A stretch of 64,000 nucleotides of DNA, taken from positions 1 to 64,000 of IMG/VR virus record IMGVR_UViG_3300020463_001735; one strand, written 5' to 3'. The position numbers and the translations under genes were made by a program. How positions within the stretch are numbered: the first letter of the stretch is position 1; each line of letters begins with the position of its first letter. Positions 1 through 64,000 of the stretch are shown here, piece after piece. Below the pieces are notes generated by a model. That model saw nothing but the letters and a program-made list of their open reading frames with translations, had not been told where the DNA came from and did no database searches. The stretch is from a virus.

Positions 1-291
1 GATAAGGCAATAAAGCCAGAAAAGGTTGGTGAATATTATGATCTTAGTCAAAAAGGACAACTAAAGTTTGTTGTTGGCAATAGTGATGAACAGTGGGAAG
101 AAATGGAAAGTGTAATTGCACAAATGAGACAAGCAGGTGTAAAGTGGCCTGTGTGGGTTATGCCGGTTGGTGCAAGATCAGAAGAACAAGAAGCAACAGC
201 AGGTGATGTTGCGGCTAGAGCCTTTAAACGTGGTTATAACGTAGCGGCCCGTGTACATGTTTACTTGTTTGGTAATGCAATAGGAACTTAA
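1..291 (+). CDS. queE: 7-carboxy-7-deazaguanine synthase QueE, C-terminal part (5' end outside window)
   Basis: The reading frame is open from base 1 and ends in TAA at 289-291, leaving about 96 C-terminal residues. The ending RVHVYLFGNAIGT and the preceding VKWPVWVMPVGAR match what I know of QueE C-termini (an R-h-H-x-x-x-x-G-N-x-x-G tail). QueE is a radical SAM enzyme that makes 7-carboxy-7-deazaguanine from carboxytetrahydropterin, upstream of preQ0. In phages this pathway can feed 7-deazaguanine DNA modification. The cluster-binding N-terminus lies outside the window. The next gene starts 2 bases after the stop. Identification rests on the tail only, so it is likely rather than certain. 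Confidence 0.72.
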   Translation, partial: DKAIKPEKVGEYYDLSQKGQLKFVVGNSDEQWEEMESVIAQMRQAGVKWPVWVMPVGARSEEQEATAGDVAARAFKRGYNVAARVHVYLFGNAIGT

Positions 292-292
292 T

Positions 293-469
293 ATGATAAA
301 ATATATAAAAAATCTATTTAAAAGTAAGCCAGCAAAGAAGCCATACCACCCGCCTTATCCACAAGACGAACTTAATAATATACGTGAATATAAAAATCTA
401 CAACATGAAAAAGCAATGAAGGCAGAAATAAAAGATCCTTCAGATAATTTAAGAAAGGCAGGACTATGA
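293..469 (+). CDS. Small unknown phage protein, 58 aa
   Basis: ATG at 293 opens one base after the queE stop, and the frame closes with TGA at 467-469, which overlaps the next ATG (466) as ATGA. The product is basic at the N-terminus (MIKYIKNLFKSKPAKK), has a Pro/Tyr-rich stretch (PYHPPYPQ), and then a charged, probably helical segment. I do not recognise a family. Being locked between two overlapping genes supports it as a real coding gene. Confidence 0.6.
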   Translation: MIKYIKNLFKSKPAKKPYHPPYPQDELNNIREYKNLQHEKAMKAEIKDPSDNLRKAGL

Positions 470-870
470 AAAATTTTATGAAAAAGATTACTGGACTTGG
501 CAAAGAGCAAGAAAAATTAGATGCTGACAAAAAAGAACTTGCTAAACAAGAAGAAGAACTTATTAAAAAACGTGATCCTAAAGAATATGCTACACGTAAG
601 AAAGAACCTTGGGTCGGTGTCTTAGATGTAAAAGTAAATGAAAAGAATGTTCGTAATGGATTTTTTGAATTAGATTGGAACAAATATTTTATTAAACAAC
701 TTATTGATGCAGGATATGGTGTTGCTAACGATGATGAAGAAGAAATTGTAGATCGTTGGTTCAGAGATATTGTTGGAAATATTTTGGGCGAAGAAGGACT
801 TGACAAAGACCGCGGATCGGGTTATATTAATGTAGTACCTATAAGTAAGGGAAAGAGTGAAATAAGTTGA
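466..870 (+). CDS. Unknown phage protein with N-terminal coiled coil, 134 aa
   Basis: ATG 466 overlaps the upstream stop (ATGA), suggesting translational coupling. Residues about 10-40 are dense in Lys/Glu with a coiled-coil look. The rest is mixed: EPWVGVLDVKVNE near residue 47, FFELDWNKYFIKQLIDAGYG near 66, and an acidic DDEEEIVDRW run near 88. I recall similar small proteins in T4-like marine phages but cannot name a function. The stop at 868-870 overlaps the TTG start of the next gene. Confidence 0.7.
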   Translation: MKNFMKKITGLGKEQEKLDADKKELAKQEEELIKKRDPKEYATRKKEPWVGVLDVKVNEKNVRNGFFELDWNKYFIKQLIDAGYGVANDDEEEIVDRWFRDIVGNILGEEGLDKDRGSGYINVVPISKGKSEIS

Positions 871-1568
871 CACAAATAGAATACTTTGGGTTATTAGAAG
901 GAATGCAAGGACAAACGATGCCATACGAGCTCGATTGTCTAGTACAAGAACCAGTTCCTGCACTAAAGTATTTACGTAGTATAGCTGAATTAAAAAGTCT
1001 AATGTGTCCTGTAGTGCAAGATTACTTACAAAATGTATTTGTAATTACAAGCCCTTTAGATTGGACTATACGCAGATTAGACGATAAAAGTTTTGAAATA
1101 TTAAATGATAAAAAAGGAAAACCTTTAGATGGATTTATTCAGATAGGTGGTGCAGAACCTGGATTACTATATGGACAACCTATGATACATTTTAACTTGC
1201 AATATCATTTTATTACAAAACAGCCAAATGTAATAATGGAAGTATTAAATGTGCCTTTGGTAGATATTCGGTTGACAAATGTAATAGGAGAGTATAATAT
1301 TAGTAAATGGATACATCCTACAAACTTTTGTTTTTTTATGAGTAATGATGTAGATACAATAAGTTTTAAACGTGGTGATCCGTTAATGGCTGTAAAATTT
1401 AGAACCAATGACAGAGTAAAACTAGTAGAAGTGCTTGATACAGATAGAAGAAATAAAATACGTGATGAAGCCCAACGAGGTATGAGTATAAAGGATTACT
1501 ATCCTAAAATACCACTAAGACAAAGTTTTGAACTGTTTACAAAAAGAATGAGGAATCTTTGGCAATGA
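867..1568 (+). CDS. Unknown phage protein, 233 aa (TTG start)
   Basis: The frame begins with TTG at 867, and TTGA overlaps the upstream TGA stop, the same architecture as the ATGA junctions around it. The product is globular with no transmembrane segment: LYGQPMIHFNLQYHF near residue 95 and WIHPTNFCFFMSNDVDT near 145 stand out. The C-terminus is basic (FELFTKRMRNLWQ). I cannot assign a family. It sits directly before the RNase H gene, overlapping it by 4 bases, so it is probably co-expressed with replication genes. Confidence 0.7.
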   Translation: MTQIEYFGLLEGMQGQTMPYELDCLVQEPVPALKYLRSIAELKSLMCPVVQDYLQNVFVITSPLDWTIRRLDDKSFEILNDKKGKPLDGFIQIGGAEPGLLYGQPMIHFNLQYHFITKQPNVIMEVLNVPLVDIRLTNVIGEYNISKWIHPTNFCFFMSNDVDTISFKRGDPLMAVKFRTNDRVKLVEVLDTDRRNKIRDEAQRGMSIKDYYPKIPLRQSFELFTKRMRNLWQ

Positions 1569-2551
1569 GTACATATATTCTTGTAGATACTGCAAACACA
1601 TTTTTCCGTGCAAGACATGTAGTGCGTGGGGATCTTGATACAAAGGTAGGTATGGCTTTACATATCACTCTAAATAGTATTAGGAAAGCATGGAAAGACT
1701 TTGATGCAGATCATGTTGTATTTTGTTTAGAAGGACGTAGTTGGCGTAAAGATTATTATGAACCATACAAACGTAATCGACAAGAAACACGGGATGCAAT
1801 GACTCCCTCCCAGCAAGAAGAAGATACAGTTTTTTGGGAGATATTTGATGAATTTAAAGATTTTATTCATACAAAGACTAATTGCACAATGATACAACAC
1901 AAACAGTTAGAAGCAGATGATTTAATTGCAGGTTGGGTACATAATCATCCTAAAGACAATCATGTAATTATTAGTACAGATGGTGATTTTGCACAACTTA
2001 TTGCACCCAATGTTAAACAATATAACGGTGTAAGTAATACAACTATTACACATAATGGATACTTTGACGACAAAGGTAAAGAAGTAATAGATAAAAAAAC
2101 TAAACTACCTAGAGAAAAACCTAATCCAGAATGGCAACTGTTTGAGAAATGCATGCGTGGCGATACAAGTGATAATGTTTTTAGTGCCTATCCTGGTGTA
2201 CGTAAAAAAGGTACACGTAATAAAGTTGGCTTAATAGAAGCATTTGATGATAAAAATACAAAAGGTTATAATTGGAATAATCTTATGTTACAACGTTGGG
2301 TAGATCATAACGGACAAGAACATCGTGTATTAGATGATTATAATAGAAATGTTATACTATGCGATCTTACTGCACAACCTAACGAAGTAAAAGAACTAAT
2401 TAATAATACCATTGGTACAGTAGAAACAAAAAATATTACGCAAGTAGGTATGCGTTTATTAAAGTTCTGTGCTAAATGGGATATGCAACGTATCGCAGAT
2501 CAAGCGGCACAATATGCACAACCACTACAGGCGAGGTATGAAAATGATTAA
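1565..2551 (+). CDS. rnh: T4-type RNase H / 5'-3' exonuclease (FEN-like)
   Basis: This looks like the flap-endonuclease family enzyme that removes RNA primers and 5' flaps during phage replication. Visible acidic metal-ligand blocks (328-aa form): D8 in YILVDTANTF, E56 in FCLEGRSWRKDYYEPYKRNR, E116/D118/D119 in LEADDLIA, D139/D141 in STDGDFAQL, and D200/D203 in MRGDTSDNV followed by PGV, the helix-hairpin-helix entry. E56 stands where the family usually has Asp before the WR and YKxxR motifs. I chose ATG 1565 because ATGA overlaps the upstream stop; an in-frame TTG lies at 1559. About 330 residues is close to T4 RNase H (305). Confidence 0.85.
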   Translation: MSTYILVDTANTFFRARHVVRGDLDTKVGMALHITLNSIRKAWKDFDADHVVFCLEGRSWRKDYYEPYKRNRQETRDAMTPSQQEEDTVFWEIFDEFKDFIHTKTNCTMIQHKQLEADDLIAGWVHNHPKDNHVIISTDGDFAQLIAPNVKQYNGVSNTTITHNGYFDDKGKEVIDKKTKLPREKPNPEWQLFEKCMRGDTSDNVFSAYPGVRKKGTRNKVGLIEAFDDKNTKGYNWNNLMLQRWVDHNGQEHRVLDDYNRNVILCDLTAQPNEVKELINNTIGTVETKNITQVGMRLLKFCAKWDMQRIADQAAQYAQPLQARYEND

Positions 2552-3005
2552 GGCGAAAGAAGTCCTAAAAGATAAGTTTTGGATAGTTGAAGAACATGGT
2601 GAAAATGTTGCAACTATTTCATGGGATAAAGAAAACTATATTGTAAACCAAAAAGGTGTTACACGTTTGTTTCAAACACAAAGTGAGATAAGCGAAAACT
2701 TAGGTAAAAAAATATTTTTTGATAAGTTAGATATCAAAGAAGAAATACCTTTAGAAGCACATGGATTCCCTACAAGTTGTACACCGTATAATACTGTACT
2801 AGATGTTAAACGCAGATTACCTTTATTTACAAAGAGTAATAAGTCTAAAAGTTTATATTGTGCAGGGTTTTATATTATACATTTTGATAAAGGCTGGGTC
2901 AAGAGTTTTTGTCCTAAGTTGATTACAATTGAAAGATACGAAACACAAGGTCCATTTAAAACTAAATTAGAAATGAAAACGGCACTAAGCAATGCAAACA
3001 AATGA
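2544..3005 (+). CDS. Unknown phage protein, 153 aa
   Basis: In-frame ATGs occur at 2538 and 2544. GAGG at 2533-2536 lies 7 bases before 2544 but only one base before 2538, so I favour 2544; the gene overlaps the end of RNase H by 8 bases. The product begins MIKAKEVLKDKFWIVEEHG and contains EIPLEAHGFPTSCTPYNTV near residue 70 and LYCAGFYIIHFDKGWVKSFC near 110. It looks like a small mixed alpha/beta protein. I recognise the pattern only loosely from T4-like marine phages and assign no function. A poorer long start at 2469 would add 25 residues inside RNase H. Confidence 0.7.
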   Translation: MIKAKEVLKDKFWIVEEHGENVATISWDKENYIVNQKGVTRLFQTQSEISENLGKKIFFDKLDIKEEIPLEAHGFPTSCTPYNTVLDVKRRLPLFTKSNKSKSLYCAGFYIIHFDKGWVKSFCPKLITIERYETQGPFKTKLEMKTALSNANK

Positions 3006-3231
3006 ACCACTTAATACATCAAGCATACAAGCGTTTATACAGCAGGTAAAAGGTGCTGAAGCTAGTAGAGCTAAAGACATACGTATGGACATTACACAAG
3101 CAAAAAACCTTGCTTTTACACTAGGAATTGTAATGGCAAGGTTAAACGGCGATTTAGAGCAAATAATTGCTAACAAAAGTAATGCAGATGAAACTGTAGA
3201 AGTTCAACTAGACGGCGGATCAAGCTGGTAA
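2992..3231 (+). CDS. Small unknown phage protein, 79 aa
   Basis: ATG 2992 overlaps the upstream gene by 14 bases. The sequence is mostly amphipathic helix (SIQAFIQQVKGAEASRAKD, then MDITQAKNLAFTLGIVMARL) with an acidic, Gly-rich tail (LDGGSSW). I recall comparable small proteins next to rnh in marine T4-like phages, all of unknown function. The stop at 3229-3231 is followed after four bases by a late-promoter octamer for the next gene. Confidence 0.7.
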   Translation: MQTNEPLNTSSIQAFIQQVKGAEASRAKDIRMDITQAKNLAFTLGIVMARLNGDLEQIIANKSNADETVEVQLDGGSSW

Positions 3232-3235
3232 AAAA

Positions 3236-3243
3236 GATAAATA
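3236..3243 (+). promoter_or_regulatory. T4-like late promoter octamer GATAAATA
   Basis: GATAAATA lies 27 bases before ATG 3270 and is followed by ATGCGTATATA. T4 late promoters have a single -10-type element, TATAAATA, read by the gp55 late sigma factor; marine relatives use NATAAATA. The implied leader is short and carries the Shine-Dalgarno AAGGA (3259-3263), 6 bases before the start. Confidence 0.7.
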
Positions 3244-3269
3244 TATGCGTATATAACTAAGGAACGCAT

Positions 3270-3557
3270 ATGAGCAGACCAAAGCCTACTGTCTTATTAG
3301 AAACAATAGATAAAAAAACATATAAAGCAGACCAAGTTCTTAAAGCTGAAGCTATTTGGGCAGTATTTTATAAAGATGCTCCTTTCAATCTCAAAAGTTC
3401 TAACATTCTTACAAACTATCCTGGACCTAAATATAAAAAAGTAAGTTTTTCAAATCCAGGACATGCATTAAATTTAGCAAAAAAGTTGAACGAAACATTC
3501 GCTACTGAAGATTTTACGGTTGTAAAACTTACAGAAGGCGAAATTGTAGCAGAATGA
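3270..3557 (+). CDS. Conserved-looking phage protein, 95 aa
   Basis: This is a basic small protein starting MSRPKPTVLLETIDKKTYK, with EAIWAVFYKDAPFNLKS near residue 29 and YPGPKYKKVSFSNPGHALNL near 51. The arrangement resembles a small protein widely seen in marine T4-like phages, function unknown. It has its own late-promoter octamer and a good Shine-Dalgarno, so it is probably expressed late. TGA 3555-3557 overlaps the ATG of the next gene. Confidence 0.75.
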   Translation: MSRPKPTVLLETIDKKTYKADQVLKAEAIWAVFYKDAPFNLKSSNILTNYPGPKYKKVSFSNPGHALNLAKKLNETFATEDFTVVKLTEGEIVAE

Positions 3558-3937
3558 ACTGGAAAGAAACCTATACAAAAGTTTTTTTGAAGCAAAAAGG
3601 TAAAGCTATTAGTGAAGTGACGCTAAAGCAATACATGTCTGAATGGTGGCAAAACACAAGAGCTAAAGAACAAGGTGGATTACGACTTACAGATGCAGGC
3701 TTTGAATTTGTACGCAATGAATTAGATCTTGCAACATATGATGTGCCTTTTCCTAAAGACTTTGAAATGACTACTAACACCATCATTTGGTTAGACCAAT
3801 TTATAACTTGTCCTTACTACCTTTTCCGCAATAGCATAGTAGTATTAGACGAAAGAAAAGCAATGGAATTACATTTGTTTTCAGGTGATATAAAAAAATA
3901 CGGTTTAACAAAAGCTATGAATAGACATAAAAATTAA
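3554..3937 (+). CDS. Unknown phage protein, 127 aa
   Basis: ATG 3554 overlaps the upstream stop as ATGA. The protein starts MNWKETYTKVFLKQKGK and has KQYMSEWWQNTRAKEQGG near residue 25 and LDQFITCPYYLFRNSIVVLDERKA near 80. It looks soluble and mixed alpha/beta. I recall similar unnamed proteins in this position in marine T4-like phages. About 20 bases after its stop begins the sigma70-type promoter of the AAA+ ATPase gene. Confidence 0.72.
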   Translation: MNWKETYTKVFLKQKGKAISEVTLKQYMSEWWQNTRAKEQGGLRLTDAGFEFVRNELDLATYDVPFPKDFEMTTNTIIWLDQFITCPYYLFRNSIVVLDERKAMELHLFSGDIKKYGLTKAMNRHKN

Positions 3938-3957
3938 ACATTTTGGCAAAAAAGAGG

Positions 3958-3986
3958 TTGACCTTTACTGCTAACTATAGTATATT
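3958..3986 (+). promoter_or_regulatory. Sigma70-type promoter for the MoxR gene
   Basis: TTGACC (3958-3963), a 17-base spacer, then TATATT (3981-3986). The predicted start is near 3993, giving a leader of about 45 bases with the Shine-Dalgarno AAAGGA just ahead of ATG 4037. This is an early-type promoter read by host polymerase. Confidence 0.7.
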
Positions 3987-4036
3987 AATAGAGTAAGTTA
4001 AACATTAGCACTGATTAACAAGAAAAGGAATACACT

Positions 4037-5122
4037 ATGGAAGCAGTAGCAACACGTACAGTTTCGCCTAATCGAGCAAAAAAGTCGATTACACGAGCTT
4101 TTAAGAAAAAACGTCCAATATTTTTATGGGGTCCTCCAGGTATTGGTAAGTCAGACATTGTGCATCAAATTGGTTATGGAATGGATGCATATGTTATTGA
4201 CGTAAGACTTTCGCTTTGGGAACCTACAGATATCAAAGGTATTCCATATTATGCCGCAAATGACAACAGTATGCAATGGGCGGCTCCAGCAGAACTTCCA
4301 ACTTTAGCACTTGCTAAAAAACACAAATGGATTATTTTGTTCTTGGACGAAATGAATTCAGCGGCTCCTGCGGTGCAGGCGGCAGCTTATCAACTTATTC
4401 TTAATCGTAAAGTAGGGCAATATACATTACCAGATAACGTGCTTATCGTAGCCGCTGGTAACAGAGAAGCTGACAAAGGTGTTACATATAGAATGCCTGC
4501 TCCGTTGGCTAACAGATTTGTACACTTGGAACTAGCAGTTGACTTTGACGATTGGTTTCAGTGGGCTGTTGATAACAATCAGCATAAAGATGTTGTAGGT
4601 TATCTACAGTTTGCAAAAAAAGACTTGTATGACTTTGATCCTAAGTCACCAAGTCGTTCGTTCGCAACACCCCGTTCTTGGTCTTTTGTATCAGAACTGT
4701 TAGATGATGAGGACGATGAAGAAACACTTACAGATCTTGTTTCAGGTTCTGTTGGTGAAGGATTGGCTGTGAAGTTTATGGCACACAGAAAAGTTGCAAG
4801 TCAAATGCCTAACCCTACAGACATTCTTGCTGGTAAGGTTAGTGAGCTTAAGGCAACAGAAATCAGTGCTATGTATTCCTTAACTGTCTCACTTTGTTAT
4901 GAGCTAAAAGAAGCACATGACAAAAATAGCTCTAAGTTTGACGCTATGGTAAACAACTTTTTACGTTTTGCTATGGATAACTTTGAAACTGAACTGGTTG
5001 TAATGGGTATAAAACTTGCTCTTACGCAATATGCACTACCTATTGATCCAGATGAAGTTGAGTGCTTTGATGAATTTCATGAGCGTTTTGGCAAGTATAT
5101 TACTGCCGCACAAAGCGCCTAA
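4037..5122 (+). CDS. MoxR-type AAA+ ATPase
   Basis: This is an AAA+ ATPase of 361 aa. Walker A GPPGIGKS is at residues 32-39, Walker B IILFLDEMN near 100, a sensor-1-like AAGNRE near 140, and an arginine-rich MPAPLANRFVHLEL segment follows. The order and spacing match MoxR family ATPases, which act as chaperone-like remodellers with VWA-domain partners. The next gene encodes such a partner, so the two probably form one complex. A terminator hairpin follows directly, yet the partner has its own promoter, so the two units can be expressed separately. Its role in infection is unknown; MoxR genes have been noted in marine T4-like phages. Confidence 0.85.
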   Translation: MEAVATRTVSPNRAKKSITRAFKKKRPIFLWGPPGIGKSDIVHQIGYGMDAYVIDVRLSLWEPTDIKGIPYYAANDNSMQWAAPAELPTLALAKKHKWIILFLDEMNSAAPAVQAAAYQLILNRKVGQYTLPDNVLIVAAGNREADKGVTYRMPAPLANRFVHLELAVDFDDWFQWAVDNNQHKDVVGYLQFAKKDLYDFDPKSPSRSFATPRSWSFVSELLDDEDDEETLTDLVSGSVGEGLAVKFMAHRKVASQMPNPTDILAGKVSELKATEISAMYSLTVSLCYELKEAHDKNSSKFDAMVNNFLRFAMDNFETELVVMGIKLALTQYALPIDPDEVECFDEFHERFGKYITAAQSA

Positions 5123-5134
5123 GCCAAAAAGAGT

Positions 5135-5162
5135 TGGGCGATCTCTCCAAAACGCCCATTTT
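5135..5162 (+). terminator. Rho-independent terminator after the MoxR gene
   Basis: A stem TGGGCG (5135-5140) pairs with CGCCCA (5153-5158) around a 12-base loop and is followed by a short T tract (5159-5162). It lies 13 bases after the MoxR stop and just before the next promoter. The stem is short but G+C rich in an otherwise AT-rich genome. Confidence 0.65.
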
Positions 5163-5165
5163 CAC

Positions 5166-5194
5166 TTGACTTTCGTGTTAAAAGATTGTACTAT
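5166..5194 (+). promoter_or_regulatory. Sigma70-type promoter for the VWA gene
   Basis: TTGACT at 5166-5171. At a 17-base spacing the -10 reads TACTAT (5189-5194, four of six matches); TATATA follows at 5192 with a 20-base spacer. The exact -10 is uncertain, but a promoter between the terminator and ATG 5225 is likely. Confidence 0.55.
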
Positions 5195-5224
5195 ATAAGT
5201 ATAGTAACAAAAAGGATATATCCT

Positions 5225-6535
5225 ATGTCAGCTAAAAAAACAGAAACTAAACTAAAAAATTGGCAACCCGATCCAAAAATTACTAAAGAACAATTGGAAG
5301 AAATGCGTGTTGAGGTTGTAGAACGCATTATTATTGCTCGTGTTGGTTTGTTATTACGTCATCCATGGTTCGGTAACATGGCCACAAGATTACGTATTGT
5401 TTCAGCAGATGATTGGTTAATGACTGCCGCAGTTGACGGTAGAAACTTATTTTTTAATACACAATTCTTTAATGCAATGGGCAATAAAGAAATTGAGTTT
5501 GTAATTGCACACGAAATACTACATTTAGTATTTGATCATCTAGGACGTAGAGATAGTAGAAATCCTAAACTGTATAATATTGCCGCAGATTATAAAGTAA
5601 ACAATACTTTAGTTAGAGATCGTATAGGAGAAAAGCCTAAGATTGTAGATTGTTATCAAGACTTTAAATATGAATCATGGACATCAGAAGAAATCTACGA
5701 TGAAATTTATGAAACTGCAAAGAAGAATGGAGAAGAGTTCTTAAAAGAACTTGGCGAAATGCTAGATGAACATCTTGATCCTCAAGGCAAAGAAGGTGAA
5801 GAAGGTTCTAGTCAAGACGGCAAAGATAAAAATGGGAACAATGTAAGCAAGGGCAAGCCGAAATATACAAAAGAAGAAATTGCACAAATAAAAGATGAAA
5901 TTAAAGAAGGTATGCTACAGGCCGCTCAAAGTGCAGGAGCAGGTAATGTACCCGGTGAAGTTGCACGTTTGATTCAACAACTTACTGAACCTAAAATGAA
6001 TTGGCGTGAGCTTATAAGGCAACAGATACAATCTACAATTAGAAATGATTACACATTTAGCCGTCCTTCACGTAAAGGTTGGCACACAGGAGCAATATTA
6101 CCAGGTATGAATTTCATGGACACTATTGATATTGCAGTTTCGATCGATATGAGTGGTTCTATAGGTAATGAACAAGCACAGGACTTCTTAGGCGAAATAA
6201 AAGGCATAATGGAAGAATTTAAAGATTACAAAATTAAACTTTGGACTTTTGATACTAAAGTATATAATGAAGAAGACTTTAGTGCTGATGATGGAAAAGA
6301 CTTATTAGACTATGAAATATTTGGCGGTGGCGGTACTGACTTTGATTGTAATTGGTCATACATGAAAGATCAGGATATTGTTCCAAGTAAATTTATTATG
6401 TTTACAGATGGTTATCCGTGGGATAGCTGGGGTGACGCAGACTATTGTGATACTATATTTGTAATACATAGTAATTCAGACAAGAACTTACAAGCACCTT
6501 TTGGTGCAACTGCACACTATGATCAGGCGGCATGA
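5225..6535 (+). CDS. Metallopeptidase-like / VWA-domain protein (MoxR partner)
   Basis: I chose ATG 5225 (MSAKKTETKL) because AAAGGA lies upstream; the frame extends to 5186 but that start would fall in the promoter. The product is 436 aa. Residues about 25-150 resemble the metallopeptidase-like domain found with VWA-like proteins, with a zinc motif HEILH at 96-100. Residues about 165-250 are a charged, Gly/Lys-rich linker. From about 300 a VWA-like domain has the MIDAS motif DMSGS, then TDFD and a TDGYPWDSW segment. MoxR plus VWA pairs remodel or load metal into protein complexes in bacteria; the phage target is unknown. The stop overlaps the next ATG. Confidence 0.83.
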   Translation: MSAKKTETKLKNWQPDPKITKEQLEEMRVEVVERIIIARVGLLLRHPWFGNMATRLRIVSADDWLMTAAVDGRNLFFNTQFFNAMGNKEIEFVIAHEILHLVFDHLGRRDSRNPKLYNIAADYKVNNTLVRDRIGEKPKIVDCYQDFKYESWTSEEIYDEIYETAKKNGEEFLKELGEMLDEHLDPQGKEGEEGSSQDGKDKNGNNVSKGKPKYTKEEIAQIKDEIKEGMLQAAQSAGAGNVPGEVARLIQQLTEPKMNWRELIRQQIQSTIRNDYTFSRPSRKGWHTGAILPGMNFMDTIDIAVSIDMSGSIGNEQAQDFLGEIKGIMEEFKDYKIKLWTFDTKVYNEEDFSADDGKDLLDYEIFGGGGTDFDCNWSYMKDQDIVPSKFIMFTDGYPWDSWGDADYCDTIFVIHSNSDKNLQAPFGATAHYDQAA

Positions 6536-6810
6536 TTAAAGACAAACCCAATGTGTTAAATTTCTTTGGTATTAGAAAAATGAAGGTTCCGCCTCCTCAT
6601 TTTGAATATATGGTTATACCTCAGAAATATAACTTAGAAGTAAGCCTTGATAAATGGATATCACAAAATTTAAGAGGCAGATATTATCTAGGCACTACTT
6701 TAGCAGTAGCTGAAGCTAATGGACTAGATACAAGGTTAAAAGTAGGATTTGAAGATGCTAAAGAATTAAGTTATTTCACTTTGGCGTGTCCACTTTTAAA
6801 GTATAATTAA
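6532..6810 (+). CDS. Small unknown phage protein, 92 aa
   Basis: ATG 6532 overlaps the stop of the VWA gene (ATGA). The sequence starts MIKDKPNVLNFFGIRKMKV and contains SQNLRGRYYLGTTLAVAEANG near residue 44 and a KVGFEDAKELSYFTLACP end. It is a small globular protein with no family I can name. The tight coupling to the MoxR/VWA unit suggests a shared function or at least shared expression. Confidence 0.7.
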   Translation: MIKDKPNVLNFFGIRKMKVPPPHFEYMVIPQKYNLEVSLDKWISQNLRGRYYLGTTLAVAEANGLDTRLKVGFEDAKELSYFTLACPLLKYN

Positions 6811-6825
6811 ATAAAGTGCGTATAT
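6807..6825 (+). promoter_or_regulatory. Possible late promoter (weak match)
   Basis: TTAAATA at 6807-6813 is one mismatch from the late octamer core and is followed by TGCGTATATA, the same downstream string seen after the octamer at 3236. It overlaps the upstream stop codon, so part of it is constrained by coding. It lies about 35 bases before ATG 6848, which has the Shine-Dalgarno AGGAG. Confidence 0.35.
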
Positions 6826-6847
6826 ATACAATATAGGAGATAAAAAT

Positions 6848-7096
6848 ATGGCAGAAAAAGCCGAAACAGAAGTTGTACAAGAAACGCCTGCACCAGCAAC
6901 GGCAACACCTGCGCCTGATGCACAAAACACTGAACTTACTGTAAACGACTTAAATAATATAAAACAAATTATTGATGTTGCAAGTTCACGTGGCGCATTT
7001 CGTCCTAATGAAATGATGACTATAGGCCAAGTGTATAACAAATTAGAAACATTTTTAGCAACAGTGGCACAACAACAGCCGCCACAAGGAGAATAA
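6848..7096 (+). CDS. Small unknown phage protein, 82 aa
   Basis: The N-terminal third is low-complexity Ala/Pro/Thr/Glu (ETPAPATATPAPDA) and probably disordered. The C-terminal half is helical, with VNDLNNIKQIIDVASSRGAF and MTIGQVYNKLETFLATV. I recall this helical block from small proteins of marine T4-like phages, function unknown. A good Shine-Dalgarno (AGGAG) precedes ATG 6848, and the next gene begins 1 base after the stop. Confidence 0.75.
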   Translation: MAEKAETEVVQETPAPATATPAPDAQNTELTVNDLNNIKQIIDVASSRGAFRPNEMMTIGQVYNKLETFLATVAQQQPPQGE

Positions 7097-7097
7097 A

Positions 7098-7715
7098 ATG
7101 GCATTAAAACATATTGGTAGACTAGGTGATACCAAAAAGAAATGTGCTGTCGTTTACCGAGTAGTTCCAGGTGAGCCGAACAGTGCAGTAATTGTAATGA
7201 CTGAAAGTCTTGCCGCAGAAGAACATGATTCATTAATGAAACTAATTGAATCTCCTGCAGGCCAGGATGCATATGAACTAGGAGAATCAATGGCAAGGGC
7301 AACTTTACCAGACGGTAGAATTATGCTTTCTGCTTTTCATGCAACAGGCAAAATGAATAAAGTTGATTCAGCAAGAGTAGAAATGATTCCGAATTCGTCA
7401 ACTACTGTAAATCTGCAAGAGCTTAATAGAAATATTGCAGAACAACAAGGTGTAAGTATAGCTGACCTTGCACTCAAAGGACCTGATGGTAAACCAGTAC
7501 CAGATCAGACAGCACCAAAAGTTGATGCCGCCGCTATGTATACAGACGAAGTTGCAACAGATGACAGTGTTCTAAGTGATGAACAACTAGCATCCTCTTA
7601 CCGTAGTCAAGCAGATAGGCTTTTTAAAGAAGCAAAAGTCTTACGTGAACAAGCAGAAGAACTTGTTCCGACTAAGCGGAAGAAAGCAACTGCTAATGCC
7701 ACCGAAGAAGGATAA
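7098..7715 (+). CDS. Unknown phage protein, 205 aa
   Basis: ATG 7098 follows a GGAG Shine-Dalgarno. The N-terminal half looks folded, with KKKCAVVYRVVPGEPNSAVI near residue 14 and HDSLMKLIESPAGQDAYEL near 43. The C-terminal third is acidic and then Lys-rich (ADRLFKEAKVLREQAEEL, then PTKRKKATAN) and probably forms a coiled coil with a basic tail. Similar proteins are known to me only as unnamed marine T4-like phage proteins near virion genes. It overlaps the next gene by 20 bases. Confidence 0.75.
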   Translation: MALKHIGRLGDTKKKCAVVYRVVPGEPNSAVIVMTESLAAEEHDSLMKLIESPAGQDAYELGESMARATLPDGRIMLSAFHATGKMNKVDSARVEMIPNSSTTVNLQELNRNIAEQQGVSIADLALKGPDGKPVPDQTAPKVDAAAMYTDEVATDDSVLSDEQLASSYRSQADRLFKEAKVLREQAEELVPTKRKKATANATEEG

Positions 7716-8016
7716 ACTTTCGAGAGGTGTGCAAAGTACATGGCCGGAGGTATTCAAGGACATCAAAGTTGATGTTATTCCAATAGAATATCTCACAACT
7801 ATAAGAGTCATTTTTAAAGATAATAAAGTTTGGGAAATAGATATGCAATCTTCTAGAAATAAACTAGGAGATGATAAAGTTTTGGAAGATGTACTACAAG
7901 AATTATTCAACGAATATGAAAATAGTATAGGAAATATAGACTTTAGACTCGATACAGAACGATTAAAAAATGATATACAAAAGCGAACTCGTGTGTTTAT
8001 GAAGAAAGGCAAATGA
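7696..8016 (+). CDS. Unknown phage protein, 106 aa
   Basis: I take ATG 7696 (MPPKKDKLSRGVQSTWPEVF) because this beginning fits related phage proteins I recall; the frame also extends upstream to 7645. The body has DVIPIEYLTTIRVIFKDNK and an acidic helical region, and the end is basic (KRTRVFMKKGK). Function is unknown. It is the last gene before a late promoter and the fibre gene. Confidence 0.72.
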   Translation: MPPKKDKLSRGVQSTWPEVFKDIKVDVIPIEYLTTIRVIFKDNKVWEIDMQSSRNKLGDDKVLEDVLQELFNEYENSIGNIDFRLDTERLKNDIQKRTRVFMKKGK

Positions 8017-8026
8017 ACTTAAAAGG

Positions 8027-8034
8027 CATAAATA
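8027..8034 (+). promoter_or_regulatory. T4-like late promoter octamer CATAAATA
   Basis: CATAAATA lies in the 49-base gap between the 106-aa protein and the fibre gene, 32 bases before ATG 8066. The leader carries AGGAG at 8053-8057, eight bases before the start. It fits the NATAAATA late consensus. Confidence 0.75.
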
Positions 8035-8065
8035 TACATAGCAGAACGAATCCAGGAGTATAGTA

Positions 8066-9283
8066 ATGGCTTTACAGATAAGACGTGGTACCGACGCACA
8101 GAGACAAGGAATAACACCTAAAGCAGGTGAACCAATCTTTACAACAGATACAAAAAAGTTGTTTATAGGAGATGGATCAACAGCTGGTGGTGTTATTGTA
8201 GACACAACAGGTAGTCAATTAAGTGATATAATCGAAGATACAACACCACAACTAGGTGGGTCATTAGATCTCAATAATCAAAATATAACTGGAACAGGTA
8301 ACATTAACATTACCGGACAAATTTCTGCTTCTTCTATTGATCTAAAAGGTTCTATATTTGCTGATGATTCAACACTGCTCGTAGATGGTATTTCTGGAAA
8401 AATTGTTGGTCCTGTAGAATCTAACGTTATCGGAAATGTTACTGGCAACGTAACAGGTAATGTTACAGGTAATTTGACAGGTGATGCAAATGGTAATCAC
8501 TCAGGTACATTTGATGGAACAGTTACAGCAGTTGGTCAGTTTGAAGGACAAGTTTTAGGTTCAATCTTTGGTGATGATAGCACTATGTTAATTGACGGTG
8601 TAAACAATAAAATTGTTGGACGAATTCAGACTACAGAAATTATAGATATAGATGCAAACGCACTTGCTTCTGGTGTAAATGCACTAAGAACAACAGGATA
8701 TATGCAACCAACTGGTTTAAATTCAGGTATAGGAATACAAACAAAGGCTGCTAGAAATAGTGGATCAAATACTCCTGTTACATTACAACCAGGAGACTTT
8801 ATCAAAGATATTATTGCAGCAGGTTATGATGGCACAGACTATACCACTTGTGCTGTGATTAAAATGGGCACAGACAAATATAAAACTATCCAAACAGGAA
8901 AGATGGCTGGTAGAATGATCTTTACAGCATATAAAGATGACGGTACATTTGGTTTAGATACTATTATGGTTTTCCAAAGTGATGGTAAATTATCAATTGG
9001 TGCTGGCGACAATCCTCAAGCTAAATTAGATGTTGCTGGCGATGGAAAATTTACAGGCACAGTAAATGCTCCAGCTTTCCAAGGTGATGTTACCGCAGAC
9101 GATTCAACTGTAATGTTCAACAGTAACACAGGACAAATTACTGCTCCAGGCACTGTAACCCTTGCTAGTTATACAACTACAGCAAGAAATGCATTAACGG
9201 CTGCTAACGGCATGATAATTTATAACACAACTACAAGTAAGTTAGAAGCATATGCTGGCGGTAGTTGGGTAGCTTTACACTAA
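8066..9283 (+). CDS. Tail-fibre-like virion protein with Mtd-like N-terminus
   Basis: This is a 405-aa structural protein. Residues 1-45 (MALQIRRGTDAQR, ITPKAGEPIF, KKLFIGDGS) match the N-terminal domain shared by the major tropism determinant of Bordetella phage and many fibre proteins. The middle is repetitive: a GNVTG tract and three blocks of the form DDST-x-hydrophobic (near residues 98, 170 and 345). The C-terminal 35 residues (MIIYNTTTSKLEAYAGGSW) are a cap seen in fibre and tip proteins. It probably contributes to host contact. It sits at the left edge of the metabolic island, and its stop overlaps the convergent gene by 4 bases. Confidence 0.78.
   Translation: MALQIRRGTDAQRQGITPKAGEPIFTTDTKKLFIGDGSTAGGVIVDTTGSQLSDIIEDTTPQLGGSLDLNNQNITGTGNINITGQISASSIDLKGSIFADDSTLLVDGISGKIVGPVESNVIGNVTGNVTGNVTGNLTGDANGNHSGTFDGTVTAVGQFEGQVLGSIFGDDSTMLIDGVNNKIVGRIQTTEIIDIDANALASGVNALRTTGYMQPTGLNSGIGIQTKAARNSGSNTPVTLQPGDFIKDIIAAGYDGTDYTTCAVIKMGTDKYKTIQTGKMAGRMIFTAYKDDGTFGLDTIMVFQSDGKLSIGAGDNPQAKLDVAGDGKFTGTVNAPAFQGDVTADDSTVMFNSNTGQITAPGTVTLASYTTTARNALTAANGMIIYNTTTSKLEAYAGGSWVALH
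8435..8494 (+). repeat. 12-bp coding repeat (NVTG units)
   Basis: Four tandem 12-base units encode N-V/L-T-G, plus a diverged fifth unit (DANG), inside the fibre gene. Units differ at synonymous sites (GTT/GTA, GGC/GGT), so they are maintained at the protein level. Such NVTG runs are typical of beta-structured fibre shafts in marine phages. Confidence 0.7.
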
Positions 9284-9936
9284 GTTTTTTTTTCGTAATT
9301 TTCTACTACACGTTTTTGCCAAGGCACTGTAAAGTCCCACATATTCACAGTTTCATCACTTTCAACTGATTCTATTGCTTTTTCCCAGGGCACTGTCATT
9401 AAATGTGTCTTTAGTATCATTCTTTCATTATCAGTTGCATTGGCAACACCATGAAAACGATTAACATTTAAAAAACTTGGATTAAAATATTCGTGGCTTT
9501 CAATTTTATTAGATGGTTTGTTATCTAATGTGTCATAAAAATCAATTACTGTTTTACCTCTAAGTGGAATGTTAAAAGCACTAAGAGCCCTAAAATTGAC
9601 AGCAGTATGTGGCGGTAGTAATCCTCCAGGAGGAAACCAAATAAAAGTAAATCTTATTACATGTTTTATTTCATCCCAGTTTAATTTGACATCAGATTTT
9701 ATTGCAATATTTGTTACCCTGGCATATAGTTCGTTCCATAACGGAATATTACAATCATAACACAAATTATAGATTGTTTGTTTTGTTGCATCAGTTCCTA
9801 TAACAGCATGATCTCCTATTTTAGATTTTACTTTTGTTTTAAAAAAGTGATCTAATTCTTCTTTATCCGATTCAAAGAAATCATAACCTTGTGTTTCTGC
9901 ATATCTATCTTCAAACTTATATCTAAAGTTACCCAT
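9280..9936 (-). CDS. 2OG/Fe(II) oxygenase-like protein, AspH-like
   Basis: This 218-aa protein has the cupin-type arrangement of aspartyl/asparaginyl beta-hydroxylases: FPPGGLLPPH (H110), then FRALSAFNIPL, and a second histidine H162 in RFHGVANATD followed by R172. The residue two after H110 is Ala, not Asp, so the usual HxD carboxylate is missing. Mammalian AspH also binds iron with only two histidines, so activity is plausible. It is the last gene of the minus-strand oxygenase operon, overlaps the upstream gene by 8 bases, and converges on the fibre gene. The Shine-Dalgarno is GGGAGG. Substrate is unknown. Confidence 0.65.
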   Translation of the reverse strand: MGNFRYKFEDRYAETQGYDFFESDKEELDHFFKTKVKSKIGDHAVIGTDATKQTIYNLCYDCNIPLWNELYARVTNIAIKSDVKLNWDEIKHVIRFTFIWFPPGGLLPPHTAVNFRALSAFNIPLRGKTVIDFYDTLDNKPSNKIESHEYFNPSFLNVNRFHGVANATDNERMILKTHLMTVPWEKAIESVESDETVNMWDFTVPWQKRVVENYEKKT

Positions 9937-10777
9937 TGTTTACCTCCCAACAATTTTCATAGTCAAAACTTAATCTATACAAATATCTATCTCCTTCAAC
10001 TGCATTACGTTTATGAATACTATGGAACTGATCCATAAAAATAAAATCTCCAGGTTGCCAATCATCATGATGCCAAATATATTTGTCTTGAAAAATGTGT
10101 GCCATTAATTTATCAAAGATAGGTTGCTTGTCTAACTTCTCTTCTTTACTGTCTCTAAGCCACATTTCTCTGATGTAATGAAATGTAAAGTATAATCCTT
10201 CATCACCATCATAAGGATGTGTATATACCAAAGGCTTGGTAACACCATATTTAAAATCTCTTGCGCCGCCTTTAAACATTTTTAATTCTTTGTCATCTTC
10301 GTCTAAGTCATAAAATGTTCCGTTTTCAAATTTGAATGTACAATCTATTTGTTTGTAAAAGTTTTTATCTTCTGCACTTAAATCTCTATATGCTTGTCTA
10401 GTATCACAAAAGCTGGTTACACTATTTTCGCCAGGACGTACACAATAAAGGGCTACACAGCATTCTTTGCCGCTTTTCCTACCATTACCATTACTATGCC
10501 AATCCAATTCTTTGTCTGCAAATATACCAATTTTCTCACCGTCTTTGCGTTCGTTAGTGACTCTAAACAAGCCAGGATAATCTGGGTGCATAAAAAACTG
10601 CTCTGGTTTAAGTATATTACCAATTAGTTCACATACTCTAAGTATACCTGCTTCGTCTAAATTTTGATTTCTAACAAGTACTACATTATCTTTTACAATG
10701 TTCTTACCCCAATCTTGAACTTCCGTATCTGTCATTTTGTCAAAATCAATTTCGTATCTTACAGCATCCATCTGCAT
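9929..10777 (-). CDS. TauD/TfdA-like 2OG/Fe(II) oxygenase with altered HxD
   Basis: This 282-aa protein follows the TauD layout: an N-terminal VLVRNQNLDEAGIL block, the proximal iron motif at residues 94-96 in LDWHSNG, and the distal histidine H255 in FMDQFHSIHKR, placed 6 after Asp as in TauD, with arginines R264/R268 that could hold 2-oxoglutarate. The proximal motif reads H-S-N, so the metal-binding Asp is replaced by Asn. It may have altered chemistry or activity; a halogenase-like role (which uses Ala/Gly) is not indicated. ATG 10777 has AGGAG ten bases upstream. It overlaps the neighbouring gene as TAATG. Confidence 0.7.
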   Translation of the reverse strand: MQMDAVRYEIDFDKMTDTEVQDWGKNIVKDNVVLVRNQNLDEAGILRVCELIGNILKPEQFFMHPDYPGLFRVTNERKDGEKIGIFADKELDWHSNGNGRKSGKECCVALYCVRPGENSVTSFCDTRQAYRDLSAEDKNFYKQIDCTFKFENGTFYDLDEDDKELKMFKGGARDFKYGVTKPLVYTHPYDGDEGLYFTFHYIREMWLRDSKEEKLDKQPIFDKLMAHIFQDKYIWHHDDWQPGDFIFMDQFHSIHKRNAVEGDRYLYRLSFDYENCWEVNNG

Positions 10778-11505
10778 TAGTTATTTTCTCCTAATAAAAT
10801 TTTTTTTGGATTTTGTGTTTTTCCGTTTACGTAATTACGCCACAGTACAGCATTTTCGAGTTCAACATTAAACTCTTCTTTACTTAATTTACCTATACTA
10901 AAATTTCCTACAGTGTCCCAAACATCTGCAACAAGATGCCATCTATCTGTTTTTCCGTTATTTTTAACATAATGATAAGGACTTACATCAGCCATATAAC
11001 AACCACCTTCTTCTAATTTGTATGTGTGATCACCATGAACAAAATCCGTGCCTTCTGTAACTATAGGTATATGCAATTTAAACCCGCCGCCATCACTGTG
11101 CTTATGTATAATACCCTGTGGTGGCAAATAAGATAACCTTACTCTTCTAGGATTCATACCCTTTTCATATAAGAAATTAACAATTTGTTTCCATATACCT
11201 TTACAAGCAATAGTTTCTACTTCATAGTCTAACATATGATATATTTTATGTTGCCTAGCATAATCTAAATTAAAATATATACGAGGATTAGGATTGGTTT
11301 TATCTTGTTCTGAATAAGGAGGATCTTGTAATCCGACGTTAAAATTAAATCCATTATATAGACTACCATCTTGTGAAGTTATACACAAACCATGTAATCC
11401 TCCTTTTTGGATATCATTTGATTTATTTTCTTTTAATAGATCGTATAGTTCTTTTTTTAATTGTTTTGTGTCAAACTTCCAACTATTTTTTACCACATAG
11501 TTCAT
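10777..11505 (-). CDS. 2OG/Fe(II) oxygenase-like protein (AspH/cupin type)
   Basis: This 242-aa protein has a clear iron site: HKHSD (H136-x-D138) after YLPPQGII, the distal H178 in SPYHYVKNNG, and R188 in TDRWHLV. This matches the beta-hydroxylase-type double-stranded beta-helix. Its N-terminal part has GLCITSQDGSLYNG, echoed in the 14247-14879 protein (GLSITSADGGLSG), so the two are probably paralogues. ATGA-type overlap links it to the upstream gene. Likely reaction: hydroxylation using 2-oxoglutarate and O2; substrate unknown. Confidence 0.72.
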   Translation of the reverse strand: MNYVVKNSWKFDTKQLKKELYDLLKENKSNDIQKGGLHGLCITSQDGSLYNGFNFNVGLQDPPYSEQDKTNPNPRIYFNLDYARQHKIYHMLDYEVETIACKGIWKQIVNFLYEKGMNPRRVRLSYLPPQGIIHKHSDGGGFKLHIPIVTEGTDFVHGDHTYKLEEGGCYMADVSPYHYVKNNGKTDRWHLVADVWDTVGNFSIGKLSKEEFNVELENAVLWRNYVNGKTQNPKKILLGENN

Positions 11506-12152
11506 ACAAGTAAACTTTCCTTATTAGGTAAGTTATCGTATGCTATACCAAAAATTAAAACAATTCTTATATTATTAGAAGGATTTACAACTCTGTGCAA
11601 CCATCCTGTATTTACAAAATATGCTTCTCCAAGTGTCATATTTAAACTTACTTCTTCACTTTTTGTTTTCCATTGAAATAAACTTCCTTCTGTCTGTACA
11701 GGAATTTGCACACGGCATAACACACTTGTATCAGTATCTATATGATAGTTAAGTTCATTACCACCGTGCATGACGCTTATACGTGTTCTATAGGGTGTTT
11801 TAAACTTGGTGTTTAAATATTTTTGTATATGATCGCTTTCAATGTCATTTCGCCAAATTGTGTAGTTAGTTTCATTTATAACATCATCTGAAGAGCATTG
11901 TTGTAAAAGGATTTGTGAATAAGTTTCGCTTGCAGTAAACGTATTTTTTACATCACAGTGTTGACTGATTTGATAATTATCACCTCCTAAATCGTTAGCT
12001 TTGTACGAACATGCAATTTGAAAAATTTGATCAACTACTTCTTGTGGTACATCATCAGCTACTGTTCCGTGTGTAAGCATTTGATGTCTTCTAGGTCCTG
12101 TGCCTTTCACTCTGCTTCTACGTGTTTCTTTAATTAAACATTTTTCTGTCAT
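11502..12152 (-). CDS. 2OG/Fe(II) oxygenase-like protein
   Basis: This 216-aa protein has HxD as YHIDTDTS (H137/D139), the distal H186 in GWLHRVVNPS, and R196 in NNIRIVLIFG. The order HxD, about 47 residues, H, 10 residues, R is the usual cupin oxygenase pattern. The N-terminus is basic and Arg-rich (KETRRSRVKGTGPRRHQ). It is part of the nine-gene minus-strand operon with a 4-base overlap to the next gene. Substrate unknown. Confidence 0.7.
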   Translation of the reverse strand: MTEKCLIKETRRSRVKGTGPRRHQMLTHGTVADDVPQEVVDQIFQIACSYKANDLGGDNYQISQHCDVKNTFTASETYSQILLQQCSSDDVINETNYTIWRNDIESDHIQKYLNTKFKTPYRTRISVMHGGNELNYHIDTDTSVLCRVQIPVQTEGSLFQWKTKSEEVSLNMTLGEAYFVNTGWLHRVVNPSNNIRIVLIFGIAYDNLPNKESLLV

Positions 12153-12159
12153 CTCTATC

Positions 12160-12831
12160 CTATCTATTGAAAGCTGGATCTAACCATTCTGTTTTTGTTA
12201 TCGGTCGGCTTACAGTCATTTTAAATAAAGACTTTTCTAGTAACTGTGTATATAGTGGATTTTGTTCTCCATGCCAAGGAGATCCGATACATAAAGTAAT
12301 TTTTTCCTCAGGATCAGGATCAATGCTATGTGCATGACTGCCGTCCATTGCATAGCTGTTGTAATATTCAGGAACGTATATTTTGTTATAATTTTTATCA
12401 ATAAAATATAATTTACCAATATTTCCATTTAACACAATTCGGTACTTATATTGTAATGTTCCTATTTCAGATTCTGCACTATCCAGATGAATATTTAATC
12501 CTGTATGAGGATTAGTCCTTAAAATAGTTACCCGTCCAGGAGGAGACATAAAAGGAAAAATTTTTTCTTGGCAGATTTTTTGTATAGTAGGACATTTTTT
12601 TCCTGCTGTAGTGTATTCAAATTGTCCTTGTGTTGTATCAATATGTGTACCGTCATTTAGTTCTACCCTACCGCCCATTCGTCCGCCGCCGTTGTAAATG
12701 GCTATCATGCGGCAACCTCTAAACTCGTTCCAATGATGTACGTCTGCAGATAATTCTAGTACCTCTTGTAGCATGGCTTGTCTTTCGATATCTGTAACAG
12801 CTATGTCAAGAGCGGCAAATGTAAAACTCAT
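12160..12831 (-). CDS. 2OG/Fe(II) oxygenase-like protein
   Basis: This 223-aa protein contains NIHLDSAESEIG with HxD at H115/D117, preceded by ILRTNPHTG, and a downstream AMDGSHAHSIDPD segment offering H166 or H168 as the distal ligand. The final arginine is less clear than in its neighbours; K177 may serve. The N-terminal GCRMIAIYNGGGRMGGR segment is distinctive. It overlaps the desaturase stop by one base (TAATG). Family assignment rests on the motif pair and on the operon context. Confidence 0.6.
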   Translation of the reverse strand: MSFTFAALDIAVTDIERQAMLQEVLELSADVHHWNEFRGCRMIAIYNGGGRMGGRVELNDGTHIDTTQGQFEYTTAGKKCPTIQKICQEKIFPFMSPPGRVTILRTNPHTGLNIHLDSAESEIGTLQYKYRIVLNGNIGKLYFIDKNYNKIYVPEYYNSYAMDGSHAHSIDPDPEEKITLCIGSPWHGEQNPLYTQLLEKSLFKMTVSRPITKTEWLDPAFNR

Positions 12832-13547
12832 TAATTAACCTTTATTAATTTAATAAACCATTTAGTAGGATCAAACTCCCACCATTTTTGCCCTATTTCA
12901 TAACTCCCAGCACGTCTGTGATGATTGCGGTGCCAGCCCTCTCCAGCAGTAAGTATATTTGCAATCCAACTGTTATTTGGTTGTGCATTCTTATGTCCTA
13001 AAATGTTTAATATTCCGTACCCATGAAATGCTAAAACTACCGGCATAGCATAACCAAATATCATAAGCAAAGGATCAATTAAACTAAAAACTACAATTAT
13101 ACCAATATTTAAATGAAAATAATACTTGTGAAAGAATCTAAGTAAAGAATCTTGTAATAGTCTTTTTATAAACTTACGTTTAATTTTAAATCCATATCCC
13201 CATGTGTTTACGTATACTGCCCATATACCTTTTACACTGTGACTATGTGGATCTAACTCTGTATCACTGTGTGCATGATGTTGTCTATGAGTAGCGGCCC
13301 ATGTCATTGCAGGACCTGCACCTGCAAACATACCTAATATATTTACTGCCCAAGGATACCATTTGCCTGCTTCAAAGGTTTTATGACTGTAGTATCTATG
13401 ATAACCACCACTTATTGCCACTATAGCTATTATATACCACCACAAAAAAGCGCCGATGAACATCCACAATTCTCCGAACATAAATGCAGGTATTAGCATC
13501 AAATGACAAAATGTATGATTAATTAAAAGTTTTGTTGTGTTTTCCAT
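12831..13547 (-). CDS. Fatty-acid desaturase (delta-9 / stearoyl-CoA type)
   Basis: This is an integral membrane di-iron desaturase of 238 aa. The three histidine boxes are intact: HRYYSH at 50-55, HRQHH at 87-91 and HRNHH at 206-210, within GEGWHRNHH. Hydrophobic segments at about 15-45, 67-83, 145-165 and 168-185 fit the four-helix topology. The family introduces a cis double bond in acyl chains bound to CoA or lipid. At 238 aa it is somewhat short for the family. It lies among 2OG oxygenase genes in one operon, so it may remodel host membrane lipid or make an acyl group for a cluster product. Confidence 0.88.
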   Translation of the reverse strand: MENTTKLLINHTFCHLMLIPAFMFGELWMFIGAFLWWYIIAIVAISGGYHRYYSHKTFEAGKWYPWAVNILGMFAGAGPAMTWAATHRQHHAHSDTELDPHSHSVKGIWAVYVNTWGYGFKIKRKFIKRLLQDSLLRFFHKYYFHLNIGIIVVFSLIDPLLMIFGYAMPVVLAFHGYGILNILGHKNAQPNNSWIANILTAGEGWHRNHHRRAGSYEIGQKWWEFDPTKWFIKLIKVN

Positions 13548-13548
13548 A

Positions 13549-14247
13549 TTAGTATTTATTTGGTTGTTTATCTACTGGGTATGCAACACTGATATTACTA
13601 GCAGTGCCTTCCTTTACAGCCTGTTCTTGGCCGCTTACTAAGTACTCTTTAAATTTAATATATTGCGGATTGTCACCTTGAATATGTTGCCACTTGTCAT
13701 TAGGATTTGCTTTTAGCTTCCATTCACGTAACTCAGGACGCATATTTACTGGCGCACAAAGTTCAAACCTTTCATTACCAGAACCAGGACAAATTTTGTG
13801 ATAGTAATGGGTTGCATTTAAATACCAAACAGTACCGTTCGGCACTTGAAGATTAAAAATGTCCTCACCTGTATCTACATCAATGTTTGCGTTACCTTGC
13901 ACTGTGACGTGAAACTGTCCATCTAGATAGTATCTATCTTTGTGCCAGACACTCATTTCTTCACTGTCATCAGAAGTATATGCAAGCACTATCCAATCTA
14001 CCTCTAAAGGTTTTTGATATATTTTTTCAAACTCTACAGCATGTTTATCTACTACTTGTGCAAATTCTTTGATAATAGGCAGTTGACTTGTCTTATGAAA
14101 ATGCCAAGTTTTATATGTGTGAAAAAATTTCCCACTAATATTACTTGACTCTGTCATAGGAAAATTGTCAATAATATATTTGCATTGTTCTAAGCACCAT
14201 TTAGGATCAAACTTATCAAAAATAGTATGTGTTGGTCCTATTTGCAT
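13549..14247 (-). CDS. 2OG/Fe(II) oxygenase-like protein
   Basis: This 232-aa protein has VWHKDRYY (H102/D104), then HVTVQGNANIDV and a distal-histidine segment NATHYYHKICPG (H147 or H150), with R160 in NERFELCAPV. The GxxxxL..GTVWYLNA order is typical of cupin-type 2OG oxygenases. A C-terminal tail of about 60 residues past the core is unusual and unassigned. The AspH-like gene upstream overlaps its ATG. Substrate unknown. Confidence 0.68.
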   Translation of the reverse strand: MQIGPTHTIFDKFDPKWCLEQCKYIIDNFPMTESSNISGKFFHTYKTWHFHKTSQLPIIKEFAQVVDKHAVEFEKIYQKPLEVDWIVLAYTSDDSEEMSVWHKDRYYLDGQFHVTVQGNANIDVDTGEDIFNLQVPNGTVWYLNATHYYHKICPGSGNERFELCAPVNMRPELREWKLKANPNDKWQHIQGDNPQYIKFKEYLVSGQEQAVKEGTASNISVAYPVDKQPNKY

Positions 14248-14879
14248 TATGCAAACTCCACATTTTTTATTACAAAATCAACTGTTTCAGGCACAGTTTT
14301 AACATTTAACACTACCCAATAACTAGGATCGAAACTTGCATTAAACAGTGTATGAACTTTTGCTGTGTTTAAAAAATGCATGTGACCACTAGTCCAATGT
14401 AAAATTTTATTATCTAAAATAAAATGTACTCTAGGAGCATTAAAATTTACAAGAGGCATAATAATTCTAAAACTACTAAAATCTTTTCCGTAAAAATCTC
14501 TATGCGGCGGAAAAAATCCTCCTGGATTTAATTTAAGAATATGGCTTCTAAAAATTTTATCTTTTATAGGCTTAATTAACGTATTTAATTTTTCATATTC
14601 TAAAACAGGTGTAGGAACATTAAAACTATCTTCTAACCAATTGGTTCCATGTTCCTTGTTATATTCTTTGAGAGAATCTAAGTCAGGTCTGCCTGACAAA
14701 CCTCCATCTGCACTAGTAATGCTAAGTCCCCATCTGTCTACATTTTTTCTTGGATTATATCTTACATATTCAAAATTTTCCTCGGTCCAGTCAACAAAAG
14801 CATCTGTATCATGTAGATTAGGACTTAGTAGTATTTGATCTCCATAGGCTGTAAGTGTAGAATATAATTCTATTGACAT
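14247..14879 (-). CDS. 2OG/Fe(II) oxygenase-like protein (AspH/cupin type)
   Basis: This 210-aa protein has PGGFFPPHRDFYG with HxD at H126/D128, R138 in SSFRIIMPLV, and distal H176 in NTAKVHTLFNAS. The N-terminal GLSITSADGGLSG block resembles the 10777-11505 protein, suggesting duplication within the operon. The start ATG 14879 overlaps the end of the GNAT-like gene by 10 bases. Confidence 0.72.
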   Translation of the reverse strand: MSIELYSTLTAYGDQILLSPNLHDTDAFVDWTEENFEYVRYNPRKNVDRWGLSITSADGGLSGRPDLDSLKEYNKEHGTNWLEDSFNVPTPVLEYEKLNTLIKPIKDKIFRSHILKLNPGGFFPPHRDFYGKDFSSFRIIMPLVNFNAPRVHFILDNKILHWTSGHMHFLNTAKVHTLFNASFDPSYWVVLNVKTVPETVDFVIKNVEFA

Positions 14880-15436
14880 TCATTTTCCTTTTTTGTTTTC
14901 CATTCATCTATTGATAGACTAGGCAATTTTATATCTTGTCCTTTGTATATAACACTTTGAAAACAATTTGTACTATCTTCATTGCAGGTTCTTAGCATCA
15001 AAGGATGTAATTTCCAAGAGCTATCTAGTTTGCTTGCTAATCTATTTAATGCTTTTCTCCTCTTAAGATCTTGCATACTAATAAAAACAGTGTCGTATGT
15101 ATTTAAATAATTTAGTTGGGCTTCGGCTAAATGTATGGCAGGAGTACGCTCATTTGTATCGTAATAAAGATGACTTCTTCTATGTGCAGGATTGTAATAG
15201 GTCCTAGTTAACAATCTATAACACCCATTGTAAAATTCTTGTATTGTTGCAAATGCTATTAGTTCTTGTTTTTCGACCAAAAAGAACCATTCTACAAATC
15301 TAGTTTTGTAAATTTCTGGAAGTCTATCGAACCAATCTGTGTTACGCCAGTCACCCGGATAACACAGTCTTTTAAAATATTCTAGTTCAGCTAGGAATCT
15401 ATCCTCACCAAATTCTTGTAAAGTTTGTATGTGCAT
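14870..15436 (-). CDS. GNAT-like acyltransferase (tentative), first gene of oxygenase operon
   Basis: I take ATG 15436 (MHIQTLQEFGEDRF), 188 aa; a longer frame to 15496 would run through both -10 and -35 boxes of its promoter. Residues 50-80 (FFLVEKQELIAFATIQEF, then CYRLLTRTYYNP) resemble the central strands of GNAT-fold acyltransferases, but the acetyl-CoA loop is not clear. It is the promoter-proximal gene of the minus-strand operon and has both a sigma70-type promoter and a late octamer upstream. The assignment is tentative. Confidence 0.5.
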   Translation of the reverse strand: MHIQTLQEFGEDRFLAELEYFKRLCYPGDWRNTDWFDRLPEIYKTRFVEWFFLVEKQELIAFATIQEFYNGCYRLLTRTYYNPAHRRSHLYYDTNERTPAIHLAEAQLNYLNTYDTVFISMQDLKRRKALNRLASKLDSSWKLHPLMLRTCNEDSTNCFQSVIYKGQDIKLPSLSIDEWKTKKENECQ

Positions 15437-15443
15437 TTTTATG

Positions 15444-15472
15444 TTGACTTTTCTATTTATTAATGTTATTAT
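15444..15472 (+). promoter_or_regulatory. Sigma70-type promoter for the plus-strand biosynthetic operon
   Basis: TTGACT (15444-15449), 17-base spacer, TATTAT (15467-15472; five of six matches). It points at the operon starting at 15514, with a predicted leader of about 35 bases. Its -10 almost coincides with that of the opposite promoter. Confidence 0.75.
15454..15461 (-). promoter_or_regulatory. T4-like late promoter octamer AATAAATA
   Basis: On the minus strand AATAAATA lies 18 bases before ATG 15436, between the sigma70-type -10 and the start codon. It would give a very short late leader. It suggests the oxygenase operon can be read in both early and late phases. Confidence 0.5.
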
Positions 15473-15496
15473 ACAACAATATAGCCTTACTGTCAA
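15468..15496 (-). promoter_or_regulatory. Consensus sigma70 promoter for the oxygenase operon
   Basis: On the minus strand TTGACA (15496-15491), a 17-base spacer, and TATAAT (15473-15468): a perfect match to the consensus at both boxes and spacing. The -10 overlaps that of the divergent plus-strand promoter by five bases. Confidence 0.85.
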
Positions 15497-15513
15497 GTAA
15501 ATATTGGATGCAA

Positions 15514-16353
15514 ATGATTAATATTGTAGTAACAAGCAAACCTGTAGACGGACTTTTGTACTATAGTTACGAATACTGTGACTTATTAAATAAGGCAGGT
15601 TACCCTGCACGGCTGGTGATAATTACGCATCGAAACTTTCAAACATTAGATTATATTCAATCTATACAGAAAAAGTATACATATTTTAAGAATATTGCTG
15701 TAGACAGTTACGAATGTGATGAAAATGATACTACCCTAATTCTAGGTAGAAGTATGCTTACTTTAAGTTGGGAAAGTTTCAATGACTATACTATAACACA
15801 ACAAACGCTTTTGAAGAAACTTTTTAGTTGTAAATTGATCAGTGTGTATTCGGAAAATCATCCTACACTTTACCCTAAAGCAGTAAAATTTTACAATCCT
15901 AAACAAATTATAGACTTGTGTGATACTGATGTGTATCCTAATGGGGTAGGTAAACATTTTGAAAAACATATAAACTTCTCTATATACAAACCACATACAG
16001 ACAACATAAAATTTAAATATTTATTTTTTGGAACGAATGAAAAATATTATGCGGCGGCTGAAAAAGCGTTAGTAAACTTTCCTAATTACGGAATATTAAC
16101 ATATAATGCAAAGTATGTAAATTACAGTTACAATAATGTGTTTGTACCTGTAGATAATGTTCTGGGTATGTTTGAAACATATGTGTATACAAAAGAAACA
16201 TTCGATCCTGCGCCAAGGATTATACAAGAGTGTAAATACTATGATAAAGAAATAATTTACTTTAGAGATAAGAATATTGTAGATGGTGGGAGTGTATATT
16301 GGAATAGAGATATTATTGAGCCTGATATTTCTCCAATTGTAGAAGCGTTATGA
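15514..16353 (+). CDS. Glycosyltransferase-like protein (tentative)
   Basis: In-frame ATGs are at 15508 and 15514; GGA at 15506-15508 sits 5 bases before 15514, so I use that (279 aa, MINIVVTSKPVDGLLYYSYE). The N-terminus reads like the first Rossmann strand of GT-B enzymes, with a YEYCDLLNKAGYPARLV helix. Near residue 230, ETFDPAPRIIQECKYYDKE resembles the donor-sugar binding helix of GT-B transferases (E-x-x-x-x-x-E type). No complete motif is present, so confidence is limited. It is the first gene of the plus-strand operon; the next gene overlaps by 4 bases. Confidence 0.45.
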   Translation: MINIVVTSKPVDGLLYYSYEYCDLLNKAGYPARLVIITHRNFQTLDYIQSIQKKYTYFKNIAVDSYECDENDTTLILGRSMLTLSWESFNDYTITQQTLLKKLFSCKLISVYSENHPTLYPKAVKFYNPKQIIDLCDTDVYPNGVGKHFEKHINFSIYKPHTDNIKFKYLFFGTNEKYYAAAEKALVNFPNYGILTYNAKYVNYSYNNVFVPVDNVLGMFETYVYTKETFDPAPRIIQECKYYDKEIIYFRDKNIVDGGSVYWNRDIIEPDISPIVEAL

Positions 16354-16856
16354 AAAAATATCTTAATGAAAGATCTATGTGCTTACATAGCCAAAGCGGG
16401 TTTACTCCTAAAGAGTGGTTTACTTTGTATACAAAATTTCAGAATATTGAACCAAGACTAGTTCAGATATACAATTTTAATAAAAAGGAACTTTCTTTTG
16501 AGATGGAAGATATTGAAGGTTTCGTGTTGTCTGATACTGACGAAGTTAAGAAACTAGAAAGATGGAAACGTAGAAAGATACAATCTGAAGTGATAAGCAT
16601 ATGGGGAACCATACAAACTTTTAGTGTAGATGATAAACATGGTACTGGTACAGCAACATTTATACATAAAGATTATTGTACGAATAATTTAATGTATGAT
16701 ACAAACAAAAAACAAGTAAGATTGATCGACCCTGATGCTTTTCACAAAGAATCGCCAGGAGAATTTCCCCCTATTTGGCACGGACTATTTATAGACACCC
16801 TGTATAATACTAGCCAATGGGAAAAATACGATCATAGACTATGGGACCAACCATGA
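16350..16856 (+). CDS. Small protein-kinase-fold phosphotransferase (C-lobe like)
   Basis: This 168-aa protein has FIHKDYCTNNLMYD, giving H106-x-D108-x4-N113, the catalytic-loop pattern of kinase-like and aminoglycoside-type phosphotransferases. It is followed by LIDPDAFH with D127 in the DFG position. A hinge-like EMEDIEGFVL lies near residue 51. The usual nucleotide-binding N-lobe with a Gly-rich loop and Lys is mostly missing, since only about 45 residues precede the hinge. It could be a minimal sugar or lipid kinase or an inactive scaffold. ATGA overlaps occur at both ends within the operon. Confidence 0.6.
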   Translation: MKKYLNERSMCLHSQSGFTPKEWFTLYTKFQNIEPRLVQIYNFNKKELSFEMEDIEGFVLSDTDEVKKLERWKRRKIQSEVISIWGTIQTFSVDDKHGTGTATFIHKDYCTNNLMYDTNKKQVRLIDPDAFHKESPGEFPPIWHGLFIDTLYNTSQWEKYDHRLWDQP

Positions 16857-17203
16857 AGATACAACCTAGATGTTTAGCATTTAATACTAGAGACAATAAA
16901 GGAGCCGCATATACTTCAGACGGCTTTATGTTACCATGTTGTTGGATGGATGACCCTCCTGTATATAGATATGTAAAAGCATGTGGATTGAAAGACGAAG
17001 AATTACTTCTGTCAAACAACAAAAATTTAGATGATATATTCACATCAGATCAGTGGGAAAATTTTTTTCAAACACTTTTGAATGATCCAGAAAATGCTTC
17101 ATATATGTGTAAAAAGAAATGTGGCATAGATATTGATAAAGATAAAGTTAGAGAAGAAGAACGTAGAGAAGTAAAGGCACAGGCAAATGGCGCGGATTAC
17201 TGA
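16853..17203 (+). CDS. Stand-alone SPASM-like Fe-S domain protein
   Basis: ATG 16853 overlaps the upstream stop (ATGA); 116 aa. It holds six cysteines: C7, C29, C30, C44, C86 and C90. The segment TSDGFMLPCCW and the closing YMCKKKCG resemble the auxiliary-cluster (SPASM/twitch) part of radical SAM enzymes; compare TSTRGELLPCSW and CKIMCKNC in the 20723-22075 protein. Here the domain has no radical SAM core. The very next gene is a radical SAM protein lacking such a domain, so the two may work as one split enzyme. The C-terminus is charged (KVREEERREVKAQ). Confidence 0.6.
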   Translation: MKIQPRCLAFNTRDNKGAAYTSDGFMLPCCWMDDPPVYRYVKACGLKDEELLLSNNKNLDDIFTSDQWENFFQTLLNDPENASYMCKKKCGIDIDKDKVREEERREVKAQANGADY

Positions 17204-17942
17204 CGAATACGTAATAATGCAAAAACGTTGTAGGCCTAATATAGATGCATCGCATCGTTGTATATTTAGATGTCCACAATGTATTAGGCAAAAAACATCT
17301 AGTCAAGAACAGATACGCAGAAGTTTTGATCTTGAAGAGGATCAATTTAAAAAAATATTAGACTACTATGATTTTGGTATAACATTTTGTGGACAAATAT
17401 CAGATCCAATCTATCATCCTAAGTTTTTAGACCTGCTTAAAATGTGTGACGGTCAAGGCAAGGCAGTACGTGTTGCAACAGTAGGTAGCGGAAAAAAAGA
17501 TGCTTGGTGGGATGAAGCATATAGTTATGGCGTTGGAGAAAACGCTTGGTACTTTGGCGTAGACGGCATAGACGAAAAAAGCGAACTATACAGGGTAGGT
17601 TCTAAGTTTCAAGATGTATGGAACAGAATGAAGCAAGGAAGAGATTTAGGTCATACCATTGTTTGGCAATATATTATTTTTGGATACAACGAACATGAAG
17701 TAGATGACGCAATAGAAATAGCAAAACAAGAAAACTTCAGTTTATTGTTAATTAATACTAATAGAGGTTTTAATCCTGACAGTCCTTTGCTAAGAAAAAA
17801 CGTAGATTTTAAATTGACTTCTCCAGATAAAAAACATTTACAAGAAAGAGTCAAAAAAGAATATTGGGGACACAAAACACAAAGTTTGGAAACTTGGCAT
17901 AAGTTGCCAAGAAAACGTGCTGAAAGAATGGGTATTACATGA
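17187..17942 (+). CDS. Radical SAM protein without SPASM domain
   Basis: This 251-aa protein has the [4Fe-4S] motif C25-x3-C29-x2-C32 in HRCIFRCPQC. A GITFCGQISDPIYHPKF segment stands where GGEP is usual, and YFGVDGIDE follows near residue 127. It is too short for a C-terminal auxiliary-cluster domain. It overlaps the SPASM-like gene by 17 bases, which suggests a two-subunit enzyme. Radical SAM enzymes cleave S-adenosylmethionine to start radical reactions such as methylation, epimerisation or peptide crosslinking; the substrate here is unknown. Confidence 0.78.
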   Translation: MARITDEYVIMQKRCRPNIDASHRCIFRCPQCIRQKTSSQEQIRRSFDLEEDQFKKILDYYDFGITFCGQISDPIYHPKFLDLLKMCDGQGKAVRVATVGSGKKDAWWDEAYSYGVGENAWYFGVDGIDEKSELYRVGSKFQDVWNRMKQGRDLGHTIVWQYIIFGYNEHEVDDAIEIAKQENFSLLLINTNRGFNPDSPLLRKNVDFKLTSPDKKHLQERVKKEYWGHKTQSLETWHKLPRKRAERMGIT

Positions 17943-18691
17943 ACCAAGATTTAATTGGAAGTGAACATAGAGATACTATTGTAAAATGGGACGGTGGAAA
18001 TGATACACTTAAATTATTTATACGGAACCAAAAAGAACTAGGTGGTCAGTGGTATTACAACAACAAAAAAATTACCTACAAATACAACACAAATGGGTTT
18101 AGAGCACAAGAATTTAATAATATAGATTGGGCTAACAGTGTTTTAGTTTTAGGTTGTTCTAATGTTTTAGGAGTCGCAAATCGTATAGAAGATAGTGTTC
18201 CTAGTGTTTTACAAGACATATTAGGAATCCCATGTATAAACTTAGGTATAAGTGGGTCAGCAGTAGATCATGCCTGTTGGAACAGTCTAATACTGCATGA
18301 GAACTATCCGCACCCAAAAGCAATAGTTCAAGTTTGGTCTAGTACACGTAGATATACAGATTTTTTAGATGTAGGGATGGTTAAAGCTGACTATCCTATT
18401 TTTGGTGTTCCAATGTGTCCAAGCAATGTACAACCTTGGAAGTCACATTACTGCGTAAAACATTCGTGGGAATTGCGTTCTAAATTTTATGTGGCCGCAG
18501 ATAGAGCTTTATGGAAAGACAAAACTATTTACTTTGAGGCAACCTTTTTTGAACACAGTGCAAAGCAATTAGAAATCCCTTGGGTAAATGAATGCGATAA
18601 GGGCAGAGATTTTGATCACCCTGGATACGGTTCTTGCAAAGCGATGGCAGAATTAATTGGTAAAAATTTAAAAGAAAGAGGTATAAAATGA
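17939..18691 (+). CDS. SGNH/GDSL-like hydrolase
   Basis: This 250-aa protein has VLVLGCSNVLG with the nucleophile candidate S74, an INLGISGSAVDH block II near residue 100, VQVWSSTRR in block III, and the C-terminal dyad D224-x-x-H227 in DFDHPGYGS. This order matches SGNH esterases/acetyltransferases. The oxyanion Asn of block III is not evident. Such enzymes often deacylate or acylate glycans. Two further SGNH proteins occur at 28282-29591. It is coupled by ATGA overlaps to both neighbours. Confidence 0.68.
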   Translation: MNQDLIGSEHRDTIVKWDGGNDTLKLFIRNQKELGGQWYYNNKKITYKYNTNGFRAQEFNNIDWANSVLVLGCSNVLGVANRIEDSVPSVLQDILGIPCINLGISGSAVDHACWNSLILHENYPHPKAIVQVWSSTRRYTDFLDVGMVKADYPIFGVPMCPSNVQPWKSHYCVKHSWELRSKFYVAADRALWKDKTIYFEATFFEHSAKQLEIPWVNECDKGRDFDHPGYGSCKAMAELIGKNLKERGIK

Positions 18692-19002
18692 TTTTTTGGT
18701 TAGGATATACAATAATGTTTTTTAATGAGGGCTTTGTAATAATGCGTCATATAAGTCCTTGGTTTGCAAATAAACGTAAAAAACTACACGAAAAATTTGG
18801 CAGAGAAAAAGTAAAACGTATACATGGATTTACTGATTGGACTTGGATAATACTAATTGCGATAGGCACATACTTAGAATATGAAAACTGGAAACTATAT
18901 GCAAGTGTTGTTCTCGGCTTTTGGTTGATCGTTGCAGTTGGAGTATATCTACCTATGTTAATAAGAAAATTAATGAAGAAAGAAACAGGATACGTAAAAT
19001 GA
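18688..19002 (+). CDS. Small membrane protein, 104 aa
   Basis: Three hydrophobic stretches are visible: residues 1-17, about 51-61 and 70-92, separated by a basic segment (FANKRKKLHEKFGREKVKR) and by EYENWK. It is probably an inner-membrane protein. I recognise no family. ATGA overlaps both neighbours, so it is a full member of the operon and may anchor or export a product. Confidence 0.65.
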   Translation: MIFWLGYTIMFFNEGFVIMRHISPWFANKRKKLHEKFGREKVKRIHGFTDWTWIILIAIGTYLEYENWKLYASVVLGFWLIVAVGVYLPMLIRKLMKKETGYVK

Positions 19003-20072
19003 TATCATATGATGGTTGGGATAGAGAATATAAACAACATAAGTCTGCATACTTAGATATTTTTGATTCATTTATGTCTCAAGCAAACTACGAGAATAAT
19101 GAGGAATTTGAAGAATATTTTGCAAACTTTATAGGCAGAAAACATGTTGTCAGTGTAGCAAGTGCAACAGATGCTTTGCATTTTACACTTCAAGCATACG
19201 GAATTTCTGCTAATAATGAAGTTCTTGTTACAGATTTTAGTTGGATAAGCAGTAGTGCTTGTGTCAACATGGTAGGTGCAATACCTATATTTTGTGATAT
19301 TGACATTAACACATATCATATAGATATAGAAAGTGTTAGACGTATGATCACACCAAATACAAAAGCAATAGTGTATCCACACTTGTTTGGTAGCATGTCA
19401 GACACATCTGAATTAGAAAAATTTTGTAAAGAGAAAAAAATAATTTTCATTGAAGATTCAGCACAAAGTTTAGGAAGCAGTCTTAATGGACAAAAAGCAG
19501 GCACTATCGGAGATACTAGTGTTTTTAGTTTTAACAGTAACAAAGTCATTGCCGGTGTAAATGGTGGTGGTGTTGTAATGACAGACGATGAAGAACTTGC
19601 CAAGCGTATAAAAATGATTAGGCGACATGGAAAAAATAAAGATTTTAGTATGCTAGGGTATAATAGTCGTATGTATGTACTTAATGCAATGATTATAAAA
19701 CAAAGACTAAAATTTTACAAAGAAAATCAACTGGTGAGACAAAATATAGCAAATATCTACAACGAAGCTTTTGCAGATTTGCCATTGAAAATACAAGAAA
19801 ATGGCAACGGACTTAATCATAATTATCACAAATATGTAATAAGGACAGAAAATAAAGATACTAGAAAAATGTTAAAGAACGCTTTAAAAGCAAGTATTCA
19901 TTATGAAACACCTTTGTCTAAAAATAGTATGTACAATACTATGAATATGCGAAAAGATGATTGTGTAAGTTCCAAGATTGCTTCTGAAACAGTTCTGTCA
20001 CTTCCTGTACATGCATGGCTAGAAGAACACGAAGTTAATTATGTAATAGACACTGTAAAAAATGCTTTATAA
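18999..20072 (+). CDS. DegT/DnrJ/EryC1/StrS-type PLP aminotransferase
   Basis: I take ATG 18999 (MISYDGWDREYKQ, 357 aa), which overlaps the upstream stop; the frame extends to 18921 inside the membrane protein. Motifs in order: ASATDALHFTLQAYG near residue 50, TDFSWISSSACV near 75, FCDIDINTYHID near 96, IEDSAQSLGS near 150, and the PLP-lysine region FSFNSNKVIAGVNGGG near 175 with K the likely Schiff-base residue. The family makes amino sugars on nucleotide-sugars (or amino-polyketide units). Along with the glycosyltransferases of the island this suggests an aminosugar product. Confidence 0.88.
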   Translation: MISYDGWDREYKQHKSAYLDIFDSFMSQANYENNEEFEEYFANFIGRKHVVSVASATDALHFTLQAYGISANNEVLVTDFSWISSSACVNMVGAIPIFCDIDINTYHIDIESVRRMITPNTKAIVYPHLFGSMSDTSELEKFCKEKKIIFIEDSAQSLGSSLNGQKAGTIGDTSVFSFNSNKVIAGVNGGGVVMTDDEELAKRIKMIRRHGKNKDFSMLGYNSRMYVLNAMIIKQRLKFYKENQLVRQNIANIYNEAFADLPLKIQENGNGLNHNYHKYVIRTENKDTRKMLKNALKASIHYETPLSKNSMYNTMNMRKDDCVSSKIASETVLSLPVHAWLEEHEVNYVIDTVKNAL

Positions 20073-20715
20073 AAATAAATTCGGCGAAGTAAAAATACTT
20101 GAGCCTATCGAATTGTATGATGGAAAATCTATCGGCATATCTATGTCAGGTGGGGCAGACAGCACAATGTTGTGTTACTTATTAGCAAATACAATTACCT
20201 ATCAAAAACTTAATATAGAAATACAACCTTACAATGGATATGATATTTCTGTACCTACTGATTCGGCTGGTCTTCCTATTATAATAAAATATATTCAAAA
20301 AAAGTTTCCTGATGTAAAATTACATTGGCCTATTGCTTGTGTATTTGACACTAATGGAGATGATATAAAAAATACATATATAAGACCTTTAATAGAAAGA
20401 CTATACGATAAAGGTGTAGTAGATGAAGTAATACAGGCAGTATGTCTTGGACCTCCTAAAGATGTACAAGAAAGTTTTATTGGAAATGATTATTTTAGAA
20501 GACCCGGGTATCAATTATGGGAAGAAGTAGCCCAAGCTAAGAATCATGCCCCGTTTGTAAACGTAGATAAAAGATTTATTATGCAGTGTTATAAAAGTTT
20601 TGATATTGAGGAATTAAGAGAACTAACAAATAGTTGCACAGTACCGATTGGAAATTGCGGAGAGTGTTGGTGGTGTCAGGAACGAACTTGGGCTATAAAC
20701 GAGGTAAATAAATAA
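20062..20715 (+). CDS. QueC-like PP-loop ATPase, copy 1
   Basis: This 217-aa protein has the PP-loop SGGADST at residues 29-35 and a C-terminal cysteine set C192, C199, C202, C205 (NCGECWWCQERTWA), as in QueC, which binds zinc. QueC turns 7-carboxy-7-deazaguanine into preQ0 by adenylating the carboxylate and adding ammonia. The middle region differs from housekeeping QueC as I know it, so a different carboxylate or amide may be the substrate. A second copy is at 23333-24172. It lacks the TKGGPGD tail of that copy; an equivalent stretch starts the next gene. QueC-like folds also occur in antiphage systems. Confidence 0.72.
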   Translation: MLYKNKFGEVKILEPIELYDGKSIGISMSGGADSTMLCYLLANTITYQKLNIEIQPYNGYDISVPTDSAGLPIIIKYIQKKFPDVKLHWPIACVFDTNGDDIKNTYIRPLIERLYDKGVVDEVIQAVCLGPPKDVQESFIGNDYFRRPGYQLWEEVAQAKNHAPFVNVDKRFIMQCYKSFDIEELRELTNSCTVPIGNCGECWWCQERTWAINEVNK

Positions 20716-20722
20716 TTTCATA

Positions 20723-22075
20723 ATGTCAGATCAAATTGCCAAACACATTACAAAAGGTGGTCCAGGAGATAGATATCTTGGAGGCGGAAAAGTAGACACA
20801 AGTTCATGGTTTAATGAATTTCCTTTACTAGAAGATCAAATTAGAAATCAAGATATCTGGTTTTGTAGTGCTCCTTTTCAGTTGCTTTACACAAGCACAA
20901 GAGGAGAACTATTGCCCTGCTCTTGGGCTAAAGAAGGTCTTGGACCTAATATTAAGAATGTTAAATTAGCAGACTATTTTGTTCATGATAAAGCACTGAA
21001 TAAAATGCGTAAAGAAATGACCACTCCAGGAAGCAATTTAGAAACTTGTAAAATAATGTGTAAAAATTGTTTATATCAAGAAGAAAAATATGGTAGATCG
21101 AGAAGACAAGCAAGTTTAAAAATACAAACCAACGATGTAGGTATTTGGCCCGGTATTAGTAGAGCTGTGCAAACTTTTAAAGATACAGGAAAAGGTAGAA
21201 TTACTGAACAAATATTTGAAGTACAGGTGAAAGCATTTGGCAATCAATGTAACCTTGACTGCTATATGTGTATCCCGTATGATTCAAGCACAAGATTAAA
21301 GACCATACATTCAACTGAACTTGAAGAGGAAAATATCTTTTCACAATATGCAAAAACACCAATTGAATCATTTAGAGATGAAAGATTAGAAAATGTTATA
21401 GATCAAATTGTTGATGTAGCTCCGTATATAAAAAACTTAAAGTTCATCGGTGGCGAACCTTTGGTAATGAAACAGTTTTATGATCTCTTAGAGAAAATTG
21501 TAGCCACAGGGTATGCTAAAAACATGCTTGTCAAATATCAAACAAACATGACCGTACTTCAATTAGAAAAAATAAAACTTACAAAATTTATTCCAGAATT
21601 TGAACTTTTTGAATTTACAGTATCTGTAGATGGTGTAGGCAAATGGAACGACTACATTAGGCGTAGATCATCATGGGACAACATAACAGGAAACATAGAT
21701 ACTGTACTAAAATATCCTAATGTAAAAGTAAATATTAACGGAACTATAAGTTTCTTAAGTGTGTTAAAGTTTTATAAACTAATAGAATGGTTTGAACAAA
21801 ATGATCATAGACTAGAACAAGTAAATTGGTCAAACATAAGAGGACCAGCTAAATTGTGTGCAAATGTGTTACCTGAAAAAATTAAACAAAAATTAATTCC
21901 AATGTATACAAATTTTCCTGATATTGTTAATGTATTGAAACAAGATAACGGTGGATTAGATTTTCAAGACACGCTTAAATACTTGCTAATGATTGATAAT
22001 CATTACAGAGGAACAAAATGGGGGATGGAACTGTTTGACGTGTTTCCAGAACTAGAGGAGTTTTACAATGAGTAA
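20723..22075 (+). CDS. Radical SAM protein with N-terminal twitch/SPASM-like cysteines
   Basis: This 450-aa protein has N-terminal cysteines C48, C66, C109, C113 and C116 (FCSAPF, LLPCSW, CKIMCKNC), then the radical SAM motif C176-x3-C180-x2-C183 (CNLDCYMC) and GGEPL at 243-247, SVDGVGKWNDYIRR near 304. The auxiliary-cluster domain precedes the core, which is the reverse of most SPASM enzymes. Its N-terminus carries TKGGPGDRYL, which matches the C-terminal tail of the other PP-loop protein. A similar layout is present in the 30251-31684 protein. Substrate unknown, possibly a peptide or nucleoside-like compound. Confidence 0.82.
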   Translation: MSDQIAKHITKGGPGDRYLGGGKVDTSSWFNEFPLLEDQIRNQDIWFCSAPFQLLYTSTRGELLPCSWAKEGLGPNIKNVKLADYFVHDKALNKMRKEMTTPGSNLETCKIMCKNCLYQEEKYGRSRRQASLKIQTNDVGIWPGISRAVQTFKDTGKGRITEQIFEVQVKAFGNQCNLDCYMCIPYDSSTRLKTIHSTELEEENIFSQYAKTPIESFRDERLENVIDQIVDVAPYIKNLKFIGGEPLVMKQFYDLLEKIVATGYAKNMLVKYQTNMTVLQLEKIKLTKFIPEFELFEFTVSVDGVGKWNDYIRRRSSWDNITGNIDTVLKYPNVKVNINGTISFLSVLKFYKLIEWFEQNDHRLEQVNWSNIRGPAKLCANVLPEKIKQKLIPMYTNFPDIVNVLKQDNGGLDFQDTLKYLLMIDNHYRGTKWGMELFDVFPELEEFYNE

Positions 22076-22766
22076 AATGGAGAAAAAACTTTTAAAGCTA
22101 TTAGATAGTAGAAAGCATGTGTGGGAGTTTGATACTGAAAATATTCCAGAACAAAGCCTAGTGAAGGAATGCTTAACCAATGCATGGAAAGTTACACCGT
22201 CAAAAAATAATTTTATGCCTTATCATGTAAATGTAATAGGACCAAAGGATCAAGTTTTAAAAGATAAAATACATGCTTTGTCGAGACTTAATAAGAAAAG
22301 AACTAACGAAAGAGCAAATGTGAATAACATAGAAAATTTTGAAGAAGACGGTTCTAACCCTAATTTTTCATTCTACAATACAGCTCCTTATGTTTTAGTT
22401 TTTAGTCAAAGAGTAGCAGAGCCAAATCCATACATTGCTAATGCTATAATTGAACAAAATGATATCTATGAACAGATGCACGAACATCTGTTCGATGACA
22501 TTCTAAGCACTACCTGTATAGAAATTGGTATGTTTATGCAGAATGCTACTGCATTCTTGTTGGAAAAAGGAATAGATACTACCTACATAAAATGTTATCC
22601 CTATGAATATTCGCTTTGGAAGCCTGATTTTCCTTTATTAGCAGGGCCTGTTATGCTTATTGCAGGATTAGGATATAGCAAACTTTCTAGAAGAGATGCG
22701 ATGACCAACGAACAAAAAAAGCAAGATTATAAACCAGAACCTGAAGAAATTGTGAGGTGGTTTTGA
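22068..22766 (+). CDS. Nitroreductase-family flavoprotein, copy 1
   Basis: This 232-aa protein begins with the family signature SRKHVWEFDTENIPEQSL and AWKVTPSKNNFMPYHVNVI, the FMN-binding region. Further FMN contacts are likely near TCIEIGMFMQNATAFLLEKG (residue 145) and in PVMLIAGLGYS near 200. The family uses FMN to reduce or oxidise small substrates, and includes dehydrogenases of peptide azolines. GAGGAG lies 7 bases before ATG 22068. It overlaps the upstream radical SAM gene by 8 bases and the next gene as TTGA. Confidence 0.78.
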   Translation: MSKMEKKLLKLLDSRKHVWEFDTENIPEQSLVKECLTNAWKVTPSKNNFMPYHVNVIGPKDQVLKDKIHALSRLNKKRTNERANVNNIENFEEDGSNPNFSFYNTAPYVLVFSQRVAEPNPYIANAIIEQNDIYEQMHEHLFDDILSTTCIEIGMFMQNATAFLLEKGIDTTYIKCYPYEYSLWKPDFPLLAGPVMLIAGLGYSKLSRRDAMTNEQKKQDYKPEPEEIVRWF

Positions 22767-23332
22767 AAAATCTAAGACACTTGATATTGTTAATAGATTT
22801 CACGGGACATCCGCCTTTGGGGGATGAACATACAAACAATTTAAGATACAGTGCATTAAACACACTAGCATTTGGACTACCAGAAGATTTGACAGAAGAC
22901 TATGTGATTATATCTGATCATTTCGATCACCGTGCATCTCATGAAAAAATTTCTGAAGTCAAAAAAATGGTTACAATAGAAAAAAGACATACTTGGATAA
23001 ACATTAATCCAGATGAACCTATTACTCCGCCAGAAATTGTAGATATGTTAAAAGAAAAATCAATTTATATTAACAATGTGATTATTGGGGGAACAAACAC
23101 AGCAGGATGTGTGCTACGCAGTAGGCCTTACTCGGCCATACACTGGGCAAAATGTGGATATGATGTAAAAATATTTCTGCAGATGTGTGCAGAATATCAA
23201 ATGCCAGGACACAATCAAGCTGAAAGAAATATGTATGCGTTTACAGAAATGTGGAATGAAATTAAAACACAAGGATTAACACACAAAATAGATCCGGTGA
23301 CTAACATAAAAGAATTATTTAAGGAGAAATAA
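22763..23332 (+). CDS. Isochorismatase/cysteine-hydrolase-like protein
   Basis: The start is TTG 22763, overlapping the upstream stop as TTGA, with GAGG five bases before it; 189 aa. The pattern D12 in ILLIDFTG, a lysine near 97-99, and C116 in IIGGTNTAGCVL, followed by YSAIHWAKCGYDVKIFL, fits the Asp-Lys-Cys triad and Rossmann-like fold of isochorismatase and nicotinamidase enzymes. Substrates in this family include nicotinamide, carbamoyl compounds and N-carbamoyl amines. It lies between the two triads of PP-loop, radical SAM and nitroreductase genes. An AAGGAG Shine-Dalgarno for the next gene overlaps its end. Confidence 0.6.
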   Translation: MKNLRHLILLIDFTGHPPLGDEHTNNLRYSALNTLAFGLPEDLTEDYVIISDHFDHRASHEKISEVKKMVTIEKRHTWININPDEPITPPEIVDMLKEKSIYINNVIIGGTNTAGCVLRSRPYSAIHWAKCGYDVKIFLQMCAEYQMPGHNQAERNMYAFTEMWNEIKTQGLTHKIDPVTNIKELFKEK

Positions 23333-24172
23333 ATGAAGATCACACACGGTAATCAAACTATAGACCTTTTTCCAGGAGAACTACCTAAAGTTTGTCCTAT
23401 ATCTTTGTCAGGAGGACTTGATAGTGCTAGTTTAATGTTTTTAGTTTCTAAACATTTTCCGCAAGTACAAATTATTCCTTACACAGTTAGAGACTTAAAT
23501 GCACCTTTAGACGCAGATGCGGCGGCTGATATTATAAAATGGTTTCAAAAAGAATTTCCAAACAACAATATACCTGATATTGAAATTTATGAATTTAACG
23601 ATCGCACAGAGGACTTTGTTACCTGGGCCGAATGTGACGAAGCAATGGAAAAACATCCGCAACTTGCAGGTATGCGTAGGATACAAGTATCAAAAATAAT
23701 ACAACTTGATCGAATATCTTGGAATTTAATGAAACGTTTTCCAGGCGGAATCAGACTAGATGGTATGACACGTAATCCGCCAACTGAAGATATGGTTATA
23801 GGCGGATTTTATGATATTGCTGAACGTCGTAGAGATAAAGAGTTAGATGAAGTTGAAACTTATAGGCCAAACGAAAACAATCCTCCATTAGGTATATACC
23901 AGGCATATGCAAATGTAGATAAAAAATTTGTAGCAGGCGTGTATTTTGATTATGGGTTAATGGACAGTTTGTTTCCTATGACTAGATCATGTGTTGGTAC
24001 TAGAACACAAACTGAAAACTTTACTCAAGAGTGTAGTAAATGTTTTTGGTGTCATGAAAAGGCATGGGCATTTGGATGGGATGTAAAGAATTTGCCTATT
24101 ATTTGGAATCCTGATACACCTACCTATCTAACAAAAGGTGGTCCAGGTGATAAAAAATTAGAGTATGCATGA
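23333..24172 (+). CDS. QueC-like PP-loop ATPase, copy 2, with C-terminal extension
   Basis: This 279-aa protein has the PP-loop SGGLDSAS at 26-33 and cysteines C220, C234, C237, C240 (ECSKCFWCHEKAWAF), the same C-x2-C-x2-C ending as copy 1 and QueC. A tail of about 40 residues follows and ends with YLTKGGPGDKKLEYA (KGGPGD at 268-273). The insert between 80 and 200 differs from copy 1 (IRLDGMTRNPPTEDMVIGG). It is probably an ATP-dependent amide- or nitrile-forming enzyme; substrate unknown. It opens the second triad of the operon. Confidence 0.74.
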   Translation: MKITHGNQTIDLFPGELPKVCPISLSGGLDSASLMFLVSKHFPQVQIIPYTVRDLNAPLDADAAADIIKWFQKEFPNNNIPDIEIYEFNDRTEDFVTWAECDEAMEKHPQLAGMRRIQVSKIIQLDRISWNLMKRFPGGIRLDGMTRNPPTEDMVIGGFYDIAERRRDKELDEVETYRPNENNPPLGIYQAYANVDKKFVAGVYFDYGLMDSLFPMTRSCVGTRTQTENFTQECSKCFWCHEKAWAFGWDVKNLPIIWNPDTPTYLTKGGPGDKKLEYA

Positions 24173-24884
24173 TAAAATTAAAGAAGCCGTAAGAGTTACG
24201 CAAAGAGCACAGCGTAACTATGACCTAACAAAAAGTATTCCAGCACAAGATCTTGATACTATAATTTTTGCCGCGGCTAATAGTCCTAGTAAGCAAAACG
24301 AAACCCACTATAGATTGCATGTGTATACAGATCCATCAATGATAAAAAAAATACATGAATGTACAAAAAAATTTACACTAGGTATACATCAAGCTCTTGA
24401 AGAAGGAAAAGGCGAAAACTGGTTATATGAAAATAGATCAGTAACAAATTCACAAATTTATGCAAATGCACTTTTTATCTACGAAGAAATAAAAGGTAAA
24501 CCAAGGGGTGCTACCCATTTAAGAGCTGAAAGTGGTGATGACAAAAGCCGGGAATACTATGCAGAACAGAGATATTACAGTATTGGAACAAGTATAGGTA
24601 ACCTTACATTGACAGCAGGTTTGTTAGGATACAAAACAGGAATATGTTCTGCTATGGATGATGATACAATAAGAGACTTGACAAACATACAAAATGATGT
24701 TAAAGTACTAGTAGGAGTTGGATATGCTAATGAAGGTGTTGATAGAAGATTACATCCAGAAGTATTAAATAAGCATGTACCACAAGACAGCAGAACTGGA
24801 GGACTAAAAGAAAACTGGCGTTTTCCTAGTTTTGATAGACAATTAGAAGTGGTACTTAACAATGAGGAATACCAAGGTATATGA
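24165..24884 (+). CDS. Nitroreductase-family flavoprotein, copy 2
   Basis: This 239-aa protein has RAQRNYDLTKSIPAQDL and AANSPSKQNETHYRLHVY at the N-terminus (compare TPSKNNFMPYHVNVI in copy 1), SIGTSIGNLTLTAGLLGYKTG near residue 140, and VLVGVGYANEG near 182. The order fits the nitroreductase fold with FMN. It diverges clearly from copy 1, so the duplication is old or the two were acquired separately. It overlaps the PP-loop gene by 8 bases and the next radical SAM gene as ATGA. Confidence 0.78.
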   Translation: MHDKIKEAVRVTQRAQRNYDLTKSIPAQDLDTIIFAAANSPSKQNETHYRLHVYTDPSMIKKIHECTKKFTLGIHQALEEGKGENWLYENRSVTNSQIYANALFIYEEIKGKPRGATHLRAESGDDKSREYYAEQRYYSIGTSIGNLTLTAGLLGYKTGICSAMDDDTIRDLTNIQNDVKVLVGVGYANEGVDRRLHPEVLNKHVPQDSRTGGLKENWRFPSFDRQLEVVLNNEEYQGI

Positions 24885-25735
24885 CGCCTACACTAAAAGA
24901 ACTTAAAGGATCACCATATCGCACAGTAGATTTCTATCTTTCTAAGTCATGCAACAAAAGTTGCCACTATTGTACTGCATGGACTTTACAGATGCGTAAT
25001 TTAAATGTGGATATGGATTTAGTGCGTACAATATTAAAAGGACTAGCACCTTACAAAACAAGAATATGTTTACTAGGTGGAGAGCCTGGCCTTGCAAAAA
25101 ATTTAGATGAAGTAATTGCAGAAATAAAAAAACATGAAAACTTGATTCCGCAAGTATTAAGCAACAGTTTAGTAAGAAAATTTTATCCTCACATACTAGA
25201 GGATAGAGATATAATATATATTGAACATTTGGTTTTAGATTTTTATCAGGATAAAATAGAAAAATTAGGCAATTATCCTTTTTTGCCAAAAAATGATTTA
25301 AACAATTATAATCTTATAATTGAAACTCCTGGATATTTTAAATACAGGGATAATTTTGATCTAACAGAAATAGATCATGAAAATACAGAATTTAAAGAAT
25401 ACAATTCAAGATCACCAGATTTTTTTACAGATCATGAACTTGTACAAGCTCCAGAATTAGAAAGACGTGTGTGTGCAAAGTTTCCTCAAGTACCTGTATT
25501 TGATTTTGAAATACGTAAGATTAGACATTGTAGTAGAAAAGCAATCAACGGTAGCAGTGAATTTGACATCACAGTAGAAAATATTACAAAGATGATGAAC
25601 TATGAATTATTTAATTTTGAGAAATATTGTACAACATGTATGGATATTATTCCTAAACGTCCTAAAATGCGTAGAGACGAGATTACAGCACTTATTTCTA
25701 ACGAAGTTAACTTACTAGATTTAATGGATGCATAA
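24881..25735 (+). CDS. Radical SAM protein with C-terminal cysteines
   Basis: This 284-aa protein has C24-x3-C28-x2-C31 in KSCNKSCHYC and LLGGEPGL with GGEP at 66-69. Late cysteines C198, C217, C250 and C253 (RVCAKF, RHCSRK, YCTTCMD) could hold an auxiliary cluster, SPASM-like. It completes the second PP-loop/nitroreductase/radical SAM triad. ATGA overlap upstream and TAATG downstream show tight coupling. Substrate unknown. Confidence 0.8.
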   Translation: MTPTLKELKGSPYRTVDFYLSKSCNKSCHYCTAWTLQMRNLNVDMDLVRTILKGLAPYKTRICLLGGEPGLAKNLDEVIAEIKKHENLIPQVLSNSLVRKFYPHILEDRDIIYIEHLVLDFYQDKIEKLGNYPFLPKNDLNNYNLIIETPGYFKYRDNFDLTEIDHENTEFKEYNSRSPDFFTDHELVQAPELERRVCAKFPQVPVFDFEIRKIRHCSRKAINGSSEFDITVENITKMMNYELFNFEKYCTTCMDIIPKRPKMRRDEITALISNEVNLLDLMDA

Positions 25736-27240
25736 TGAAAATTTTCGCAGTAGCAGTTAACATTCATGATCATAACACCTATGATGGTAAGACGCATTTT
25801 CTTGCAGAGAGATATACTAGAGCAAAGCATAATCTTAATAGAGAAAATCCGCACGATCCAACTCCTAGTAGAATATTTTACAAAGAATATATTGAACCTA
25901 AATATGGAAAACAAAATGAAATATTTGCTTTCACAGTTAGCAATCTCGGACAAGAATTTGTTATTGATTATTTAGAAGAAAATTTGCCTGATAAAAGTTT
26001 TTTAGATTTTAATCCTACAAAACTTTGGGACTATTATAAGACAGACAACTACTACTACATTGATCATCACCAAAGTCATGCCGCTTATGCATTACTTACA
26101 AGCGAATTTAAAGAAAGTGATATTCTTGCTATAGATGGTAGAGGATGGCAATTTAATTGTATCTTCATAGATAAAAATGGATTAATCCATAATATTAGCG
26201 ATAAAGTTTCAATAGGTGGATTATGGAATAGACTATCACAAGATTTAGGCTTTGGATATTTAGGTGCAGGAAAAACAATGGGCTTAGCCGGATATGGCAA
26301 ATTTGATTTTGATGTTTACAAAATGGTGCATGAATATATGAAAGATCCAAATCATAAATTACCTAAAGGATCTAGAGATATTTTATCAAACATACCAAGA
26401 GAAGACATTGCATTTACTTTGCAAAAATATACAATAGATTTAATAAAAAAATATGTTTTTCCTTTAAAAACCTGTAACAATATTTGTATTGCAGGAGGTG
26501 TTGCATACAATGGTTATGTAAACGAAGAATTTACAAATTATTATGATAATGTCCATGTTCCTCCGGCTGCAGGAGATGAAGGTCAATCATTAGGAACATA
26601 TATGCATGCAGATTTTATGCTAAACAACAATGTTCACATACCAACTGTATATGCAGGCGCAGAACATCATATAGATGAAAAAATATTCGAAGGTTTAAAT
26701 TATGAAAAACTTCCTTTCGAAGAAATATGCACACAAGTTGCAGAGGCTATAGATAATGGACAAATAGTAGGATGGTACCAAGGATGTAGCGAAAGCGGCA
26801 ACAGAGCTTTAGGCAACAGAAGCATATTAGCAGACCCAAGAGCAGATTACATACAAAAACAAATCAACAATAACGTAAAATTAAGAGAAGATTTTAGGCC
26901 ATTTGCACCAAGTGTTTTAGAAGAATATTATCAAGATTACTTTGACACTAATCAACCTAGTCCGTATATGAGTAGAATTATGCCTGTAAAATCTGACAAG
27001 ATACCAGGTGTAACACACGTAGACGGAACAGCAAGAATACAAACTGTGAATAGAAAATTTAATCAAAGATACTACGATGTTATTGAAGCATTTTTCAAAT
27101 TGACAGGTATACCCATGTTACTGAATACTAGTTTCAATTGCCAAGAACCAATTGTAGAAACTCCTCAAGATGCAGTAAACACTTTTAACAAATGTGGTTT
27201 GACTGTTCTTGTAATAAATGATTATATTGTGAGGAAATAA
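25735..27240 (+). CDS. NodU/CmcH-family O-carbamoyltransferase
   Basis: This 501-aa protein shows the family motifs in order: DHHQSHAAYAL at 110-120, GAGKTMGLAGYG near 177, AGGVAYNGYVNEEF near 253, PPAAGDEGQSLG near 277, GCSESGNRALGNRSILADPR near 348, and REDFRPFAPSVLEEY near 383, then LNTSFNCQEPIVETP near 463. Enzymes of this type move carbamoyl from carbamoyl phosphate, through carbamoyl-AMP, to hydroxyl groups of sugars or antibiotics. The length is a little under the typical 550-600. It follows the second triad directly and is probably a tailoring step. Carbamoyltransferases have been reported in marine T4-like phages. Confidence 0.88.
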   Translation: MKIFAVAVNIHDHNTYDGKTHFLAERYTRAKHNLNRENPHDPTPSRIFYKEYIEPKYGKQNEIFAFTVSNLGQEFVIDYLEENLPDKSFLDFNPTKLWDYYKTDNYYYIDHHQSHAAYALLTSEFKESDILAIDGRGWQFNCIFIDKNGLIHNISDKVSIGGLWNRLSQDLGFGYLGAGKTMGLAGYGKFDFDVYKMVHEYMKDPNHKLPKGSRDILSNIPREDIAFTLQKYTIDLIKKYVFPLKTCNNICIAGGVAYNGYVNEEFTNYYDNVHVPPAAGDEGQSLGTYMHADFMLNNNVHIPTVYAGAEHHIDEKIFEGLNYEKLPFEEICTQVAEAIDNGQIVGWYQGCSESGNRALGNRSILADPRADYIQKQINNNVKLREDFRPFAPSVLEEYYQDYFDTNQPSPYMSRIMPVKSDKIPGVTHVDGTARIQTVNRKFNQRYYDVIEAFFKLTGIPMLLNTSFNCQEPIVETPQDAVNTFNKCGLTVLVINDYIVRK

Positions 27241-28298
27241 TGTTAGATAAAGAAAATTTAAAATTTGTAAAGAATATACTAAGCGTTACAAATAAAAATG
27301 TTGAGTTAGATACAGTAGATAAAATAATGACTTATGCACGTGATGAAGATTATCCGTCATTCTTTAACACTGTGCTTGATTGTTTAGATAATGATCCTAC
27401 ATTTAGAATAAAATACTTACGTATACTACATAGTATAAAAGATAACAACCAATATGAACTTTTTAAAGACATAATAGGTATAAAAGACAATGAAAAAACA
27501 GTAACCGAACTTGTAAAAATATTACCTATAATAAAAGCAATTACTGATCAAAACGAATTAGACTTTTTTAATTCTACACTTACTGTGACAAATCCTACAC
27601 TTGATGTAGAAACTTTATATAATATACTTAAGACAGTAAAAGATCAGCCAGAACTTAAAGAAGATATATTTGATAGTTTTAGTGACAATCAAATTGCATC
27701 TAAAACAGCATTATTAAGTCAAATTGATGAATTAAATTTTTTGAACAAAGATAGTAATGTTGTAATTTGGGGTAGTTGGTATGGCAGTATACTGATTCCA
27801 CAACTAGTAAATCGTGTGAACAAAGTTGTGTGTATGGACATTGATGAGAAACCTTTAAATATTGCAAAGAATAGATTTTTTACAAACTATAGAAACATAG
27901 ATTATGTCAGCGGAGATGTTTTTGAAAACTACAAAGACATATATCAAAAAGTAAATTTAATTATAAACACATCATGCGAACACATGAGACCTATGGAAGA
28001 ATGGCCCTGGTTTAGATTTAGTTCAATGGAGACAGATGCTGTACATCCTAAAGGATACGCTGACGACAAACCACACAGACGAAAAGTTTATCAATCAGCA
28101 AAACTATCAAGTGACTGTTACTTTGCTTTTCAATCTAACAATATGTTCGACATACAAGGACACATAAACTGTGTAAATAGTTTAGAAGAATTTAAAAAGC
28201 AATTACCAGAAAGAGCAGAAGTACTATACGAAGATGAAGTAGCCGACACAAGAGGTACTAGATATATGCTAATAGGAAAGTTCAATCATTTAGTATAG
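27240..28298 (+). CDS. Class I SAM-dependent methyltransferase with long N-terminal helical region
   Basis: The C-terminal half of this 352-aa protein has a Rossmann start VVIWGSWYGSILIPQL near residue 174, VCMDIDEKPLNIAKNRF near 197, the SGDVF motif near 222, and LIINTSCEHM near 240, together a class I methyltransferase. The first 165 residues are helical and repetitive (NILSVTNKNVELDTVDKIM and TLTVTNPTLDVETLYNIL look like two related units) and may bind a partner. It is the last gene of the plus-strand operon. Its 3' end overlaps the convergent SGNH gene by 17 bases. Confidence 0.72.
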   Translation: MLDKENLKFVKNILSVTNKNVELDTVDKIMTYARDEDYPSFFNTVLDCLDNDPTFRIKYLRILHSIKDNNQYELFKDIIGIKDNEKTVTELVKILPIIKAITDQNELDFFNSTLTVTNPTLDVETLYNILKTVKDQPELKEDIFDSFSDNQIASKTALLSQIDELNFLNKDSNVVIWGSWYGSILIPQLVNRVNKVVCMDIDEKPLNIAKNRFFTNYRNIDYVSGDVFENYKDIYQKVNLIINTSCEHMRPMEEWPWFRFSSMETDAVHPKGYADDKPHRRKVYQSAKLSSDCYFAFQSNNMFDIQGHINCVNSLEEFKKQLPERAEVLYEDEVADTRGTRYMLIGKFNHLV

Positions 28299-28944
28299 TA
28301 TTATACATATTGTAAGCAATAAGATTTTGTGTTTGTGGTCCAGGATGTCTACCATCGCTGGCATGATCTAAAAAAATATATTCAGGATTATGAGTTTCAC
28401 AAAAATTAATATATCGTATATTCACTTCATTCCAATCCGGTTCTTGAATATTGTTAAACGGTAATTCTGTCCAAATAAAATGATAATTTTTTACACCTTT
28501 TTTATCTAGAAACAATTTTGAAAAATTAATGGCTGAATAGCTTTCTACATTTTGATTTAGATCAAAATATAAAGTTTTATAAAATGATTTTGCCATTTTT
28601 CTTTTCAATGGATTTTTTTGTAATGTAATAGAAGATGGTTGTATGTCAATCCATCTTTTTTCATCTGTATAAAAAGTAGTTCTAGCAAAATCTGTCCAAA
28701 GTATTACAGCAATGTCATCTTTTTTATATTTTTGTTGTACAATTAAATTACAAATGTTTTTATTGCTAGTTCCAGGAAATCCTAAATTTTTTACCGGCAT
28801 CATATTTAAGAATTTACTTAGACAGGTAGGCCAAGCATATTTACTTGGATAGGGAGATCTCCCATTATTACTATTAAGACAGTCTATCAAACCCTCACCA
28901 TAAGTAATACTACATCCGAATGCCATTATTCTTTCAATGTTCAT
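28282..28944 (-). CDS. SGNH/GDSL-like hydrolase
   Basis: This 220-aa protein has block I AFGCSITYGEGL with S12 as nucleophile, NLGFPGTSNKNI as block II, VILWTDFARTTF as block III, and D197-x-x-H200 in DGRHPGPQT. It is closely parallel to the next gene upstream (TYGEGL, D-C, SKYAWP versus SKFSWP), so these are tandem duplicates. Likely esterase or acyl-transfer action on a glycan or lipid; substrate unknown. It is the last gene of the second minus-strand operon. Confidence 0.72.
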   Translation of the reverse strand: MNIERIMAFGCSITYGEGLIDCLNSNNGRSPYPSKYAWPTCLSKFLNMMPVKNLGFPGTSNKNICNLIVQQKYKKDDIAVILWTDFARTTFYTDEKRWIDIQPSSITLQKNPLKRKMAKSFYKTLYFDLNQNVESYSAINFSKLFLDKKGVKNYHFIWTELPFNNIQEPDWNEVNIRYINFCETHNPEYIFLDHASDGRHPGPQTQNLIAYNMYNTILND

Positions 28945-29591
28945 TTTATAATTCCATATACTTGTGAGGCTAGATTATCATGTGCTTTTAAACCTGGATG
29001 CATATTATCTGCTCCATAATCATCTAATAACTTTAAATTTTTTATAGGAGATAAAAACCAATTAGGAACAAAATCAAGTTCTGATGATATCATTTTTTTA
29101 TCTCTACTAAAAGTAAAGTTATAAACTTTTACACCATAATTAATTAAATATCTATAACTATGATCGATAGCTACATATGTTTCATTTTGTGAATTAAATT
29201 CATTAAAAAGATGTGTATAAAATATTTTATTTAAATTTCTTCTAGCTGGTAGATTTCCTTTTCTTTTCTCAGTATAACTAGGCATAAACTGATAAGGGCT
29301 CTTTTTTTTGCTATGTAAAAAACAAGTTCTATTATGGTGTGTCCATAACACAACCACTGTATCATTTTTGTTTAAATCTGCATCTAATATAGAATGCTGT
29401 ATTTCTTTGTTTGATGCACCACACACTGCATAATTTATACACTCTAAAGATAACTTGTCGGCAAGTAAGTATGGCCAAGAAAATTTGCTTGGAGGTGGAA
29501 TAGGTATACCTGGTTTATTTAATGTGCCAATGCAATCTGGTAAACCCTCTCCGTATGTATGACTACATCCGAATGCTATGAGTCTATTCAT
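28941..29591 (-). CDS. SGNH/GDSL-like hydrolase, tandem paralogue
   Basis: I use ATG 29591 (MNRLIAFGCSHTYGEGLPDC); a TTG precedes it at 29594. Block I GCSHTYGEGL holds the nucleophile Ser near residue 10, INYAVCGASNKEI is block II, VVVLWTHHNRT block III, and DNMHPGLKAH near 195 supplies the Asp-His pair. It ends as ATGA over the next gene, and its start overlaps the glycosyltransferase gene by 8 bases. The two SGNH proteins may act on different positions of the same product. Confidence 0.72.
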   Translation of the reverse strand: MNRLIAFGCSHTYGEGLPDCIGTLNKPGIPIPPPSKFSWPYLLADKLSLECINYAVCGASNKEIQHSILDADLNKNDTVVVLWTHHNRTCFLHSKKKSPYQFMPSYTEKRKGNLPARRNLNKIFYTHLFNEFNSQNETYVAIDHSYRYLINYGVKVYNFTFSRDKKMISSELDFVPNWFLSPIKNLKLLDDYGADNMHPGLKAHDNLASQVYGIIK

Positions 29592-30258
29592 CAAACTTTT
29601 CCCTCAACCATTCAAAATTATTAATTAACCCAAGATCAGACCTCCTAGAAAGGCCAAACTCCATACCAGCGGTAGCGCCTGCCAAAGCGTATTCGCCATA
29701 TGGTCTATCGTGTCCCACGGTTGTCCAAGTTTTGAGTCTTTCTTCAGTTTCATTATGTACCTGCCTTTCTATTGTTTTACTTGCTAATTTTGCACATTCT
29801 CTAAAAGCACTGCGCCATGTGCTAAATTTGTCTGTATTAAAACACGTGATATTGCTTATTTTTTCAACCACACAGAAGTTTTTGCTAATACTTGTTGTCA
29901 TATCATTAGTATTTTTATCCATTTCTAAAACTAATTTTCTTGGAAGTAATTTAATACCACCGTATCCGTAGACTAAATTATTTATTGGATTTATACTTTG
30001 CCAAACATATACAGTGTCATAACAAACATTAAAATTTTGTTTGAAATTTTCATCAAAATTAAAACTAGGCACGATATCTGCATCACCATCTATTACATAA
30101 AACATTTTTGTATCACAAAGTTCTGCGGCTTTTACATGTGCATTATGTATTCCTTGTACATTGTCAATACGTTTTATAAAAGGAATTATTTTTTTAAGTT
30201 TGCTAAACCTTTGTTCTTTGTCTGGTTCTTTGTAACTTATGTATACAACATCAAACAT
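29584..30258 (-). CDS. GT-A-like glycosyltransferase (DGD motif), copy A
   Basis: This 224-aa protein begins DVVYISYKEPDKEQRF and has FYVIDGDADIVPSF with the DxD-type motif at D57-x-D59. YGYGGIKLLPRKLV near residue 97 resembles the acceptor-side loop of nucleotide-sugar transferases. TWRSAFRECAKL near 147 matches AWRAGFREGVKM in the 31681-32562 protein, so the two are paralogues. The gene overlaps the radical SAM gene upstream by 8 bases. Sugar donor unknown. Confidence 0.62.
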   Translation of the reverse strand: MFDVVYISYKEPDKEQRFSKLKKIIPFIKRIDNVQGIHNAHVKAAELCDTKMFYVIDGDADIVPSFNFDENFKQNFNVCYDTVYVWQSINPINNLVYGYGGIKLLPRKLVLEMDKNTNDMTTSISKNFCVVEKISNITCFNTDKFSTWRSAFRECAKLASKTIERQVHNETEERLKTWTTVGHDRPYGEYALAGATAGMEFGLSRRSDLGLINNFEWLREKFDE

Positions 30259-31684
30259 TTACAAAAGCCCATTCGTCAAAGTAAGATACAAATTCAGGAA
30301 ATGTTTGTTTAAAATTAGTGCCTCTTCGCTTGTCATACTCTGTAATATATTCAACAAAGTTGTATCTTGTAAGTTGTAAATCTTTAGGATCTGCTTTGTT
30401 TTGTAACTCAATTACACTGTTATATATACGCATAATTTTTTCACTTTCATTCGGCCATTGATCAGTAGGAGCTGAATCATATGCATCTTGTAGTGTTTTT
30501 ATAATTTTTTTCATATATCTATCTAATATCTTTCTTGGTGTAATCATTATATCTAAAAATTTAGGATTTCTTACATAGGCAAAATCCATGGTAATAGTAG
30601 GTGAATGTTTTCTTAAATCATTAATATCGTTTATCATTAGATGCAGTGTAGTTGTGCTTAACATATTGACTGCACACATAATGCTTAGTTTAACACTTTT
30701 TGTATTACTTACAAGCATTTTTAAGTTTTTCAACCATAGGTCATAGTCCATACCAAATCTTACATAATTATTTTGTTCACCTTTTGCTTCTGCACTAGTA
30801 TAAATTGTAAAACTTTTAATACTTTTAGTATCTTCTAAAATGTTAATTTTGTTAATAAAACTTTTCCATATTTTATGGGGAGGACATGCATTAGTATTGA
30901 TAGCGAACTCTAAATTAGGTTGAGGATTCTCTAGAAGATAGTCTATTACTTTCATAGTGTGTTTACTTAATAAAGGTTCTCCACCTGTAATTCTAAATAC
31001 ATGCATGTGTTTTACTGCTTCAGGAAACCATTTCCAAAATGCCTCTATATAAGGATTGTGTTCTCTTTCCAAATATTGTACCTCATCAGGATTTATAAAA
31101 CCAAATTCTCTTTTGTTTCCTTTGTAATCTGTATATTTGTAAGTTCCTTTTTCTTTTACTTCTTCAGTCCATTTGCTACTAAAAGCTGGTCCGCAGTAAG
31201 CACACTTAAAATTACACACATTACTAAAACTTATTTCAACATATTTCGGAAATATATTTTCATTGCCCTTGCTTTCCATTATTTCATGTAAATAGGGAAT
31301 ACTCCAGTCTTGTATGCTTTTTGTAATTCGATCACTAAAATGATTGCTGTTATCTTCAATACGCCAACAGTAATCACATTCTACAGGACGTTCACCGTTA
31401 AGCATTTCTTGTCTTCGTTCTTTTTTAAATTCTGTATTATGTAATGCACCTGGATCTTTTTCAAGCTCGTCAAGTTTAATTTTATGTGCACCTACGTGAT
31501 GACAACTGTGTGTGATACCACTACCTAAATGTGTTGTCACTTGAGTCCATTTTGCTAAACAAAATCCAGGACCAACGGCATCTAAAGAATCTTTAAGTAA
31601 TTCTAATTTACGCGGATCATTTTTGTCAAATTTAAGTCGTTTTGCAAGACTTTTTGCTTTTACACGTTGCCATTCAGCTTTCAC
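30251..31684 (-). CDS. Radical SAM protein with N-terminal twitch-like cysteines
   Basis: The start is GTG 31684, overlapping the upstream TGA as GTGA, with AGGAG upstream; 477 aa. N-terminal cysteines C42, C61, C103 and C106 (FCLAKW, THSCHHVG, CDYCWRIED) precede the radical SAM motif C157-x3-C161-x2-C164 (CNFKCAYC) and GGEP at 234-237. TIYTSAEAKGEQNNYVR near residue 292 is a recognisable part of the core. The layout matches the 20723-22075 protein, though sequence similarity is low. It lies between two paralogous GT-A-like genes. Confidence 0.82.
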   Translation of the reverse strand: MKAEWQRVKAKSLAKRLKFDKNDPRKLELLKDSLDAVGPGFCLAKWTQVTTHLGSGITHSCHHVGAHKIKLDELEKDPGALHNTEFKKERRQEMLNGERPVECDYCWRIEDNSNHFSDRITKSIQDWSIPYLHEIMESKGNENIFPKYVEISFSNVCNFKCAYCGPAFSSKWTEEVKEKGTYKYTDYKGNKREFGFINPDEVQYLEREHNPYIEAFWKWFPEAVKHMHVFRITGGEPLLSKHTMKVIDYLLENPQPNLEFAINTNACPPHKIWKSFINKINILEDTKSIKSFTIYTSAEAKGEQNNYVRFGMDYDLWLKNLKMLVSNTKSVKLSIMCAVNMLSTTTLHLMINDINDLRKHSPTITMDFAYVRNPKFLDIMITPRKILDRYMKKIIKTLQDAYDSAPTDQWPNESEKIMRIYNSVIELQNKADPKDLQLTRYNFVEYITEYDKRRGTNFKQTFPEFVSYFDEWAFVNV

Positions 31685-32562
31685 CGTATTCTCCTAGCTG
31701 GAGGTGCGTACACTGTTTTAAAGAATTTACTTTGTTCCTCATCTAATGCAACTTTACTGATAGGTAATCCTTGCTGTTGTAATACTTCGCCATATTCAGC
31801 AATCTTTTGTTCTACAGGACAATCTTTAATCTCATTCCAGTATTCATTAAGCCATTTGAAATCTCTTGTTACAGAATGATCCCAATCGGTTGCAAGTATC
31901 TTTTGGCAACCATCTCTAGCACCCATTATAGCATAAAGTCCATTATTAACATCTGCACCAACATTCAACCAAACAAGTAGTCTATTGTAATTTTGCCACC
32001 AAGTATTATTTGCAAGATCCTCTACCTTTGCACCTCTGTTTAGCGACATTTTGACACCTTCTCGAAATCCTGCTCTCCAAGCCTGATGTGGTGTTGCACT
32101 AATAATGCTGGTTGAATAGTTTTCGTTTAGTTGGTAATAGTTATCAAAGTAACAAAATTCTATTAATGTATCGTCAGACCCGTCTGTGTTTTCATGTGTC
32201 TTCATATTCGCAACAAAATCCTTTGTCCACATTTTTAAACTTCCGTTACCGTATCTCAAACCATTTATGTCAATGTTACCACACCAGCTGAATTGGTAAT
32301 CATCATCTACTCCCAATTCATCTAAGTCTAAAACAACATTTAAAAATTTTGGATCAATAACAGTATCACCATCTACGGTTACAAAGTGTTTTGTTTCTGA
32401 TATATCTGCACAGGCTTTATGTGCCGCATCTGAGCCGTCTACTCCGTGTATGCGTTTGGCATAAGGCACTTTCGTAAGTATATCTGCATAATTTTTTTCT
32501 GCATTAGGCTCATCATATGAAAGAAAAACAATATCACAATCTCCAACTTTTATATTATTCAA
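31681..32562 (-). CDS. GT-A-like glycosyltransferase (DGD motif), copy B (TTG start)
   Basis: The start is TTG 32562 with AGGAG seven bases upstream; 293 aa. It begins DCDIVFLSYDEPNAEKNY and has FVTVDGDTVIDPKF with D64-x-D66, then LRYGNGSLKMWTKDFV and AWRAGFREGVKM. These segments line up with copy A at 29584-30258. It is longer at the C-terminus (EQKIAEYGEVLQQQ). Probably a nucleotide-sugar-dependent transferase; donor and acceptor unknown. Confidence 0.64.
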   Translation of the reverse strand: MNNIKVGDCDIVFLSYDEPNAEKNYADILTKVPYAKRIHGVDGSDAAHKACADISETKHFVTVDGDTVIDPKFLNVVLDLDELGVDDDYQFSWCGNIDINGLRYGNGSLKMWTKDFVANMKTHENTDGSDDTLIEFCYFDNYYQLNENYSTSIISATPHQAWRAGFREGVKMSLNRGAKVEDLANNTWWQNYNRLLVWLNVGADVNNGLYAIMGARDGCQKILATDWDHSVTRDFKWLNEYWNEIKDCPVEQKIAEYGEVLQQQGLPISKVALDEEQSKFFKTVYAPPARRIR

Positions 32563-33070
32563 TTGTTTCTCCTATTGTGTGATAGTAACTTTGCATATCG
32601 GGTTGTGTTATAATCCTGCAATTATCAAAATATTTTGTATCAAACGTAAATGGTCCATCAAAGAAATCTTGATATCTACATTCTAGTGTACAGTACAATT
32701 TGTTTGCGTTATTTAAGTGTATTACAAAAAACTTTTTAAAAGTTTGAGAAGGCGGCAGTTTATCAATGCTAAATGTATGTGTAATGCTGTAACATTTTAA
32801 TTTTGGATTTTGAATAATATATATGCTGTTGGGTTTTTTATTATCCGACATTTCTACTGTGAATACATTGCTGTGTAAAGTTTGTTTGCCGTCTTTTTTC
32901 TCCATTACATAGTCATGTTTTTTCACAACTATATAATCATCAATATTTTCTACTGCATCTGCAAACTTTTCATACATCTCAGCACTTATTTCTAAATACT
33001 GCAATATGTTATCAGTTTCATTAGTAATTTTTAATATTTTACCTGTGCTATCAAAACCAACATACAACAT
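32555..33070 (-). CDS. Unknown protein, 171 aa
   Basis: This is a soluble, beta-rich-looking protein: MLYVGFDSTGKILKITNET at the start, IDDYIVVKKHDYVMEKK near residue 43, SIYIIQNPKLKCYSITHTF near 82, and a C-terminal CRIITQPDMQSYYHTIGE. No motif I recognise. The alternation of short strands would fit a structural or binding domain. It is flanked by overlapping glycosyltransferase-like genes (TAATG upstream, 8-base overlap downstream), so a role in the same pathway is likely but unproven. Confidence 0.6.
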   Translation of the reverse strand: MLYVGFDSTGKILKITNETDNILQYLEISAEMYEKFADAVENIDDYIVVKKHDYVMEKKDGKQTLHSNVFTVEMSDNKKPNSIYIIQNPKLKCYSITHTFSIDKLPPSQTFKKFFVIHLNNANKLYCTLECRYQDFFDGPFTFDTKYFDNCRIITQPDMQSYYHTIGETIE

Positions 33071-33873
33071 TATTTAAAATGCTCCAACAATTCATCTGTG
33101 AGAAATTCATCTTCCACATAATGTAACACACCTTTTTGTGTGAAGTTACCTAAATATATATTATCATCCAAATAGACATCAAGATAATCAGTCCATTTTT
33201 CTGGAACATTTTCCCAATGTTGTGCGTGGGGTTTCATATGTGTAAAAGTAAGTGGCATTTTTAAATTAGGTAAGTCTAAAAGTTTATATGCAATAGCACA
33301 ATTCAAATCAAAACTTTGCCAATTTTGTTTTCTCTTAGGTGCAAATTGTTTATAAAAAATTTGCCAGTCTTTGCTGATAATTTCCACTAATAGGAAAAAT
33401 TCTTTTGCAATATTATTTTTTTTAAAATAGTACAATCCACTATACAAATTAGGTAAATTATTTGCAACAAAAGTTTTTCTATAGTAATTTGTCGATACAA
33501 CATCTTTTCTGTACGTAACGACATCTGTTGTAAATGCTACACTGTGTTCACTACATTTATACCACCAATCAGATATATCTTCAAGAATTAACATGTCTGC
33601 ATCCATTACGATAGTATTTTCATAAGGTGTTAAATGATAAACTTTCCATCTATTTTCTATTTTCCAGTCACTATTCACTGCAAGATTTCCCCAAGGAATA
33701 GGAATAATTTTGTCAAATACATCTTTATATTCATTCGGTACGTTATCGTCTGTAATTAAGCTAACATTTTGATTTCTATTGTTTTTGTGTATACTACATG
33801 CTAATGCATATGCTTGTCGTACATAGTCTGTTTTATAATTATTTTCTGCTAGTATACAAAATCCATTATTCAT
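33070..33873 (-). CDS. GT8-like glycosyltransferase (DAD motif)
   Basis: I use ATG 33873 (MNNGFCILAENNYKTDYV, 267 aa), since AGGA lies about nine bases upstream; TTG 33879 is an alternative. Motifs: ALACSIHKNNRNQNVSLITD near residue 22, ENTIVMDADMLILED with the DxD at about 91-93, LYSGLYYFKKN near 144, and THMKPHAQHWENVPEKW near 210 that resembles the H-rich donor-phosphate loop of GT8 enzymes. It shares layout with the next protein upstream. Probably transfers a sugar from a nucleotide donor. Confidence 0.65.
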   Translation of the reverse strand: MNNGFCILAENNYKTDYVRQAYALACSIHKNNRNQNVSLITDDNVPNEYKDVFDKIIPIPWGNLAVNSDWKIENRWKVYHLTPYENTIVMDADMLILEDISDWWYKCSEHSVAFTTDVVTYRKDVVSTNYYRKTFVANNLPNLYSGLYYFKKNNIAKEFFLLVEIISKDWQIFYKQFAPKRKQNWQSFDLNCAIAYKLLDLPNLKMPLTFTHMKPHAQHWENVPEKWTDYLDVYLDDNIYLGNFTQKGVLHYVEDEFLTDELLEHFK

Positions 33874-34705
33874 TTGCAAAATCCTTATCTATGTATCTAT
33901 CCAAACTAAATTTATTCATTACATGCAAATCAGATCCTTTTATTGTACAAGCAAGTTCATTTTTGTCTTGTTGTAAAAGTAAAATCATTTTTGTATCTTC
34001 TATATCTATAAGTGTATCTTTTCCTGTAATCATATACAGTGTAGGTAATACTTTGGGCCAGGCAACTGATTCATGGTTACTAAGTATGTGGAGTGCAATG
34101 CTAAATGCAAAATCATTTCTGTATGTGTTAGAAACAATATTATACAATAATTTATAATAGCTCCAATTATCTCTTATATGTTCTATTAGATTAAAAAGTA
34201 TTTTAGTTTTGTTTGTTTTTTTAAAATAAAATACTGTAGCCCAATACATTGGAATACTTGTGTTGCTTACTAATAATTCTGCAGAATTGTCTCTTGTGGT
34301 ATTACAATCAAATGCTAATCTGTTAATTAAAAAATTGTGATTAGTTTTGAAGCATTGTAAAATACTTTTACTATTAACAACAAAGTCTGTATCTATTACC
34401 AATGTATGTTCATAAGGTGTTAAATCATAGCAAGATGCACGAGAAAAATTTTTCCAAGTAGCATCTATATATGAACTTCCGTCATAAAATTTTTTTTGTT
34501 GTGTTTCATAAGATGGTTCTACTTGTATTACTTTGTTGATATATTTTTTATAAAAAGGAAATTTTTTAAGTTGTTCAGCACTATCTGTAACTAGTGTGAC
34601 GTGTAATTTTGTAAAACTTTTTACACGCTTCGCACAAAAGATTGCTTGCTTTACATAATCTATTTGTTCATTATTATTAGCAAACAGCAAAACACCTTTG
34701 TTCAT
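33866..34705 (-). CDS. GT8-like glycosyltransferase (DTD motif), paralogue
   Basis: This 279-aa protein parallels its neighbour: GVLLFANNNEQIDYVKQA at the start, LHVTLVTDSAEQ near residue 34, YDLTPYEHTLVIDTDFVV with D105-x-D107, and MYWATVFYFKKTNK near 153 (compare GLYYFKKN). The DLTPYE-h-T block is shared exactly in form with HLTPYENT of the neighbour, so this is a tandem duplication. The C-terminal His-rich loop is less clear here. Sugar donor unknown. Confidence 0.62.
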   Translation of the reverse strand: MNKGVLLFANNNEQIDYVKQAIFCAKRVKSFTKLHVTLVTDSAEQLKKFPFYKKYINKVIQVEPSYETQQKKFYDGSSYIDATWKNFSRASCYDLTPYEHTLVIDTDFVVNSKSILQCFKTNHNFLINRLAFDCNTTRDNSAELLVSNTSIPMYWATVFYFKKTNKTKILFNLIEHIRDNWSYYKLLYNIVSNTYRNDFAFSIALHILSNHESVAWPKVLPTLYMITGKDTLIDIEDTKMILLLQQDKNELACTIKGSDLHVMNKFSLDRYIDKDFANE

Positions 34706-35046
34706 TAATCTAATAATCCCTTAATTTTTTTATTACTTTTAAACTTGTTGTATGCAATTAAATATTTGTTAGTGCTTTGTATATAAACATCAACAATATC
34801 ATCAATAAATTGTTTTGGATTTTTAATTTCTACAGGTATGCTGTTACTATCAAGTAATACTAAAGGTTTTTCTTTTGAAAGTATAAAATTGCAAAATGTA
34901 ATTAAGTCAGGAGTAACTTCAAACGCACAACCATCTTGATAATGATAACAATTATCTTGGTATTGTTTTAAAAGTATATTTTTTTGATTTTGTAATGTTT
35001 GCGAAAAATTAGCAAACTCTAATGCTTTTTCTAACTTTGAATCCAT
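34705..35046 (-). CDS. Unknown protein, 113 aa, first gene of glycosyltransferase operon
   Basis: The product is mainly helical (KLEKALEFANFSQTLQNQKN) with two cysteines near residue 33-40 (CYHYQDGCAFEV) and a central VLLDSNSIPVEIKNPKQFI. No family is recognised. It starts at ATG 35046 with AGGAGG upstream and is the promoter-proximal gene of the 28282-35046 operon. The next gene is joined as TAATG. Confidence 0.62.
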   Translation of the reverse strand: MDSKLEKALEFANFSQTLQNQKNILLKQYQDNCYHYQDGCAFEVTPDLITFCNFILSKEKPLVLLDSNSIPVEIKNPKQFIDDIVDVYIQSTNKYLIAYNKFKSNKKIKGLLD

Positions 35047-35065
35047 AAAATCCTCCTATAGCTAT

Positions 35066-35094
35066 AGTATACAGGAAGTAATGATAAAAGTCAA
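35066..35094 (-). promoter_or_regulatory. Sigma70-type promoter for the glycosyltransferase operon
   Basis: On the minus strand TTGACT (35094-35089), 17-base spacer, TATACT (35071-35066), followed by AGGAGG and ATG 35046. There is no late octamer here, in contrast to the virion genes to its right. Confidence 0.8.
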
Positions 35095-35100
35095 GAATTA

Positions 35101-35937
35101 TTAAAGTGTAGATTGATTGGTATATGTTGGTGCTGATAAAGAAACGTTTGAACCAGATGCTCTTAAATGTTGTACATTACTTGTGGTTGTGCCTGTAACG
35201 TTTTCATCTGGATTACCACCTTTGTCGTCTTGTAAATATATTCTAAACAATATAGCACCAGTTTGACTTAGAGCTGAAATAATATAATCATTTGCCGCAT
35301 ATACACCTGAGCCAGATTTTTGAAATATCTGTTGATAGCTACCAGTTAAATCTTGTTGACCTATACTTGTTCCTGAGCCAGATCCTGTAGATGTTGTATT
35401 GGTGTAGTTCATTTTTATAGTACCCATGTTTGCTAACATATTACGCCAATCAACATTAATTGAACTAGATCCGCCGGATTGACTAGCAGTAAACCTAATT
35501 TCTCCACCTGCTTTAAAAAATTGTGTTTTAGCAATATCAGAACCAAAACTTACTAATACCCTGTGTTCTAATGTTCCATTCCAAGGCGAAGTTCTTGAAC
35601 TACTTGTTCCAGATTCAATTGAAAATTGTCCTGATCCAATTGAATATAAATTTGATTCAACAGTGGTCATTACTGTTGCATATTGATTTAAATGAGCGGC
35701 TAGTATTGTATCGCCCACATCTACGTTAGTAATAGTAGGACCAGTGCCTTGTTGATGGGTATATGCTTTTGTAATATCTGTGCGTAAATTATCTAACTGA
35801 TCGTCTGTAATTGTTTGGCCTACTGATACTTGTCCACTTAATAACGATTGTCCGTAGTCTGTACCCATTATGGTGTTAATTCGACTTTGAACTGTGTTAT
35901 AATCGCCTGCTGTAATTGTTGCATTTTGGACTGGCAT
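35101..35937 (-). CDS. Virion structural protein (tentative), 278 aa
   Basis: The sequence is rich in Ser/Thr/Gly and polar throughout: NATITAGDYNTVQSRIN at the start, VDVGDTILAAHLNQYAT near residue 88, SSRTSPWNGTLEHRVLVSFG near 120, and TASQSGGSSSINVDWRNML near 150. I recall this style from structural proteins of marine T4-like phages located near fibre genes. Exact role unknown; possibly a fibre or baseplate-linked protein. It has both a sigma70-type promoter and a late octamer upstream and borders the metabolic island. Confidence 0.62.
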   Translation of the reverse strand: MPVQNATITAGDYNTVQSRINTIMGTDYGQSLLSGQVSVGQTITDDQLDNLRTDITKAYTHQQGTGPTITNVDVGDTILAAHLNQYATVMTTVESNLYSIGSGQFSIESGTSSSRTSPWNGTLEHRVLVSFGSDIAKTQFFKAGGEIRFTASQSGGSSSINVDWRNMLANMGTIKMNYTNTTSTGSGSGTSIGQQDLTGSYQQIFQKSGSGVYAANDYIISALSQTGAILFRIYLQDDKGGNPDENVTGTTTSNVQHLRASGSNVSLSAPTYTNQSTL

Positions 35938-35957
35938 ATAATATCTCCTATTCCTTA

Positions 35958-35986
35958 ATTATAGTACAAACAAAGATTAAAGTCAA
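35958..35986 (-). promoter_or_regulatory. Sigma70-type promoter before the 278-aa gene
   Basis: On the minus strand TTGACT (35986-35981), 17-base spacer, consensus TATAAT (35963-35958), then AGGAG and ATG 35937. It is a near-perfect early-type promoter in front of a probable virion gene. Confidence 0.8.
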
Positions 35987-36004
35987 CACTTTTTATTAAC
36001 TACG

Positions 36005-36012
36005 TATTTATT
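36005..36012 (-). promoter_or_regulatory. T4-like late promoter octamer AATAAATA
   Basis: On the minus strand AATAAATA, inside a run of TAAATAAATACG, lies about 68 bases before ATG 35937 and upstream of the sigma70-type promoter. It abuts the stop codon of the 500-aa fibre gene. It would allow late expression of the 278-aa gene. Confidence 0.55.
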
Positions 36013-37514
36013 TATACTTTCAACACACATTCAATCAATTTTTCCGATTCATCGTCACTTGATTCTAATGCTATGCCAACCATTGCCGTTGTATGGATTG
36101 TAGAACACACGCCGTCTTGCCATGCATATATTGGTTGTCCTTTTGCTACAATACCTTTTACTCTAACAGGAACACGACCTTTTAATGCAATATATTGTCC
36201 ATCAGATTCTGAATTCATCATTAAACCTGGATCTGTTGATACTACACCAATACAAATATCACTTACCTTAGCTGGTTCTATTTCATGATCTGGATGACTG
36301 CATACTGCTACTGCTGTTCCTGCTGGTAATTCTTCTTTTGTAGTATATTTTTCTGCAAGGTCAGCAAAACGTGAACTTGTAGCAATGCCGTCAAATACGT
36401 TTGCTGTAATATTTCCACTTGCGTTTCTGCATGCAATAGTGTTTGGTAATGTTGTAGACACAGAAGCAGCTCTATAACTGCCGCCATCTACTTGTAATGT
36501 GTTGGCCTGAGTTGCTGTTCCTGTAAATGTTGTGGCAAATACATTATTAAATGTGTCTGTAGCAGAACCTATTGTAACAGTTTGTATTGAAGTACCGTCT
36601 GATTGTAATCCTGGCAACAATGCAAGTGTAGCATCTGCTTGGACACGTAAGATATTTTCTGTTGTTCCACTTAATGGCTTTGCACTTAATTTAATAGTTT
36701 TGCCTACTTCGTTTGCAATACTACCTTCATTATCATTAATAATTTTAATTTTTAGATCACTACTATCACCTATAGCAATACCTACATCAGCAAAACTTGT
36801 CAATGTTGTAAATGCCGCTAATCCAGTTTGTACAAAATTCGATGCTTCTATACCGCCTAATTTATCAGCATTTGTTGCTGTACCGTGAAATCTATGTCCT
36901 GTAGTAGTAACGCCGTTTGCACTATTTTGTGTATTTTTAAGTGTTAATCCTCTTCTAATGACATCATATCCAGTAATAGCATTTTCAGCATCAGTTGAAT
37001 CAATAGTAAATTGTATTGCACTTATTGTAAATATTACTTCATCATTTACAGTGGCTGCAATTATAGATCTATTTGTTCCACCATCATCACGCACTGTTTT
37101 GGATTGCATTTGAGTAATACCAGATCCTGCGTCTTGTGGTCCAACTAGGATAAAATCTGTTCCGTTATAGGCATATAATTGTTCGTTGGCAGTATCCCAC
37201 CAAAAGTCGCCAGCCTTTAAGCCAGTTGGGGCACTTGCACTGACCTCGGCACCGCCTGTGGTACGCCATTTTGTTCCATCATAAAACTTTAATTTTGAAT
37301 TTCCGCTATCAAACCACATTTGTCCTGATATAGCTTTTGGCGGAGCATTTGCACCGCTAAAATTTTCTAGTAAGAATACAAAATTTTCATTTTGTATTTC
37401 TCCATAACCTGCATAGTTTTTTCCAACTAGTTTAAGGTCAGTGGTTTGATCTAGAGTACCGTCTTCGACTGTACTCAGTGTTGCATTGTTGTATCTGTTT
37501 ATCGTATATGCCAT
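36012..37514 (-). CDS. Fibre-like virion protein, paralogue 1 of 3
   Basis: This 500-aa protein shares a roughly 230-residue N-terminal half with the next two genes: GYGEIQNENFVFLLENFSG near 37, GQMWFDSGNSKLKFYDGTKW near 63, GDFWWDTANEQLYAYNGT near 101. From about residue 385 a distinct C-terminal domain begins with ADLAEKYTTKEELPAGTAV and ends with PIYAWQDGV and VGIALESSDDESEKLIECV; similar domains end many marine phage fibre proteins. It has its own late promoter. Probable role in a fibre or baseplate appendage. Confidence 0.75.
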   Translation of the reverse strand: MAYTINRYNNATLSTVEDGTLDQTTDLKLVGKNYAGYGEIQNENFVFLLENFSGANAPPKAISGQMWFDSGNSKLKFYDGTKWRTTGGAEVSASAPTGLKAGDFWWDTANEQLYAYNGTDFILVGPQDAGSGITQMQSKTVRDDGGTNRSIIAATVNDEVIFTISAIQFTIDSTDAENAITGYDVIRRGLTLKNTQNSANGVTTTGHRFHGTATNADKLGGIEASNFVQTGLAAFTTLTSFADVGIAIGDSSDLKIKIINDNEGSIANEVGKTIKLSAKPLSGTTENILRVQADATLALLPGLQSDGTSIQTVTIGSATDTFNNVFATTFTGTATQANTLQVDGGSYRAASVSTTLPNTIACRNASGNITANVFDGIATSSRFADLAEKYTTKEELPAGTAVAVCSHPDHEIEPAKVSDICIGVVSTDPGLMMNSESDGQYIALKGRVPVRVKGIVAKGQPIYAWQDGVCSTIHTTAMVGIALESSDDESEKLIECVLKV

Positions 37515-37539
37515 TTCTTATAACCCCTAATACATAATG

Positions 37540-37547
37540 TATTTATT
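37540..37547 (-). promoter_or_regulatory. T4-like late promoter octamer AATAAATA
   Basis: On the minus strand AATAAATA lies 26 bases before ATG 37514, in the short gap after the upstream fibre gene. An AGGGG Shine-Dalgarno follows. Confidence 0.72.
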
Positions 37548-37550
37548 CGT

Positions 37551-39467
37551 TTACGGTGTATATGTGTTTGTGCTTGTATGTGTCCATGCTCCACCTGATA
37601 CAGTAAACACCATTGTGTATCTGTTTGGAGTTAGGGTAGCGTTACCGCTTGCCGCAGAAAATGTCACGTCTTGCACAACTGATTGTGCATTTACTACATT
37701 ATTTTTATCTACTGATACAGTAGATTTACTCATAGCGGCGTTAATATCAATACCACTAACTGATGCTGAACTATAATCAACTGCGTGTATCACTGCTTTT
37801 GCACCATTAGTTAATGTTTTAACACCCGCTGTATACATTGCTGTAAGTATAGCAATAATATTAGTTGTAGGTCCATCACCTGTTCCTGGTGGGTTTGGTG
37901 ATGTCAAACCTGTAATATCTAAACTTAAAACTAGTGGTTCAATTTCCCTTGCATTATCGGTATAACCTTTAGTAGCTACGTGGCTGTCAGCTGTAGGTGA
38001 TGCTACACCCGTAATTTTTTGCGTGTTAACAGCGATATCGCCACTTGTTGAAATCGATAATCCACTTGTTGATGTAATAGTTGAACCGTTTATATTAATA
38101 TTATCAACATCTAGTTGTGTCAAAGTGCCTAGTCTTGTTAAGCCGGTTGCTTGTGTTACTGTGTTATGTAATTCTGTATCAGAAAGTTTTTTTACTCCCT
38201 TGATATGATATGCAGGATTTCCTATTGTATCAGTAGCGGCTAAATCTACATTTTGATTAAATGTCCACGCTGATGTTGCATTACGCCATAAAATATCCTT
38301 AGATCCGGTTATACTATTTAAAATTACGCCTCCTTGGTCTATGGCGGCGTCAGTAGGAAGTGTACTATCGCTTGTAATACCTAGTTCTAAATTTTTTCCT
38401 TCAATCTTAAAATTAGATACATCAAATGAAAGTGTAGTACCTGTTACAGTTAAATTTCCTACAACGTCTAAATTTCCGCTTATTTTACCATTACCTGTAA
38501 CATCTAATGCCGCTGTAGGAGTTGAATTAAAAAAACCAAGGTACTGATTTGTAGAATCTATATAAAGAGCACTGTTAGTAGAGTTCCCTACTCTTATTCT
38601 CATATCAATATCGGAATCACCTGCTTGATTTTCAAATACTGTTGTTGTACCATCTATTTTTATAGCATGATATTTAGTATCTCCTACACCAATAGCAAGT
38701 CCACCACTGTTTTTAACAAACAAACTTCCTGTCATATTTTGGTTACCAGTGGTGGCAACAAATTTTGACACATCATATTTTGTGCCAGCACCATCTACTA
38801 ATGCATCTGCAGACTCTGCAGTTCCGTTGTATTTGTAAATTTCTCCTGTAGGATTGACAGGATTAAATCCAACTTTAATTAATTGTCGTTGCGGTGATTG
38901 AGAATCATTTGCATCTACAGGATATCCTGGTATTTCAAAATTATTACCTGGACGAAATTGTACACGAGAATGCACACCTGCAAGTACACCTCCAACGAAT
39001 AGTTTAAGTACTGTTCTTGTAACGTTACCATCATCAACAACACTATCTGCTTCGAATCCTGTTTTCCCTTGCCTCTGTGTGTACATAGGTCCCACAAGTA
39101 CAAGATCTGTTCCATCATAGAAATATAGTCTATTCTTAGCATCATCTATCCATAAATCACCAGCTACTAAATTTGTAGGCTCTTGGTTACTTACAATTGG
39201 TCCGCCTGCTACTTTCCAAGCACTACCATTAAAAATTTTTAATCTTGCACTTGCTGTGTCATACCATAATTGTCCTTTCAACGGGTTTGTTGGTGCACTA
39301 CTGCTAGAAAAGTTTTCAAGCATTTTAATATAATTTTCATTGATGAATTCACCAAAACCTTTATAGTTTCTTCCCACTAATGTAATGTCAGTGCTTGTTG
39401 TATCAATAGAACCATCTACAAGCGTTACTAAAAGCGTGCCATCTGTTTTGTTTAGAATGTAACTCAT
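37551..39467 (-). CDS. Fibre-like virion protein, paralogue 2 of 3
   Basis: This 638-aa protein has the shared N-terminal half: GFGEFINENYIKMLENFSS near residue 36, GQLWYDTASARLKIFNGSAW near 63, GDLWIDDAKNRLYFYDGTD near 101, and a TAESADALVDG block near 217. The middle has fibre-type repeats (ALDVTGNGKISGNLDVVGN). The C-terminal 130 residues (LDITGLTSPNPPGTGDGPTT onward) differ from the other paralogues. Its ATG overlaps the stop of paralogue 3 as TAATG. Confidence 0.75.
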   Translation of the reverse strand: MSYILNKTDGTLLVTLVDGSIDTTSTDITLVGRNYKGFGEFINENYIKMLENFSSSSAPTNPLKGQLWYDTASARLKIFNGSAWKVAGGPIVSNQEPTNLVAGDLWIDDAKNRLYFYDGTDLVLVGPMYTQRQGKTGFEADSVVDDGNVTRTVLKLFVGGVLAGVHSRVQFRPGNNFEIPGYPVDANDSQSPQRQLIKVGFNPVNPTGEIYKYNGTAESADALVDGAGTKYDVSKFVATTGNQNMTGSLFVKNSGGLAIGVGDTKYHAIKIDGTTTVFENQAGDSDIDMRIRVGNSTNSALYIDSTNQYLGFFNSTPTAALDVTGNGKISGNLDVVGNLTVTGTTLSFDVSNFKIEGKNLELGITSDSTLPTDAAIDQGGVILNSITGSKDILWRNATSAWTFNQNVDLAATDTIGNPAYHIKGVKKLSDTELHNTVTQATGLTRLGTLTQLDVDNININGSTITSTSGLSISTSGDIAVNTQKITGVASPTADSHVATKGYTDNAREIEPLVLSLDITGLTSPNPPGTGDGPTTNIIAILTAMYTAGVKTLTNGAKAVIHAVDYSSASVSGIDINAAMSKSTVSVDKNNVVNAQSVVQDVTFSAASGNATLTPNRYTMVFTVSGGAWTHTSTNTYTP

Positions 39468-41488
39468 TACGCACTCCTACCTGTATAAATGATATACTTC
39501 ATACTCATATAAGGATTCATTACATCTAACGGGTCGCCGTCACCTCCGTCAAGAACACCACCACTTGTTAATATACGTTGGCTATTTTGTTGTGACGCAA
39601 TATCAACTGTTGATCTTTGAATTCCAGTTAGTAACGTATCTCCTGTGTTTATTTCTCGCACTGCATAAAATTGTTCTCCTGTAGGCGAACGTAGATCATG
39701 TTCATGCTCAGGTAAATTTTTTGTTGTAACAGTTTTAGTTTCGCTTCCGCCTATGCCGCCTAATGTGTCTGCTGAGTTGTTAGTGACTGTATTTGCACTT
39801 ACACCATTCATGTTATCTAATCCTAAAGGAAATCTACCTCTTAAATCCGGCACAGCAAATTTTCCAGATTCTGGAGAATCTTTAAATGAAAAAAGAATAG
39901 CATCATATAAAGCCTGATACTCTGCTATAAGATACTCTGCTCCGTCACATAGCAACCAACCTGCAGGAGTAGCTATACCTGCATATGGCACAATCACACC
40001 CGGCGGATTTGTTGGTACAGCTTTTAACAAATTACGTCTTGATACTTTTTTAAGTCCTGTCTGGCCTGACGTTCTATTAATTAATATTTCATCATCTACT
40101 TGTGTTTCTGTAACACTTGTTTTGTTTGAAACAATAGTATTACTAATACTTGTTGTAAATGTTTTTACACTTCCGCCAACTTGTCCATCAAATACAAAAT
40201 CGTCAGCACTTACATCACCTGTCAACCTAAATGTTGTTGAACTTGTTAATTTATCTGCAGATCCTGCTCTACCGGATACAGTACCACTTACATTTCCTGT
40301 AAGGTTTCCAATAAATGTTGTAGCATACATAGTCTTATATTTGTTTAATGCAGCTCCTATATTTCTAACGTTACTTTGATCAGGTTCAATATTACGTGTG
40401 TTTAAAGTATTTTCTAGTTCTGTTTGGCCACCTACAAATAAATTTTTTGCTATACCTACACCACCTTTGATAATTGCACTACCTGTACCTATAGTTGTTG
40501 CATCTGTCGTATCATTTATTTTTAACACACCACTTTGTTGTATGTTACCTGTAACATCTAATGCTTCTTCTGGTGCTTCGTTGTTGATACCCACTTTTAG
40601 ATCACTATCAACTCTCACTACAGTTTTAGAAGTACCAGCATTTTTTACTCTTAAGTCAATGTTAGACCCTGCAACTTGATGTTGTAATATACCAGCATTT
40701 CCTTCAATACCTATATTCATTTCTGAATTGATACCATAATTAATACCTGCGTTATTTTGAACATTAAGTCCATTTAATGTTGTGCTTACAATATCGCTTC
40801 TTAAAAAATTTCCTGCACTAACATTAACATTGTTTACAATTAAAGATTCTGCTTTTTCTGCTGTTCCGTAAAATTTTGCTGCACCGTCTCCTTTTATATC
40901 CCTAGAAGATAACGTAACACCTGGTTTAATCACAGTAAAACCTGGTATAGTTGTTTTAGGTGTAAATTCGTCCGTAGCAATTATTGCAATAGGTTGTGCA
41001 TCCACTTCTATCTGTACAACATTATAAACAAGATTATCAGTTCCAGTCAGCGATACTGGTATAGGTCCTGTGTTAAGGCCATCACTAAATGTGGGGCCTA
41101 CAAGCACCCACCCAGATCCGCTAAACAAGTATAACTGTTGGTTATCTGTGTCAGTCCATAAATCGCCTATTTGACTGTTCGCCGCTTCTGGTTCTGTTGT
41201 TCCTCTAATAATACCACCTACAGGAACCCAATCAGGAAGATTGTATACCTTAAGTTGTTCTTTTCCTGGAGTGCTATCATACCAAAGTTGACCTTCAACA
41301 GGGTTGCTAGGTTGTGTGGCACTTGCAAAATTTTCTAACAGATGCAAAAAGTTTTCTGCAATAGCAGTACCATATGCAGTTGTGTTTCTACCAGGAATTT
41401 TTAAATCTGTTGTTGTGTTAAGAGTGTTATCCTCAATAGTAATAGTGCCTTTGTTGGCCTGGTCTGTATATGCAATAGTATAAGCCAT
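39467..41488 (-). CDS. Fibre-like virion protein with tail-collar domain, paralogue 3 of 3
   Basis: This 673-aa protein has the same N-terminal half (AYGTAIAENFLHLLENFAS near 37, GQLWYDSTPGKEQLKVY near 64, GDLWTDTDNQQLYLFSGSGW near 105). From about residue 495, VIVPYAGIATPAGWLLCDG and FAVPDLRGRFPLG are a phage tail-collar domain, as in T4 gp12 short tail fibres. The C-terminus (MNPYMSMKYIIYTG) is the usual end of this domain. It probably acts in adsorption or baseplate attachment. Confidence 0.82.
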   Translation of the reverse strand: MAYTIAYTDQANKGTITIEDNTLNTTTDLKIPGRNTTAYGTAIAENFLHLLENFASATQPSNPVEGQLWYDSTPGKEQLKVYNLPDWVPVGGIIRGTTEPEAANSQIGDLWTDTDNQQLYLFSGSGWVLVGPTFSDGLNTGPIPVSLTGTDNLVYNVVQIEVDAQPIAIIATDEFTPKTTIPGFTVIKPGVTLSSRDIKGDGAAKFYGTAEKAESLIVNNVNVSAGNFLRSDIVSTTLNGLNVQNNAGINYGINSEMNIGIEGNAGILQHQVAGSNIDLRVKNAGTSKTVVRVDSDLKVGINNEAPEEALDVTGNIQQSGVLKINDTTDATTIGTGSAIIKGGVGIAKNLFVGGQTELENTLNTRNIEPDQSNVRNIGAALNKYKTMYATTFIGNLTGNVSGTVSGRAGSADKLTSSTTFRLTGDVSADDFVFDGQVGGSVKTFTTSISNTIVSNKTSVTETQVDDEILINRTSGQTGLKKVSRRNLLKAVPTNPPGVIVPYAGIATPAGWLLCDGAEYLIAEYQALYDAILFSFKDSPESGKFAVPDLRGRFPLGLDNMNGVSANTVTNNSADTLGGIGGSETKTVTTKNLPEHEHDLRSPTGEQFYAVREINTGDTLLTGIQRSTVDIASQQNSQRILTSGGVLDGGDGDPLDVMNPYMSMKYIIYTGRSA

Positions 41489-41491
41489 TTA

Positions 41492-42106
41492 TTATCCCTC
41501 GTTGAATCCTGTTAAACTTTGAACTCTTACTGTATAATCAATTTGTACTAGTCTGTTCAAACTTTTTTGTACAGGATGAAATACAACATGTGTTAACAAT
41601 CTACCATTACCATCTTCCGCATATGCTTTTAAACCTAATTCATCAAATACGTATAAAGAATTTTGATCTGTAGCTGTATCAAATGCATCTTGTCCGGCAG
41701 GTTCACCGTAATCAAGTAGACATGTAACTAATACATCTGTATAATTAGTACCACTAATATGTCTGGTTTCTATTTTATTACGAACAGGATCAATGTTTGA
41801 CACGCTCCTATCATCTACAACTTTTTTAAAAGTTTGATTGTATAAACTTGCATTTGTTCCTGTACTGTTAGGTGTAAGATATGTAATTATTCCTGTAGGA
41901 TCTACACTAGTGCCACCATTTCCAAACGCCATTTCGTGTATCCAACCGTTTCCGCTATTTCCTAAACTTTCAGCGAGAGATAAACTTATGTTTTCATAAT
42001 GTATAGCATTACGTTTATCTATAATGACTTGTCCACTTTCAGGATCATAAATTTTAATATGTCCTTGTATATACACACCTTGATGTTCGTTTATTTTATC
42101 TGTCAT
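41492..42106 (-). CDS. Virion structural protein (tentative), 204 aa
   Basis: Residues 1-40 read VYIQGHIKIYDPESGQVII and NAIHYENISLSLAESLGN; the middle has IHEMAFGNGGTSVDPTG near 56 and ISGTNYTDVLVTCLLDYGEPAG near 117; the end LIQ-type strand VQIDYTVRVQSLTGF is beta-rich. I recall proteins with this look beside fibre genes in marine T4-like phages, where they are listed as virion structural. It has a dedicated late promoter and precedes the collar-domain gene, so it may connect fibre and baseplate. Confidence 0.65.
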   Translation of the reverse strand: MTDKINEHQGVYIQGHIKIYDPESGQVIIDKRNAIHYENISLSLAESLGNSGNGWIHEMAFGNGGTSVDPTGIITYLTPNSTGTNASLYNQTFKKVVDDRSVSNIDPVRNKIETRHISGTNYTDVLVTCLLDYGEPAGQDAFDTATDQNSLYVFDELGLKAYAEDGNGRLLTHVVFHPVQKSLNRLVQIDYTVRVQSLTGFNEG

Positions 42107-42122
42107 TTTGTTTTCCTACATG

Positions 42123-42130
42123 TATTTATC
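42123..42130 (-). promoter_or_regulatory. T4-like late promoter octamer GATAAATA
   Basis: On the minus strand GATAAATA lies 17 bases before ATG 42106 and overlaps the stop codon of the 4955-aa gene. It is followed by AGGAAAA as Shine-Dalgarno. The placement forces a short leader. Confidence 0.65.
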
Positions 42131-45100
42131 GCGGCAAGTCAGTTGTTGAATTCCTTAAGAAACGAGCTATATTTCCTTTTGCTTTACTTAGCTGTGTTCC
42201 TAAATCGCTCCAAGTTCTTCCTTGCTTTCTAATTATAATTACTTTGCTATTTTCTGGTGCAGATTGTGCAAGAGAAAGTGTTGTACCTGATACAGTAAAC
42301 TCTGGTGGAAGTGTTTGATCACCTTCTGGTGAATCCATTTGTGGAGCACTTACTGTGTTTCCACTTCCGTCAACTGTTTCAAATGTATAACTATCAATAC
42401 TATTCTTTCTCATACGCTTGCCTGCAACAAAAACTTCAAATTCGTTTACACTTGTAGGTGTCCAATCTAGTTGAAAATCTGTAGTAGTTCCGTCACCGTC
42501 TAGTGTAAGAGTAATAGTTTCATCTTTGTAAGGAATATTTTGATCTATACCTTGTTGATATATTTCTGTGCCTTCTTTATATACATCCTTTGCACCTGTA
42601 CCCATTGTAGCTCTTCTAAGTTGCTTGAGTGTATTTCCGTCTCTTACAAAATATTCAATACGTTCACCTTCAATAAAAATAATACTTGGCATATCAGGAT
42701 TATCATTAGGTTGAGGTAGTTTATCGCCGTTTTCAACTTCTATAGTCTTATCCCATGGATATAAATCTCTTACAAGTAAAATATTTTCTGCTCCTGTGAG
42801 CCTTTTGTAGTGTGTCCTGTTAAGTATATCTTTAAACTGTCTCCAACCAAACTTTTGTATCAACGGTGGGTCAGCAAAATGTATAATATCTATAGTGTCA
42901 TTTTCTAATAAGTCATATGCAATTTTTATATATTTCTTATTATCTGTTACAAAGTAATCAACACTAGGTGTTAGCAGTATTCCATTTTTTACTACCCAAA
43001 CATACTGAGCATCAGTAGCCGGTTTGCGTAATTCAATTAAGCCATTTCTTAAATGCCTTAGGTTATACCAACTAGCAGAGCCTTGTGTTAATTTAGTTCT
43101 TTCTACAATGTCAAATTCTTGTCTTTCTATTCCCTGTGCTTCATCGTTATTAAATGTATACACAGTAATAATATCACTTGACTCATATACATTATCCATG
43201 TATATCGTTCCAGGAGTGCTTATAAATTCACCTGCACTATCCCAATATCCATATGCATATTGTCCATCTTTAATTGCATATACTCTTAGCGTATCACCAG
43301 TTTCGCCTACACCAGGCAACAATGTTATTGTTGAACCTATTTGTTGATCGGGTACTGAAGAAATGTCAAATTCTCCGGCACTAACATAATTCCATTGTAC
43401 TCCATACGTAAGTTCAATATCATTCAAATATACTAACAAATCCTGATGATTGAATGTACCTAAAGGCACTTGCCATAAATCTAATCGATATTCTCTTACA
43501 TCGGAAACAGCAAAATGTTGACTATATCCTGCTGTTAAGATAGTGTTATTAACTTTGACAATAGTATTATGTTGACTAGGTGTGCCACTAAATGGAGTCT
43601 TTTCTAAAGTATATGTAAGCGAACTGCCATCTCCTATAAATGTATCAATCTGTACTGCACTATAGTTTTGTGTAGTGCCTTCGAATATTCCAAAATTAAT
43701 TATTTTATCATTAGCAACAGGTGTTGCAAAACGTATTACAACATTTCCAGGCATATCGTGGGCACTGTCATCACTTTTAATAAGTAAAGTATCTTGTGTA
43801 ACACCGTCAATAGTAGCATAATGTGTCATATTCTCTGTCCAACGAATATTTGTAAGATAATCTATTGTGCTACCATCGCCAACAAAAGTTCCATAATCTA
43901 AAACATTTTTTCCTGCTACATCTAAAGTTATGATATTTACTTTTGTATTTGCAGTAGGAGCAACATCTAAAATAATACTTTTTCTATCTATAGAAAATAT
44001 ATAATCTTCCTTTGTTTTAATCTCGTTGCCTACCTTTAAAAATAGGTTATTATTAAAAGCAATATTTTGTCCAATTGCAAAAGTTTTTGTACTTCCGTCT
44101 CCAAGATAATTAAAACTTCTAATATTACTTGAACCACCTGTTGGTCTTTCGTATACTTGTATATCCACTGTATCTAAAACTTGTCCTGGAATAATTTCTT
44201 CCGGGCCTTTACTTGTGGTAGGAGTTACAAAGCCATCTCCATCTACAGTTATATCTTCTGCAGATAATCCACTAGCTGTTGTATAAGGAAAATCTCCGCC
44301 TTCTATTAATGTATCGTAACCATTAGGATCTGCTAAGAAACTTCCATCACTTGTTTTTTTACGTATTACAAGTGTATCTCCATCTGCTACTTTTATACCT
44401 AAGTTATCAAGATTAAGTATTTTTAAAGACCCGTCGCCGACAAGCGTTTCAATTATAGCGTTAGAATTTTCTATAAATGTACTACCATCATAATTTGGAT
44501 CGTCTATACGTACATTATTTTTGTAAACATTATATTCTACACCACTTTCTAAAGGTTTAGACAGTTCTATTAGTAGAGTGCTACCATCAAAGTTAAATAC
44601 TTCGTCTTCATAGGTATCATCATATGTATCCCATTTTCCGGTAAACCAACCTTCAGCATCAAATCCACCCTGATTTTCAAATCCAAAACTTTTTACTTCT
44701 ACTCCACCATAATCTATACCATCCATTACTTGTGAAATATCTTTTCCTAACATACCAGTGGTAGGATCATAAAGTAAATTAACCCTGTCTTGTGCCACTA
44801 GTAAATCAGGATCTTTTTTGTATTCTATAGTAATAGCTTTTGTATCTGCAGGAGGAGTATCAAGTGTTATACGTCCTTTGAATCTTACATAAGATTTTGT
44901 GTTATCTTGTAAATTAGTATAGGTATATTGACTATTTAAAAGCTCAGTACCACCAACTGTAATTTTTATGTTTGCAGGTTTTACATCTATTGGCCACTTC
45001 AAATCAAATACATATTTGCTACCTGTACCAACAAAACTTTCGCTTTCATTTAACTTTGTAATTATGAAACTAGAGCTAATCCTATCAAATTTTACCCTTG

Positions 45101-48100
45101 TTAAAAAACTTCTAACAGTTTGATGACCAATTACTGCACTTATCTTTGCATCAGTTCCGTCTGGGTTGCTTCCATTTATATCTAAAGTAGGTGCACCAAT
45201 GTAACCACTTCCTTCATTTACAACTTCGATTTTTACTATCTTTCCGTTAACACCTAAATAACTTTTAAATTTAGCACCTGTGCCACCGCCTCCAACTGCT
45301 GTGATTACAGGTGGCTCAGTATATTTAGAACCGCCATCATAAATGTTTACGCTTTTAATTTCATAACTTGCGTTATCCAGCCAATGTCTATAAGGATATG
45401 TTGTAATATCTGATTCTGTACCAACTATCATATCCTGTAGTACTTGTGAAGGATGAGGTTGTATACCCCTACCTTCAACATATCTAGGTGCTAAATCAAA
45501 ATCTGTAATCACTGTATTAGTAGGTTCTATCTTTTCATAACTAGAAAGATATTCACGTAATTTTGTTTTAAATGGTTTTACTTCTTCTAAATAATCCTCA
45601 TAACTAGGTAAATTATCATTGTTAAATGTTATATCTTCTCTAAGTGTTCCAACATTATGTTGAGCTTTTACAAAACTAGTTTTAAATGCCCAATCAATAT
45701 AAGGTTGTTCACTAAATGCATATCTTATACTAGCAAAAAACAGTTGGTTATATTCTTCTTCAAGTTCTACAGTGAATATATCATCACGTATTACTTCAAA
45801 TATTCTACGTTGTTCTACTGTAGGTTGTGCATCATAAAACTGAACATCAAAACTTATACTATCAAACCCATTCAAATTAGCAGTAACATCATATAAACCA
45901 CGCTTAAATTGTATGGTTCCATTCTGTCTACCTATTGTTTTATAATTCACTGTGTAATCAGTTGTTATTTGTTCATCTATTTTTTGCAACAACAACCAAC
46001 CACCTGTGCCTATAGTGCTTATTTTAACAATGTCACCAACTGAATCATTAAGTGGTTCTAATTGATAAGAATAATCAATTAAATAATCTATATCAATTGT
46101 TTCATTAACACCTGTAGCGTACCAATCTGCATACTCCCAATATAGCGTTGTATTGTATGCTTGGCTTTTGATTCTGTTCCAGCTGTTTGTTTCGCTTAGT
46201 CTTTCGTAAATGGACCATTTTCCGTTAATAGTTTCATCTGCTTTTACAAGTGCCGCAAACTTTCTTACTTCTATAGTAGTAGCATCTTCATAATTTTGTC
46301 CTTGATTATTCACAACCACAGTTGTAATTTGGCCTGCATTATCTATTGTAAATGTAAAATCTGCACCTTCTCCGCTATCTCCTCTAATAGTGTAGGTAGG
46401 CGAAACTAGATACCCTCGTCCAGGATCAGTAATAGTTACTCTTACTATTTTTCCATCCTCTATCACAGGAGTTAGAATTGCTTGTTTACTTTTTGCTACA
46501 CCAATAAGTTCAATTTCTGCAAAAGTGTCTACAGATGTATCATATAATCTAGAAATAGTGCTTGGAAAATCTTCTTTATAATCTAAGCCCGTTAAGTTTT
46601 TATTTTCTACAATTAAATTTTTTATAAGCACACTGTTAACACGTTCAATGGTTTGTTTCATTGCTTCTGTGCTGTTAACAAATATACTCTGTCTAGGTGT
46701 ATTTAATATTCCATATTTCTTTTTTGCACCTAATGTAGTATCTGGTACTGGTCTGTTGTTTGTATCGTATCCTATTAAACTATCAAACCATTTTCTTTCA
46801 ATATCTCTATTAGGTTTACTGCTTGCAAGACCATCTGTCAAAATTTGATATTGATTATGCACGTTTGTATCTTGATTATCTAATGTATAGTACTGTACAC
46901 TGATTGCAACATCTTTTCCTGAAATAAGTGTATCGCAATTATTAATTGCAAATTGATTGTTACTAAAGAAACTAACAAATTTATATCCATATGAATAAGG
47001 ATCTGTAATTAATTGTGCAGTGTTAAAAGCACTTTCATTTCTAAATTCATTATTAGGTATAGTTTTCTTATCTTTTACCCAATAAAAATACTTGTCTACA
47101 GAACTTTGGCTTATACTATCATATACTTTTTTAAGAACATAGTTTGTAGTGCTTTTTGCTTGGCCACTAATTCCCTGTGATAACCCATCATTTGTATCAG
47201 CTTGTGCATTCCATAACTCAGGAGTAAGTGTAGACTCTATCCATTCATATACATCTATCGATGCACCACTAAAAAGTTTGTTCCAATTATTTGTACTGTA
47301 TGTAACGTCATTTTGATAAGGATTTAAAAATTTTGCATTGTTTAAATCCCACCATAATTGTCCTACTTGTTCTGTGCCCCATGTGTTTAAGTTATCTACT
47401 ACCACATTTGTACCTGTTGTGTACGTAGCAGGGTCATAGTATGTTTTGTATCTTAGTTCTTGTTCTGCTACTCCTGCAATTTTTCCTTGCAAGACATCAA
47501 TATAATCTAAGTATGCAAGTAGCTCTTTTGTTTTTGTATCATACAAAATAACTTTTTTAATTTTATTAAGATCTACAGGATCTTTGGGTGTTCTAATATT
47601 ATCATATACTGATCCTTGTATACTATAATCAACAAATGCTCCTAATTTACTTGCAGTTTCTAATCTAGGTAATCCGACATACACATGATTTCCTCTTGCC
47701 TCTACATTTCTACCAAAATAATCTACATTTGCATTGTTTAATTGTATAATATCAGCATACAATAATTTTCCATTAAGATTTTCATAAACATAAACTACAC
47801 CATCATCTACATTTGTTTTTCTAAACTTAGTAAAGCTATTATCAAACGTAGTTGGCGATCCAGTTGGAGGACTTGTAGGATCGTTTGTGTATGCAGATCC
47901 TATTTTTTTAATACTAAATACGTCTATTGTAGATTCAAAAATACTGTCTGCATTTTTACTACCAACAGCAAGCACATTTCCTGTATATGACACTGTTGTT
48001 CCAAATTGTTCTGCCCTTTCATTTTTTGGGCTATATAAATTTTGATCTAATACAAATTTTCCGTTTTGTTGTCTGTAAATATATACAATTCCTTGATCTG

Positions 48101-51100
48101 CATCTTTCTGATCATCGTAAGGTGCACTTATTGCAATACTCATTCCGTCATCTGATATTGAAATACTATCTGCAAAACCTATCGTTTTGCTAGGTGCTTC
48201 TATTATCTCATCGAATTCAAAGAAACCATTGTTTACCCTATATACAACAACACCGTTTGGCTTAGATTGATCATATGTAACACTAACAATAAGAACATCA
48301 CCATTTGCATTTACATCAATTGTATTACCAAAAACTCCTAAGGCTTCTTGATTGAGCACTGTACTACCATCTGTACTATCATTAATAACTGAAAGCGTGG
48401 TGTCATTTGGTAAGTATCCAACGTAATCTACAAGATCATCAGTGCTTGTCCAATCACTACTGTTAAAAGCACCTGCGGCTAAATTAGTACGTGCGACCAA
48501 TAAAGAACCGCCTAAATAAACAATATCATTTTCTTTATATGTGCTAGAAGCACTAAACTCACCTTTAAATTTTTTATTTTTTGCAGTATCCCAATCAAAC
48601 GTAACATTATTTTCTATACCTTTTTTATACTGATATATTTTTCCGTTATTACCATCTTGTGATGCATATACAAACAATCTATATAAATCATTGTTTTTAG
48701 CACCTTTTACTGTTGTTCCTAAATATTGATTGCTTGCTCTATATTCGTTAATATAATATCCTACAGGATCATAAGTACCTGAAGGTTTACGTTCAAAAAT
48801 ACTAAACATACCTTCGTACAAAAGATCACTTAGATTATTTTGTGCATCAGCATCTACAGGAATAGCAAATACTTCTTCCCAATCATTACTATCTGGTCCA
48901 GGTAAATTAGGTTGTCTAGGAATACCACTAACTTGTGCTTCGTCATAAAACCAATATTCTGACTCTAGTAAAATACTTTGTACTGTCAAAGGAATATTAG
49001 CACTATTTTGAAATACTAAAAACTTTCCTATACCAAACGGAGCATACGAAAATCCTACTGCATCAATTTGCCCAAATACACGATCTCCTTGATATATTGG
49101 ATCGGCTCTACTAAGATCACCAATAAATTCTATTTCAACATTATCACCGTAATCGTTACCTAAACTAAATGTTCCATTTGTGTTTTTTACAAAGATAACA
49201 CCATTTGATCCGTCTCGTATGTAAAATACAACGTCTGCTTCTGCTCCTGTACCTAGATCTCTTACACGTAAAGCATCGCCACCACCTAAAACTTTTGGTT
49301 CAAAAACATTACCGGTGGCCGGATCGGTCTTTGTAAAATTAAATTTTATATATCCATCCCAAACATCATACACTGTTTGTTCTTTATTTGTTATTGTTGT
49401 AGTTAATCCAATATCATTTATATTTTTATATGTGTTATCACTCCATCTAGGCAGCTGATCTATAAAAAGATTAATTTTACTACCAGCACTAATATTATCG
49501 GTTAAAGTTTTAGGAGATTTCATTACGTATAAGTCACTTAACAAAGGATTGGTTGTTCCACCTGCTCCTGGTGCACCTTGATTAGTAAGTGTTCTAATAT
49601 AGCTTCCTATTGTATTTTCACTGTTTATTGTGCTATCATCGTCTACATCTAATATATTAAAATATCTTCTATTTTGATTTGTTTGACCGCTTGGAGTAAA
49701 ATCTTCGTATATCAAACCTTTACCGCTATCTCCTAAAGAGCTTTCGGTAGGGCCAGTGTTATAACTTTGTCCAGCGTTTATTACCCAGTAACCTCCCCAT
49801 TGTGCAGTGTAATCTGCGGCATCACTCTGTAATTTTTTCTCATATTCTCCTACAAAGTCACCGTTATTTAAAAATAGACTACCTGTGGCTGGAAAAGTTC
49901 CATTAACATCTTTCATATATATAGCTACTCTAGCTAGTTCATTGTATTTGTAAGCCACTGTACCGATAGCACCAGTGGTTTCTAAAATATCTCCTACTAT
50001 AGGCACATTAGTTGCGGCATCAACATATAATACTGCATCTACTTTATAAATAATCGGATGTTCTCCTGTTATAAAGTCTGTGCCAACTATGGGATTATAT
50101 ATACTATTAAAAGGTGCAATATCTTGTATAGAACTTTTATTTTGATAAGCATTAGATCTTTGATTCCATTTTAAACTAATTGTATCACCAATTTTTGAAC
50201 CCTCGTATTGATTAAACGGAGCTCTTACTATTACATGATCTGTAGCTGTATTTGTAAAAGGATAATTACCAGTTGCTAGAACAACAGGCGCATCATCTGT
50301 TTCAGCTGTAAGTCCTAGAGCTAGTCTTATCTGTGTCACACTTGCAAAACTTTGAAAATCAATAGACGCTTCTGCGCCTTGTATGCCAACACCTGCTTTC
50401 CATATACTATTAGCATATTTTACAATGTCATTTTTAAGATAATTAGTTGTTGTAATAAATTCATCTTGATATCTAGTTTTTACTTTTGATGCATGAGGAG
50501 ATCCTACGTAAATATATTTTCCATCTTCACTTACATCTACACTTGCACCAAATCTTTCTTTGTCCATAGCCGCGCCAGCTAAAGGTACTAATTCTGCAAT
50601 CAAAATAAAATTATTGCCTTGGCTGGATCTATTGTACACATTTACTTTTCCATTATCATAATCAGGTAACCCTACAGCAAGAACTGTATTCCGTTTGTTT
50701 ACTGCAATACTACTTGCAAAATTATGTAATGCACTATCGTCACCGCTTTGATTTTCTACAGTCTGTTGTAAACTATAGTCTCTAGAATTTTTTACAACAG
50801 CCCACTTATCATCTGCAGCTTTGTCTATCCAAAGAATATCTCCATCTTGTAAATTAGCTTGTGCAATCTTGTTTGCATCATCAACGTTAGAAGCCCTCAC
50901 TTTTACAAAATTTGTTATATAACCAACACAACTTGCTATGTCCTCTATTTCTTCATCTGTATCATTTATCAGTGTAATTTTATCACCTGTTACAGATTTT
51001 ACTTTATAAAATCCATCTATACCAGTAACATCAAATACTCCTATAATATCGTCAACAGCTACACTACGGAATGTTTCTTTTAGATTCAAAGTAAAGTCAT

Positions 51101-54100
51101 CTGTACCACCTGTAACGCTAGTAATAGCATTTGTTGTATTTGAATATTTGTATACACTCCAGGATAAGTTATCCGTTCCTACCCATACATAATCTCCTTG
51201 CCGCAAATTTTCAAATGTTAAATTTACAATATCATCATATGTTGAAGATATAACTTTTACATCATCTAAATCTACATAGCCTGCATTTCTTACATATGTA
51301 TCTTCTATGTATTTTGTTGGAAAAGGAGCATGTGTGTAATTATCAGTCTTTTGATATACTTCAAAAGGACGTATTTTATACACAAGGTCTGTAGAAGCAC
51401 TATCAATAGTTTCAACAAGTTCTATTGGTTGAGGAGCAAGTCTAAATGAACTTTCATCTAGAATATAATCAACTTCCTGGAATGACTCTACAGCGCCGTA
51501 CTGGCCGTCCTTGATTGCCCATTCTTCATAAAATTGCAAACTATCTTTATCAGCACTTGCAAGGGCATCAAACATTTTAGTGAGAGAATTTTTCGTTCCT
51601 TTATCTTGTAACATGCCTTGATAAAATTTATATTGACTTACGTCATCATTTATAATATTTTCTAAATACTTACGCTTTTGATATCCTATCAGATGTTGAG
51701 CAAGTCTTTGTTGCTCTACATCAAAATTATCGCTATCTAAATCATAAAAATCTGTAAACTGGATTGCTTTATAATCCCAATTAGAATATAATCCACCTAC
51801 AGGTTTGTCAGTGAGCCTATTCCATTGCTTATCAATAAATGTTTCTGTGCCGGGTATCTTTTGATCGGCTGCATAATAAAATTCTTTATACTTTACAATG
51901 GCTCCTATATCATAATCTACCCAAGATTCCCATTGAACAATTTTTGCTCCGTCGTAAAAGAAACCAGGAATACTAATGCTGCCGTTCCATTCATCTGTTC
52001 TATAACCAGCAACCTTTATACGTTCTTGTCTGTATCCAGGTTCTTGATCATAAATTACATCACCAAACACTGTGCGGTTATCTAATAACACAACATGTTC
52101 CTTTTGAACTAGAGGTAATGTTACAGCGTATATTCCGTCTGCTGTATTCCTTGTTTGTATGTAGAATTCATTTGGATTTTCTCTGCCCACTGCTAAATAT
52201 TCAGAATTTAATTTTTTACCATCAGCTTTTACCAAACTGTATCCGTAAATTGTTTCATACACATTTGCAACTACACTATATTCACTTATAAATTTTAAGT
52301 ATTGAGCTGCAGGTGATAATGTAATTAAAGTACCATTATCCCATCTTTGTGTAGACCAAAACATAAATTGTTTTGCACTATATTTCCAGTCTTGTACAAC
52401 TGCCTCATTGCCTTCATAATTATCAAATACAAAACCTTGTTCTTCTAACCAGGATCCGTAACCTATCATAAAATCAACAACTTCTTGTAATGTGTCAAAC
52501 GTAGTCCCGTATTCGACTTCTTTTATAATATCTCTGTTATAAAGTTTAGCAAAACTAGCTCTTACACCGCCGGTCATAGGTAATTCTGCTAACTTTACAG
52601 TTTTATCTCCATCTAGTGTAACTCCACTAGTATGGGACTCTGTAACTCTATAATATGCACTTTGAAATTCAACAATATATCCTTTTTCATAATACTTGTC
52701 AGAGGCCCATTTTAGAAAGTCTTCACTTATTCCTCCAATAGTTATTACAGGATCTTTTTGTTGTTTTATGACAGGATGGGTTTTAAAGGTTGCACTTGTA
52801 TTGCTATATCCCTTTACTGTAAATCCTCCTATTACTTTTTCTACAATGACTCCAGAATATGCAACAGTTTTTACAGGTGTACTTGTATTTAAAAATATTT
52901 CATAATTTTCATTTGGTATGAAAACATTACCTTCATTCGTTGGACTTCTACTATCAAGTATTAATTTAAATTTTGCCTTTTCTGTAAAAGCACCTATTTT
53001 TAATCCAATGTTGTTTTGTATAGATGATATGTTATTTTTATAATCTTCAAAACTTGTAGTCACATCAAGAAACATATAATCTGCAACATAGTTTACAAAT
53101 CCACTTGTGTATGTTTGTGCAATATCGGAAGTAGATGCAGGATAAACAATTTTATCTAGTTCTATCTGTTTACCAGTATCTTTGTATACTAATACACCTG
53201 CTACATTCCTTATCTGTCTTTGTCTATCAAAAGCAGTAGCAAACATTTTTGATGGACAATTTAAAATGCAACTACTAATCAAACTAAATGGATACTCGCT
53301 TGACCTGCGCCAAGCACTTTCTACAGGTGCTCCGTCACCAAATTTAAAATTATCTTCTATACCTGTGCTTGTAAATCCTTGTGCATACCCACTAGCAAGT
53401 GGACTCAATAGTTCTCCGTTAGGACCAGATGGTATGTGATTAGTTAAACCTGGACGTTTGTATTCATCTACAAATTTAGCAACCTTGTTCGGTTCGGCTA
53501 TTTTTCCTTTTTCTATATCTTGCCACATCACTAAGTTATCACCAGTGTAAGGTGCTGGACCATAATTAGTTTCCCACCATGTAGGTTTAACACTGAAGCC
53601 TAACATTTCCCAAGGATGTGTGTGAGGACGATCTGTGTCATATGCAACCATATATACTTGTCTCCAATAGCCTGGAAGAACTTTGCCAGAGGGACTCTGC
53701 ATTGATTCGTAATTAAAAGTAAAAGTATCTGATCTAACAAAATTATTTTTTGTATATTCAGTATCAGCTATTTTAGTCCATTCTATAAAATCACTTAGCA
53801 TTGCTTTATCTAAATTTACTTTAGGAGTATCAACAACTCTACGGTCACCTTCGATATAGTCTGTCAAATCAAAAACAGTTGTATCGTAAGACATTTTTAA
53901 ATTATTATAAATTCTATTTTCTAATTCTAGTAATAAATTATCTCTGTAATCGCCATATGCTTTTATAATACTACCATCATGTCCTTGGATTACATCTACT
54001 GTAGTTCTATATGTTGTATCTGTAAACTTAATTGGTTCATAACTTGGATATAATCCTAACTTAGTAGGAGTTGCTGGCACATAACTACCATTTGTGTTTT

Positions 54101-56993
54101 CATATTCATATATGGAGACAATATCGTTTTCTGCCTTTGTGGCTGTAATAACAACAAATCCTTCTGTGTTAAATGTATAATCTTTTCCGTGAGTCAATTG
54201 TACTCCATTAAGATATACTGTAACTGCTTTTTTATCTAATATAGTTTTATCAAATACTTGACTTAAAGCAAAAAAAGTGTTATTAGGATCTTCTATCTCA
54301 TATCTTAATTCTTTTGCTGCTCCTAATGGAACCATATCGCTAAAGAAAAACGGATTTGTTTCAGTTTTACTTTTATTCATTTCAGTAAAAATTAAATCAA
54401 CATGTGTTTTTACGTCGCCTTCAAAACCTAATGTCTCCGCAACTTGCATAAATCTGCGTTTAAATTTACCATATTCTTTTCTTGCAAATTTAACACTGTT
54501 AATAACATTGCTTTCGTTGTTGGTCAAATGATAAAGAGAATGATTTATTAAACCACTGTGTTTAACAAATCTGTTTCCATATATTGTAACCTGACCTAAA
54601 TCACGTAAATTACTTTTTCCAGGAAACGCACCGTCAAAATTATCTATCTCTTCAACTATAGTGCTAACATGGTCATTTACCTCACCGAGTGTAAATTCTG
54701 TTATATTCTTGTTTTTTGGATTTCTTTCTAAGTTTATAGGAAATTCATATGTGCCGTTATCATTTTTTTCTGTTGCTGATTTTGTTTTAATTAAAATCAC
54801 ATCATTTACTATTAGATCTTTTGTAAAAACAATTTGTTTTACATTGTTAACATCTTGTGTAGTAGTGTAATCCACACCTTGTTTTTGAATGTCATTATTT
54901 TTATAGACACGCAACCATAAGTCTGTTAATTTTGAACTTTCATTGTATTGATCAATATTAAATTCTGTTTGTGAGCCGTCATAAACATACTGTCTTTCTA
55001 CTTTTTGTGTGCTTAGTGTTGCGGCTTTTTTATATCCTGTTTCAAATGTAAAACTATCTATTGTTGAATATTTTTTTAAAAATGCAACATCAGAATTTAT
55101 ATCAACTAGACTGTTTTCAGTCTGGTATGTAAAAGTTTGTCCTAGTAGGTCAAAGTCAAAAAGTATATCACCACTATTAGTAATATTTCTATATGACAAT
55201 GCAAATCCTAGTTCAGTGTCATTTGCTCCTAATCCTTGTTTGTATGAAAATAATTTATTGCCTGTAAAGTTGCTTGAAGAGTATACTGTTTTATCTCCAT
55301 AACTTTTTCCATCTTTGTCAGATAGATCAAATAAAGGACTTACGTTTACATTTGTTTTATCTTGTCCGTTTTTCCATTGAGTACCATTATAGAAAAACAT
55401 TTTACCTTTATATACATCGCCTTGTCTAACTAGCACAGTTTCGTTTTCTATCGCATCTGTATCTGTTTCATCCACTAATGCAATTTGTGTTACACCTTGA
55501 AACGAAATAAATTTTACTTTAAAAATTTTACCATAAACACGTTCGTCTGTATCTCCTAAGAAAAGTATTCTCATACCTTCCGAAAGATCTATGTTATCAA
55601 TATTATATCCTGTTGAACCTTCAATTGTTGATCTAACATCAGAAGTAAAAATATCTACTAGGTCTACGTCTGTTTTATTTTTTGTACCAAAATCAAAAAG
55701 TTTTATACCTGCCTCAAATTCTATAATAGGTCTACTTGCTCTATTTGTTTGATCTACTTCTATAGGTTGATTGTTTATAGATGCACTTTTTTCAATCACA
55801 TCTCGATGAAACCAACGATTATATCTACTCCATAAGTTTCCGTCTATTGCACTTCTGTTAATTAAAATGTAATCTCTTGTAAGTGGATATCCTATGCTCT
55901 GTCCAAAAGGTAATCTATCAAATGCTCCATCATCAAAAGGATTTGTTATATTTGTTGTAAATGTTGTAGGTACATCCAATGCATCTTCTTTAATTAATTT
56001 AATTGCATTTCCTACACCTTCTACATAATATTCTCCTTCGGCGTATGTACTAGGTGTTACGTTACCAATAAAATAAATCTTCATTCCGTTTGTAAGTTCA
56101 AAACCATTTCCTGTTTTATATGTTTTTTTACCTACAACTTCAGCATCTACATCTATTTTTGTTGCTTCTTCTATGTTATAAACTTCTATCACTCCACTAC
56201 TTCCAGGATCATTATCGCTAAGATAATAAATTACGTCTGGGGTACTTTGATCAAGTTTAAATTCTATCACACCTTTATCTGTTGCGTCGGATGAGTCTTG
56301 TATAATATTAAATGTTGGATCCTCTACACGCTTACTCCTAAATACTAAAGGTAATCCAGGAGCATCAACTTCAAATCTATATGTTATGCCTCTATACAAT
56401 TTTAATGTTGGATTTGGTGTTTTTCCATCAGGTGAAAATACATATGATCGATTGTCAAGATTTTCTTGAGCTGTAACAGTGTAAGTACTAACTACATCTA
56501 TAGTTTGTCCAGCAACCGGTACACTTTGCGGCCCGGTAGGCAACCAGTAGTATTCTCTAAAGTTTACAAATTTATCCCAATCAATATGCGGATCCCAAGC
56601 ATAATATTCTTGTGCATTTAGTTTGGCATGATTTTTATTGGCACCGTTAAAGTTTCCTATTTGATTTACATAATCATTATAATCTTTATAGTAGGTTGTG
56701 TTTCCTAAAGTATCTTTAATTAAACTAGCAGGTTCAAATTGATAGTCTTCACGCTGTTTTGATACATCGCCAACATAATTATCATCAGCTGTATATGCAT
56801 TTGTAATTTTTCTTCCGTAGTAACCATTTACCTTTTCAGCTACGCCGGGGCGAATCATTTGATCAAATGTTGCACTTAAAAATTTTCTATTATATCTTGA
56901 TCTAAAATATTTAGGTAAATGATTAATACTAGAACGTTTAATAGGCTTGTCTGCAGGAAGTGCAGGATCGTTTTGATTATCGTCGTAAGCCAT
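42126..56993 (-). CDS. Giant virion structural protein, 4955 aa
   Basis: One uninterrupted frame of 14.9 kb. The N-terminus (RSSINHLPKYFRSRYNRKFL, then EYYAWDPHIDWDKFVNFREY near 150) resembles large structural proteins downstream of gp6 in marine T4-like phages. Around residues 2075-2175 and again 2865-3115 there are integrin-like FG-GAP blades (ASSIAVNKRNTVLAVGLPD, FGASVDVSEDGKYIYVGSP, FADSISISDDGMSIAISAP, FGTTVSYTGNVLAVGSK, YFGRNVEARGNHVYVGLP), which fit a beta-propeller interrupted by about 690 residues. From about 4100 to the end, repeated hydrophobic-GDGS units (YLGDGSTKTF, FVGDGSTIDY, FIGDGSSLTY, LDGDGTTTDF) form fibre-like modules. One such unit also occurs near 665. Likely a baseplate-peripheral or host-contact protein. 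Confidence 0.8.
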   Translation of the reverse strand: MAYDDNQNDPALPADKPIKRSSINHLPKYFRSRYNRKFLSATFDQMIRPGVAEKVNGYYGRKITNAYTADDNYVGDVSKQREDYQFEPASLIKDTLGNTTYYKDYNDYVNQIGNFNGANKNHAKLNAQEYYAWDPHIDWDKFVNFREYYWLPTGPQSVPVAGQTIDVVSTYTVTAQENLDNRSYVFSPDGKTPNPTLKLYRGITYRFEVDAPGLPLVFRSKRVEDPTFNIIQDSSDATDKGVIEFKLDQSTPDVIYYLSDNDPGSSGVIEVYNIEEATKIDVDAEVVGKKTYKTGNGFELTNGMKIYFIGNVTPSTYAEGEYYVEGVGNAIKLIKEDALDVPTTFTTNITNPFDDGAFDRLPFGQSIGYPLTRDYILINRSAIDGNLWSRYNRWFHRDVIEKSASINNQPIEVDQTNRASRPIIEFEAGIKLFDFGTKNKTDVDLVDIFTSDVRSTIEGSTGYNIDNIDLSEGMRILFLGDTDERVYGKIFKVKFISFQGVTQIALVDETDTDAIENETVLVRQGDVYKGKMFFYNGTQWKNGQDKTNVNVSPLFDLSDKDGKSYGDKTVYSSSNFTGNKLFSYKQGLGANDTELGFALSYRNITNSGDILFDFDLLGQTFTYQTENSLVDINSDVAFLKKYSTIDSFTFETGYKKAATLSTQKVERQYVYDGSQTEFNIDQYNESSKLTDLWLRVYKNNDIQKQGVDYTTTQDVNNVKQIVFTKDLIVNDVILIKTKSATEKNDNGTYEFPINLERNPKNKNITEFTLGEVNDHVSTIVEEIDNFDGAFPGKSNLRDLGQVTIYGNRFVKHSGLINHSLYHLTNNESNVINSVKFARKEYGKFKRRFMQVAETLGFEGDVKTHVDLIFTEMNKSKTETNPFFFSDMVPLGAAKELRYEIEDPNNTFFALSQVFDKTILDKKAVTVYLNGVQLTHGKDYTFNTEGFVVITATKAENDIVSIYEYENTNGSYVPATPTKLGLYPSYEPIKFTDTTYRTTVDVIQGHDGSIIKAYGDYRDNLLLELENRIYNNLKMSYDTTVFDLTDYIEGDRRVVDTPKVNLDKAMLSDFIEWTKIADTEYTKNNFVRSDTFTFNYESMQSPSGKVLPGYWRQVYMVAYDTDRPHTHPWEMLGFSVKPTWWETNYGPAPYTGDNLVMWQDIEKGKIAEPNKVAKFVDEYKRPGLTNHIPSGPNGELLSPLASGYAQGFTSTGIEDNFKFGDGAPVESAWRRSSEYPFSLISSCILNCPSKMFATAFDRQRQIRNVAGVLVYKDTGKQIELDKIVYPASTSDIAQTYTSGFVNYVADYMFLDVTTSFEDYKNNISSIQNNIGLKIGAFTEKAKFKLILDSRSPTNEGNVFIPNENYEIFLNTSTPVKTVAYSGVIVEKVIGGFTVKGYSNTSATFKTHPVIKQQKDPVITIGGISEDFLKWASDKYYEKGYIVEFQSAYYRVTESHTSGVTLDGDKTVKLAELPMTGGVRASFAKLYNRDIIKEVEYGTTFDTLQEVVDFMIGYGSWLEEQGFVFDNYEGNEAVVQDWKYSAKQFMFWSTQRWDNGTLITLSPAAQYLKFISEYSVVANVYETIYGYSLVKADGKKLNSEYLAVGRENPNEFYIQTRNTADGIYAVTLPLVQKEHVVLLDNRTVFGDVIYDQEPGYRQERIKVAGYRTDEWNGSISIPGFFYDGAKIVQWESWVDYDIGAIVKYKEFYYAADQKIPGTETFIDKQWNRLTDKPVGGLYSNWDYKAIQFTDFYDLDSDNFDVEQQRLAQHLIGYQKRKYLENIINDDVSQYKFYQGMLQDKGTKNSLTKMFDALASADKDSLQFYEEWAIKDGQYGAVESFQEVDYILDESSFRLAPQPIELVETIDSASTDLVYKIRPFEVYQKTDNYTHAPFPTKYIEDTYVRNAGYVDLDDVKVISSTYDDIVNLTFENLRQGDYVWVGTDNLSWSVYKYSNTTNAITSVTGGTDDFTLNLKETFRSVAVDDIIGVFDVTGIDGFYKVKSVTGDKITLINDTDEEIEDIASCVGYITNFVKVRASNVDDANKIAQANLQDGDILWIDKAADDKWAVVKNSRDYSLQQTVENQSGDDSALHNFASSIAVNKRNTVLAVGLPDYDNGKVNVYNRSSQGNNFILIAELVPLAGAAMDKERFGASVDVSEDGKYIYVGSPHASKVKTRYQDEFITTTNYLKNDIVKYANSIWKAGVGIQGAEASIDFQSFASVTQIRLALGLTAETDDAPVVLATGNYPFTNTATDHVIVRAPFNQYEGSKIGDTISLKWNQRSNAYQNKSSIQDIAPFNSIYNPIVGTDFITGEHPIIYKVDAVLYVDAATNVPIVGDILETTGAIGTVAYKYNELARVAIYMKDVNGTFPATGSLFLNNGDFVGEYEKKLQSDAADYTAQWGGYWVINAGQSYNTGPTESSLGDSGKGLIYEDFTPSGQTNQNRRYFNILDVDDDSTINSENTIGSYIRTLTNQGAPGAGGTTNPLLSDLYVMKSPKTLTDNISAGSKINLFIDQLPRWSDNTYKNINDIGLTTTITNKEQTVYDVWDGYIKFNFTKTDPATGNVFEPKVLGGGDALRVRDLGTGAEADVVFYIRDGSNGVIFVKNTNGTFSLGNDYGDNVEIEFIGDLSRADPIYQGDRVFGQIDAVGFSYAPFGIGKFLVFQNSANIPLTVQSILLESEYWFYDEAQVSGIPRQPNLPGPDSNDWEEVFAIPVDADAQNNLSDLLYEGMFSIFERKPSGTYDPVGYYINEYRASNQYLGTTVKGAKNNDLYRLFVYASQDGNNGKIYQYKKGIENNVTFDWDTAKNKKFKGEFSASSTYKENDIVYLGGSLLVARTNLAAGAFNSSDWTSTDDLVDYVGYLPNDTTLSVINDSTDGSTVLNQEALGVFGNTIDVNANGDVLIVSVTYDQSKPNGVVVYRVNNGFFEFDEIIEAPSKTIGFADSISISDDGMSIAISAPYDDQKDADQGIVYIYRQQNGKFVLDQNLYSPKNERAEQFGTTVSYTGNVLAVGSKNADSIFESTIDVFSIKKIGSAYTNDPTSPPTGSPTTFDNSFTKFRKTNVDDGVVYVYENLNGKLLYADIIQLNNANVDYFGRNVEARGNHVYVGLPRLETASKLGAFVDYSIQGSVYDNIRTPKDPVDLNKIKKVILYDTKTKELLAYLDYIDVLQGKIAGVAEQELRYKTYYDPATYTTGTNVVVDNLNTWGTEQVGQLWWDLNNAKFLNPYQNDVTYSTNNWNKLFSGASIDVYEWIESTLTPELWNAQADTNDGLSQGISGQAKSTTNYVLKKVYDSISQSSVDKYFYWVKDKKTIPNNEFRNESAFNTAQLITDPYSYGYKFVSFFSNNQFAINNCDTLISGKDVAISVQYYTLDNQDTNVHNQYQILTDGLASSKPNRDIERKWFDSLIGYDTNNRPVPDTTLGAKKKYGILNTPRQSIFVNSTEAMKQTIERVNSVLIKNLIVENKNLTGLDYKEDFPSTISRLYDTSVDTFAEIELIGVAKSKQAILTPVIEDGKIVRVTITDPGRGYLVSPTYTIRGDSGEGADFTFTIDNAGQITTVVVNNQGQNYEDATTIEVRKFAALVKADETINGKWSIYERLSETNSWNRIKSQAYNTTLYWEYADWYATGVNETIDIDYLIDYSYQLEPLNDSVGDIVKISTIGTGGWLLLQKIDEQITTDYTVNYKTIGRQNGTIQFKRGLYDVTANLNGFDSISFDVQFYDAQPTVEQRRIFEVIRDDIFTVELEEEYNQLFFASIRYAFSEQPYIDWAFKTSFVKAQHNVGTLREDITFNNDNLPSYEDYLEEVKPFKTKLREYLSSYEKIEPTNTVITDFDLAPRYVEGRGIQPHPSQVLQDMIVGTESDITTYPYRHWLDNASYEIKSVNIYDGGSKYTEPPVITAVGGGGTGAKFKSYLGVNGKIVKIEVVNEGSGYIGAPTLDINGSNPDGTDAKISAVIGHQTVRSFLTRVKFDRISSSFIITKLNESESFVGTGSKYVFDLKWPIDVKPANIKITVGGTELLNSQYTYTNLQDNTKSYVRFKGRITLDTPPADTKAITIEYKKDPDLLVAQDRVNLLYDPTTGMLGKDISQVMDGIDYGGVEVKSFGFENQGGFDAEGWFTGKWDTYDDTYEDEVFNFDGSTLLIELSKPLESGVEYNVYKNNVRIDDPNYDGSTFIENSNAIIETLVGDGSLKILNLDNLGIKVADGDTLVIRKKTSDGSFLADPNGYDTLIEGGDFPYTTASGLSAEDITVDGDGFVTPTTSKGPEEIIPGQVLDTVDIQVYERPTGGSSNIRSFNYLGDGSTKTFAIGQNIAFNNNLFLKVGNEIKTKEDYIFSIDRKSIILDVAPTANTKVNIITLDVAGKNVLDYGTFVGDGSTIDYLTNIRWTENMTHYATIDGVTQDTLLIKSDDSAHDMPGNVVIRFATPVANDKIINFGIFEGTTQNYSAVQIDTFIGDGSSLTYTLEKTPFSGTPSQHNTIVKVNNTILTAGYSQHFAVSDVREYRLDLWQVPLGTFNHQDLLVYLNDIELTYGVQWNYVSAGEFDISSVPDQQIGSTITLLPGVGETGDTLRVYAIKDGQYAYGYWDSAGEFISTPGTIYMDNVYESSDIITVYTFNNDEAQGIERQEFDIVERTKLTQGSASWYNLRHLRNGLIELRKPATDAQYVWVVKNGILLTPSVDYFVTDNKKYIKIAYDLLENDTIDIIHFADPPLIQKFGWRQFKDILNRTHYKRLTGAENILLVRDLYPWDKTIEVENGDKLPQPNDNPDMPSIIFIEGERIEYFVRDGNTLKQLRRATMGTGAKDVYKEGTEIYQQGIDQNIPYKDETITLTLDGDGTTTDFQLDWTPTSVNEFEVFVAGKRMRKNSIDSYTFETVDGSGNTVSAPQMDSPEGDQTLPPEFTVSGTTLSLAQSAPENSKVIIIRKQGRTWSDLGTQLSKAKGNIARFLRNSTTDLPR

Positions 56994-59900
56994 TAGTAAC
57001 CATATCCTCCGCTGGAACCACCGCCGCCACTGCTACCAGAGCCGCCGCCGCCACTAGAACTGCTTGAACTGCTTGAGCTACTAGAACTGCTTGAGCTACT
57101 AGAACTACTTGAACTACTTGAACTACTTGAACTAGTGCTTGTGCTTGTCCTATATGAAGAACTTGCACGGGTAGACGTAGTTGCTGTTGTTGCACTTGTA
57201 ATACCTGCATTAGCAGTAGTGCTTTCTGTCACTACATTTCCTGCGGCTTTTAATCTGCTTGCTGTTATAGCATCAATAATATCTATATCTGTGACTTGTG
57301 CTCCACTTATAAATATTTCATCTGTTTCAGATTTTATTTCATATAAACTACCAAATGTTTGTGTATCATCTTGGGGAACAATTACAAATGTTGTGAGGTC
57401 GGGTGCAAGTTGACTCATAACATACGCACTCAATTCACTAAAATAAAATCTTTCTCCAAAGTCCCAATTTTCTAAACTAAAAAATTCATTTATTGCACTG
57501 ATAACTCTTGATTTGACATCGTTATCATTTAACACTTTATCAGGATTTTTAACTAATTTAAATTGTGCTTGCAAATCACCACTCGCTTTGTCTCCAAATA
57601 ATACTTTATACTTTACAGGATGATATATTATTTCATCACTTATAGATTTTACTTCATTTAGTTTAACACCAAAATTTTGAAATAATGCATCACTGCTAGG
57701 AGGTAAAGGTTTAGCAGTAATAGCGCCATCTAACCATTGCCTAAATTGTGTGTCAAAACTACGTGTAAGTATGTATGTGTCTACAATGTTACTAGCACTA
57801 GGATCGATACGTGTGCTTGCATCTGCGCCATGTACATAATGAAATTTTAAATCAGCTCTGCCGATTTGAGCTTTATAATCATCTGTAATTGACAATGTAC
57901 TTGTTGTTTTATCTAATACTTTAAATACATTTTCATCAACAAGATAAAATACTTGACTATCATCATATGCACTATATGCACCTACAGCGTTTTGATTTTG
58001 CTTTATTTGTATTTTTAATATTGTGTTACTAACATAATTAAAATCTTCTACTCCGTCTGCAGATTTCAATTTGCGTAAAAATATAAATTTATTTAAAGGA
58101 TTAGTAGTTTCATCTACTATCTCATCAAAAATTTGAGGATCATCAACCACACCATCATCATCTTCGTCAAAGAAACTTACTTGTATTTTTTTTGAATTTA
58201 CATAGCCTTCTGCATCTCTAAACTCTTCTTTTATTTCCCAATCAAAATCTACAGTAAAATTTGCTATGCTATCTGGCTTTTTGTTAATACTTAACACACT
58301 AATTTTATCTTTAATAGTCTTTCCTGTGAGATTATTGTAGATCTTATCGCTACTATCATAATAAAATTTTACTTCTTGATCACTTTCAAAAATATACCTG
58401 CTACCACGATATGTAATTGTATATTTTTCACCATCAGTTTGGAATAATAGCAACCAACTTGCATCCAACTTTTGTCCTGATACATCTCCTGTTTTACCTA
58501 TACTAAATGGTGTATTCAATCGTAAGTTTTCTTCTGATATTAGTTTCCATTCGCCGCTGGTTCTATCAAAACGTAGTCCAAAAGCATTGTATGCAGTGAC
58601 TTGATCTATAATTTGTGTCTGAACTTCATTTGTTATTTCTGAAGCAATGAAAGGTCTAATTTCTGTAAGTTGTGCTCCAGTTGGAATAATATCATTAAGC
58701 TGTACAGCACCTATACCATCTTCGTCTACTGTTGTTCCATCGCCGGTGACAGATACTACTTTAGTCCATTTATATAATACTGCTTGCGGATGATCGGCCG
58801 CGCCTGACATCAAACTATGACTATTATCTGCCATAAAGTGTTGACCTGAAGGTGCTACAAACTTAACTAACGAACCAGGTTTTACAAACTGTAGAGTAGA
58901 AGTAGTAAATGAACCTAGTTGTATTTTTACACCAGCAGTGCTTTCAAAAATACCAGTGTTAGTATTTGTTGCATTTGTTTTACCTTGCCATAAAATATTA
59001 AGGTCAGTGATATCAATTTTTGGAAAACTATTAGAGTAAAAGTTTTTAATTAGTGTATTTCGTAATATAGGTTGTATGGTGTTGTTAATAGCACCACTTA
59101 TATCAGTAGTGGTTGTAAAACTAAACATAGCTTTTGAATCTAAAAAGTCTTTATAAATTACACCGTCTGTTGCAAACATATTTGTTTTACTATACTTTCC
59201 AGTTGCATCTAAAAGATCAAAATATCTTGATATACCACTAGCTGTTCTGTTTACACTTTTTGTTTTTACAATTTCTTGGGAAATTGTTAATGGAACAATT
59301 TGATAATCTTCTGCTGTAATCATTCTGTTTTGTGTGTAATATGTAGCAGGTGCATTATTTTTTATACTTTCGCTAGTTTCACTTACAGTAGCATTATCAA
59401 CTGTATACTCTAATGAATATATAAAAGTTAAAGTTTCAACTCCTCCTGTTTTAGAAATATAAGGAACTTTTATACTGATGCCTTTCATTTCATCTGGTGT
59501 GATAATCATACGCTGATTTTTACTTGTTCTGTAATATGTTCTAAAAGTACCTTTTGGTAAATTACCAAACACACCGTCTGAAAATACAACTGATATTCTA
59601 TCTTCGACCCTTGTCAATACACTATAAAAATTTCTAACACTTTTACTCAAACTATTATAAATTACATTATTTCCTTGAGTTGAAGCAACTTTTGACCAAA
59701 GTTCAATTTCTTGACCGTTTGTATCTAATTTGTATAACCATACATCTGTATCATTTACATTTACAGCATCAATAGCAACCACTTGATTAGTGGTTGGATT
59801 AGTAATTGTAAAAGGTCCTTGGTCTAATGCACCTTGACGGAAGTGACTAAAAAATCCTGTGTTAGTGCTTCCATTACCTCTACCATCATTTCTAAATAAT

Positions 59901-60610
59901 ATTGCAAAATTGTTTCCAGGAAATGGTGCTTCTTCTTCAATAACTCCATCACCTATATCTGTGCTTACGATTTCAAATCTATTATTTGCACCATTGACAG
60001 CTTTGTTAAAACTAAAAACAGGCACATCCTGATTTGTTGAATTAAATCTATATTGTTCTGTTGGTACTCCGGCTATAGTATCTTTTTTAAACGGACGACC
60101 AAATGTTCCATTTACAGGTAGTCCTGCGTTCATTACTAAAATAAACTGTTCATACCAATCTGGATTTGATGGATCATTCCAAAGTATTGTTTGATTTTCT
60201 AAGTTAGTGTTGTTTGAGTCTATTATTTCTTCTGTGGTAGAAATACTTTCTATTTTCAATAGTCCGTTAGCGGCTTGATTTCTCTTTGGATTGTATGAAA
60301 GTAAACGTGCAAGACGTAACACACTTTCTCTACGCTCTGCAAGTTCAAGGAAATTTTCTCTAGCGTTTAGTTCGGTACGGAATGCAAGATTCTGTCCTAA
60401 ATAAGCAATTAGATCTATTAATGCAATGTATTCACTAGATTCTATATAATCATTAAAATCCTCAGGATAATTTTCCCTGAGGTAATTTATCATTGTTCGC
60501 CTTAAATTATCAAAGTCATAACTTTGAAAATCTGCGTTTCTGTAGCTTTGATATACTCGCTTCCAATCTTCTGCTACAAGTAATCTATTTTGCCTATCTG
60601 TTGACGACAT
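56993..60610 (-). CDS. 6: Baseplate wedge protein gp6
   Basis: This 1205-aa protein starts with the gp6-type block: DWKRVYQSYRNADFQSYDFDN near residue 16, RRTMINYLRENYPEDFNDY near 39, ALIDLIAYLGQNLAFRTELNARE near 66, and RRESVLRLARLLSYNPKRNQ near 95. In T4, gp6 dimers form the wedge ring that opens when the sheath contracts. This version is nearly twice the T4 length (660), as in other marine relatives. The C-terminus is odd: after a Thr/Ala-rich stretch come 27 serines and a Gly/Ser tail ending GGYGY. The stop overlaps the ATG of the giant protein. Confidence 0.9.
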   Translation of the reverse strand: MSSTDRQNRLLVAEDWKRVYQSYRNADFQSYDFDNLRRTMINYLRENYPEDFNDYIESSEYIALIDLIAYLGQNLAFRTELNARENFLELAERRESVLRLARLLSYNPKRNQAANGLLKIESISTTEEIIDSNNTNLENQTILWNDPSNPDWYEQFILVMNAGLPVNGTFGRPFKKDTIAGVPTEQYRFNSTNQDVPVFSFNKAVNGANNRFEIVSTDIGDGVIEEEAPFPGNNFAILFRNDGRGNGSTNTGFFSHFRQGALDQGPFTITNPTTNQVVAIDAVNVNDTDVWLYKLDTNGQEIELWSKVASTQGNNVIYNSLSKSVRNFYSVLTRVEDRISVVFSDGVFGNLPKGTFRTYYRTSKNQRMIITPDEMKGISIKVPYISKTGGVETLTFIYSLEYTVDNATVSETSESIKNNAPATYYTQNRMITAEDYQIVPLTISQEIVKTKSVNRTASGISRYFDLLDATGKYSKTNMFATDGVIYKDFLDSKAMFSFTTTTDISGAINNTIQPILRNTLIKNFYSNSFPKIDITDLNILWQGKTNATNTNTGIFESTAGVKIQLGSFTTSTLQFVKPGSLVKFVAPSGQHFMADNSHSLMSGAADHPQAVLYKWTKVVSVTGDGTTVDEDGIGAVQLNDIIPTGAQLTEIRPFIASEITNEVQTQIIDQVTAYNAFGLRFDRTSGEWKLISEENLRLNTPFSIGKTGDVSGQKLDASWLLLFQTDGEKYTITYRGSRYIFESDQEVKFYYDSSDKIYNNLTGKTIKDKISVLSINKKPDSIANFTVDFDWEIKEEFRDAEGYVNSKKIQVSFFDEDDDGVVDDPQIFDEIVDETTNPLNKFIFLRKLKSADGVEDFNYVSNTILKIQIKQNQNAVGAYSAYDDSQVFYLVDENVFKVLDKTTSTLSITDDYKAQIGRADLKFHYVHGADASTRIDPSASNIVDTYILTRSFDTQFRQWLDGAITAKPLPPSSDALFQNFGVKLNEVKSISDEIIYHPVKYKVLFGDKASGDLQAQFKLVKNPDKVLNDNDVKSRVISAINEFFSLENWDFGERFYFSELSAYVMSQLAPDLTTFVIVPQDDTQTFGSLYEIKSETDEIFISGAQVTDIDIIDAITASRLKAAGNVVTESTTANAGITSATTATTSTRASSSYRTSTSTSSSSSSSSSSSSSSSSSSSSSSSSSSSGGGGSGSSGGGGSSGGYGY
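57053..57133 (-). repeat. 9-bp serine-coding minisatellite in gp6
   Basis: On the minus strand 27 consecutive serine codons are arranged as nine units of AGY-TCN-AGY, several identical (AGTTCAAGT). The unit is a multiple of three, so gain or loss of units keeps the frame. Just downstream are Gly codon runs (GGC repeats). The pattern suggests slippage-prone length variation. Confidence 0.85.
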
Positions 60611-60633
60611 ATTTGCTTCCTTGTTCTATATTG

Positions 60634-60641
60634 TATTTATT
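60634..60641 (-). promoter_or_regulatory. T4-like late promoter octamer AATAAATA
   Basis: On the minus strand AATAAATA lies 24 bases before ATG 60610 in the 57-base gap between gp25 and gp6; an AAGGA Shine-Dalgarno follows. It should drive gp6 and probably the giant gene. Confidence 0.75.
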
Positions 60642-60667
60642 ATGATTGGAAAAGTGCGTACTTTATT

Positions 60668-61117
60668 TTAGCCCAAAAAACCTGCATTTTGATCAAACTG
60701 TAATTTTAAATTTTCAGATATATTATATGGCAAATATGATAGATCTATTTCTATTTGTAAACCACTTTCATATTGATCTATAGCAACATTTGTTACTTGT
60801 ACTCTTGGATCATAATTTACTATTGCTGTTACATTGTTAACTATTGCTTCTTTCAATTGTTCTGTTAAAGGATCGAATAATACGTCCCATATAATTGTTC
60901 CGAACTCAGGATCAGAAAGTTTTTCTCCTTGACGTATATGAAAATGATTTAATATATCTTGTTTAATAAGTGCAAGATCATAAAGCACAGTTTCGTTATT
61001 TTCAGGGTTTACAGTAGAAATGCCTCTATACGCACGACTAGATACACCATATTGTGTACTTGTACCGGTGCCTTTTACCTCTATTTGTTTATAAAGTTGT
61101 TTTTCTTTTGTGCTCAT
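60668..61117 (-). CDS. 25: Baseplate wedge protein gp25
   Basis: This 149-aa protein matches the gp25/GpW-gp25 family that nucleates sheath assembly at the baseplate: DLALIKQDILNHFHIRQGEKL near residue 47, DPEFGTIIWDVLFDPL near 69, and IVNYDPRVQVTNVAI near 99. The length is close to T4 gp25 (132). It sits between the gp5-like hub and gp6, eight bases after the gp5 stop. Its own promoter is not evident. Confidence 0.92.
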   Translation of the reverse strand: MSTKEKQLYKQIEVKGTGTSTQYGVSSRAYRGISTVNPENNETVLYDLALIKQDILNHFHIRQGEKLSDPEFGTIIWDVLFDPLTEQLKEAIVNNVTAIVNYDPRVQVTNVAIDQYESGLQIEIDLSYLPYNISENLKLQFDQNAGFLG

Positions 61118-61125
61118 AGTACTAT

Positions 61126-63672
61126 TTACCTTGTCCCTTTAACCTCTTGTTTGTTAGTGTTAACAGGCGGTAAAGGTTCTGCTTTAACATTTGTGCCATC
61201 TGGCTCTAATGTGAGACTTGCCAATCTAGTAATTTGACCATTAATTAAATTATAGAAGTAACCTCTACCTGTTTTTTGTCTAAGCCCTGTCTGTGTAAGA
61301 CCAGTTTTTGGATCAACAGCATCTGCATATCCAACAGCACTTTTAAATTGATTAGCTAAACTACTAATACTAGAGCTTGACCAGGTTATACTTTTAGACT
61401 TCAAATACGCAACAGCAATATCAGTTGCAATTACTGGATCATTAGCAAGGTCTGGGTTTTGTACAATGTTTGGATGACCGGAGGCTTTACCATATGTAGT
61501 GTAGTTATTCTTGAACGTAATTTGTATCATTCCTCTACCTCTATATTTGTATCCTTCGTTTGCGGCATTTCCATATCTACCGCCATACACCGTATTACCT
61601 ATAGTAGCTGGCTTACGTGCAATAGCATTTGCTATTCTAACCTTATCAGCTCTAGTGACTTTTTTCTTAGGTTTATTAAATTCTTTAGCTGCCGCAAGTT
61701 TAAGTCTATAATCAAAAACTCTTAATAATGCACTCGCACTATAATTTAAAATTTCACTTTTTGGTTCAAAAGTACATTCATGATGTACTTGTGCCATAGC
61801 CATAGCTACTGCTTCTGCATTGCCACCTTGTTTAGCACTTTTTGTTTCATCAAGTCCTAAGGCACTACAAAGTTGATTGACAAAGTATCTTTCCATATCT
61901 GAAGGTGCTACTGGTTTATTTGGTTGTTCACCTATTTCACCTTCTTGTCCTGGAACAATTCCGTTGCCTTCAACTTCAACAGTTTTTCCATCTATTGTTT
62001 CTGTCTTATCGTTAGCCTGTTCTCGCCATTGTGTTGTGGTAGGACGTTGATCTTGATCGGTTTCAATAGGAGGACTAGCATTTCTGTTTACATAACTAGG
62101 AGCATCATTTGCTTTTGTGTTAGTTGCTGTAAAAATTGTTGGATTCAAATGCTCATGACCTAACCAAGGTTCGTGTTCTGGTAGTCTTACCGGAAAGGCA
62201 GCATCTAGTGCTTTTTTGGCTTTTGGCGCTACAACAGCTTCTGCTGCCATTGCGGCTGGAATGCTAGGATTTAAATCAATAGTTGCACCAGTAATCTTTG
62301 TTGCTTTTGTGGTGTTTATATCTAATGTTTCTCCTTGTGCAAAACGTGTTGATAAATCGCTTTTTATATCAAGCATACCTTGTGCGTGTATTCTTGTATT
62401 TGTTGTTGACTTTACATCTAAGGATTCTTCAACAGTCAACTTACCATTTGCAGTGACATTAATATTTAGGTCTTTACCTGTGCTTAAATTTGCTGTATCA
62501 CCTACAAGCATATTCAGTTCTGCACCTACTTGAAAATTCATATCTATACCTGTTTTAATATCAGTGCGTTGCCCTGTCCTTATTTTAGTGTTATCACCTG
62601 TATTCACATTAAAGTTTTTTCCTGCATACATATTGATATCTCTATCAGCCGCAATGTTTAAATCTAATTCAGTGTGTATGCTAATACTATCTCTACTGTA
62701 GATATCTATTTTGCCTAAACTGGTAAGTTCTATCCAAGCAGTTCCTTTGGCATTACCTATGTAAATTAAATCTTCAGAGTTATGCATCAACAGCTGATGT
62801 CCTGTGCGTGTACGAAGTCTAACTAATTCGTTATGTGGTACATCAGCAAAACCTTTTTTGTCTTTATCTTCTTCTACACTAACATATTCTGCTTTTGTTT
62901 CACTAGCATACCCTGTACGCAAAATTGCAGGGTCACCGTCGTCCATAACAAATGTGGAACCACCTAATCTGTTGTAAAATCTTTGTGTACCGCCGGTTCC
63001 AGGAGAACCATATTGTGTCCTTGGTGCTCCATCTCTACGATCTTCAGGACCAGGTGTACTCCAGCCAAATACCATACTAGGTACTTCTCGTCTTGCACTA
63101 GAAGTAGTTGTTCCTCTAATACTGTCTTCAAATAATCCTTGTGTTTTTAAATTAAATTCTGCATCATCACTGTGAGGCTTTATAAATTTTGTAGGATTTT
63201 TTCCTGCACCAGTTTCAATTTTTTTGTTGTATTCGCCTACAGGATATGGTTTTGAAGTATCATCATCATTATAGAATGAACTTGCCATTCCAGGCAACAT
63301 AAAGTTCATATATTCATCTTGCACACAACCGATCCAGTAACCTCTGCTTCGATTACCTTCAGCAAAAATGACAAGTACTTGCGTGCCTATATCTGGTGGT
63401 ACTGCCCACATACCATAACTTTTTTGTGTGTACTTGTAACCTTTATTTTTTGTTAATCCAGCAAAAGGTGTTACACCATAAAAAGGTGACATATATTTTA
63501 CTGTAATTATTTCTCCAGTACCTTGAGTAGAATTACCACTTTCCACTACTTTCAGTAGCTCAACTTCTAGTGACCCCATATATTTTGCATCGAGGTGATT
63601 AACAACTTTTGCAAGAAAAGGACCAGGATCTTTTATTATCTGTCCAGAGGGGCTTCTAGTTTGTTCAGACAT
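61126..63672 (-). CDS. 5: Baseplate hub/spike gp5-like protein with C-terminal GH19-type lysin domain
   Basis: This is an 848-aa spike protein. Residues 15-130 form an OB-like domain (KYMGSLEVELLKV, WAVPPDIGTQVLVIFAEG, RGYWIGCVQDEYMNFMLPG). About 315-475 are repetitive, with alternating strands (IDIYSRDSISIHTELDLNI, INMYAGKNFNVNTGDNT), fitting a spike beta-helix. About 590-820 resemble glycoside hydrolase family 19: MAQVHHECTFEP with a likely catalytic Glu, EILNYSASALLRVF, and YRGRGMIQITFKNNY. T4 gp5 carries its lysozyme between the OB-fold and beta-helix; here the lytic domain is C-terminal. It should puncture the envelope and cut peptidoglycan. Confidence 0.85.
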   Translation of the reverse strand: MSEQTRSPSGQIIKDPGPFLAKVVNHLDAKYMGSLEVELLKVVESGNSTQGTGEIITVKYMSPFYGVTPFAGLTKNKGYKYTQKSYGMWAVPPDIGTQVLVIFAEGNRSRGYWIGCVQDEYMNFMLPGMASSFYNDDDTSKPYPVGEYNKKIETGAGKNPTKFIKPHSDDAEFNLKTQGLFEDSIRGTTTSSARREVPSMVFGWSTPGPEDRRDGAPRTQYGSPGTGGTQRFYNRLGGSTFVMDDGDPAILRTGYASETKAEYVSVEEDKDKKGFADVPHNELVRLRTRTGHQLLMHNSEDLIYIGNAKGTAWIELTSLGKIDIYSRDSISIHTELDLNIAADRDINMYAGKNFNVNTGDNTKIRTGQRTDIKTGIDMNFQVGAELNMLVGDTANLSTGKDLNINVTANGKLTVEESLDVKSTTNTRIHAQGMLDIKSDLSTRFAQGETLDINTTKATKITGATIDLNPSIPAAMAAEAVVAPKAKKALDAAFPVRLPEHEPWLGHEHLNPTIFTATNTKANDAPSYVNRNASPPIETDQDQRPTTTQWREQANDKTETIDGKTVEVEGNGIVPGQEGEIGEQPNKPVAPSDMERYFVNQLCSALGLDETKSAKQGGNAEAVAMAMAQVHHECTFEPKSEILNYSASALLRVFDYRLKLAAAKEFNKPKKKVTRADKVRIANAIARKPATIGNTVYGGRYGNAANEGYKYRGRGMIQITFKNNYTTYGKASGHPNIVQNPDLANDPVIATDIAVAYLKSKSITWSSSSISSLANQFKSAVGYADAVDPKTGLTQTGLRQKTGRGYFYNLINGQITRLASLTLEPDGTNVKAEPLPPVNTNKQEVKGTR

Positions 63673-64000
63673 TATAATGTTCCTCTAATTCTATTAACTA
63701 CTGTCGTCTCTGTTGGTTTAGGTTTACTACCCTTGTTGGTATCAGCACTTGTTGTAGTCTGGCTTGCTCCTCCGCCAGTAGAATTAGTTTTGCTTGTTTT
63801 TTCATCTTTCTTTTTACTAGGCACTTGTGTAGGATTTCCTGTTGGATCTGTGCTTTCATTCAAATTGTTTTGTTTATCACCATCTTTAACCATTCCATTT
63901 CCGTCTTGTGCTGGAACCGCCTTTGTATCTGTATCTTGATTTTTTCTACGCATACACTTTAGGCGCTGTGTAAACTTGCCGTCGGAAAAATCATTTTCAA
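63672..64000 (-). CDS. C-terminal part of a tail/baseplate-hub-type protein (5' end outside window)
   Basis: The frame has no stop from 63672 to the right edge, so ATG 63953 is probably internal. The residues at the edge, ENDFSDGKFTQRLKCMRRKNQ-type sequence, resemble the end of baseplate or hub proteins, where F-x-x-G-x-F-T-Q precedes basic residues. The remaining about 90 residues are a Lys/Thr/Gly-rich, probably disordered tail (KPKPTETTVVNRIRGTL at the end). Its TAA overlaps the gp5 ATG. By analogy with T4 order a gp27-like hub or another tail protein is likely, but I cannot tell. Confidence 0.55.
   Translation of the reverse strand, partial: ENDFSDGKFTQRLKCMRRKNQDTDTKAVPAQDGNGMVKDGDKQNNLNESTDPTGNPTQVPSKKKDEKTSKTNSTGGGASQTTTSADTNKGSKPKPTETTVVNRIRGTL

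Follow-up and report, generated by a model that had tools for sequence, protein, structure and literature searches.

The window, by which we mean the whole stretch of DNA that was analysed (64 kb of an incomplete virus record of 80,186 bases), contains an island of two divergently oriented operons, and in the gap of 71–77 bases between their start codons, at 15436 (minus) and 15508/15514 (plus), lie two promoter-like sequences with superposed −10 boxes. The features of the island and its junction are as follows.

9280–15436, minus strand: operon of nine genes, described by profile matches.
15508–28298, plus strand: operon of about 14 genes, described by profile matches.
15444–15472, plus strand: predicted plus promoter, TTGACT-17-TATTAT, matching the consensus at 10 of 12 positions (−35 box 15444–15449, −10 box 15467–15472); the same arrangement occurs in the related viral stretches L003, L008, L015 and L046.
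15468–15496, minus strand: predicted minus promoter, TTGACA-17-TATAAT, a perfect consensus (12/12; −35 box 15496–15491, −10 box 15473–15468).
15454–15461, minus strand: T4-type late octamer AATAAATA, 17 bases from the minus ATG and inside the plus spacer; NATAAATA is enriched ahead of starts.

Gene functions in the island rest on profile matches only. The minus operon encodes oxygenase-like proteins (three of the Asp/Arg hydroxylase type and one of the TauD type), a fatty acid desaturase and a GNAT-like protein, the last recognized by a weak match in a homologue only, and its remaining genes had no match; the plus operon encodes a conserved protein without assigned function, radical SAM proteins, a DegT aminotransferase, a QueC-like protein, nitroreductases and a carbamoyltransferase. 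The first plus gene (15508–16353) matched nothing in Pfam, PHROGs or NCBIfam at 0.001; it has 110 relatives in IMG/VR and a single match among phage records, in Pelagibacter phage Mosig EXVC030M (54 % identity), where it is annotated as a putative molybdenum cofactor enzyme. The first minus gene had no relative among phage records, and an alignment search with it led to four loci. At 9280–9283 and 28282–28298 both operons meet oppositely oriented genes; because the stop regions overlap and no terminator-like hairpin was detected, convergent read-through is possible. Terminators were specifically sought at the convergent end near 28290, and none was found.

Comparison of the whole DNA with phage records gave no match. 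The presence of genes for a portal protein, an SbcD-like (gp47) protein and a gp55-type late sigma factor identifies a T4-like phage, and these T4-like core genes, the Mosig homologue and the Mosig-like island layout together place it among the pelagimyophages, the island matching their hypervariable ‘host recognition cluster’ (PMC7029224). Because kinship with Mosig is accompanied by the same divergent island blocks, the host is probably SAR11. In the structural region a single open reading frame of 4955 aa (42126–56993), very large for a T4-like phage, lies beside one of 1205 aa.

Direct reading of the window confirmed every base of the two promoters as described in the earlier note, including the five-base overlap of their −10 boxes (15467–15472 on the plus strand and 15468–15473 on the minus strand), and the late octamer which that note had placed inside the plus spacer for the minus side is indeed there, AATAAATA running from 15461 to 15454 within the spacer at 15450–15466. 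The superposed promoters form an element of 53 bp (15444–15496) in which the plus promoter also has an extended −10 (TGT), the TG lying one base ahead of the −10 box. The predicted starts, both A residues, are 15479 for the plus promoter and 15461 for the minus promoter, a distance of 18 bp; leaders of about 29–35 and 25 bases, respectively, would run from them, and each promoter's −35 box lies within the predicted leader of the opposite promoter. In the 18-bp class of bidirectional promoters, which is the commonest geometry, the −10 boxes are offset by one base and positions −7 and −11 coincide (PMC10268837); the opposite-strand −10 overlap in the window has the same one-base offset and the same coincidence of positions. 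The gene layout fits divergent mRNAs of two operons.

When scored against a consensus tuned to E. coli sigma70, from which the alphaproteobacterial sigma factor of the host may differ, the pair reached 22/24 and the minus promoter ranked top of the 80 promoter-like hits in the scan. The 80,186-base record contains a single exact TTGACA-N16–18-TATAAT, where a shuffled 64 kb would be expected to contain 0.24, and one overlapping pair of at least 22/24 was seen against 0.03 per shuffle, i.e. in about one of 33 shuffled windows, anywhere in the 64 kb; the location of the pair in the gap between divergent start codons raises its significance further. The plus −10 box is not independent evidence, since TATAAT followed by A reads as TATTAT on the opposite strand, and the independent part is therefore the plus −35 box. 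Matches of at least 5/6 to the −35 box occur at 0.7 % of positions, and among the 44 TATTATA sites in the record only that of the window's pair has −35 boxes on both sides. Between 9.3 and 28.3 kb no other hit of at least 11/12 lies shortly ahead of a start.

Eighty of the 110 viral stretches found for the plus-gene family were kept for comparison. L003 and L008 keep the window's gene pair (minus gene 58–59 %, plus gene 69 % identical to those of the window), and their gap carries TTGACT-17-TATAAT (plus) and TTGACG-17-TATAAT (minus) with −10 boxes overlapping by two bases. The corresponding pairs are TTGACA-17-TATTAT/TTGACT-17-TATAAT in L015 and TTGACT-17-TATATT/TTGACT-17-TATAAT in L046, the latter at a junction that lies upstream of the plus-gene homologue, with one short gene between them; an overlap of five bases is found in the window only, against two to three in these four relatives. 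L014 and L017, also read directly, have both −35 boxes at the same spacing and poor −10 boxes. With junctions called from open reading frames, not curated genes, and with shuffles that keep dinucleotides and ignore relatedness, superposed pairs of at least 20/24 were present in four of 39 junction clusters against 0.16 expected. Between L003 and L008 the gap is 94 % identical, compared with 89.5 and 69 % for the flanking coding DNA. This better preservation of the gap than of the flanking genes, together with the recurrence of superposed pairs in relatives, argues that both promoters are real. In the plus-gene tree, in which bootstrap support is not fully settled, the sigma70 type falls in three separate places (the window with L014, L015 and L017, support 100/98; L003 with L008; and L046), reflecting either repeated origin or cassette exchange. 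In many relatives, L002 and L004–L007 among them, the plus gene lies inside an operon without any such promoter, and the layouts of these five say nothing directly about the window promoter.

Beyond this gene family, a scan of IMG/VR for TTGACW-17-TATWATA-17-WGTCAA returned 77 stretches, compared with none when the −35 boxes were scrambled, and the two-base-overlap form returned nine, again against none. Among these 86 stretches there are 61 distinct cores; with near-copies counted, 25 of the stretches are situated at divergent junctions. As strong superposed promoters thus occur in many phages, the window is a good member of this kind and no new kind. The earlier proposal that two divergent promoters control the island is borne out in so far as no other good sigma70-type entry was found for either operon and the pair recurs in relatives.

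T4-like cyanophages use NATAAATA late promoters (PMC2984593). In the present record NATAAATA is rare: it occurs 21 times, where permuted words average 66. Of its 21 copies, 11 lie 5–70 bases ahead of a same-strand start, compared with 4 % for permutations; three stretches of Mosig show a similar rarity and pre-start enrichment. Because NATAAATA is avoided genome-wide and enriched ahead of starts, the minus octamer is unlikely to be there by chance, and it has the attributes of a late promoter, lying ahead of a start in a phage with gp55. It is not kept in the sister sigma70 junctions; in L046 an octamer is found for the plus side rather than the minus. In the same shuffles and junction calls, octamers on both strands were found in 13 of 39 divergent-junction clusters against 0.5 expected; in some of them (L002, L064, L069 and Mosig) the two octamers touch or overlap. 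The window's gene pair is kept in L010 and L027, where the minus gene has a late octamer and a superposed sigma70 pair is absent. To judge from these sequences, some phages drive this kind of island from late promoters and others from host-type ones, and the window is a hybrid in which AATAAATA, serving the minus operon, is added to the superposed sigma70 pair. At the divergent junctions L002:2919–2934, L069:3086–3099 and L096:14410–14429, late octamers of the two strands touch or overlap, and these are candidate bidirectional late promoters; no description of paired opposite-strand late octamers was found in the literature searched.

We think it likely that 15444–15496 is a bidirectional sigma70-type promoter, and we infer from its layout that it would be active in both directions, early in infection and with competition between the two. 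A T4-like pelagimyophage would be expected to place its early genes on host-type promoters, and early expression of the pair is our best guess because the form TTGACT-17-TATAAT also stands 24 and 27 bases ahead of the gp55 and gp47-like genes of the same record. RNA polymerase would bind the shared −10 region in either orientation, guided on each side by a near-consensus −35 box, and RNAs would begin at about 15479 and 15461; a single 53-bp element would in this way feed both halves of the island, with initiation divided between the operons because only one polymerase fits at once. Late in infection gp55 would redirect polymerase, and the AATAAATA octamer would then probably maintain transcription of the minus operon and block the plus promoter, a hand-over that is the least certain step. 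More speculatively, pelagimyophages might time and balance the island via one exchangeable bidirectional promoter cassette, many lineages having paired late octamers and some a swapped-in host-type (early) pair, sometimes with a one-sided late octamer, so that the operon ratio would shift during infection; we put this forward tentatively, as possible rather than probable.

It might be argued that the perfect minus promoter is the sole active one, the plus promoter being a product of the near-symmetry of TATAAT and a chance TTGACT, and that the plus operon starts elsewhere. The plus −10 box does come free from TATAATA, and a 5/6 −35 box at 16–18 bp has a chance of about 2 % per site. However, at four other junctions near-consensus promoters with exact 17-bp spacers are found on both strands, and no other good promoter was found ahead of the plus operon; we regard this explanation as improbable. 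The superposition could also be compaction only, both promoters being used too rarely to interfere and expression being unaffected by exclusion, an account that we consider unlikely but which deserves more weight. It accords with the short gaps (35–110 bp) at most junctions of relatives and with the finding that none of the five E. coli bidirectional promoters tested was active enough at its basal level for competition, which appeared only when one direction was strong (PMC12825309). Yet when one −35 box was strengthened there was strong competition, with repression of the opposite direction, in most cases tested (PMC12825309), and here the −35 boxes match at 6/6 and 5/6, which should raise occupancy.

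Since both promoters are near consensus, competition is plausible in the window, and our prediction is that, with one polymerase at a time on the pair, it is likely to occur. The earlier note had described the two operons as mutually exclusive at initiation, a switch or balance; steric exclusion is established for this class of promoter (PMC12825309) and would, for steric reasons, operate per DNA molecule, but the switch is left unsupported, neither a regulator nor an operator having been found. Competition here would yield a ratio and no on/off state, and the many template copies to be expected per cell also count against a switch. A regulated switch, with a phage repressor acting on a dyad over the −10 boxes, might be suggested by L003 and L008, in which an 18-bp perfect palindrome, ATAGTATAATTATACTAT, covers these boxes (L003:5946–5955 region and L008:5946–5955 region), and an operator role for it is possible. 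However, most of this palindrome arises from two overlapping TATAAT boxes alone, it is absent from the window, L015 and L046, and no known regulator family was matched by the genes adjoining the promoter; we gave the palindrome little weight and consider a regulated switch highly improbable.

The preferred reading, a bidirectional sigma70-type promoter, invokes a kind of element already known from the work of Grainger's group; what is unusual is the near-consensus sequence in both directions, the repeated appearance at three places in the gene tree and the alternation with paired late octamers. By sequence the window pair would be a strong natural bidirectional promoter, and competition between polymerases ought to be measurable there with no activator added; a 2026 study in E. 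coli reached competition only via an improved −35 box or an added activator (PMC12825309). Furthermore, in pelagimyophages, for which a published attempt to predict middle and late promoters failed (PMC7029224), promoter classes become readable from comparative data, namely the avoidance of NATAAATA elsewhere, its enrichment ahead of starts and the junctions carrying paired late octamers or paired host-type promoters. With such classes at the junctions, the timing of the island becomes a testable question.

The prokaryotic bidirectional promoters described by Warman, Grainger and colleagues (PMC12825309, PMC10268837) resemble the window in the one-base −10 offset, in predicted starts 18 bp apart and in accepting polymerase in one orientation at a time. 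The window pair differs in having near-consensus −35 boxes and 17-bp spacers on both sides, strength and competition probably being higher, and in belonging to a phage, with a late octamer added and with starts that are predicted. The divergent Pc/Pr promoters of pLS20 likewise share one stretch of DNA and exclude each other, but there the −35 box of one coincides with the −10 box of the other, and a repressor and DNA looping make the switch (PMC4207663). RB49 and cyanophage S-PM2 have early promoters that overlap late ones (reviewed in PMC2984593): as for the minus operon here, sigma70-like and NATAAATA promoters stand ahead of one gene; in contrast, the early element of the window is two-way and its late octamer serves one direction only. 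A likeness in gene content is offered by the island of Mosig EXVC030M (MT647606) and the pelagimyophage cluster (PMC7029224), which similarly lies beside tail fibre genes in two divergent blocks and contains oxygenase, desaturase, radical SAM, aminotransferase and carbamoyltransferase genes, whereas at the 35-bp Mosig junction overlapping late octamers on both strands replace the sigma70 promoters.
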